Below are positions 1 to 32,410 of a stretch of 32,410 nucleotides of DNA, in pieces (position 1 is the stretch's first letter; every line of letters begins with the position of its first letter). The notes beneath the pieces are model-generated. The model was not told where the DNA came from. It saw only the letters and a list, made by a program, of their open reading frames with translations, and did no database searches. A program made the translations under genes and the position numbers. Source of the stretch: Roseateles toxinivorans (GTDB lineage: Bacteria; Pseudomonadota; Gammaproteobacteria; Burkholderiales; Burkholderiaceae_C); assembly GCA_945898095.1 (NCBI GenBank), contig CAMDHE010000051.1, forward strand, positions 1 to 32,410, given 5' to 3'.

Positions 1-967
1 GGCGTCGAGGCTCGGCGCACGCATCACTTTCTTTCACGCCACGCCCGATTACAGCGCCACCGGCGAGGGCGCGCTGATCATGACGCTGGAGCCGACGATG
101 TTCGTCGAAGCCGCACTCGGCGACACCCATGTCTTGCTGAGCAAGGCCATGGCTTGCGCCAATGCAGCCAAAGTGCCTTGCACTTCGGCCGCAGTGACCA
201 GCGACAAGCCGGCCGAAGCCATCATCGAAGCTGCGCTGGGCCATGGCTGCGACCTAATCGTGATGGCCTCACGCGGCAAGGGGCGTGGCGCATTGGCGGG
301 CTGGCTCCACAGCACCCAGACCGAACTGGTGTTGCGCCAGTCGCCGGTGGCCTTGTTGGTGACCCGGGTAGCGGCAGCGCGACCGATCACCGATGCCGAG
401 CGTGCGCTTGCCATCATCCAGGACGAGCATCGCTCGATCGCGGTGGTCGTCCAATCGATGCGCGATCTGGTCAACGAGGCACAGTTGGCCAAGCGCGAAC
501 CCGATTTCAATAGCCTGACCCGCATGCTTTCATACCTGCGCGAATTTCCGTCCCAGTTGCACCATCCCAAGGAAGAAATGCACTTGCACCGCTTGCTGCG
601 TTTGCGCGATCCGGGCAGCGACGCGCTGCTGATTGATGTCGAATCCCAGCATCTGACCGAACACCGCTTGATTGACCGCGTATCCTTCTGTCTGGCGCTG
701 CAAGACATCGCGGCCGAGGATGGCGACGAAGCGCTCGCCGATGCGGTCAATAGTCTGGCGGCCCATGTTCTCAGGCATATCGGTCTCGAAGAGCGTTCGG
801 TTCTGCCGCTGGCGCGACTCCACCTGCAGGATCCGGATTGGACCGAGATCGCCACAGCTTTCGCGGCCAACGATGACCCGCGTTTTGGCGATCTGCCAAG
901 CGCGGAGTTCCGCCGGCTTTTTACCCGGATTGCCAACCGGGTCGCCGACACAAAGCTGAGCAACTGA
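1..967 (+). CDS. Universal stress protein / hemerythrin HHE fusion (5' end missing)
   Basis: The open frame runs in from the left edge, so the true start lies outside the window; the first visible Met (base 80) is inside the Usp fold, since the residues before it (ARITFFHATPDY) look like a Usp beta strand. The Usp part ends near base 375 with the helix-strand unit around MASRGKGRG and SPVALLV. The nucleotide-binding glycines are degenerate: the usual G-x2-G and GS positions read A-x2-G and HS, so ATP binding is doubtful. From about base 410 a four-helix hemerythrin-like domain follows, with candidate iron ligands in DEH, HHPKEE, TEHR and HIGLEE. Known hemerythrin-like domains bind di-iron centres and sense or bind oxygen or NO; an oxygen or redox-stress role is inferred. 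A gap of 114 bases precedes the thiolase gene. Confidence 0.85.
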   Translation, partial: ASRLGARITFFHATPDYSATGEGALIMTLEPTMFVEAALGDTHVLLSKAMACANAAKVPCTSAAVTSDKPAEAIIEAALGHGCDLIVMASRGKGRGALAGWLHSTQTELVLRQSPVALLVTRVAAARPITDAERALAIIQDEHRSIAVVVQSMRDLVNEAQLAKREPDFNSLTRMLSYLREFPSQLHHPKEEMHLHRLLRLRDPGSDALLIDVESQHLTEHRLIDRVSFCLALQDIAAEDGDEALADAVNSLAAHVLRHIGLEERSVLPLARLHLQDPDWTEIATAFAANDDPRFGDLPSAEFRRLFTRIANRVADTKLSN

Positions 968-1028
968 TCAGCGGGCTCAGGCGGATTTTTTCGGCTAATT
1001 TGGTATCCTGTAAGGCAGATGCCAGTTC

Positions 1029-1058
1029 GGTGCGGTGAACTCGCACCTTTATTTATTT
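1029..1058 (+). terminator. Hairpin with T-rich tail in the thiolase leader
   Basis: GGTGCG (1029-1034) and CGCACC (1042-1047) form a perfect 6-bp stem with a 7-base loop, followed by TTTATTTATTT. It looks like a weak intrinsic terminator for the upstream gene or an attenuator for the thiolase gene, whose ATG is 24 bases further on. AGTTC (1024-1028) can instead pair with GAACT (1037-1041), which would exclude the GC stem. Confidence 0.4.
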
Positions 1059-1081
1059 CAATCAGCAAGGGGATACAGGCG

Positions 1082-2266
1082 ATGAGTCAACGTGATGTGG
1101 TGGTATTGGGTGCAGCCCGCTCTGCAATTGGCACTTTCGGTGGCGGATTGGCCGACATCGAGCCGGCTGAATTGGCCGGGACCGTGATGAAGGAAGCCGT
1201 CAAGCGTTCGGGCGTTGACCCCGCCTTGATCAACTATGTGACGGTCGGCAACACCATCCCCACCGAAAGCCGTTTCCCTTACGTGGCCCGCGTTGCTGCC
1301 ATTCAGGCCGGCTTGCCGATGGATTCGGTCGCGATGTCGGTCAACCGCTTGTGCTCTTCGGGCCTGCAGGCGATCGTCACCACCGGCCAGAACATTCTTC
1401 TCGGCGATTGCGACTACGGCGTAGGTGGTGGCGTCGAAGTGATGAGCCGCGGCGGCTACCTGTCGACGGCAATGCGCAGCGGCGCACGCATGGGCGACAC
1501 CAAGCTGGTCGACATGATGGTTGCGACGCTGACCGATCCATTCGGCGTTGGCCATATGGGCATCACCGCCGAGAACCTGGTGGCCAAATGGGGCATCACC
1601 CGCGAAGAGCAGGATGCGTTGGCCGTCGAGTCGCATCGCCGTGCTGCAGCTGCCATCGCTGAAGGCCGTTTCAAATCGCAGATCGTGCCTATCGTGAAGC
1701 AGACCCGCAAGGGCGAAGTGACCTTCGACACCGACGAACATGTCAAGGTCGGCACGACGATGGAAACGCTGGCGAAGATGAAGCCGGCGTTCAAGAAAGA
1801 CGGTTCAGTGACCGCGGGCAATGCTTCGGGCATCAATGATGGCGCGGCCTTCTTCGTGCTCGCCGACGCGGCGGTTGCTGCGGCTGCCGGCCACAAGCCG
1901 ATGGCGCGGATCGTGTCCTATGCAGTCGCTGGTGTGCCCAACGAGATCATGGGTGAAGGCCCGATCCCGGCGACCAAGCTGGCGCTGAAAAAGGGCGGCC
2001 TGACACTTGACCAGATCGACGTGATCGAAAGCAACGAAGCCTTTGCAGCGCAAGCGATTGCAGTGTCGCGCGGCCTCGGTTTCGATCTCAGCAAGGTCAA
2101 TCCGAACGGCGGCGCGATCGCCCTCGGCCATCCGGTCGGTTGTTCCGGCGCCTTCCTGGCCACCAAGGCGATCTACGAGTTGCACCGCACTGGCGGCCGC
2201 TATGCGCTGGTGACAATGTGCATCGGCGGCGGGCAGGGCATCGCGGTAGTGTTCGAACGTCTGTAA
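1082..2266 (+). CDS. Acetyl-CoA acetyltransferase (thiolase)
   Basis: A 394-residue thiolase, the usual length for biosynthetic or degradative acetoacetyl-CoA thiolases (PhaA/AtoB type). The catalytic residues are in place: the nucleophile Cys91 in NRLCSSGLQ, His350 in GHPVGCSG and Cys380 in CIGGGQG, plus the NEAFA motif. The frame could be extended 21 codons upstream, but ATG 1082 follows AAGGGGAT at a sensible distance and gives the family N-terminus MSQRDVVVLGAARSAIG. It would join two acetyl-CoA to acetoacetyl-CoA or run the reverse in beta-oxidation. It stands alone, with no reductase or synthase beside it, so polyhydroxybutyrate synthesis cannot be told from fatty or aromatic acid breakdown. 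It may feed on products of the acyl-CoA genes downstream, but a 413-base gap and hairpins separate them. Confidence 0.93.
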   Translation: MSQRDVVVLGAARSAIGTFGGGLADIEPAELAGTVMKEAVKRSGVDPALINYVTVGNTIPTESRFPYVARVAAIQAGLPMDSVAMSVNRLCSSGLQAIVTTGQNILLGDCDYGVGGGVEVMSRGGYLSTAMRSGARMGDTKLVDMMVATLTDPFGVGHMGITAENLVAKWGITREEQDALAVESHRRAAAAIAEGRFKSQIVPIVKQTRKGEVTFDTDEHVKVGTTMETLAKMKPAFKKDGSVTAGNASGINDGAAFFVLADAAVAAAAGHKPMARIVSYAVAGVPNEIMGEGPIPATKLALKKGGLTLDQIDVIESNEAFAAQAIAVSRGLGFDLSKVNPNGGAIALGHPVGCSGAFLATKAIYELHRTGGRYALVTMCIGGGQGIAVVFERL

Positions 2267-2292
2267 ACAACATCTATCCCGTGAGGGAGAAC

Positions 2293-2330
2293 GGCCTTCA
2301 AGGCCAGGGGTGGTGCAGCAGCACCGCCCC
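2293..2330 (+). terminator. Tandem hairpins after the thiolase gene
   Basis: GGCCT/AGGCC (2293-2297 and 2301-2305) is followed directly by GGGGTGGTGC/GCACCGCCCC (2307-2316 and 2321-2330, one non-Watson-Crick pair, loop AGCA). The structures sit 26 bases after the thiolase stop and probably end or stabilise its transcript. There is no T-run, so factor-independent termination is uncertain. Confidence 0.45.
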
Positions 2331-2566
2331 GTCAATCCGGCAAGTCAGCCGGGCTTCGGGTGGGTATTTGACCTGACCCGGTCGGTCCTTGTGTCTGCAC
2401 AGCCGATTCAGTACCGCTAGTGCCTTGCCCCCAACGTGCGGCGACGCCGGCGTGAAAAACTGGTTTTCGACAAACACGCGACACCGGACGCCAGCAATGT
2501 CTTTCGGGCATCGAATGTCACCGCAACTTCAGAACGAGGCCAAAGCAATGGGCAGATTAAACGCCT

Positions 2567-2580
2567 ATACATATGTGTAT
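2567..2580. promoter_or_regulatory. Predicted operator copy 1 (upstream of acyl-CoA ligase)
   Basis: The 14-mer ATACATATGTGTAT is a palindrome with one mismatched pair and differs at one position from the shared form ATACATATATGTAT. The longer match CATATGTGTATG (2570-2581) recurs with one or two differences at 6284-6295 and 12195-12206. It lies 99 bases before the GTG start of the ligase, in an AT-rich island that probably carries the promoter. Binding by the GntR regulator at 11370-12128 is inferred. Confidence 0.6.
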
Positions 2581-2679
2581 GCTATATCTATGCGCATTGA
2601 GGTCACCGGTTGATTCCACCGCGACATCCTGTGACGCAGCAGTGCAGTCATCGATACTGAGCAAAGGACGGGCACCGAA

Positions 2680-4218
2680 GTGAAGACCATTGAAAGCGGA
2701 GCGACGGTCAGTTCGTTCTTCCGGGAATCGGTATCACGTTTCCCAGGCAACGAAGCGGTCGTTGCAGAGGATGTGCGCCTGAGCTATCACGATATGGGGA
2801 GTGCCGTCGCCTCTTTCGCTACAAAGCTTTCTTCGCTGGGTGCGAAGGACCGTCGGGTGGCACTGGTCATGGGCAATGGCGCAGCGATTGTGGTCGCGCT
2901 CCATGCAATCTGGGAAGCAGGCGCACAAGCTGTGCCGTTGAACCCCGACTACACGGATCGCGAGTTTGAAGAGATCCTTGAAGACGCGGATGTGTGGATC
3001 ACCATCTGCGGTGCATCCCAGCATGACAGGATTGGTGAACTGCTCAGTCGCCGCAGTCGCTCCCTTGTACTCGTGCTCGACTCTATCGACCTGGCCGACC
3101 TAGTCACAGGAACTGGCGAGATCTTGGGCCAACTGCCCCATCCAGATTCGTTGGCAATCCTTCAGTACACCGGCGGAACCACCGGTCGGTCCAAGGGGGT
3201 AGCGCTGACTCATCGAACGGTCGCTGTCAACGTCATGCAGCGCGATGAGGCGATTCCTATGCAACCAGGCAAGGAGCGAATTCTCTGCGTCACGCCGCTC
3301 TACCATGCCTACGCTACCGCAATGGCACTCTTCCCCGCGCTCTCGAGCGGAGGGGCGCTGGTCATCCTGACGCGGTTCAAGCCAGAGGCGGTTTTCGATG
3401 CGATCGAATGCGAACGAATCACCCTCTTCGCGGGTGCGCCTTCAATCTACAACGTCATGGTGACCCATCCGGAATTCGAACGCCGAGACCTTTCCTCACT
3501 GGCTGCCAGTTTCTCGGGTTCGGCGCCCTTGGCGGTGGACGTACTTGAACGCTGGCAGCGTGTGTCCGGCGCGCCGATCCTGGAAGGTTACGGGCTCACC
3601 GAGGCATCGCCGATCATCACATTCAATCCAAGGCATGGAACCCGCAAGGCGGGGTCGGTGGGTCCAGCCGTCAAGGGAACCACCGTGGAGGTCGTGGATA
3701 CGGAAGGGGGTACCCAAGCGCTGGCCGCCGGCAACATTGGTGAGGTGCGGGCGCGCGGTCCGCAGTTGATGAAGGGCTACCGTAACAGACCGAAGGAGAC
3801 TGCCGATGCGATCCGCGACGGCTGGCTCTATACCGGCGACCTCGGTGAACTTGATGAAGACGGGTACTTGTTCATCCGTGGTCGCAAGAAGGAAATGGTG
3901 ATCGTTGGTGGCTTCAATGTCTACCCGCGTGAAATTGAGGAAGTACTGTTCACCCTGGATGGAGTGCTGGACTGCGCAGTTGTCGGCGTTCAGGATCCGC
4001 GCTTGGGTGAAGCGGTGCATGCATTTTTGGTACGCGACGGCGCATCGCTCAGTGCGGACCGTGTGATGGAGCACTGTTCCCGGAATCTTGTTCGTTACAA
4101 GCTCCCAGCTCGGGTCAATTTTGTCCAAGTGCTGCCGCGAACCGCTGTGGGCAAGCTGGACCGAACAGCGCTCGGTAAGTTGGCCGAGGAACTGGTGCGC
4201 GCGGGGGAGCCGGAATGA
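2680..4218 (+). CDS. Acyl-CoA ligase (AMP-forming, ANL superfamily)
   Basis: A 512-residue adenylate-forming ligase that would activate a carboxylic acid with ATP and CoA. The P-loop-like motif YTGGTTGRSKG is at residues 163-173, GYGLTEASP at about 303-311, the ATP-binding YTGDLG, the hinge GRKKEMVIVGGFNVYPREIEE, and the C-terminal catalytic lysine Lys492 in TAVGKLDR. The start is GTG at 2680, with AAAGGA about 11 bases upstream; no better ATG fits. The ligase stop overlaps the next start by 4 bases (ATGA), so it is translationally coupled to an acyl-CoA dehydrogenase. That pairing and the downstream ring-oxidation genes suggest an aryl- or arylalkanoyl-acid substrate, but specificity cannot be read from the sequence and a fatty acid is equally possible. 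A predicted operator lies in the leader. Confidence 0.9.
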   Translation: MKTIESGATVSSFFRESVSRFPGNEAVVAEDVRLSYHDMGSAVASFATKLSSLGAKDRRVALVMGNGAAIVVALHAIWEAGAQAVPLNPDYTDREFEEILEDADVWITICGASQHDRIGELLSRRSRSLVLVLDSIDLADLVTGTGEILGQLPHPDSLAILQYTGGTTGRSKGVALTHRTVAVNVMQRDEAIPMQPGKERILCVTPLYHAYATAMALFPALSSGGALVILTRFKPEAVFDAIECERITLFAGAPSIYNVMVTHPEFERRDLSSLAASFSGSAPLAVDVLERWQRVSGAPILEGYGLTEASPIITFNPRHGTRKAGSVGPAVKGTTVEVVDTEGGTQALAAGNIGEVRARGPQLMKGYRNRPKETADAIRDGWLYTGDLGELDEDGYLFIRGRKKEMVIVGGFNVYPREIEEVLFTLDGVLDCAVVGVQDPRLGEAVHAFLVRDGASLSADRVMEHCSRNLVRYKLPARVNFVQVLPRTAVGKLDRTALGKLAEELVRAGEPE

Positions 4219-5960
4219 GTAGCTACAGGCCACCTCTTGACGAAATCTACTTTGCGCTGCGCACTTGGGCGAAGCTTCCGGCCTTGCTCAATCCGCCCGC
4301 CATCCCTGATTTTCCTGATGCCGAAACCATCTCTGCCGTGCTGAATGGAGCCGGTCGATTTGCTGTCGAAGTGCTGGCGCCGCTGGACGTGATCGGGCAC
4401 CGTGAAGGCTGCGAGTTGCGTCCGGATGGTAGCGTCCGCACGCCGAATGGCTGGAAGGAGGCTTACGCGCAGTTCGTCGCTGCAGATTGGAATACGGTCA
4501 ACTTTCCTTCACAGGTGGGTGGCCAGGGCCTTCCCTCTCCCGTGGCCATTGCCGTCGCGGAGATGTTCGAAGGTGCGAACCTCGCGTTTTCTCTGGCTCT
4601 CATGCCGTTTGCCGGCGTGGTGGCTTTGCTTGACCGGTTCGGAACTAACGACCAAAAAAGCCGCTACCTTGCGCCCTTGGTCAGTGGGCGCTGGTCGGCG
4701 ACGCTGGCGATGACGGAGAGCCATGCCGGCACCGATATTGGCGCGTTGCGCATGTCAGCATCCCGGCTGACCGAAGGATTTGGATTGCGTGGCCAGAAGG
4801 TCTTCATCAGTTATGGCGCACATGATTTGAATGAAAACATCTTGCACTTTGTGCTGGCGCGCGATCCGGCCGGTCGCGCAGGGGCGAAAGGGCTGTCTCT
4901 CTACCTTGTGCCAAAGCGACTTGTGAATCCGGATGGATCCCTTGGTGAACTCAACGACGTGCAGTGCATCGCGGTCGAAAGGAAGATGGGAATACATGGA
5001 AGTCCGACGACAACTCTGTTGTTCGGGGCAAAAGGCAGCGCTTGGGGCGAGCGTCTGGGCGATCCCTGCAAAGGACTGGACCACATGTTTGTCGTCCTTA
5101 ATCGTGCCCGACTCAACATTGGAGTGTTCGGGCTGGCATCTGCGGAGCGTGCTTGGCAGATTGCAAATGCCTATGCCAATCAACGGGTACAAGGCTTGGA
5201 CGCGGCTGGGCATCCCTGCGTGATTGCGCGGCATCCTGATGTACGTCGAATGCTTCTGGAGATGCAAACCGGCGTCGACGCCATGCGGGCGGTCTGCTAC
5301 TACGCGGCCGGCTTGCTTGAGCGGTCGCAGCGCGACGATGCCCCGGAAAAGCAGGATCAATGGCGTAGGCGACTCGACTTTTTGACGCCGGTCGTCAAGG
5401 GATGGGTCACCGAATTTGCTTACGAGACAGCCGGGACTGGCGTCCAGGTCGCTGGCGGAGCCGGCTATATGGATGAGTCGCCGGCCTCGCGTTGTCTGCT
5501 GGAGGCGCGGGTTCACACCATCTATGAAGGAACGACGGGAGTCCAGGCAATGGACCTGACGCTGCGCAAGGTGGCCAAGGACGGCGGCAAGGCTGCGGCC
5601 GAACTCCTTGATGAGATGGGCTCGATCTGGCCGATCGCTGCCCGCGCTGCCCGACTGGACGGCAATCTGGCGGACATCAAGGACGCCTTGTCCATGCTCG
5701 CAGCGGCCACTGATTGGATTGTCGGACATGCCGCATCAAAGCCGGCTGCTGTTCAGGCGGTCGGCGTTCACTATCTGATGATGTGGGGCTATGCAATCGG
5801 TGCATGGCTGATTACGACTGCGGCCCAGGAGCAGCCGTCAAGGGCTGCCAGGGCGAATTTTTTCCTGAGACACCGGTTGCCCCGCGTGCAGATGCATTGG
5901 CGGGTCATCGAGCATGGTGCGGATGAGGCCGCAGATGAGCTTGTTCAGGACAGCTCGTAG
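4215..5960 (+). CDS. Acyl-CoA dehydrogenase, large (FadE/DmdC-like)
   Basis: A 581-residue flavoprotein, longer than the roughly 380-residue classical acyl-CoA dehydrogenases and close to the size of the FadE/DmdC-type group with an added C-terminal region. Visible features are AMTESHAGTDIG (substrate/FAD loop), ERKMGIHGSPTTTL, the helical ARLNIGVFGLASAERAW and GGAGYMDESPASRCLLEAR. The probable catalytic base is Glu438 in IYEGTTGVQAMDL. It would introduce an alpha,beta double bond into the CoA thioester made by the upstream ligase, passing electrons to electron-transfer flavoprotein; no ETF gene is present here. The start overlaps the ligase stop (ATGA). Its 3' end overlaps the convergent Dabb gene by 16 bases, so this two-gene block ends without an obvious terminator. 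Confidence 0.9.
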   Translation: MSSYRPPLDEIYFALRTWAKLPALLNPPAIPDFPDAETISAVLNGAGRFAVEVLAPLDVIGHREGCELRPDGSVRTPNGWKEAYAQFVAADWNTVNFPSQVGGQGLPSPVAIAVAEMFEGANLAFSLALMPFAGVVALLDRFGTNDQKSRYLAPLVSGRWSATLAMTESHAGTDIGALRMSASRLTEGFGLRGQKVFISYGAHDLNENILHFVLARDPAGRAGAKGLSLYLVPKRLVNPDGSLGELNDVQCIAVERKMGIHGSPTTTLLFGAKGSAWGERLGDPCKGLDHMFVVLNRARLNIGVFGLASAERAWQIANAYANQRVQGLDAAGHPCVIARHPDVRRMLLEMQTGVDAMRAVCYYAAGLLERSQRDDAPEKQDQWRRRLDFLTPVVKGWVTEFAYETAGTGVQVAGGAGYMDESPASRCLLEARVHTIYEGTTGVQAMDLTLRKVAKDGGKAAAELLDEMGSIWPIAARAARLDGNLADIKDALSMLAAATDWIVGHAASKPAAVQAVGVHYLMMWGYAIGAWLITTAAQEQPSRAARANFFLRHRLPRVQMHWRVIEHGADEAADELVQDSS

Positions 5961-6250
5961 TCCGCCATCATCCGTTCCGTCCGCGCGCCAGCTATAAATG
6001 GGAATATGGCCTTGTGCTCGGGATGATCGCGGTAGATCTCGAGGGCGGCCCGGTCCTCGAACTCGGCGTACAGCGCCAAGTCGCCGCTGGTCTCGGAGTG
6101 CACGAAGTCGATGCCAACCTCGATTTTGAGCAAGCCCGGAATCTTGCCTTGTAGCGCTTCCAACTTTTCCTTGATCAGCACGGCGTTCTGGGCCGCCGTG
6201 TTGCCATGAGCTTCCGGCTTGAGACGCCAGATGATGATGTGCTTGATCAA
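5945..6250 (-). CDS. Dabb-domain (stress-responsive alpha/beta barrel) protein
   Basis: About 101 residues beginning IKHIIIWRLKPEA, with HKAIFPF and a C-terminal MMADYEL, a typical Dabb dimeric alpha+beta barrel length and pattern. I place the start at TTG (6248-6250) because GGGAG lies 6 bases upstream of it; the alternative ATG further upstream would add residues foreign to the family and run through the predicted operator. Dabb and related barrels include cofactor-free isomerases and cyclases as well as proteins of unknown function. The gene is divergent from the aldolase/ring-cleavage operon and shares its control region, so a role in handling a pathway intermediate is plausible but unproven. 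It converges on and overlaps the acyl-CoA dehydrogenase gene by 16 bases. Confidence 0.8.
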   Translation of the reverse strand: MIKHIIIWRLKPEAHGNTAAQNAVLIKEKLEALQGKIPGLLKIEVGIDFVHSETSGDLALYAEFEDRAALEIYRDHPEHKAIFPFIAGARTERMMADYELS

Positions 6251-6280
6251 TTTTTTCTCCCACTGATATTTTAAAAGCAT

Positions 6281-6294
6281 AAACATATATGTAA
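6281..6294. promoter_or_regulatory. Predicted operator copy 2 (between Dabb and aldolase genes)
   Basis: AAACATATATGTAA contains the perfect 10-bp palindrome ACATATATGT and matches ATACATATATGTAT at 12 of 14 positions. It sits between divergent start codons at 6250 and 6322, so one bound dimer could control both directions. TAAGAT directly to its right is a possible -10 for the aldolase operon. Confidence 0.6.
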
Positions 6295-6321
6295 GATAGC
6301 ACAATCGTCAAGGAGATTTAA

Positions 6322-7257
6322 ATGTCCCGTCCCTCCATCGGCCGCCACCTTGCGGCTCTGGTCATCCCGTTCAAGGAAAACTTCGACATCGACGAATCAG
6401 CACTGCGCCAGTTGTGCCAATTCATGCTGAAGGTCGATGGCATTGACGGACTCGTGGTCAACGCCAATGCCGGCGAGGTAGATTCGCTGACCGAGGAAGA
6501 GCGTCTCCATGTGTTGCGCGTGGCCCGGGACGAGGCGCATGCCGCTGGCAAATTGGTGGTTGGCGGCGTTGTACCAGTCCCGGGGACGAACGAGGCGGCG
6601 GTACGTACAGCCCGAACGATGCAGGATGAAGGCGCCGACGCGCTGCTTTTGCTCGGCCCGGCCTCTTTTGCCAGGGGCGTGGATGCCACGCCGGAAGTTG
6701 CCGGCAAGTACGCCCAGGATGTGGCGTCCGCAGTAAAAATACCAGTCATCTATTTCATGCAGGGTCCCATGTCCGGCATCAATTACTCGCCGGAAACCGT
6801 CAGGCAGATCTGTAGCGTTGACAATATTGTTGCCATCAAAGATACGATGTGGACGCCGCAAGGATTCGACGCGAACATCAAGTTGCTGCGCAATCTCGGT
6901 CGCGGAACCGTGGTACTCAGTGGCAATGACAATTGCCTGTTCCATAACTTCGCCTCGGGGGCGCAAGGAACGCTGCTAATCCTCCATTTGGTCATGGCCG
7001 AAGCGATTCTTGCAATGGAGGCAGCGATTTTGTCGAACGACCTCGACACAGCACGCAAGATCCACGAGCGACATGAGGCATTAGTGGGCCTGCTGTTCGC
7101 ACGGCCGATGCTGAAGATGCCCAGTCGCGTGAAGTTCGCCCTCAAGCAGATGGGCGTCATCCCCTCGGACCTCACACGTTCGCCCATTCCGCCGGTTTCG
7201 GCCGAAGAGGCCAAAGCCATCTCAGTGCAATTGAGAGAGCTCGGCATCACGAACTAA
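6322..7257 (+). CDS. DHDPS/NAL-family aldolase or hydratase-aldolase
   Basis: A 311-residue TIM-barrel protein of the dihydrodipicolinate synthase/N-acetylneuraminate lyase family. The Schiff-base lysine is Lys173 in IVAIKDTMW and the catalytic tyrosine Tyr144 in VIYFMQG. The usual GTTGE segment reads NANAGEV, pointing away from true DapA. Members of this family in aromatic pathways cleave or hydrate pyruvate-containing ring-cleavage products (for example trans-o-hydroxybenzylidenepyruvate hydratase-aldolase). Placed first in an operon with an extradiol dioxygenase and a Rieske dioxygenase, it most likely releases pyruvate and an aldehyde; this is inference. ATG 6322 has a strong AAGGAGA 5-6 bases upstream. 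It is divergent from the Dabb gene across a predicted operator and is followed 10 bases later by the SDR gene. Confidence 0.87.
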   Translation: MSRPSIGRHLAALVIPFKENFDIDESALRQLCQFMLKVDGIDGLVVNANAGEVDSLTEEERLHVLRVARDEAHAAGKLVVGGVVPVPGTNEAAVRTARTMQDEGADALLLLGPASFARGVDATPEVAGKYAQDVASAVKIPVIYFMQGPMSGINYSPETVRQICSVDNIVAIKDTMWTPQGFDANIKLLRNLGRGTVVLSGNDNCLFHNFASGAQGTLLILHLVMAEAILAMEAAILSNDLDTARKIHERHEALVGLLFARPMLKMPSRVKFALKQMGVIPSDLTRSPIPPVSAEEAKAISVQLRELGITN

Positions 7258-7267
7258 GGAGTCTTGG

Positions 7268-8047
7268 GTGGACCTCGGTATCAGGGATCAAGTAGCCGTC
7301 GTGGCTGCCGGAACACGGGGAATCGGCCTGTCGTGCGCCCTAGCGCTGGCCCGGGAAGGCGCGCGCGTTGCCGTGTTCGGCCGTGATCAGGCATCGTTGG
7401 CTAGTTGCGCTCGCGAGATTACTGCGATTGCGGGTTCGCCATGCCTGGCGCTGCAGGGCGACCTGCTGGAGGCCGATTCCGTCGCCAACGTGTTTGCTCA
7501 AGTCCGGGAACGACTTGGCCCCGTGAGGATCCTTGTTGCCAACTCGGTCGGACCACCGCCCGGCAGCTTCGATGTGGCAACGGATGAGGCTTGGCTTCGC
7601 GCCTTCGAAGGCGCCTTCCTCTCGACGGTCCGCATGGTCCGTGCCGTATTGCCTCAGATGCTTGAAGCCGGCTGCGGCTCGGTGGTAGCGGTTCAGTCTA
7701 GCTCCGTGAAGCAGCCTATACCCGGAATGTTCCTGTCAAACGGTGTGCGCCCCGGTGTCGCCGGTCTGATGAAATCCCTGACCCAGGAATATGCCAAAAA
7801 GGGACTGCGCTTCAACGTGGTGTGCCCAGGTCGCATCCACACAGAGCGGTTCATGAACGTAGAAAAGTCGCATGGTGGCGATACGGATGCACGCATTGCC
7901 CGATCGGCTGCCGAGGTGCCGATGGGCCGACTGGGGCATCCCGACGAAGTTGCGGACGCCGTTCTTTTCCTGGCGTCTGCGCGAGCTTCGTACATCACGG
8001 GATCAGTGTTGTCCGTCGACGGCGGCAATGTACGCGGCCTGTATTGA
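7268..8047 (+). CDS. Atypical SDR oxidoreductase lacking the YxxxK pair
   Basis: A 259-residue short-chain dehydrogenase/reductase fold. The nucleotide loop AAGTRGIG is at residues 13-20, VANSVGPPPG replaces the usual NNAG, and the C-terminus has the ITGSVLSVDGG signature. Ser144/145 is present, but where classical SDRs have Tyr-x3-Lys this protein reads Ser157-Asn-Gly-Val-Arg161 (in LSNGVRPGVAG). A subgroup of FabG-like SDRs with LSN..R in place of the active site is known and of unclear chemistry. The position between an aldolase and ring-opening dioxygenase genes is where a cis-dihydrodiol dehydrogenase would be expected, yet catalysis by the standard mechanism looks impossible. The start is GTG 7268 with AAGGAG 6 bases upstream. 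Confidence 0.87.
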   Translation: MDLGIRDQVAVVAAGTRGIGLSCALALAREGARVAVFGRDQASLASCAREITAIAGSPCLALQGDLLEADSVANVFAQVRERLGPVRILVANSVGPPPGSFDVATDEAWLRAFEGAFLSTVRMVRAVLPQMLEAGCGSVVAVQSSSVKQPIPGMFLSNGVRPGVAGLMKSLTQEYAKKGLRFNVVCPGRIHTERFMNVEKSHGGDTDARIARSAAEVPMGRLGHPDEVADAVLFLASARASYITGSVLSVDGGNVRGLY

Positions 8048-8056
8048 GGATCAACG

Positions 8057-8344
8057 ATGGCGCTTTACGACCTCGAGAGCTATCTGTTTAAATTGAAGAA
8101 TGATCCGATGTCGCAGCGAGCTCTGGTGGCTGATCCGAAATCGCACTTGGCTGTCCAGGCCATCGATGAAACTGCAAAGAACGCTATTTTGAACAAGGAC
8201 ATTGGAGCCTTGTGGCAGATGGGCGTCCATCCTCTCCTGCTGGTGCCGCTCTCTCGCTTCCTCGGAATGACGCCACTTGAGTATCGGCAGCGGCTCGCGC
8301 CGCACAAGGGCATTCGGTCTATCCGTAGCAGTTGGGAAGGGTGA
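8057..8344 (+). CDS. LigA-type small subunit of an extradiol dioxygenase
   Basis: A 95-residue, mostly helical protein with the LigA-family pattern: LESYLFKLKNDP, then LAVQAIDETAKNAILNKDIGALWQMGVHPLLLVPLSRFLGM in short pieces, and a polar C-terminus. LigA of protocatechuate 4,5-dioxygenase caps the active site of LigB; here it is shorter than the classical LigA of about 139 residues. ATG 8057 follows GAGGA at 6 bases. The LigB-type gene begins 2 bases after its stop, so the two are expected to be made together and form a complex. It has no metal ligands of its own. Confidence 0.83.
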   Translation: MALYDLESYLFKLKNDPMSQRALVADPKSHLAVQAIDETAKNAILNKDIGALWQMGVHPLLLVPLSRFLGMTPLEYRQRLAPHKGIRSIRSSWEG

Positions 8345-8346
8345 AG

Positions 8347-9168
8347 ATGAAAGGCGCGATTGTCTTTGCCGCCGGTGTCAGTCACGCGCCCCACATCACA
8401 GGGTTCCCCGACCACGCGCCTGTGGAAAGCAAGGTGCGTTTCTACGCGGCCATGAACGAGGTCGGTGCGCGCCTGCGGGCTGCGCGGCCGGACGTGGTGG
8501 TGGTGGTCTCATCGGACCATTTTCACAACCTCTTCACAGACAGAATGCCTGCCTTTTGCGTAGGCATGGCTGCCGAGCATCAGGGGCCAGCCGAACGCTG
8601 GATCCGGATTGAGCCATTTTCAGTGAAGGGTGCCCCGTCGTTTGCGCGCGCTGTGATGCAGCATGCTTTCAGGCTGGGGATGGATCCGGCTTTTTCGGAC
8701 CATGTGGTGCTCGAACATGGGTTGGCGGTGCCACTTTCCTTCCTGACCCCGGAATTCGACTATCCCGTCCTGCCAATCCTGCAAAACTGCATGGTGCCGC
8801 CCCTGCCACCCCTGCACCGCTGCTATGCCTTCGGTCAGGTACTTCGGGCAGCAGCAGAAGCTCAGGGGCTGCGCGTCGCCGTCGTCGGCACGGGAGGCTT
8901 GTCGCATGCGCCCGGCTCGCCCGACGCTGGCCGGATTGACATTGAGTTCGATCGAGCATTCCTCGAGATGTTGCAGACGCGGCCGATGGACGTCCTCGGT
9001 CTTACCGATGAACGAATTGACGCAGCTGGCTTCGGGACCTGGGAGATCCGGCAATGGGTTACGGCCTTGGGAGCAGCCGGCGGCGGCAAGGCTGAAGTAC
9101 TTGCCTACGAACCTGTTGAAGCTTGGGAAACCGGTTGTGGTGCGGTCGTGTTTTCGCTGGAGAGTTGA
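8347..9168 (+). CDS. LigB-type extradiol ring-cleavage dioxygenase catalytic subunit
   Basis: A 273-residue class III (LigB superfamily) extradiol dioxygenase. The probable Fe(II) ligands are His13 in VSHAPHITG, His58 in SSDHFHNLF and Glu233 in TWEIRQW, with the acid-base histidine His187 in TGGLSHAPG and His124 in LEHGLAVPL. It should open a catecholic ring next to, not between, the hydroxyls (meta cleavage), using molecular oxygen. The start at 8347 is preferred over the frame-extended 8332 because the latter would overlap the LigA gene and add residues before the conserved N-terminal strand. The Rieske oxygenase alpha gene starts 9 bases after the stop. Whether the substrate is protocatechuate, gallate or another diol cannot be read from sequence. 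Confidence 0.92.
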   Translation: MKGAIVFAAGVSHAPHITGFPDHAPVESKVRFYAAMNEVGARLRAARPDVVVVVSSDHFHNLFTDRMPAFCVGMAAEHQGPAERWIRIEPFSVKGAPSFARAVMQHAFRLGMDPAFSDHVVLEHGLAVPLSFLTPEFDYPVLPILQNCMVPPLPPLHRCYAFGQVLRAAAEAQGLRVAVVGTGGLSHAPGSPDAGRIDIEFDRAFLEMLQTRPMDVLGLTDERIDAAGFGTWEIRQWVTALGAAGGGKAEVLAYEPVEAWETGCGAVVFSLES

Positions 9169-9177
9169 AGGAGAAAT

Positions 9178-10440
9178 ATGAAAGCCAGTCGAATCGACCT
9201 GCGCGCACTGGTCAGGCCCGAAAAGGGCCTGATCGGCAAGGCGATCTTCTCTGATGAGGATGTCTATCGCAGAGAGTTGCAACAGATATTCGCGCGCTGC
9301 TGGCTGTACCTCGGCCATGAATCTCAATTGGCTCAGGAGAACGATTTTTTCACCACGCTGATGGGAGCAGATACCGTCATCGTGACTCGGTCAGGCGGGA
9401 AAATCCGTGCCTTCCTTAACGCCTGCACGCACCGTGGCATGAAGGTCTGCCGGACAGACCGCGGCAATGCGGCTGACTTTACCTGCCCGTACCATGGCTG
9501 GTGCTTCTCCTCATCGGGAGATCTGGTGGGCGTCCCTGGCATGCGTGAGGCCTACAACCACAAGCTTGACACCAAGCAATGGGGACTAAGGGAGGTCGCG
9601 CAACTGGATACCTTTCATGGTCTGATTTTTGCCACATGGTCCGCCGATGCGCCTTCACTGGCGACTCACCTGGGCGATATGAGTTGCTACTTGGACCGAA
9701 TGCTCAACCGAATGGAAGGTGGTGTCGAAATGATCGGCGCCGTCCAGAAATGGGAGATGCCGGTGAACTGGAAGCTGATCGCCGAGAATTTTCTGGGCGA
9801 TTCGTATCATGTGGGGACGACGCATGGGTCGGTGGTCGATATTGGTTTTCGCAAGCGGCCGAAAAAAGAGGGCTACCAGATTTCCATCCGCGGCGGCCAT
9901 GGATTCGGCTCTGAGCTTGGCGGCTTTGGCGCCAGTGCCGAACCCACGCCCTATGAGACCTACCTGAACACTGTTCGGTCAAAGCTGACGGCCGCGCGCA
10001 ATCCGGTCGACCAGTTCATCCCCTTGGGCCATGGCACGATCTTCCCGAACATGTCGTTCCTGGACGGCGTGAAGTTCAGGATGATCCGCATGTCGCATCC
10101 CAGGGGGCCTGGAATGACCGAGAGCCACACCATGTGTTTTGTCGACAAGGCGCTGCCTGAACACTTGCGCGATGAAGTCCGCAGAAGTTTCATCCTGGCG
10201 TTTGGCCCGAGCGGGATGTTCGAGGTCGAAGATGGCGAGGTTTGGGGTGAGGTCTGCGACGGTCTGCGTGGGCATGTCGCCTCATCCATGGATTTCAATT
10301 ACCAGATGGGCCTTGGCCAGGACGTACCGGTCAGTGAAAAGTTCGGCGGAGACCTTCCTGGCCGGGCGGGCTGGTACTGGAGCGAGGTCAACCAGCGCGA
10401 GTATTACCGCCGCTGGCTGGAACTCATGGAGGCAAAATGA
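9178..10440 (+). CDS. Rieske ring-hydroxylating dioxygenase, alpha subunit
   Basis: A 420-residue oxygenase alpha subunit. The Rieske [2Fe-2S] motif is C83-T-H85-x17-C103-P-Y-H106. The mononuclear iron site is formed by His211 and His216 in D208-x2-H-x4-H, with Asp352 in EDGEVW as likely third ligand and Asp208 as the electron-transfer bridge. The N-terminal region (VYRRELQQIFARCWLYLGHE, NACTHRGMKVCR) resembles the biphenyl/toluene/phenylpropionate dioxygenase group more than phthalate-type enzymes, by my reading. It would add O2 to an aromatic ring to give a cis-dihydrodiol. ATG 9178 follows AAGGAGA. Its stop overlaps the beta subunit start (ATGA), as expected for an alpha3beta3 enzyme. Confidence 0.94.
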   Translation: MKASRIDLRALVRPEKGLIGKAIFSDEDVYRRELQQIFARCWLYLGHESQLAQENDFFTTLMGADTVIVTRSGGKIRAFLNACTHRGMKVCRTDRGNAADFTCPYHGWCFSSSGDLVGVPGMREAYNHKLDTKQWGLREVAQLDTFHGLIFATWSADAPSLATHLGDMSCYLDRMLNRMEGGVEMIGAVQKWEMPVNWKLIAENFLGDSYHVGTTHGSVVDIGFRKRPKKEGYQISIRGGHGFGSELGGFGASAEPTPYETYLNTVRSKLTAARNPVDQFIPLGHGTIFPNMSFLDGVKFRMIRMSHPRGPGMTESHTMCFVDKALPEHLRDEVRRSFILAFGPSGMFEVEDGEVWGEVCDGLRGHVASSMDFNYQMGLGQDVPVSEKFGGDLPGRAGWYWSEVNQREYYRRWLELMEAK

Positions 10441-10943
10441 GCGGCCTTGGCGACGCACAACTGTATTTCGAGGTTCGCAGCTTTCAGGCGCGGGAGGCCG
10501 TGGCGCTACAGACTGCTGACTACGATACTTGGCTTGCCATGATGATGCCTGATGTGACTTACCGCGTTCCAGTGGTCAGCGTGGGCGAGGATGTGGCGGC
10601 CTCCGAATCTGGCACCCGCGAGCTCGCGCATTACGACGACACTTTAGAGACTCTCAGAATCCGGGTGGCACGCATGCGCAGCCGCATGGCGTGGACGGAA
10701 ATTCCACCGTCGCGGGTTCGTTATTTCGTCGATCCCATCATGATCAGGGCCGAAGGTGAGGATGTCTTCGTCACAAGTAACTTCACGGTCTACCAAGCCC
10801 GCTTGCAGCGCGAAGAGAACTGGTATGTCGGCAGGCGCGACGACCGCCTGCGGCGCATCGGGGGCCAACTCCTGCTGGCCGAGCGTGTGGCGGTCATCGA
10901 CCGCGCCGTTCTGCCGGGCAAGAACCTCACTGTTTTTATCTGA
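10437..10943 (+). CDS. Rieske ring-hydroxylating dioxygenase, beta subunit
   Basis: A 168-residue NTF2/SnoaL-like small subunit. Family signs are the N-terminal helices with QTADYDTWLAMMMPDVTYRVP, VRYFVDPIMIRAE, and the conserved C-terminal GRRDDRLRR and AERVAVIDRAVL. It carries no cofactor and stabilises the hexamer with the alpha subunit. The start overlaps the alpha stop by 4 bases. After its stop there is no larger frame for 100 bases, only a 31-codon small ORF that runs into the ferredoxin gene. Confidence 0.93.
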   Translation: MSGLGDAQLYFEVRSFQAREAVALQTADYDTWLAMMMPDVTYRVPVVSVGEDVAASESGTRELAHYDDTLETLRIRVARMRSRMAWTEIPPSRVRYFVDPIMIRAEGEDVFVTSNFTVYQARLQREENWYVGRRDDRLRRIGGQLLLAERVAVIDRAVLPGKNLTVFI

Positions 10944-10951
10944 GTATTTCA

Positions 10952-11047
10952 ATGGCCACCATCGACCCGGCTGGGAAGCAAGTCCTGGTCGACCAGATCA
11001 TCAATCTATTGACCGTCCGGGCGACCCGGGCTGAGGCAGCCGAATGA
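10952..11047 (+). CDS. Candidate 31-residue small protein ahead of the ferredoxin gene
   Basis: ATG 10952 opens a 31-codon frame (begins MATIDPAGKQVLVDQIINLL, ends with TRAEAAE) whose TGA overlaps the ferredoxin ATG in an ATGA junction, the same coupling used at the alpha/beta junction. It starts 8 bases after the beta-subunit stop and fills the 100-base gap almost exactly. The predicted peptide is a single amphipathic helix followed by a charged tail, with no cysteines and no signal. The ribosome site is weak (GAG about 8 bases upstream). It may be a real small subunit or only a translational coupler that feeds ribosomes into the ferredoxin gene; I do not recognise a family. Confidence 0.5.
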   Translation: MATIDPAGKQVLVDQIINLLTVRATRAEAAE

Positions 11048-11355
11048 GTTGGGTACGGGTCGCCGACGAGACTGAGATCTTTGAGGGTTATGGGTTCGCT
11101 GCGACCGCAGGAATCCGCCACATCGCAATCTTCAAGGTGGAAGACAGCTTGTATGCGTGCGAAGGAATCTGCACTCATGCGCACGCGTTTCTTGCCGAAG
11201 GGTATGTCGAGGGCGACGAGGTGGAATGTCCGATGCACTTAGGCCGATTCAATTTCCGGACTGGAAAGGCTGTCTGTGCGCCTGCTCGGGTGGATCTCAA
11301 CACTTTCCCCGTCGAAGTTCGCGACGGCGGCGTTTTTGTCGATATACCAGCCTGA
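11044..11355 (+). CDS. Rieske-type [2Fe-2S] ferredoxin
   Basis: A 103-residue Rieske ferredoxin of the BphF/NahAb kind. The cluster motif is C43-T-H45-x16-C62-P-M-H65, followed by FNFRTGKAVCAPA and the terminal strand GGVFVDIPA. It would carry electrons from an NAD(P)H-dependent reductase to the oxygenase encoded just upstream, making this a three-component system. No ferredoxin reductase gene is present in the window. The start overlaps the small ORF stop (ATGA); the stop is 14 bases from the stop of the convergent GntR gene, with no obvious terminator between them. Confidence 0.93.
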   Translation: MSWVRVADETEIFEGYGFAATAGIRHIAIFKVEDSLYACEGICTHAHAFLAEGYVEGDEVECPMHLGRFNFRTGKAVCAPARVDLNTFPVEVRDGGVFVDIPA

Positions 11356-11369
11356 CTTCTGCGGCTTTT

Positions 11370-12128
11370 TCAGCGAATCCGCGGCGATACTTTCGCAATC
11401 TTGCCCTTGGTCCTGTCCTGTGTCAGGTCCATGTCGAAGCGAAACTGGAATCGATCACCGCGAAACCAGATTTCCGGAGTGTGAACAAGCCGGCCGTCGC
11501 TGGCGAACAGCGCCCCCTTGAAAAGCAGCACCGGTGTAAGCGGGTCGATTTCGAGTAAACGGGAAATTTGCAGTGGTGGCGTAACAGATTCCAGGTTGAT
11601 TTCCACGTTCCTCAGGTCTAGCCCGAACTGCTCGCGGAGGATTCGGAACATGGGGTAGCGGCGCAACTTGACGAGCGTCATTTGCTTGCCGAATTCGGGC
11701 AAGACGTGGTGCACCGAATAGCTCCATGGCCGGCCATCAATGCGGGCTATGCGGCAGATTTCGTAGACCTTGTCAGATTCAAATCGCAGGCGCAGGTGCG
11801 CCGGCGTGTCCACAAGCTTCTTCTCGAGAATCTCCGTACCCGCGTCGAACTCGTCAGAAAACATCAATTCAAGCGCAGATTGGGTATTCATCTCCAGCAC
11901 GGAGATGTCCTTCCGCACAAACGTTCCGCGCCCGCGGTGCCGTTCGATCAGGCCTTCATCCTCAAGTTCACGAAGCGCGCGCTGCACCGTGATCACGCTT
12001 ACGGCATAGTCCTCGACGAGTTGAAGCTCAGTCGGCAGTTTGGCGCCTGGCAGGTAGGTCCCCCGGGTGATTTCCGCGCGCAAGAGTTGGGCGATCTGGT
12101 AAGTAATCGGAATTTTTCTTGAGTACAT
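11370..12128 (-). CDS. GntR-family transcriptional regulator (HutC type, UTRA domain)
   Basis: A 252-residue regulator. The winged helix-turn-helix spans about residues 8-75 (ITYQIAQLLRAEI, LPTELQLVEDYAVSVITVQRAL, the wing RHRGRGTFVRKD), and the C-terminal UTRA ligand-binding domain spans about 95-235 (VYEICRIARIDGRPWSYS, LLFKGALFASDGRLVH, EIWFRGDRFQF). HutC-type regulators are usually repressors released by a pathway metabolite. It lies between the ring-cleavage operon (convergent) and the transport operon (divergent), which suggests local control. The palindrome at 12192-12205 in the shared upstream region and its two copies elsewhere are candidate targets. A second small inverted repeat, TGAACTGAGTTCA (12128-12140), abuts its start codon. 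No strong ribosome site is visible. Confidence 0.92.
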   Translation of the reverse strand: MYSRKIPITYQIAQLLRAEITRGTYLPGAKLPTELQLVEDYAVSVITVQRALRELEDEGLIERHRGRGTFVRKDISVLEMNTQSALELMFSDEFDAGTEILEKKLVDTPAHLRLRFESDKVYEICRIARIDGRPWSYSVHHVLPEFGKQMTLVKLRRYPMFRILREQFGLDLRNVEINLESVTPPLQISRLLEIDPLTPVLLFKGALFASDGRLVHTPEIWFRGDRFQFRFDMDLTQDRTKGKIAKVSPRIR

Positions 12129-12191
12129 GAACTGAGTTCAGGAATCGGAGCTTGACAGAGAAACTGCGATGTCGGACGATACAATACCTAT

Positions 12192-12205
12192 ATCCATATA
12201 TGTAT
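12192..12205. promoter_or_regulatory. Predicted operator copy 3 (gntR / transport operon)
   Basis: ATCCATATATGTAT is a palindrome with one mismatched pair and matches ATACATATATGTAT at 13 of 14 positions. It lies between the divergent starts of gntR (12128) and the binding-protein gene (12266), so it could serve both autoregulation and control of the transporter. A perfect TTGACA at 12152-12157 lies nearby, but TACAAT (12180-12185) is 22 bases away, too far for a normal sigma-70 pair. Confidence 0.62.
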
Positions 12206-12265
12206 GAGTTCTCGTTAAAAATTTGGTAACTTTTTTCATTTCATCGCAAGTATTGAGGAGACATC

Positions 12266-13423
12266 ATGATCAATCGCAGAACTTTCGCCAAACATGCCGG
12301 ACTGGCCGCGGTTACCGGTATTGTCCCCGGTATTGCCAGCGCCCAGGCCAGCCGTGAACCCCGCCGCATCGGATTCCTCATGCCCCTTACCGGCGGTTCG
12401 GGCAAGTTGGGCCAGATGATGCTTGAAGGTGCGACAGTTGGCGTCGATGAGATCAATGCCGGTTCAGGCGCGGGTGGCCGACTCATCGAACTCGTCCAGG
12501 AGGATAGCCAGGCCTTAGCCCAGCAGGCTATTGCAGGGTTCAGAAAGCTGGTCGACGTCAACAAGACGGATGTCATTTTTACCGGTTGGACAGCGGTCGT
12601 CTCGGCGATCGCACCACTTGCCAGTGAATCGAAAGTGATGCTGGTGTCTGCCAGCACGGCATCGCCTGCCGTGCGTGGCATTTCGCCATTCTTTCAATCG
12701 ACATGGATGTTCGACGACGAGACGGTCAAGCTGATTCTGCCGTACGCCAAGGACAAGCTGAAGGTGAAGTCACTGGCTGTCCTGACCGTCGTGAGCGATC
12801 TTGGCACCGCGCTTGCTCAGGCTGTCAAGGCAGACTGGACCCGCATCGGCGAGCAGATCGTCGCGGAAGATGTCCACCAGCCCGCCGAGGCCAACTTCCG
12901 CCCGATCTTGATCAAGCTATTGGGTGCCAAGCCGGATGCGATTTACCTCACGAGTTCCAATGGCAAGCAGTTGGCGCAGATCGTAAGACAAGCCAGGGAA
13001 ATCGGCTACAAGGGCATTTTTCTGAGTTATGGCGCCTTCGAGGATCCGGAGGTACTCACACTGGGGACGCAGGCGGACGGCTGCTATTACTCCTCGCCAT
13101 CCTACGACGCGGCAAATCCGGGACCTACAGGCCGCAAGTTTGTGGATGCCTTCCAGAAAAAGTACAGCCGACTGCCCAATGTTCACCAGGCCAATCACTA
13201 CGATCTCGTGCTCCTTTATAGCGCCGTTGCCGACGGCCTGGCCAAGCAGAACAAGGCTTTGACGGGTGCGAGCTTCCGAGACTACCTCAGCGCCACAATG
13301 CCGCAGTACCAGGGTGCAGCTGGCGCCTACAAGTTCAACTTCAAGGACGGCAGTGTGCTTCGGTCGTCAATCGTAAAAGTCGTGCGCGACGGAAAGTTTA
13401 CGAAACTCGATGATCTGAGCTGA
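12266..13423 (+). CDS. ABC transporter substrate-binding protein (Liv type), Tat-like signal
   Basis: A 385-residue periplasmic binding protein of the leucine/isoleucine/valine-binding (type I periplasmic) fold. The N-terminus NRRTFAKHAGLAAVTG resembles a twin-arginine signal and ends at a likely signal-peptidase site after ASAQA (near residue 29). The mature part opens with RRIGFLMPLTGGSGKLGQMM and contains the lobe-linking segments typical of LivJ and of binding proteins for aromatic acids and amides. It probably captures the substrate of the catabolic genes, given the neighbouring regulator; the ligand itself cannot be predicted. ATG 12266 follows GAGGAGA. The permease gene begins 14 bases after the stop. 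Confidence 0.9.
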   Translation: MINRRTFAKHAGLAAVTGIVPGIASAQASREPRRIGFLMPLTGGSGKLGQMMLEGATVGVDEINAGSGAGGRLIELVQEDSQALAQQAIAGFRKLVDVNKTDVIFTGWTAVVSAIAPLASESKVMLVSASTASPAVRGISPFFQSTWMFDDETVKLILPYAKDKLKVKSLAVLTVVSDLGTALAQAVKADWTRIGEQIVAEDVHQPAEANFRPILIKLLGAKPDAIYLTSSNGKQLAQIVRQAREIGYKGIFLSYGAFEDPEVLTLGTQADGCYYSSPSYDAANPGPTGRKFVDAFQKKYSRLPNVHQANHYDLVLLYSAVADGLAKQNKALTGASFRDYLSATMPQYQGAAGAYKFNFKDGSVLRSSIVKVVRDGKFTKLDDLS

Positions 13424-13437
13424 AGTTTGGACGGCGC

Positions 13438-14322
13438 ATGGAGCAGTTCACTCTTTTTATCAACCTGCTCCTTGATGGACTCGCGACAGGCTGCCTCTAT
13501 GCGCTGGCGGGCATCGGTTTTTCTTTGCTGTGGTGGTTGGCGGATATTGTTCACCTTGCCCATGGCGGGGTGATTATTGCCTCAGGCTATGCCGGCTACC
13601 TTGTTCTCACTAAGTTCGGCGCCCCCCTGTGGATGGCGCTGGCGGCATCGATCCTGACTGCCGTGATGCTGGGCATGCTGATTGACAGGCTGGCTTACCG
13701 GCGACTTGCGAAGCGTGGGTCTGGTGAAATGGGGATGCTGACAGTATCTTTGGGCCTGTTGATTTGCCTTGAGTACGGCGTAACCCTCATCTTCGGGCCC
13801 GAAGGTGTGCAGGCCGATCCTGGGCCTGCGCGAATACCGCTGTTTCCGAGCTCCGGCGTTTTGCTTGATGGCTATACGCTGTCGGTTGTTGCCGGCACGG
13901 CAGCTGTATTCGCCGGGCTCGCATTCCTGATGCGGTACAGCCAACTTGGAATCAACATGCGCGCCGTCGCAGAGAACCCGTCGCTAGCCCACTCTTTGGG
14001 CATCAAGACGCTCCAGGTGACGACCGCTGCGAGTGCCTTGGCGGCTGCCGCCGGCGCGCCAGCGGCGCTCGTCTACCTTTACAGCCGTGGACTAACCCCG
14101 CACGATGCCATCCACATTGTACTCATGGGGGCGATCGTAGCAATTTTTGGTGGACGCGGGTCCATCGCCGGAGCGATGATCGCTGCGCTGTTGATCGGCA
14201 TCGCCGAGAGTGTCATGGTCTGGTTCTTCGCCGCGGGCTGGCGCGAGGTCATGACCTTCGGACTTCTCTATCTCCTGCTACTCGTGCGGCCGGAAGGCTT
14301 GCTCGGGGCCAGTTCCCGCTGA
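13438..14322 (+). CDS. Branched-chain amino acid type ABC permease (LivH-like)
   Basis: A 294-residue integral membrane protein with about eight hydrophobic segments. The N-terminal FINLLLDGLATGCLYALAGIG and the cytoplasmic coupling region around MRAVAENPSLAHSLGIKT are hallmarks of LivH permeases, and GRGSIAGAMIAALLIGIAES is typical near the end. It forms one half of the transmembrane channel with the LivM-like protein encoded 9 bases downstream. The start ATG 13438 has only a weak purine-rich site. It belongs to the five-gene importer beginning at 12266. Confidence 0.92.
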   Translation: MEQFTLFINLLLDGLATGCLYALAGIGFSLLWWLADIVHLAHGGVIIASGYAGYLVLTKFGAPLWMALAASILTAVMLGMLIDRLAYRRLAKRGSGEMGMLTVSLGLLICLEYGVTLIFGPEGVQADPGPARIPLFPSSGVLLDGYTLSVVAGTAAVFAGLAFLMRYSQLGINMRAVAENPSLAHSLGIKTLQVTTAASALAAAAGAPAALVYLYSRGLTPHDAIHIVLMGAIVAIFGGRGSIAGAMIAALLIGIAESVMVWFFAAGWREVMTFGLLYLLLLVRPEGLLGASSR

Positions 14323-14331
14323 AACCAACTG

Positions 14332-15207
14332 ATGGGTTACCTCGTCCACATCCTTAGCACGGCGGGTATTTTCGCCATTTTGGCGCTTGCCCTCGACTTG
14401 CTTGTCGGCTTCGGCGGGATGATGTCGCTGGCTTCTGGGGTCTTCTTCGGTATCGGTGCTTACTCCAGCGCGTTATTGCTTAAAGCGGGATGGTCGATGC
14501 CGGTGGCCATGCTCTTCGGCATGGGGTTCTCCACTGTCCTGAGTTTGGTCATCGCTTTGCCTGCGATCCGAATTCGTGGTGTCTATCTCCTGATAGTGAC
14601 AATTTCTGTTCAGATGATCTTCACGACCATCGTTCAGAACTGGCGCTCGGTCACTGGCGGTGACGCTGGCGTTTCCAACATCCCGCCGATTTCGATTCTG
14701 GACTGGAAACTGCGTGGCTTGCCCTTTCTCGCGCTGGTCATTGCCAGTTGCGTCTTGCTGTTGTTATTGATGCGAAGGATCGCCGACTCGCCGTTCGGTC
14801 ATGTCCTGCGGGCGATTCGCGATGATGAAGTCGGTGCGGCATCGCTGGGCAAGCATTCAACGGCTGCAAAACTCGCAGCTTTTGGCCTTTCTGCATGCAT
14901 TGCCGCTTACGCTGGATCACTCTATGCGCACTACACGTCATACATCGATCCGCATTCCTTCAACATCAGCCTTTCAATCATGGTCCTCCTGATGGTCATG
15001 CTGGGCGGGGCGGGAACCTTGGTCGGACCCATGGTCGGCGCGATCGTCCTCACAATCCTCCCCGAAGCGCTCAAATTTCTTCCCCTACCTCCCGGCGCCG
15101 CCCCAGCGCTGAGGCAGTTGAGCTATGGCGCGCTCCTTGTCATCGTCGTTTTCCTGCGACCCCAAGGGCTGCTCGGTAAAGCCTCGGCGCAGCGCCGTAC
15201 GCACTAA
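14332..15207 (+). CDS. Branched-chain amino acid type ABC permease (LivM-like)
   Basis: A 291-residue membrane protein. LivM signs are the early segments LALDLLVGFGGMMSLASGVFFGIGAYSSA in pieces, the coupling helix RAIRDDEVGAASLGKHSTAAK and LGGAGTLVGPMVGAIVL. It lacks the long N-terminal extension of some LivM proteins. It pairs with the LivH-like permease. Its TAA shares a base with the ATG of the first ATPase gene (TAATG), so translation is coupled. Confidence 0.92.
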   Translation: MGYLVHILSTAGIFAILALALDLLVGFGGMMSLASGVFFGIGAYSSALLLKAGWSMPVAMLFGMGFSTVLSLVIALPAIRIRGVYLLIVTISVQMIFTTIVQNWRSVTGGDAGVSNIPPISILDWKLRGLPFLALVIASCVLLLLLMRRIADSPFGHVLRAIRDDEVGAASLGKHSTAAKLAAFGLSACIAAYAGSLYAHYTSYIDPHSFNISLSIMVLLMVMLGGAGTLVGPMVGAIVLTILPEALKFLPLPPGAAPALRQLSYGALLVIVVFLRPQGLLGKASAQRRTH

Positions 15208-15974
15208 TGATGCGCAGGCAAGACATGCAACCACTCCTGTCGGTACGGAACATCCGCAAGAGTTTTCGAGGCATCAAGGTGCTTGAAGATGTGTCGTTCG
15301 ATGTCGATGCAGGTTCAATTACGGCCCTCGTCGGCTCGAATGGAGCCGGCAAGAGCACATTGGTGAATGTGATCACGGGTGCGATCCAGCCGGATGGGGG
15401 CGAGGTTCGCTTGGCGGGGCGGGACCTTGGCCGACTGCCTGCTTATCAACGGGTACGGGCAGGTCTGCTGCGCACATTTCAGCATCCCCGCGTATTCGGG
15501 TCCTTCAGCGTGGCAGAAAGTGTGGCGCTGGCTAGAACACCACCTGAATTGGAGCGTTTCGGGTCATCGTTGCTTTCGGCAATGAAAGGGAAAGCTGCCG
15601 CACCGGCTTTCGAACCACGGTATCCGATCGAACAACGGCTTGCCGGGTTGGCGGGCATTCCGACCTCGCTGCTTTCTTATGGTGAAAAGAAGCTGCTTAT
15701 GCTTTCGCAAGTCCTCGCACTGGATGGTTCGGTCATATGCTTTGACGAACTCTGTGCAGGGATGGAATTGGCCGTGGTGGCGGATGTGAGGCATTGCCTG
15801 CTTTCGCTGGCTGAGCGGGGTAAAGCGATCGTTTTTGTGGAACATAACCTCGCTCTCGTCCGCTCCCTGGCGACGCGAGTCATCTTTCTGAACCAAGGCC
15901 GAGTCTTCCGCGACGGGCCAGTGGATGAAGTTCTGACCGACCCAGAAGTGGTCAGCCTTTACCTCGGAGGATAG
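15207..15974 (+). CDS. ABC transporter ATPase (LivG-like) with unusual Walker B flank
   Basis: A 255-residue nucleotide-binding subunit. Walker A is GSNGAGKS (43-50), the Q-loop is RTFQ (89-92), the signature is LSYGE (156-160), Walker B is VICFDE with Asp180 and Glu181, and the switch is His213 in VEHNLALV. LivG proteins usually read LDEPAAGL after Walker B; here it is FDELCAGMELA, so the D-loop region is unusual although the catalytic glutamate remains. The start may be ATG 15207, 15210 or 15225; 15207 overlaps the LivM stop. The LivF-like gene follows 2 bases after its stop. Confidence 0.9.
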   Translation: MMRRQDMQPLLSVRNIRKSFRGIKVLEDVSFDVDAGSITALVGSNGAGKSTLVNVITGAIQPDGGEVRLAGRDLGRLPAYQRVRAGLLRTFQHPRVFGSFSVAESVALARTPPELERFGSSLLSAMKGKAAAPAFEPRYPIEQRLAGLAGIPTSLLSYGEKKLLMLSQVLALDGSVICFDELCAGMELAVVADVRHCLLSLAERGKAIVFVEHNLALVRSLATRVIFLNQGRVFRDGPVDEVLTDPEVVSLYLGG

Positions 15975-15976
15975 GT

Positions 15977-16696
15977 TTGTCACAACAAGTCATCACAGCG
16001 CACGACGTTTGCTCAGGCTATGGCGACGCGGAGGTCCTTCGCGGTGTATCGGTGCGACTGGACCAAGGCGAAATCGTCGGCCTGATCGGGCCCAATGGCG
16101 TCGGCAAGACGACGCTCCTGAAATGCATGGCGGGCCTCATGCCGATTGGATCGGGCAAGCTACGGGTCTTTGAGCGCGACGTAACGGCGAGTTCAACGCT
16201 TGAACTGCGCTTGGCAGGTCTTGGATATGTGCCGCAGGAGCGCAATGTGTTCCCCAACCTGAGCGTGCGGGAGAACCTGGAGACCGCCTACCGGGTGGCC
16301 GGCAAAGGTGCCGCTGCCATAGATATTTACGAACGGATGGCGTTCGTGGAAGCACTCTTTCCGCGACTCGCGGAGCGGCGTAGACAGCATGCCGGACTGA
16401 TGAGCGGTGGGGAACAACGAATGGTGGCCTTGGGAATGGGCCTGATGCTGAAGCCGCAGGCCCTGCTGCTGGACGAGCCAACAACAGGCTTGGCGCCCAT
16501 CGTGGTGTACGAGTTGATGCGAGCCATCCGTAAATTGCGGGAGTCCGAAGGCATTTCAATCTTGATCGTGGAACAGAACATTGCATCGATGCTGAAGGTC
16601 GTGGACCGGCTGTACATCATGAAAGAAAACGTCTGCAGGGAGTTCGATGGTGAACCGGCAGACCTGGGACGACAAAACATTTGGGAGTACCTTTAA
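15977..16696 (+). CDS. ABC transporter ATPase (LivF-like)
   Basis: A 239-residue ATPase. Walker A is GPNGVGKT (38-45), the signature is MSGGE (142-146), and Walker B is ALLLDEPTTGLAP with Asp166 and Glu167, followed by the switch region IVEQNI. Everything needed for ATP hydrolysis is present, in contrast to the divergent LivG partner. The start is TTG at 15977, chosen because GGAGG ends 6 bases before it and the resulting N-terminus MSQQVITAHDVCSGYGDAEV fits the family. The stop overlaps the SDR start (TAATG). Confidence 0.92.
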   Translation: MSQQVITAHDVCSGYGDAEVLRGVSVRLDQGEIVGLIGPNGVGKTTLLKCMAGLMPIGSGKLRVFERDVTASSTLELRLAGLGYVPQERNVFPNLSVRENLETAYRVAGKGAAAIDIYERMAFVEALFPRLAERRRQHAGLMSGGEQRMVALGMGLMLKPQALLLDEPTTGLAPIVVYELMRAIRKLRESEGISILIVEQNIASMLKVVDRLYIMKENVCREFDGEPADLGRQNIWEYL

Positions 16697-17469
16697 TGCA
16701 TGCATCACAAACGGGACGCTTTGAAGGGAAAACAGCGTTGGTGACCGGTGGAGCTGCTGGCATCGGTCTGGCAGTCGCGAATGGATTTTTTGAACAAGGT
16801 GCGCGCGTTGTCATCGTGGACATCCGTGGTGCTGAGGAGGCGGCCCAAAAACTTGATGCCAGCGGCTCTCGGGTGCGGGGGGTGACAGCAGATGTGACAG
16901 TGGATGCGCAGGTCGAAGAAGCCGTTGGCAAGGCTGTACAGATTTTCGGGTCCGTGGACATCCTCGTGAACAACGCCGGTATCGCGACGTCAATTGCGCC
17001 TCGGCCCTTCGAGGAAATTGGTACCGAGGAATGGCTGCGTGTCTACGACGTCAACGTCATGGGTATCTTCCGTTTCTGTCGCGCGGTGCTCAAGCCAATG
17101 AAGGCGATTGGTGGTGGCAGGATCGTGAACATCGGCTCTGCTGCCGCGTTCAAGGGCGTTCCTCTGCTGCTTCACTATGTCTCCAGCAAGGGTGCGGTGC
17201 TGGCCATGACGCGCAGTCTTGCCAAGGAACTGGCTGAGTACAACATTCTCGTGAATTGTGTGGCGCCCGGCTTCACCATCAGCCCGGCGGTGCTCGAGAA
17301 TGAGGGCCAGATGTCGCGGTCGCGGAGCATTTCTTTGCAAGGACGGGCAATCGCCCGGGACCAGTTCCCTGAGGATCTTGTCGGTGCCGTCCTGTTCCTT
17401 GCTTCGAACGAAGCTTCTTTCATGACTGGCCAGACGTTAGTGGTCGACGGCGGCACCTACCTGCACTGA
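16696..17469 (+). CDS. Classical SDR oxidoreductase
   Basis: A 257-residue short-chain dehydrogenase/reductase with a full active site: TGGAAGIG (17-24) for the dinucleotide, NNAG (92-95), Ser148, Tyr161 and Lys165, and the end VVDGGTYLH. Asp42 after strand 2 suggests NAD(H) preference. It is the last gene of the transport operon, coupled to LivF by TAATG. In the catabolic context it could be the working dihydrodiol or hydroxyacyl dehydrogenase, since the other SDR of the cluster has lost its catalytic residues; this is inference. A frame extension to TTG 16681 is less likely because it overlaps LivF further. Confidence 0.9.
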   Translation: MHASQTGRFEGKTALVTGGAAGIGLAVANGFFEQGARVVIVDIRGAEEAAQKLDASGSRVRGVTADVTVDAQVEEAVGKAVQIFGSVDILVNNAGIATSIAPRPFEEIGTEEWLRVYDVNVMGIFRFCRAVLKPMKAIGGGRIVNIGSAAAFKGVPLLLHYVSSKGAVLAMTRSLAKELAEYNILVNCVAPGFTISPAVLENEGQMSRSRSISLQGRAIARDQFPEDLVGAVLFLASNEASFMTGQTLVVDGGTYLH

Positions 17470-17548
17470 CGAACTTCGAAAGTGCGGCTGGTTTGCAACA
17501 CCGGCGAGCCGTTTCGCTTGGCCGCAGTTTGTCCCGGACGATCCAAAC

Positions 17549-17836
17549 TCAAATGCCTTGCACGGCGACCAGTCGGGCAGAACTGCATTCGTCTCTGACG
17601 ATTTTCAGTCCCTGGTAAACCGGACCGTTATAAAAGCCTTCCCAGGCTTCAATGCTGGGGAACTCCAAGATCACGATTCGGCGCGGAATCCAATCGCCTT
17701 CGTAGATTCTGTGCTCACCACCGCGGGCCAAATACTTGGCACCTGCGGCTGCCAAGGCTGGTTTCACCTGGTTCATGAAGTCTTGGTAACGGGCCAAGTC
17801 TCGAATTTCGACGTCAAAGATCACCAAGGCCGCCAT
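17549..17836 (-). CDS. DUF1330 family protein
   Basis: A 95-residue protein with the DUF1330 layout: LVIFDVEIRDLARYQDF, GAKYLARGG, RRIVILEFPSIEAWEGFYNGPVYQ and a short basic end. The family adopts a ferredoxin-like dimeric alpha/beta barrel and its function is unknown. It converges with the SDR of the transport operon and stands alone on its strand. It may be the outermost gene of the catabolic region, as a second small barrel protein besides the Dabb protein. The ribosome site is weak. Confidence 0.85.
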   Translation of the reverse strand: MAALVIFDVEIRDLARYQDFMNQVKPALAAAGAKYLARGGEHRIYEGDWIPRRIVILEFPSIEAWEGFYNGPVYQGLKIVRDECSSARLVAVQGI

Positions 17837-17920
17837 TCGAATATTCTCTGATGAGCGAGTCGGTCGGCATGTTCAGGCAAAGCTACGCAGTCGCAGTGAA
17901 GGCCATGAAGAGAAGCGCAT

Positions 17921-17952
17921 AAAAATTAAACCATTATGAATCAATGGTTTAA
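17921..17952 (-). terminator. Intrinsic terminator of tRNA-Ala
   Basis: TTAAACCATT (17926-17935) and AATGGTTTAA (17943-17952) form a perfect 10-bp stem with a 7-base loop. Read on the minus strand it lies 16 bases beyond the tRNA 3' end and is followed directly by a run of five T, the layout of a factor-independent terminator. The stem is AT-rich. Confidence 0.75.
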
Positions 17953-17968
17953 CTTGTACTCTTAATGT

Positions 17969-18044
<76 letters not shown>

Positions 18045-18178
18045 CCATGAGCCGTAGAAAGTATAGCGAATAGGCTGCCATGGCCGGCCTGAATCTGGCC
18101 GGACCGGGGGTTTTCATCGAGGGCATAACGGCCAGGATTGGCTACCGTTGCAGCTTCTTCATATTCGCAAGGAATTCC

Positions 18179-19051
18179 ATGCCCCGCCACACAGCCGCCT
18201 GGCACGACGCTCAATACAACAATCGCGCGCGGGTCGCCGATCAGGCACAGATACTGAGGCGCTGGGCGGTCGATTCGAAGCTTGCGCGCGAGCGAGCCGT
18301 TTGTCAGCTTGATCTGCCTTATGCCAGCCCGACGTCGAACGAGGCAGCGTTCGAACGCCTCGACCTGTTCGCTCCGGCCGCTGGTACTGCCCCTGACGCG
18401 CCTGTGCTGGTGATCATTCATGGCGGCTATTGGCGCTCGCTCGACAAATCGGATATGTCGTTCCTGGCCAAGGGCTTTACTGACGCCGGCGTTCTGGTGG
18501 CAATTCCGAATTACTCGCTCTGCCCGGCGGTTGGCATCGACCGGATTGCCTTGCAACTGGCCGAGTCGCTGGCCTGGGTCTGGCGCCATGCCACTGAGCA
18601 TGGCGGCGACCCCCGGCGCATCGTGCTGGTCGGCCATTCGGCGGGCGGTCATCTGGCGGCCATGCTCAGTTGCTGCAACTGGCGGGCAGTAGGCGACGAT
18701 CTGCCGCAGGACCTGGTCAAAGGGGCAATGTCGATCTCGGGCGTACATGACCTGGAGCCGCTGCTGCATACGCCTTTCCTGCGGGCCGACCTGCAACTGA
18801 ATGCCGCCCTGGTGAAGAAAGTCAGCCCGGTGTTGTTCCCGGCGCCAGCTTCGCCGTTTTATGCCTTGGCCGGCGGCAGCGAAAGCGCCGAATTCAAGCG
18901 CCAAAACCGCATCATTCAACAGGCCTGGGGTCAGCGCGCTGTGCCAGTCTGCGAGGAGATTGCCGGCCGGAATCACTTCGACATCCTCGACGATCTGGCT
19001 TTGCCAGATGGGCGTTGCCATCAGTTGATGCGCCGTTTGCTCGGCCTGTGA
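18179..19051 (+). CDS. Alpha/beta hydrolase, kynurenine formamidase-like
   Basis: A 290-residue alpha/beta hydrolase. The HGGYW oxyanion motif, the nucleophile elbow GHSAGGHLA and the late NHFDIL supply the oxyanion hole, serine and histidine; HGGYW is characteristic of arylformamidase-like hydrolases. ATG 18179 is chosen because AAGGAA precedes it closely and the N-terminus MPRHTAAWHDAQYNNRARV matches the family start (a Y-N-N-R pattern); an upstream in-frame ATG at 18080 adds 33 unrelated residues. No tryptophan catabolic partner is adjacent, so another ester or amide substrate is possible. Confidence 0.85.
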   Translation: MPRHTAAWHDAQYNNRARVADQAQILRRWAVDSKLARERAVCQLDLPYASPTSNEAAFERLDLFAPAAGTAPDAPVLVIIHGGYWRSLDKSDMSFLAKGFTDAGVLVAIPNYSLCPAVGIDRIALQLAESLAWVWRHATEHGGDPRRIVLVGHSAGGHLAAMLSCCNWRAVGDDLPQDLVKGAMSISGVHDLEPLLHTPFLRADLQLNAALVKKVSPVLFPAPASPFYALAGGSESAEFKRQNRIIQQAWGQRAVPVCEEIAGRNHFDILDDLALPDGRCHQLMRRLLGL

Positions 19052-19059
19052 TGCCGGGC

Positions 19060-19683
19060 TTAGCCAATCGCCAGATACCGCCCGGGCTTGTGGTTGATCG
19101 CCAGTGCGGCGTTGATTGCTGCCATACCCAGCAGCGACAGGCCGAGTCGCGGCAATGACACAAAGGGCATTGCGCTGAGCAGGATCAGGGTGTCGAGTCC
19201 GGCTTGCACATAGCCGGCGCGCCAGCCTTTTTTGTCCTGCAGGTATTGCACCAGCAGGTTGATGCCGCCCAGCGAGGCCTTATGCCTGAACAGGATCAAC
19301 ATGCCGGCGCCGGTCAGCAAGCCGCCGGCCATTGCGGCAAACCATGGGTTCAACTGCATGAACTGCAACCAGCGCGGCAGGACCTCGGACAAAACGGCCA
19401 GCAGGCTGACTGCGGCCAAGGTTTTCAGCGTGAAGGGCAGGCCCATGCGGCGATAGGCGAGCCAGTAGAAGGGCAGGTTGACGCAAAAAAACAGGCTGCC
19501 GAATGACAGACCGCTGGCGTAATGGATCAAAAAGGCGATCCCGACCGTGCCACCAGTGACCATGCCGGCTTGTCTGAACATGGCCAGGCCGATGGCGACA
19601 AACAAGGTGCCGGTCAGCAGCCCCTGGGCGTCTTCCAGCATTGAATGGCGGAAGCTGCGGCTGACAGGAAGGTCAGATGCCAT
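19060..19683 (-). CDS. YitT family membrane protein
   Basis: A 207-residue membrane protein with five to six hydrophobic segments. Family motifs are AGMVTGGTVGIAFLIHYAS near residue 45 and ASLGGINLLVQYLQDKKGWRAG in two pieces near residues 135-155. Its function is unknown; related proteins are often called transporters without evidence. It is the last gene of a minus-strand string and overlaps the DUF2788 gene by 11 bases. Confidence 0.88.
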   Translation of the reverse strand: MASDLPVSRSFRHSMLEDAQGLLTGTLFVAIGLAMFRQAGMVTGGTVGIAFLIHYASGLSFGSLFFCVNLPFYWLAYRRMGLPFTLKTLAAVSLLAVLSEVLPRWLQFMQLNPWFAAMAGGLLTGAGMLILFRHKASLGGINLLVQYLQDKKGWRAGYVQAGLDTLILLSAMPFVSLPRLGLSLLGMAAINAALAINHKPGRYLAIG

Positions 19684-19885
19684 TCATCCACCATTTGATC
19701 AGCCCTTTGGCGAGGAATCCGACCAGGCCGAAGCCAAGGCCCAGCAACAGGATGAAGGTGCCAAAACGCCCGGCCCTGGATTCGCGCGCCAGCTGCAGGA
19801 TGATGAAGACCATATAGAGCATGAAGGCGCCAACCCCATAGCTCAGGCCGAACTGGGCGATCTGCTGCTCGGTGTAGCCGAACAT
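19673..19885 (-). CDS. DUF2788 small membrane protein
   Basis: A 70-residue protein with two hydrophobic helices (GVGAFMLYMVFIILQLA and GTFILLLGLGFGLVGFLAK) separated by RESRAGRF, the DUF2788 pattern. ATG 19885 is preferred over a frame extension of 16 codons because it follows the preceding stop by 1 base (TGACATG) and gives the family N-terminus. Its function is unknown. Confidence 0.85.
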   Translation of the reverse strand: MFGYTEQQIAQFGLSYGVGAFMLYMVFIILQLARESRAGRFGTFILLLGLGFGLVGFLAKGLIKWWMNGI

Positions 19886-19886
19886 G

Positions 19887-20660
19887 TCAGTCCCGCATCG
19901 ACACCAGGTCGCGATAGGCATGCCAGCTGGCATGACCGAGCCAAGGCAGGATCACCACCAACCCAAGCATCAAGCTGGCCATGCCCAGCAGCGTCAGGCC
20001 GATCAGCAGCGAAGCCCATAGGGCCAGCGGCGCCGGGTGCGCCATCACGACGCGCCAACTGGTCAGCACCGCACCCATCACGCTGATCCTGCGGTCGAGC
20101 AGGATCGGAATCGTCACCACGCTGGACGCGAACATCGGTGCCGCCAGCAGCGCCCCGAGAGCAAGCCAGCCGGGAAAGAGCAAGGAGTCATCGCTCAGCA
20201 CGACCAAACGGATGAAATCTGCCGGGCCATTGATCGGAGCCGGCGCAAACCCGGTGATCAACGCGGCCGAGCAGAGTATCCAGCCAGTACCGGACAGCGC
20301 CAGCAGCAGGCCTAACTTGACCAGCCGGTTGTCCTGCGGCTGCCAGGCGCGCAGCAGGGTTTTCATCGCAACCGGCCGGCCTTCTGCCAGGTCACGGCTG
20401 AGGGCGTAGAAGCCGGTGGCCAGGATCGGTGCGACCAGCAGAAAAACACTGAAGAGGACGGCCAGCAACCAGAACTGATGCCTTGCCAGCAGCAACAGCA
20501 AGGCGCCGGGCAGCGCCAGCATCAGGCCTTGCAGCAGCGATAGTCCGGGGCAGCGACGCAAATCGGCCCAACCGCGCGCCAGCCAACCCAAGGGCCGCAG
20601 CAGCGGCACATGCTTGACGCCAAAACAGCGCGATTCCTGTAAAGATTGATCAGTGAACAT
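19887..20660 (-). CDS. DUF2189/BPSS1780-like membrane protein
   Basis: A 257-residue integral membrane protein with about six hydrophobic segments. The motif APILATGFYALSRDLAEG and the C-terminal block LDRRISVMGAVLTSWRVV and HASWHAYRDLV fit the DUF2189 family, common in proteobacteria and of unknown function. The start at 20660 overlaps the end of mnmH by 11 bases; the longer frame (to 20723) would overlap it by 74 and add unconserved residues. Confidence 0.85.
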   Translation of the reverse strand: MFTDQSLQESRCFGVKHVPLLRPLGWLARGWADLRRCPGLSLLQGLMLALPGALLLLLARHQFWLLAVLFSVFLLVAPILATGFYALSRDLAEGRPVAMKTLLRAWQPQDNRLVKLGLLLALSGTGWILCSAALITGFAPAPINGPADFIRLVVLSDDSLLFPGWLALGALLAAPMFASSVVTIPILLDRRISVMGAVLTSWRVVMAHPAPLALWASLLIGLTLLGMASLMLGLVVILPWLGHASWHAYRDLVSMRD

Positions 20661-21771
20661 CGGGCGAGGATGTTGGCAGCTGGACCGCAGGCCAGGCTTG
20701 ATCCTGGACAAGCTTGTGGGCATGCAGTTGGCGCGCCATTTCGGTCATGCAGTCTTGGCCACCGTCGACCAAGTTCAGGCGCTGCGCCTGGTCGAGCTGC
20801 GGATAATGCCCGCGCAGCGAGCGCTCATAACCAGGGTCGTAATGCTCGCGCATCAATTCACCGAAGACTGCAGCCCAATCGCCGGCCAGCGCCTGGGCTT
20901 GCCAACGCAGCACCTTTTCGCGACCGCGCAGCGTGATCAGGATTTCGAGCAGGGCGCAAAAGGCCTCGGGCCTGAGCTTGAAATGACCATAGTCTTGCAG
21001 CAGCAGCTCGATTCTTGCAGCCTCGGGCATCTCCAGCCAATAGCAGTTCGGGCTGGCCCGCATCGCCTCGTGCAGCGCCTCGGGCACCCGCAACTGGCCG
21101 ATCTTGCGGCTTTCGCTTTCGATAAAAACCGGTTTCGTCCGGTCCAGGCTGCGCATGCACTCCCACAGCAGGCTGTCGAAATGCTTCTGGCTTGGCTGTG
21201 GCTGGTCGGGAAGGCCGCCGAGTATCGAGCCGCGATGCGCAGCCAGGCCTTCGAGGTCGAGGATCTGTGCACCTTGCTCGGCCAGCGCCTGCAGCAATCT
21301 CGTCTTGCCGCAACCGGTGCGTCCGCAGATCACATGCAGTTGGTAAGTTGCCGGCATTTGGCTCAATTGCTCGCGCACCAGGCCCCGGTAAGCCTTGTAG
21401 CCGCCTTCAAGCTGGCGCGACTTGAAGCCGATCTGGCTCAGGAACCAGTTCATTGCCCCTGAACGCTGGCCGCCGCGCCAGCAGTAGACCAGCGGTCGCC
21501 AGGTCTTGGGCAGGGCGCTGGCATAAAGATCGAGGTGGCTGGCGATATTGCGCGCAATGATCGCCGCACCCAGCTTGCGTGCTTCGAACGGCGAGCCGTT
21601 GTAGAGCGTGCCGACAACGCGCCGCTGTTCGTTGTCGAGCACCGGCCAGTTGACTGCGCCGGGCAAATGGTCTTCAGCAAATTCGGCGGGTGAGCGTACG
21701 TCGATGATTGCGTCAAAAGCGCCGAGATCGGCCAAAGCGTCGGCGCTGCTGATGCAATGCGAGGGCGTCAT
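20650..21771 (-). CDS. mnmH: tRNA 2-selenouridine synthase
   Basis: A 373-residue MnmH (SelU/YbbB). The N-terminal rhodanese domain holds the catalytic Cys97 in YCWRGGQRSG, and a P-loop GRTGCGKT (150-157) starts the C-terminal domain, with DLEGLAAHRGSILGG after it. The enzyme replaces sulfur by selenium in 2-thiouridine at the wobble position of some tRNAs, through a geranylated intermediate, and needs selenophosphate; no selD is in the window. Its start overlaps the glnD stop by 4 bases. Confidence 0.94.
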   Translation of the reverse strand: MTPSHCISSADALADLGAFDAIIDVRSPAEFAEDHLPGAVNWPVLDNEQRRVVGTLYNGSPFEARKLGAAIIARNIASHLDLYASALPKTWRPLVYCWRGGQRSGAMNWFLSQIGFKSRQLEGGYKAYRGLVREQLSQMPATYQLHVICGRTGCGKTRLLQALAEQGAQILDLEGLAAHRGSILGGLPDQPQPSQKHFDSLLWECMRSLDRTKPVFIESESRKIGQLRVPEALHEAMRASPNCYWLEMPEAARIELLLQDYGHFKLRPEAFCALLEILITLRGREKVLRWQAQALAGDWAAVFGELMREHYDPGYERSLRGHYPQLDQAQRLNLVDGGQDCMTEMARQLHAHKLVQDQAWPAVQLPTSSPDVH

Positions 21772-24413
21772 GCGGGCAGCGCGATGGCATCGAGCAATTC
21801 GTTTTCGATCTGCAACTGGGCCTTGTTTTGCTGCAGCGCTTCGCCGTCAACAAGGAAAGTGTCTTCGACCCTTTCGCCCAGGGTTGAAATCTTCGCCAAC
21901 TGCAGGTTGATGCCATGCCGCGCCAGCACCAACGCGATGGCATAGAGCAGACCTGTGCGGTCGCTGCTGCTGATCGAGAGCAACCAGCGCTGCGCACGCT
22001 CGTCCGGGCGCAAGGTGATGCGCGGCGTGAAGGGGAATGACTTGACCCGGCGGGACAGGCGGCCCCGACGCTGTTCAGGCAAGGGGTCGGTCGAGGCCAG
22101 CGCTTGGGTCAGTTGGTTTTCAACCAACGAGACCAGGTCGCGGTGCTGCTGGTCATGGTCGGGGCTGATGATCTGGAAGGTGTCGAGGGCGAAATCGCTG
22201 CGTGTCGTGTGCACCTTGGCATCGAGAATATTGAAGCCGGCGCTGTCGAAATAGCCGCAGATGCGGGCGAACAGGTCCTGCCGATCAGAGGCATAGACCA
22301 GCACCTGCAAGCCTTCACCGATCGGCGATGGTCTTGCCCGCACGATGGCCTGGCTGGCATTCACATGGCGCCATAGCGACCTGGCATGCCAGGCGAGATC
22401 AGCCGGGTCATGGCGTGCGAAATAGCTGATTTCGAGCGTTTCCCACAGCGCGGTTTCGGTTCCGGGAAGCATCGAATGCAGGGCCAGGATCTGCCTGGCT
22501 TCCTGCTTGCGGGCCTCGATGTCGGTATCGAGATTCGGTTTTGTTCCGCCCAAAGCGCGCAATGTCAGCCGGAACAGGTCTTCCAGCAGCTTGCCTTTCC
22601 AGGCGTTCCAGACCTTGGGGCTGGTGCCGCGGATGTCAGCCACGGTCAACAGATACAGCCCGGTCAAGTGGCTCTCATCGCCAACCATTCTGGCGAATGA
22701 TTCGATCACTTCCGGGTCGGACAGGTCTTCTTTTTGTGCCACCCGCGACAAGGTCAGGTGATGCTGAACCATGAAGGCCACCAACTCGCCATCCGCCCGG
22801 CTCAGCCCATGGTCACGACAGAAACGCTTGGCTTCGACCGCACCCAGGTCCGAATGATCGCCGCCCCGACCCTTGGCCACATCATGGAAGAGGGCGGAAA
22901 TATAGAGCAGCTCCGGCCGTTCCCATTGCGCGGCCAGCTGCGAACAGAAGCGGTACTCATGGGCATGCTCGGGGATGAAAAAGCGCCGGATATTGCGCAG
23001 CACCATCAGGATATGCTGGTCCACCGTATAGACATGGAACAGGTCATGCTGCATCTGGCCGACGATGCGGCGGAACACCCAGAGGTAGCGGCCCAGCACC
23101 GAGGTCTGGTTCATCAAGCGCAACGCATGGGTCTGGCCTTCATGCTGGCACAGGATCTGCATGAAAGTCGCGCGATTTACCGGGTCACGGCGGAAGGCGC
23201 CGTTCATCAAGCTGCGGGCGTTGTAAAGCGCCCGCAGCGTTCGAGCCGACAGGCCCTGGATGCCGGGGGTCTGCTGGTGCACCAGGAAAGTCCGCAGAAT
23301 CGCATGCGGATCACGTTGGTACAGGTCATCGCTGGCAACTTCGAGCATGCCCGCACGGTCGAGGAACTGATCGTTGATCGGCCGCATCAGGCCCTGTTGG
23401 GATCCGTTGACTTGTTCTTCCAGGTTCAGCAAGAGGATCTGGTTCAACTGGGTCACTGCCTTGGCTGCCCAGTAATAACGCTTCATCAACTCTTCCGAAG
23501 CGCGCTGGTTGCCGCTGCCGCTGTAGCCGAAGCTCTCGGCCACGGCGGTTTGCAGGTCGAACACCAATCGGTCCTCGCGGCGCCCTGCTGCCAGGTGCAG
23601 GCGGGCACGGATCATCGCGAGCACACCCTGGTTGTGCTGCAACTGGCGGCTCTCGAATGCAGTGATCAAGCCGCGCGCCGCCAGCTCTTTCCAGGTCTTG
23701 CCGAGCCCCGCAGCGCGAGCGATCCAGATCAGGACTTGCAGGTCGCGCAGTCCGCCAGGGCTTTCCTTGCAATTGGGTTCGAGCGAGTAGGGTGTTTCGT
23801 CAAATTTGGTGTGGCGCTGGCGCATTTCGAGCGTCTTGGCCCGCAGATAGGCGCTGGCATCCATTGCCTCGGCCAAGGCTTTTTCAAGCCCGGCATAGAG
23901 CGGGCGGTGGCCGGTCAACAGCCTTGATTCGAGCAAGGCGGTATGCACGGTCACATCGGCCGCGGCTTCCTGCAGGCATTCGTCAACTGTGCGAACTGAA
24001 CTGCCGATCTCCAGACCGATGTCCCAGCAAGCGGTGATGAAGGCCTCGATGCTGGTCTTGGCAGCGCCTTCCTGATGGGCTTGTATGTCTTGCGGCAACA
24101 GCAACAGGACGTCGACATCCGAATAAGGGAACAATTCGCCACGCCCATAGCCGCCGACGGCGATCAGGCAAGCGCCCGCCGGCATCGAACCCTGCTCCCA
24201 GAGTGTTTTCAGGCAGTTGTCGACTTGGCGGGCAAGGTTGCGCAGCAAGCCGGAAGTAATCGCCTGGCTCGCGGGCGCCTTGCGGAAGGTCTCCAACAAT
24301 CCCTGCTTACCTGTCTTGAAGCCATGCCGCAACTCGGCAATGCTGACTTTGCTGCTTGCGCCGGGCAATGCCTTCGGGCCGATCGGACCGGTCGCGTCGA
24401 CCTGGGCGCCCAT
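21768..24413 (-). CDS. glnD: Protein-PII uridylyltransferase / uridylyl-removing enzyme
   Basis: An 881-residue GlnD of normal length. Domains in order are the nucleotidyltransferase with GGYGRGELFPYSDVDVLLL near residues 88-106, a helical linker, an HD phosphohydrolase with ALFHDVAKGRGGDHS near 500-515, and two ACT domains (about 700-750 and 808-860) that sense glutamine. It modifies and demodifies PII proteins and so sets nitrogen regulation. ATG 24413 is used; a TTG one codon earlier is also possible. It lies 4 bases after the map stop and overlaps mnmH by 4. Confidence 0.96.
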   Translation of the reverse strand: MGAQVDATGPIGPKALPGASSKVSIAELRHGFKTGKQGLLETFRKAPASQAITSGLLRNLARQVDNCLKTLWEQGSMPAGACLIAVGGYGRGELFPYSDVDVLLLLPQDIQAHQEGAAKTSIEAFITACWDIGLEIGSSVRTVDECLQEAAADVTVHTALLESRLLTGHRPLYAGLEKALAEAMDASAYLRAKTLEMRQRHTKFDETPYSLEPNCKESPGGLRDLQVLIWIARAAGLGKTWKELAARGLITAFESRQLQHNQGVLAMIRARLHLAAGRREDRLVFDLQTAVAESFGYSGSGNQRASEELMKRYYWAAKAVTQLNQILLLNLEEQVNGSQQGLMRPINDQFLDRAGMLEVASDDLYQRDPHAILRTFLVHQQTPGIQGLSARTLRALYNARSLMNGAFRRDPVNRATFMQILCQHEGQTHALRLMNQTSVLGRYLWVFRRIVGQMQHDLFHVYTVDQHILMVLRNIRRFFIPEHAHEYRFCSQLAAQWERPELLYISALFHDVAKGRGGDHSDLGAVEAKRFCRDHGLSRADGELVAFMVQHHLTLSRVAQKEDLSDPEVIESFARMVGDESHLTGLYLLTVADIRGTSPKVWNAWKGKLLEDLFRLTLRALGGTKPNLDTDIEARKQEARQILALHSMLPGTETALWETLEISYFARHDPADLAWHARSLWRHVNASQAIVRARPSPIGEGLQVLVYASDRQDLFARICGYFDSAGFNILDAKVHTTRSDFALDTFQIISPDHDQQHRDLVSLVENQLTQALASTDPLPEQRRGRLSRRVKSFPFTPRITLRPDERAQRWLLSISSSDRTGLLYAIALVLARHGINLQLAKISTLGERVEDTFLVDGEALQQNKAQLQIENELLDAIALPA

Positions 24414-24417
24414 CAAC

Positions 24418-25221
24418 TCAGGCGCCGACGAAAGCGGGTATGGCCGGACTGCCTGCCGACAAGGTGAAGACCTCGTAGCCGGCCTCGGTGACGATGATCG
24501 TGTGCTCCCATTGCGCTGACAAGGAACGGTCTTTGGTCACGATGGTCCAGCCATCGCCGGTTTCCTTGATCTCGCGTCGGCCGGCGTTGATCATCGGCTC
24601 GATCGTGAACACCATGCCCGGTACCAACTGGGTCAGGGTGCCAGGGCGACCGTAATGCAGGACCTGCGGGTCTTCGTGAAAGACCCGGCCAATGCCATGT
24701 CCGCAGAATTCGCGCACGATCGAAAAGCCGGCGTTTTCGGCGAAAGTCTGGATCGCATGGCCGATGTCGCCAAGGTAGGCGCCAGGCTTGACCTTGACGA
24801 TGCCCTTCCACATGGCTTCATAGGTGAAGGCGCAAAGCCGCTTGGCGGCGATCGAGCCGTCGCCGACGATGAACATCCGACTGGTGTCGCCATGCCAGCC
24901 ATCCTTGATGACGGTGACATCGATGTTGACGATGTCGCCGTTCTTCAAGCCGCGATCATTCGGAATGCCATGGCAGACCTGATGGTTGATCGAGGTGCAG
25001 ATCGACTTGGGGTAGGGGATATAGCCCTGCGGCGTGTAATTCAGCGGCGCCGGGATGGCCTGTTGCACATTGACGATGTAGTCATGTGCCAATTTGTCCA
25101 GTTCTTCGGTAGTGACACCAACGCGGACATGGGGCGTCAGCATGTCCAGCACTTCGGAGGCCAGCCGCCCGGCGATGCGCAACGCAGGAATGTCGTCGCC
25201 TGATTTGATCGAAATAGTCAT
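24418..25221 (-). CDS. map: Methionine aminopeptidase, type I
   Basis: A 267-residue type Ia methionine aminopeptidase with all metal ligands: Asp101, Asp112, His175, Glu208 and Glu239, plus His84 in NHQVCHGIP. It removes the initiator methionine from new proteins. It heads the tightly packed string map-glnD-mnmH and following membrane genes. Its ATG is preceded after a single base by a 7-bp hairpin (25223-25242), leaving no standard ribosome site free. Confidence 0.96.
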   Translation of the reverse strand: MTISIKSGDDIPALRIAGRLASEVLDMLTPHVRVGVTTEELDKLAHDYIVNVQQAIPAPLNYTPQGYIPYPKSICTSINHQVCHGIPNDRGLKNGDIVNIDVTVIKDGWHGDTSRMFIVGDGSIAAKRLCAFTYEAMWKGIVKVKPGAYLGDIGHAIQTFAENAGFSIVREFCGHGIGRVFHEDPQVLHYGRPGTLTQLVPGMVFTIEPMINAGRREIKETGDGWTIVTKDRSLSAQWEHTIIVTEAGYEVFTLSAGSPAIPAFVGA

Positions 25222-25222
25222 C

Positions 25223-25242
25223 CTGCGATTATCTCATCGCAG
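25223..25242 (-). promoter_or_regulatory. Hairpin abutting the map start codon
   Basis: On the minus strand CTGCGAT, a 6-base loop (GAGATA) and ATCGCAG form a perfect 7-bp stem that ends one base before the map ATG. The only purine-rich stretch is in the loop and the 3' arm. It may limit translation initiation of map or mark a short processed leader. Confidence 0.4.
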
Positions 25243-25248
25243 CGGAAT

Positions 25249-26079
25249 TCAAGCGGCCCAGACCACCAGCCCGCTCCAGGCCGTGGCCAGCACGACGATC
25301 CCGAAAGCGATGCGGTACCAGGCGAAGGGCACAAAGTCATGGTTGGCGATATAGCGCAGCAACCAACGCACGCAAAGCCAGGCGCTCAGGAAACTCACAA
25401 CAAAGCCGACTGCAAACAAAGGCAGGTCGTGCAGGCTGAGCAAGGCGCGCTCTTTCCAGAGGCTGTAAGCGCCGGCGGCGAACAGGGTTGGAATTGCCAG
25501 GAAAAACGAAAAATCAGTCGCGGCCTTGCGCGACAGCCCGAGCAGCATGCCGCCGATGATCGTGGCGCCCGACCGGCTGGTACCGGGAATCATCCCGATG
25601 CATTGAACCAGGCCGACCTTCAACGCATCCCAGGCGGTCATATCGTCGATGTCATGGATGCGCACAAGCGGTTTGGCGCGCCTCTCTACCCAGAGGATGA
25701 TCAGGCCGCCGACGATGAAGGCCGCGGCGACCACCGGGGCGTTGAACAAATGGGTCTTGATCGTCTTGTAAACGAAGAAACCGATGATGCCGGCGGGCAT
25801 GAAACCGATGGCGACATTGAAGACAAAGCGTCTGGCTTTGTCACTGCTGCTGAACTCGCGCAAGGCGCCGGAAATCCGCTGCCAGTAGACGATGATCACC
25901 GCCAGGATCGCGCCGGTCTGGATCGCAATGTCGAAAACCTTCGACTTGTCGTCGGTCATGCCCAGCAAGGTGCCGGTCAGGATCAGATGCCCGGTCGACG
26001 AAATCGGCAGGAATTCGGTCAGGCCTTCAACGATGCCCATCACGGCGGCCTTCAACAGCAGTACGAGGTCCAAATTCAC
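25249..26079 (-). CDS. uppP: Undecaprenyl-diphosphatase
   Basis: A 276-residue BacA/UppP membrane phosphatase that recycles the lipid carrier of cell-wall synthesis; it also gives bacitracin tolerance in known systems. Both family motifs are present: [17 protein letters not shown] at residues 18-34 and [17 protein letters not shown] in the middle, within about eight hydrophobic segments. It is 27 bases upstream of map on the same strand and divergent from the TetR gene. Confidence 0.95.
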
Positions 26080-26141
26080 TCCAGGGGGTTCAAGTTGGGC
26101 TTGATGATAGCTTGCGAATATTGGGCAATTGGCGAAGTGGC

Positions 26142-26190
26142 TTGACCCGGGATGTGCTTGCGCTTATATTACTGACCGTGAAGTCAGTAA
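26142..26190 (+). promoter_or_regulatory. Promoter and palindromic TetR operator of the efflux operon
   Basis: TTGACC (26142-26147) and TATATT (26165-26170) are 17 bases apart, a good sigma-70 pair. TTACTGAC (26169-26176) and GTCAGTAA (26183-26190) form a perfect 8-bp inverted repeat with a 6-base spacer that covers the end of the -10 and the expected transcription start. Autorepression by the adjacent TetR protein is inferred. Confidence 0.75.
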
Positions 26191-26840
26191 ATTCAAATCC
26201 AACGCGACACAGGCGTAAAGAAGCGCGCCCGCAAGAGCTCCTCGAAGCCGGCTTGGCCCTGTTCGTCGAAAAAGGCTTTGCGGCGACAAAATCCGAGGAA
26301 GTCGCCGCACTTGCCGGTGTTTCCAAGGGCACGCTCTATCTTTATTACCCGAGCAAGGAAGAATTGTTCAAGGCGGTGGTGCGAGAGAGCCTGATAGCCA
26401 GAATCGCCGAGGGCGAAGTGCTTTTCGCCAATCATCAAGGCAGCATGGCTGATCTGCTGACCCTGGTGATGAACGAATGGTGGCGGCGGGTCGGGCAGGG
26501 CAAGGCCGGCGGGATCAGCAAGATCATGCTGGCTGAAGCCCGCCATTTTCCGGATCTGGCGCTTTTTTACGTTGATGAGGTGGTGCTGCCCACACATCAA
26601 TTGCTGGGTCGACTGATCGAACGCGGTATTGAAAGCGGTGAATTCCGCCCGGTGCCTGTCGCCGAGACCGTGCATGTGCTGATCGGCCCGATGCTGTACA
26701 TGATGCTTTCAGAACATTCCTTCAGTGTCTGCAAGACGCAGTTGCCGGTGATCGACCCGCTGGTCATTCTGGCAGTGCAACTTGACCTGATCTTGCGTGG
26801 TCTGTTGGCCGCGCCCCAAACTACGAAAACGACTGACTGA
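26178..26840 (+). CDS. TetR-family repressor of the RND efflux operon
   Basis: About 220 residues. The N-terminal helix-turn-helix reads [19 protein letters not shown], then [19 protein letters not shown] and [11 protein letters not shown], the classic TetR pattern; the C-terminal half is a helical ligand-binding domain. GTG 26178 is the best start: TTG 26112 lies before the promoter, and there is no later Met until well into the fold. The GTG lies inside the operator and at the predicted transcription start, so the mRNA may be leaderless. The stop shares a base with the adaptor start (TGATG). Confidence 0.88.
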
Positions 26841-27973
26841 TGAAAACCTGGTTGAAAGTATCCCTGGCGATGACCTTGCTGGGTGTGGCTGGCGGCACTG
26901 CGCTGCGCTTGATGGGGCCGCGCAATGCAACGCCTGCGGCTGCCGCCAAAGTCGAGGTCGCGCTGGCCTTGACCGACATCGATGTGGTGACCTTGCAGCG
27001 GCAAAATTTTGCCAGCAGTGTTGAAGTTTCTGGCAGCTTGCGCGCGGTTGACAACGCCGTCATCAAGGCCAAGGTCGCAGCCGAATTGGCGCGCTTGACC
27101 GTTCGTGAGGGCGACAGCGTACGCGCCGGACAGTTGCTGGGTCAACTTGACACGAGCGAGTTCGACATGCGTTTGCGCCAGGCCGAGCAAACGGCAGCCG
27201 CAGCCAAATCGCAACTCGACATCGCCAGGCGTAATCTGGAAAACAACCGTTCGCTGGTGACCCAGGGTTTCATCTCGGCCACCGCGATGGAGACTGCCAG
27301 CGCCAGCGAAGCCGGCGCCTCGGCAACGCTGATGGCAGCGCAGGCAGCGGTCGACTTGGCACGCAAGGGGCTGGCCGACACGCGCCTGATCGCACCGATT
27401 TCCGGCCAGATTTCGCAGCGAATGGCGCAAGCCGGCGAGCGCGTGGCAGTCGACGGCAAGGTGCTGGAGATCGTTGATTTGTCCAGGCTTGAACTGGAAG
27501 CTGCGCTGGCGCCTGAACTTGCTGCCGGTCTGAAACCAGGTGCGCGCGCGCTGCTGCAGGTTGAGGGCATTCCGAACGAAGTGGTAGCAACAGTTGCACG
27601 TATCAACCCAGCCGCCCAAGCCGGATCGCGGGCCGTCCTGGTCTATCTGTCGGTGGCCGGTCAACCGGGGTTGCGCCACGGCACCTTTGCCCGTGGCCGC
27701 TTGCTGACTGATCAACGACAAGCCCAGGTGCTGCCCTTGTCGGCAGTCAGGGTCGAGAAAGCCAGACCTTATGTCCTACAGATCGTCGAAGGCCGAACCA
27801 AGGCGGTGACGGTTGTTCTTGGCCCGGTAGGTGAAGCGTCAGGTCAGCCTGCGGTTGAACTGCTGTCAGGTCTGGAAAGCGGGGCGCAGGTTTTGACCAG
27901 TGCTGCAGGCCAGGTACCCGATGGGACGCCGGTCAAGCAAGCGGCCCCAGCGGCTGCGACTGCCCAGCGCTGA
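26840..27973 (+). CDS. RND efflux periplasmic adaptor (membrane fusion protein)
   Basis: A 377-residue HlyD/AcrA-type adaptor. It has an N-terminal membrane anchor (residues 5-25) without a lipobox cysteine, a split lipoyl domain ([24 protein letters not shown] and the matching [23 protein letters not shown], in pieces), a coiled-coil hairpin between them, and beta-barrel and membrane-proximal domains. It links the inner-membrane pump to a TolC-like channel. It is translationally coupled to the regulator gene; the pump gene follows 14 bases later. Confidence 0.92.
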
Positions 27974-27987
27974 GTCGGGGCCCGATC

Positions 27988-30900
27988 ATGTGGTTCACCC
28001 GAGTTTCGATTCAAAACCCCGTCATGGCTGTGATGGTCATGCTGGCCTTCGTCGTGCTGGGCCTGTTCAGCTATCAGAGGCTGTCGGTCGACCAGTTTCC
28101 GAATATCGACTTCCCCACCGTCGTGGTGCAAATGGACTATCCCGGCGCCTCGCCGGAAATTATCGAGAGCGAAGTCACCAAGAAGATCGAGGCAGCGGTC
28201 AACACGGTGGCGGGTATCAGCACGCTGACTTCCCGCTCTTATGAAGGCACCTCGGTCGTCATCATCGAGTTCAACCTGGAAGTCGACGGCCGCAAGGCGG
28301 CCGATGATGTTCGCGAGAAAGTCGCCCTGATCCGGCCCTTGTTGCGTGATGAAGTCAAAGAACCGCGCATTTCGCGGTTTGATCCGCAAAGCTCGCCAAT
28401 TTTCAATGTGGCGGTGCTTTCGACCGATGGCAAACGCAGCACCCAGGAACTGACGACCTGGGCCACGCAAGTCCTGCAGAAGCGGCTCGAGAATGTCCGC
28501 GGCGTTGGTTCGGTGTCGGTGGTCGGCGGTTTGCAGCGCCAGATCCAGTTGCGTTTGCGCCCCGATTCCATGGAAGCGCAAGGCCTGACGGTCGACCAGG
28601 TGCTGGCAGCGGTGAAGAGCGAGAACCAGGAATTGCCGCTCGGCAGCATCCGCAACGCCGAACAGGAACAGGTGGTGCAGATCAACGCCCGAGTGAAACG
28701 CCCGGAGGACTTTCGCGACATCGTGGTGGCGCGGCGCGCCGGCAATGTCATCAAGCTTTGGCAGGTGGCTGACGTTGTCGATGGTCCGCAGGAAGTCGAG
28801 AGTCTGGCGCTCTACAACGGCCAGCGCACGGTGCTGCTGAGCGTGCAGAAGAGCCAGGGTGAAAACACCATCGCGGTGGTCGACGGTTTGCTGCTGGCCC
28901 TGAAGGAATCGGCTGCGGTCACGCCGGACGGCCTGCGCACCGAGGTCAATCGCGACAACTCGCGCTCGATTCGAGTCTCGGTTTCAAACGTCACCCGCAC
29001 TATGTTCGAAGGCGCGGCCTTGACGGTGCTGATCGTCTTTTTGTTCCTGAATTCCTGGCGCTCGACCGTGATCACCGGGCTGACGCTGCCGATCTCGCTG
29101 ATTGGCACCTTCCTGTTCATGTATATGTTCGGCTTCACCATCAACATGATCACGATGATGGCCTTGAGCTTGTGTGTCGGCCTGCTGATCGATGATGCGA
29201 TCGTTGTGCGTGAAAACATCGTCCGCCATGTGCGCATGGGCGTCTCGCCCAAACAGGCTGCGCTCGATGGCACGGCAGAAATCGGGCTGGCGGTACTGGC
29301 CACCACCCTGTCGATCGTTGCGGTCTTTCTGCCGATCGGCTTCATGGGAGGTATCGTCGGCAAGTTCTTCCACGAATTCGGCATCACCATCGTCGCGGCG
29401 GTGCTGATTTCGATGTTTGTCAGCTTTACGCTCGACCCGATGCTTTCGAGTGTGTGGAACGACCCGCAATCGCATGGCGTTCAGCAGGGGCCGCCGGTGA
29501 CGCTCTATGACAAGACCCTCGGACGGGTTACCGGTGCAGTCGATCGATTCACTGAATGGCTGTCGGGTGCCTACCAGCATATTCTGCGCTGGTCATTGCG
29601 GCACAAACTGGCGACTCTGGGCATTGCCTTGTTGACTTTGGTGCTGAGTTTCTTCCTGCTGTCCGGCGTCGGCAAAGAGTTCACGCCCAAGGCAGATATG
29701 TCAGAAACGCAGATCAATTTCTACACCCCGGTCGGGTCTTCCCTCGATGTCACCGAAGCCCGTGCCAAGCAGATCGATGCCTTGTTGCGCGAGATGCCCG
29801 AGGTTCGCTACACGGTGGCGACGATCAATAGCGGCTTTGCAGCCGGCAAGATCTATGGGGCGGTCTATGTTCGATTGGTCGACCGCAAGGATCGCGAGCG
29901 CAGTGTGGTTGATCTGGTGACGCCGATGCGCCAATTGCTCGCCACCATTCCCGGCATCACCATTACCAATATCGGAGCGGCCGAGATCGGTGGCGGCAAG
30001 AGCCTGCAGTTTTCGCTTCAGGGTCCTGACCTCGGCGAGCTGAACCGGATCTCCAAGCAAGTCCTGACCCGCTTGCAGAAAATCCCCGGACTGGTCGATC
30101 TGGACAGTACCTTGAAGGCCGACAAGCCAACGCTCTCGATCGATGTCAAGCGCGCAGCGGCTGCCGATGTGGGGCTCAATGTGAATGCCTTGGGAACCAC
30201 GTTGCGAACCTTGCTGGCGGGCACGACGGTCGGCAACTGGCGCGCGCCGGACGGCGAGAACTACGACGTGCTGCTGCGCCTGGCGCCAGAAAACCGCAGT
30301 CAGGCAGCCTTGCTGCAGAATCTGCCGATCAATGTCGCCCCCGCAGCAGACGGCTCGCCGCGCGTCGTCAGGCTATCTCAGGTTGCTGATGTGCGGCCTT
30401 CAACCGGCCCCAACCAGATCAATCGTCGCGATATGAGTCGTGAGATCACCATCGATGCCAATACGCTCGGCCGCAGCGCGGGTGAGGTCTCGGCTGATAT
30501 CCAGAAGGTCTTGCAGAGCACGGCTTTCCCGCCCGGTTACCGCTTTGTCTTCGGCGGGTCGACCAAGAACATGACCGATTCGTTCACTTATGCGCTCGGC
30601 GCCCTGGCCCTGGCCATCGTGTTCATCTACATGATTCTGGCCAGCCAGTTCAAGAGCTTCCTGCAACCGCTGGCCTTGATGAGCTCGCTGCCTTTGACCT
30701 TGATCGGCGTGGTGCTGGCGTTGTTGATGTTCCGCTCGACCTTGAACATGTTCAGCGTCATCGGCATCGTGATGCTGATGGGACTGGTGACCAAGAATGC
30801 GATCTTGCTGATCGACTTTGCGATCCGCTCCCGCGCTGGCGAACATGGCAACGGTATCGATTCCGAGCCAATGGCGCGCGAAGAGGCCTTGCTGCATGCG

Positions 30901-31158
30901 GCCAAGGTGCGTTTGCGGCCAATTTTGATGACGACGCTGGCGATGGTCTTCGGCATGGTGCCTCTGGCCTTTGCGCTTAGTGAGGGCTCGGAGCAACGCG
31001 CGCCGATGGGCCAGGCCGTCATCGGCGGGGTGATCACCTCGTCGCTGCTGACCTTGGTGGTGGTGCCGGTGATCTATTGTTATCTTGACGACCTCGGCGA
31101 ATGGTGCAAACGCAAGTTGCTTGGCAAGCATCAAGCCGAGCCTGAGCTCAGCCAATAG
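27988..31158 (+). CDS. RND multidrug efflux pump (HAE-1 like inner-membrane transporter)
   Basis: A 1056-residue RND transporter with the usual two repeats of one helix, a large periplasmic loop and five or six helices. Proton-relay residues are Asp402 and Asp403 in LLIDDAIVV and Lys936 in VTKNAILLIDF. Early motifs VDQFPNIDFPTVVV and YPGASPEIIE are typical. It expels hydrophobic compounds by proton exchange; the substrate is unknown. It forms an operon with the TetR gene and adaptor. ATG 27988 has only a weak ribosome site (GGGG). Confidence 0.95.
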   Translation: MWFTRVSIQNPVMAVMVMLAFVVLGLFSYQRLSVDQFPNIDFPTVVVQMDYPGASPEIIESEVTKKIEAAVNTVAGISTLTSRSYEGTSVVIIEFNLEVDGRKAADDVREKVALIRPLLRDEVKEPRISRFDPQSSPIFNVAVLSTDGKRSTQELTTWATQVLQKRLENVRGVGSVSVVGGLQRQIQLRLRPDSMEAQGLTVDQVLAAVKSENQELPLGSIRNAEQEQVVQINARVKRPEDFRDIVVARRAGNVIKLWQVADVVDGPQEVESLALYNGQRTVLLSVQKSQGENTIAVVDGLLLALKESAAVTPDGLRTEVNRDNSRSIRVSVSNVTRTMFEGAALTVLIVFLFLNSWRSTVITGLTLPISLIGTFLFMYMFGFTINMITMMALSLCVGLLIDDAIVVRENIVRHVRMGVSPKQAALDGTAEIGLAVLATTLSIVAVFLPIGFMGGIVGKFFHEFGITIVAAVLISMFVSFTLDPMLSSVWNDPQSHGVQQGPPVTLYDKTLGRVTGAVDRFTEWLSGAYQHILRWSLRHKLATLGIALLTLVLSFFLLSGVGKEFTPKADMSETQINFYTPVGSSLDVTEARAKQIDALLREMPEVRYTVATINSGFAAGKIYGAVYVRLVDRKDRERSVVDLVTPMRQLLATIPGITITNIGAAEIGGGKSLQFSLQGPDLGELNRISKQVLTRLQKIPGLVDLDSTLKADKPTLSIDVKRAAAADVGLNVNALGTTLRTLLAGTTVGNWRAPDGENYDVLLRLAPENRSQAALLQNLPINVAPAADGSPRVVRLSQVADVRPSTGPNQINRRDMSREITIDANTLGRSAGEVSADIQKVLQSTAFPPGYRFVFGGSTKNMTDSFTYALGALALAIVFIYMILASQFKSFLQPLALMSSLPLTLIGVVLALLMFRSTLNMFSVIGIVMLMGLVTKNAILLIDFAIRSRAGEHGNGIDSEPMAREEALLHAAKVRLRPILMTTLAMVFGMVPLAFALSEGSEQRAPMGQAVIGGVITSSLLTLVVVPVIYCYLDDLGEWCKRKLLGKHQAEPELSQ

Positions 31159-31199
31159 AATCCGTGCTGGCATCAATCCAGCCGTATCGAGGAATTGAG

Positions 31200-31853
31200 A
31201 TGAATATCGAACAAGCCCGCTTCAATATGATCAAGCAGCAGATCCGCCCCTGGGATGTGCTGGACGCGGGCGTGCTGTCGCTGTTGGCGGTGGTGAAACG
31301 CGAAGACTTTGTCCCGGCTGCCTTTCGTGCGCTGGCTTTCGTCGACACCGAAGTGCCATTGCCAGGCGGTCAGCAGATGCTGGTGCCGCGCGTCGAAGCC
31401 AGGCTGCTGCAGGAATTGAAGGTCGCCCGGCATGAAAAAGTGTTGGAAATCGGCACCGGCAGCGGCTTCATGGCCGCCTTGCTGGGACATCGCGCACAAC
31501 GCGTTTTCTCGCTTGAGATTTTGCCTGAACTGGTCAGTCTGGCGACCGAAAATCTGAAACGTGCTGGTGTGATGAACGTGACCGTGCTGGCGCAAGATGG
31601 CGCCCAGGGTCTGCCTGAAGAAGAGCCTTTCGACGTGATCCTGCTTTCCGGCTCGGTTGCCGAAGTTCCCGCCACCTTGCTCAAACAGTTGAAAGTTGGC
31701 GGCCGTCTGGCGGCCATCGTCGGAGAGGAACCTGTCATGCGCGCGCAGTTGATCAGCCGTGTCGGCGAAAACGATTTCAGCACCCGCGACCTGTTCGACA
31801 CGGTGGCGCCGCGCTTGAGCGGATTCGTGGCTCACAGCGCCTTCGTCTTCTGA
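31200..31853 (+). CDS. pcm: Protein-L-isoaspartate O-methyltransferase family protein
   Basis: A 217-residue SAM-dependent methyltransferase of the PCMT family. The N-terminal NMIKQQIRPWDVLD, motif I VLEIGTGSGFMAALLG and the post-motifs EILPELVSLA and FDVILLSGS are clear. It would methylate isoaspartyl residues for repair, although this short betaproteobacterial form beside a tolC-like gene may have another substrate. ATG 31200 follows GAGGAA; the frame extends 12 codons upstream without support. Confidence 0.87.
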   Translation: MNIEQARFNMIKQQIRPWDVLDAGVLSLLAVVKREDFVPAAFRALAFVDTEVPLPGGQQMLVPRVEARLLQELKVARHEKVLEIGTGSGFMAALLGHRAQRVFSLEILPELVSLATENLKRAGVMNVTVLAQDGAQGLPEEEPFDVILLSGSVAEVPATLLKQLKVGGRLAAIVGEEPVMRAQLISRVGENDFSTRDLFDTVAPRLSGFVAHSAFVF

Positions 31854-31859
31854 ATCGCC

Positions 31860-32204
31860 ATGGGTCGAATAGATGTCGGTCAGTTGCGCGAATTTTGTGC
31901 GCAGCCATTGCCGCCACTCTTGCTTGACGTGCGCGAGCCTTGGGAGGCCGCCCTGGCCAGCATCGCGGTTGATAGCGCGCCGACGCTGCTGATGCCGATG
32001 GCGCAGGTGCCGCAGCGGCTTTCCGAGCTTGATTCAACGCAGCCCATCGTCTGTTATTGCCATCACGGCATGCGCAGTCAGCAAGTCGTCGCATTCCTGC
32101 AGCGGCAGGGCTTCGAATCGGTCTATAACCTCACCGGCGGTATCGACGCCTGGTCCCTGATGCTGGAAGCCGAGAACAATGCTTCACCTGTACCCAGATA
32201 TTGA
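31860..32204 (+). CDS. Rhodanese-like domain protein
   Basis: A 114-residue single-domain rhodanese. LLLDVREPWE is the N-terminal signature, the active-site loop C67-HHGMRS carries the sulfur-accepting cysteine, and GFESVYNLTGGIDAW is the conserved end. It would move sulfane sulfur to a thiol acceptor. It starts 6 bases after the pcm stop and is probably cotranscribed with it. Confidence 0.92.
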   Translation: MGRIDVGQLREFCAQPLPPLLLDVREPWEAALASIAVDSAPTLLMPMAQVPQRLSELDSTQPIVCYCHHGMRSQQVVAFLQRQGFESVYNLTGGIDAWSLMLEAENNASPVPRY

Positions 32205-32262
32205 CAAGCGGACGCAAGCTGCGGCCGTGCAAAACATCACTTACAAGCTGACAAGGAACTTC

Positions 32263-32410
32263 ATGCCAAACCAAACTGTATCCAAATCACTTCCGACAAG
32301 CCTTGGCTTGGCCTTGATGCTGGCCTTCGGGGCAAGCCATTCAGCCCAGGCACAAAGCCTGCAGGAGCTATATGACGCAGCACGCAACTACGATGCCCTG
32401 TACCTGTCGG
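32263..32410 (+). CDS. TolC-family outer membrane protein (3' end missing)
   Basis: ATG 32263, preceded by AAGGAA, opens 49 codons to the window edge. A signal peptide (hydrophobic LGLALMLAFGASHSAQA, cleavage near AQA) is followed by LQELYDAARNYDALYLS, the typical mature start of TolC-type channel proteins. It probably supplies the outer-membrane channel for the RND pump upstream, although two unrelated genes lie between. Confidence 0.83.
   Translation, partial: MPNQTVSKSLPTSLGLALMLAFGASHSAQAQSLQELYDAARNYDALYLS

Follow-up and report, generated by a model that had tools for sequence, protein, structure and literature searches.

Three near-identical 14-bp palindromes recur within a catabolic gene cluster of Roseateles toxinivorans. 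A preliminary description proposed that each lies just before a block of genes and that a single GntR/UTRA repressor governs the blocks through an operator of distinct type. We asked whether the three sites represent one operator and which protein would read it. The relevant features of the window, meaning the whole stretch of 32,410 nucleotides that we analyzed, are as follows.

1019-2266: thiolase gene
2567-2580, no strand assigned: site 1, ATACATATGTGTAT, one mismatch to ATACATATATGTAT
2680-4218, + strand: acyl-CoA ligase (block 1)
4215-5960, + strand: acyl-CoA dehydrogenase-like protein (block 1, which spans 2680-5960)
5945-6250, - strand: Dabb-domain (stress-responsive A/B barrel) gene, divergent from the aldolase operon
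6281-6294, no strand assigned: site 2, AAACATATATGTAA, two mismatches to ATACATATATGTAT
6322-11355, + strand: block 2, encoding a DHDPS-family aldolase, an SDR, LigA-like and LigB-like extradiol subunits, ring-hydroxylating dioxygenase alpha and beta subunits, and a Rieske ferredoxin
11370-12128, - strand: GntR/UTRA (HutC-subfamily) regulator, 252 amino acids, with Pfam GntR and UTRA domains
12192-12205, no strand assigned: site 3, ATCCATATATGTAT, one mismatch to ATACATATATGTAT
12266-17469, + strand: block 3, encoding a branched-chain-type ABC transporter (binding protein, two permeases, two ATPases) and an SDR
26112-26840: TetR regulator adjoining efflux-type genes, the only other regulator identified in the window

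No reductase is among the annotated cluster genes.

Recurrence and placement of the palindrome

All three 14-mers were found where the preliminary description had placed them, with the consensus ATACATATATGTAT and the 13, 12, and 13 matched positions it had counted. Six of seven base pairs are self-complementary in sites 1 and 3 and five of seven in site 2; the left half of site 3 has CC instead of AC. The accompanying statement that there is no other copy holds for the window, where the one further match at ≤3 mismatches, at 12184, is site 3 read in a shifted register (at this threshold, shuffling the window 100 times gave 0.08 matches to ATACATATATGTAT on average). Across the 4.71-Mb assembly, the proposed scan at ≤2 mismatches yielded four places, the three sites and C20:33018-33031. 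Since a reversed-pattern control also gives three places genome-wide, the count by itself is unremarkable; what is special is that three of the four places fall inside 9.6 kb. The identical scan of 16 congeners that lack a close ortholog of the regulator gave zero to two places each, 10 in total.

We also applied a selection-aware test, in which the score is the best symmetric 14-mer summed across three of five non-coding stretches that we delimited within positions 1-18000. The real sites reached 38 of 42 matched positions, compared with at most 34 in dinucleotide shuffles (0/72). As site 3 taken as a single palindrome does not exceed shuffles (p 0.68), the signal is the recurrence of the palindrome and not the symmetry of any single copy.

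The proposal that each site lies just ahead of a block is accurate for the three blocks but incomplete, as site 2 sits between the aldolase operon and the divergent Dabb gene, and the thiolase gene has no copy ahead of it. Sites 1, 2, and 3 precede the start codons by about 100 bp (acyl-CoA ligase), 28 bp, and 61 bp (by coordinates), respectively. The centers of sites 2 and 3 are each 1.5 bp off the middle of their divergent regions, the 71-bp Dabb/aldolase region and the 137-bp gntR/transporter region, and mid-intergenic placement is described for single sites of divergons in excerpts of a GntR family review (PMC4494728). Because it is positioned between two divergent genes, site 2 may act on both the Dabb gene and the aldolase operon. 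This placement takes TTG at 6250 as the Dabb start, which we selected to agree with the domain match. In the mechanical ORF list, the Dabb ORF is longer, reaching 6304, and would cover site 2.

Within the collections searched, the cluster was found in one other species only (G017), the single relative returned by a contig-level genome scan. The two clusters are 93.8% identical in DNA sequence, with 906 differing positions. When the intergenic regions of this relative were compared, as had been suggested, all three sites proved unchanged and the regulator was retained. Around site 1, where identity drops to about 82% (25 differences in about 142 bp), a 20-bp block at 2566-2585 is intact. The regions around sites 2 and 3, with four differences in 106 bp and three in 137 bp, are too similar to inform on conservation. 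A LigB-based search of 399 genomes of the order gave no lead to orthologous clusters: eight of the best relatives (37 to 44% identity) are in other gene contexts. In the 7 to 20 kb around these genes, no match of the window's regulator was among the matches listed, and the best match to the motif had five mismatches, which is background only.

Recognition residues of the GntR/UTRA regulator

The regulator combines an N-terminal GntR winged helix-turn-helix (HTH; PF00392, 73.4 bits against a cut-off of 27) with a C-terminal UTRA (chorismate-lyase-like) domain (PF07702, 72.2 bits against 23.8). These domains place it in the HutC subfamily, which is split off from other GntR regulators by its C-terminal domain (excerpts of PMC4494728). 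It is not the histidine-utilization repressor HutC itself, scoring 87.2 bits against a curated cut-off of 220 for the equivalog TIGR02018, and it also falls below the cut-offs of the PhnR, PhnF, and trehalose repressor models.

In a sequence alignment to YvoA/NagR, Leu35, Val45, and Gln49 of the regulator align with FadR Arg35, Arg45, and Arg49 (NagR Arg38, Arg48, and the following Arg). Two of these three arginines contact operator guanines in NagR and FadR, according to the excerpted text of PMC4333415. The arginines at NagR 38 and 48, usual in the HutC subfamily although not defining for it, are thus absent from the regulator (Leu35 and Val45). In our survey, which is biased, Arg occupies position 48 in 57 of 90 distinct HTHs and position 38 in 12 of 90. 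The operator is unusual as well. ATACATATATGTAT departs from the usual HutC type NyGTMTAKACNy, itself non-defining and listed with exceptions, in having C-4/G+4 and the order AC...GT; the contrast with GT...AC drawn at the outset therefore holds against the published consensus, as given in the excerpted review (PMC4494728). Among plasmid homologs, the best comes from Cupriavidus necator N-1 (32.5%) and was set aside; its residues at the three positions are Ser, Leu, and Arg, and it lacks a clear counterpart of the palindrome.

To relate operator type to residue class, we scanned the upstream regions of 110 GntR-type loci for AC...GT and GT...AC palindromes. GT...AC palindromes were present at 15 of 59 loci with the recognition-helix arginine (Arg48) and at 0 of 51 without it. 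AC...GT palindromes were found upstream of 5/13 regulators lacking all three arginines and 3/97 others, a comparison in which the window locus and L081 both shaped the AC...GT criterion and count among the 13. In 200 rounds of shuffling, the 13 arginine-less upstream regions gave at most two such palindromes. Eight of the 13 have no AC...GT palindrome, and three loci with arginines have one. The follow-up batch by itself did not separate the classes (3/9 versus 1/8, p = 0.34), and the L081 site as a single palindrome is not above shuffles. In an earlier form of the residue test, which set Arg48 against a symmetric G-4 in the best palindromes, the result was 5/10 versus 0/8 clusters (p = 0.036). 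Upstream of the arginine-less plasmid regulator L163 (Caballeronia sp. NK8) is the palindrome ATACTATGTAGTAT, with ATAC and GTAT ends as in the window. Loci of the survey with Gln at position 48 have the SdhR-like GTCTTATATAAGAC type, in which GT is retained further out.

From these sequence comparisons, replacement of the arginines by Leu, Val, and Gln is a plausible cause of the AC...GT order. Somewhat more doubtfully than not, we suggest a generalization: an arginine-less GntR/UTRA branch, with a hydrophobic residue and Gln replacing two recognition-helix arginines, may use an inverted WWAC-N6-GTWW operator as a second DNA-reading mode in the same fold and 14-bp frame. The window cluster would be one case and plasmid-borne regulators of Caballeronia and Sulfitobacter would be others. 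Among the matches listed, literature searches returned no title on a GntR operator for the motif letters and no such operator for UTRA/GntR regulators of aromatic catabolism.

Explanations for the shared sites

The three palindromes are, in our view, likely to serve as operators for the GntR/UTRA regulator encoded in the cluster, probably a repressor. One local regulator with one operator, as originally proposed, is the best supported account, given the single additional genomic match at ≤2 mismatches, the conservation in G017, the two mid-intergenic sites, and the site in the regulator's own divergent promoter. The sites could instead be operators of another transcription factor encoded elsewhere, with the local GntR protein binding other sequences. 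The tie to the local protein comes from sequence, and because this protein lacks the HTH arginines that recognize GT...AC, the family rule gives no direct prediction of the motif. Nevertheless, this alternative is unlikely: a widely used factor should have more than a single extra genomic match at ≤2 mismatches, one site is centered in the regulator's own divergent region, arginine-less relatives have the same AC...GT type, and the sole other regulator identified in the window is the TetR protein beside efflux-type genes.

Two further explanations were considered. It is quite improbable that the three sites share a promoter element (e.g., an extended -10 or a site for an alternative sigma factor) whose symmetry is incidental. 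The distances to the start codons are not constant, two sites lie midway between divergent genes, the common core is nearly perfectly symmetric, and no sigma-70-type promoter match lines up with all three sites (a scan of positions 1-18000 gave four promoter-like matches versus 6.3 expected, too few to locate the promoters). These points outweigh the AT-richness of the sites, their location upstream of genes, the G that directly follows all three copies on the + strand, and the flanks common to sites 1 and 2 (TTAAA.GC.T before, G.TA after). Chance likeness of AT-rich intergenic DNA would fit the low G+C content of the DNA surrounding sites 2 and 3 (29% and 38%) and the three occurrences of the reversed pattern, but both shuffling tests and the intact block at site 1 in G017 make it a very remote prospect.

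For the local regulator, we infer binding, repression, the ligand, and the pairing of residues with bases in the following model. A dimer would bind ATACATATATGTAT-like sites ahead of the ligase operon and at the center of each of the two divergent regions, Dabb/aldolase and gntR/transporter. The ligase, Dabb/aldolase, and gntR/transporter units would most likely be repressed until a pathway-derived ligand occupies the UTRA domain. The operator fits the frame of the NagR site, with A,C replacing G,G at positions -5 and -4 on either side of a six-base center, and the regulator has Leu35, Val45, and Gln49 in place of the family arginines, two of which read these guanines in NagR and FadR. On this model, the regulator would bind the GT...AC-type core GTATATAC weakly or not at all.

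GntR regulators form a large bacterial family, and the GT...AC operator rule with its arginine-guanine contacts is used for regulon prediction. As described in excerpts of PMC4494728, a 2015 correlation study retained only regulators with consensus-type palindromes. If our proposal is correct, a branch without the arginines and with a mirror-image operator would be missed by such predictions. The window offers a compact test case, in which a single regulator is paired with three natural sites and only two or three residues would have to be exchanged.

Comparison with known systems

The best solved relative of the regulator is NagR/YvoA of Bacillus subtilis, a GntR/HutC-subfamily protein with dre operators. 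Both proteins consist of a GntR HTH and a UTRA domain. In the NagR site, the guanine-reading positions -5 and -4 flank six central bases, a frame that the window palindrome fits; Arg38 and Arg48 of NagR read G-5 and G-4 (excerpts of PMC4333415), whereas the window has Leu and Val and the bases A and C. Unlike NagR, the window cluster has no sugar-phosphate genes nearby. Sites of other HutC-subfamily members, FarR, NagQ (direct repeats), and SdhR (TCTTATGTCTTATATAAGACATAAGA), also depart from GT-N4-AC, but unlike the window sites, none is described as an inverted AC...GT palindrome in the excerpted text of PMC4494728. Arginine-less UTRA regulators of the SLGTVQ/SLGTIQ type (loci L081/L149, L163, L167, and L168), like the window's regulator, have a hydrophobic residue at 48, Gln at 52 (NagR numbering), and AC-N6-GT palindromes upstream, although they are distant in sequence and have different gene neighbors. 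The test for a UTRA domain within this group covered the G509 C5 and G000 C19 members only.

In gene content, the cluster resembles the biphenyl/phenylpropionate dioxygenase clusters bph and hca, with which it shares oxygenase alpha and beta subunits, a ferredoxin, an SDR, and an extradiol cleavage enzyme. The window cluster differs from these in its LigAB-type ring cleavage, DHDPS-family aldolase, and GntR/UTRA regulator, and in having no reductase among its annotated genes. GntR-type regulators are found in carbazole clusters.

Three palindromic sites and the genes around them

The preliminary description had placed one palindromic 14-mer in front of each of three catabolic blocks, and a sequence scan of the window returned all three where it had put them:

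2567-2580: site 1, before block 1; ATACATATGTGTAT, one mismatch to the consensus ATACATATATGTAT
6281-6294: site 2, before block 2; AAACATATATGTAA, two mismatches
12192-12205: site 3, before block 3; ATCCATATATGTAT, one mismatch
Block 1: acyl-CoA ligase and acyl-CoA dehydrogenase-like protein
Between blocks 1 and 2, minus strand: small gene for a Dabb-domain protein
Block 2: DHDPS-family aldolase, SDR, LigA-like and LigB-like ring-cleavage subunits, ring-hydroxylating dioxygenase alpha and beta subunits, Rieske ferredoxin
Block 3: branched-chain-type ABC transporter and SDR
11370-12128, minus strand: GntR/UTRA regulator, 252 aa

Matches with at most three mismatches averaged 0.08 in shuffles of the window. 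Because the motif was originally picked by eye, we also used a selection-aware test, scoring all symmetrised 14-mers over the five stretches that we delimited within 1-18000 as non-coding and 40 bp or longer. Exactly this motif came out on top: across three stretches it matched 38 of 42 positions, whereas 72 dinucleotide shuffles averaged 32.3 and never exceeded 34. Taken as a lone palindrome, site 3 was no better than shuffles (p = 0.68). The genome-wide scan suggested in the preliminary description (whole assembly, 4,713,174 bases in 209 contigs, of which the window is C51; at most two mismatches) added a single place, at 33018 of contig C20. As the control, the pattern read backward, occurred at three places in the whole assembly, this count is near background, and the signal is the clustering of the three sites in 9.6 kb.

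Site 3 lies where gntR and the transporter genes diverge, in an intergenic region of 137 bp. For the Dabb gene we chose the TTG at 6250, which coincides with the beginning of the domain, as start codon; this puts site 2 within a 71-bp divergent region; the mechanical ORF extends to 6304 and at that length would cover the site. With this start, the centers of sites 2 and 3 are each 1.5 bp off the intergenic midpoint. Promoters could not be placed (four promoter-like hits in a scan of 1-18000 versus 6.3 expected). The nearest solved structures to the oxygenase alpha subunit are biphenyl and phenylpropionate enzymes.

Among 99 relatives searched, only one congener, G017, carries a close regulator ortholog (99.6% identity); the next-best match was 33%. 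A contig search found one relative, CAIJIT010000141.1, from an uncultured Burkholderiales MAG, which we took as identical with the G017 contig. Over 15 kb the aligned clusters are 93.8% identical (906 mismatches), and all three 14-mers are unchanged. In the roughly 142 bp aligned around site 1 (2539-2680), the two genomes differ 25 times, yet never within the 20-bp block 2566-2585, TATACATATGTGTATGCTAT. The surroundings of sites 2 and 3 differ at 4 of the 106 bp shown and 3 of 137 bp, respectively, so the conservation of those two sites adds little. In 16 further congeners that lack a close ortholog (three less than 92% complete), places with at most two mismatches numbered 0 to 2 per genome and 10 in total.

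Elsewhere in the window, a tRNA-Ala gene (anticodon CGC; 17969-18044, minus strand) overlaps a 328-aa ORF at the ORF's 3′ end; the ORF has no Pfam match. Directly behind the cluster (window 17497-17534), G017 carries approximately 5.5 kb of extra DNA (its contig C141, 15107-20613), beginning with a short piece of the window thiolase (residues 348-391, 86% identity); this is a rearrangement adjoining a tRNA gene. An efflux-type operon occupies window 26112-31158: it comprises genes for a TetR-family regulator and an HlyD-type membrane fusion protein, plus an ORF of 1056 aa, similar in size to an RND pump.

Regulators without the base-reading arginines

The regulator combines a GntR HTH with a UTRA domain and scores under the cut-offs for HutC, PhnF, PhnR and the trehalose repressor; by sequence, it is classed as a HutC-subfamily member that is none of these equivalogs. 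Among proteins of solved structure, NagR/YvoA is its best relative. In published descriptions, NagR Arg38 and Arg48 read G-5 and G-4, FadR Arg35 and Arg45 read guanines likewise (PMC4333415), and FadR Arg49 makes a backbone contact (PMC4494728, table 1). The aligned residues in the window regulator are Leu35, Val45 and Gln49. In a biased sample of 96 loci collected by similarity, 4 of 90 distinct HTHs lacked arginine at all three positions: the window regulator and three of an SLGTVQ type. UTRA domains were checked for the window regulator and for the members on contig C19 of its own genome and contig C5 of genome G509.

The C19 member (C19:38934; locus L148, 10812-11651), a second arginine-less UTRA regulator in this genome, immediately follows a GMC oxidoreductase gene and precedes genes for an FCD-type GntR protein and a CoA-transferase. 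In G509, the divergent region between a DctP solute-binding gene and the regulator gene (locus L149, 9385-9419) holds TAACGATATAGTAA and TTACTATGTAGTAA, both AC-N6-GT and 21 bp, about two helical turns, apart. The palindromes of locus L081 alone were no better than shuffles (p = 0.70).

Palindrome order across the survey

After the G509 palindromes and before collecting further relatives, we set a criterion for AC...GT sites: C-4, G+4, A-5 or T+5, and at least 6 of 7 pairs, at most 250 bp upstream. Three of nine new arginine-less members passed, and none of the nine had a GT...AC palindrome. Caballeronia sp. NK8 has ATACTATGTAGTAT, with ATAC and GTAT ends as in the window consensus (L163, 2339-2352; plasmid pNK84, upstream of the GntR gene and close to one for acetoacetate decarboxylase); TAACTACGTAGTTG is present on two related Sulfitobacter plasmids. 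A similar copy in genome G238, ATACTATGAAGTAT, has 5 of 7 pairs and fails; the locus layout puts it 3′ of the arginine-less regulator there. At L162, L169 and L171, SLGTVQ-regulator relatives have neighbors of sulfonate type (phosphosulfolactate synthase, 2-phosphosulfolactate phosphatase, aliphatic sulfonate transporter).

The final tally, whose counts are inflated by shared ancestry, covers 110 loci; duplicates of the window itself, the copy in G017 and long context loci were excluded by design, and two identical upstreams and one short upstream were dropped. AC...GT sites preceded 5 of 13 arginine-less genes (counting the window locus and L081, which shaped the criterion), 2/59 that have Arg48 and 1/38 of the remainder, giving 5/13 versus 3/97 (p = 0.0005, one-sided Fisher), or 4/11 versus 3/51 by clusters at 60% HTH identity (p = 0.015). 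Shuffled upstreams of the 13 gave a mean of 0.25 such loci and a maximum of 2 in 200 rounds. GT...AC sites preceded 15/59 genes with Arg48 versus 0/51 without (p = 0.00003; by the same clustering, 6/33 versus 0/29, p = 0.018). Within the follow-up batch (L160-L176), the AC...GT comparison was 3/9 versus 1/8 (p = 0.34), so this batch backs the link only relative to shuffles and earlier loci; of the three positives in it, two are closely related. Among the 13, eight fail the criterion. Four of these (L146, L162, L165, L166) have a codirectional gene ahead within 75 bp and need not have operators of their own; layout gives no explanation for L147, L160, L161 and L164. Arginine-bearing L013, L141 and L172 also have AC...GT palindromes. 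Together, the survey hints at a wider branch of arginine-less regulators with inverted operators.

GntR-type regulators whose residue at NagR position 48 is Gln (L014, L020, L024, L030, L033, L077, L082 and similar) have GTCTTAT/ATAAGAC palindromes upstream of the gntR-type gene. These resemble the published SdhR site, with GT further from the center.

Proposed regulation and comparison with NagR

Repression, not activation, is the usual mode of the HutC subfamily, and by analogy the window regulator would be a repressor. Its dimer would bind the three predicted operators and block the ligase, Dabb/aldolase and gntR/transporter units until a UTRA-domain ligand released it. From general chemistry, we guess that thymine methyl groups could provide a packing surface for Val45 with Ile46, and that Gln49 could read an adenine. 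Taken as a putative regulon of one regulator and three operators, the observation is real and fairly ordinary; the noteworthy part is the pairing of an inverted operator with a regulator that has lost the arginines by which its family reads bases. In NagR, guanine-reading positions flank six central bases (PMC4333415). We infer that this frame should be valid for the window regulator; in it, the window palindrome has A and C at -5 and -4. The contrast drawn in the preliminary description, AC...GT in place of GT...AC, is the DNA side of the same fact that Leu35, Val45 and Gln49 present in the protein.
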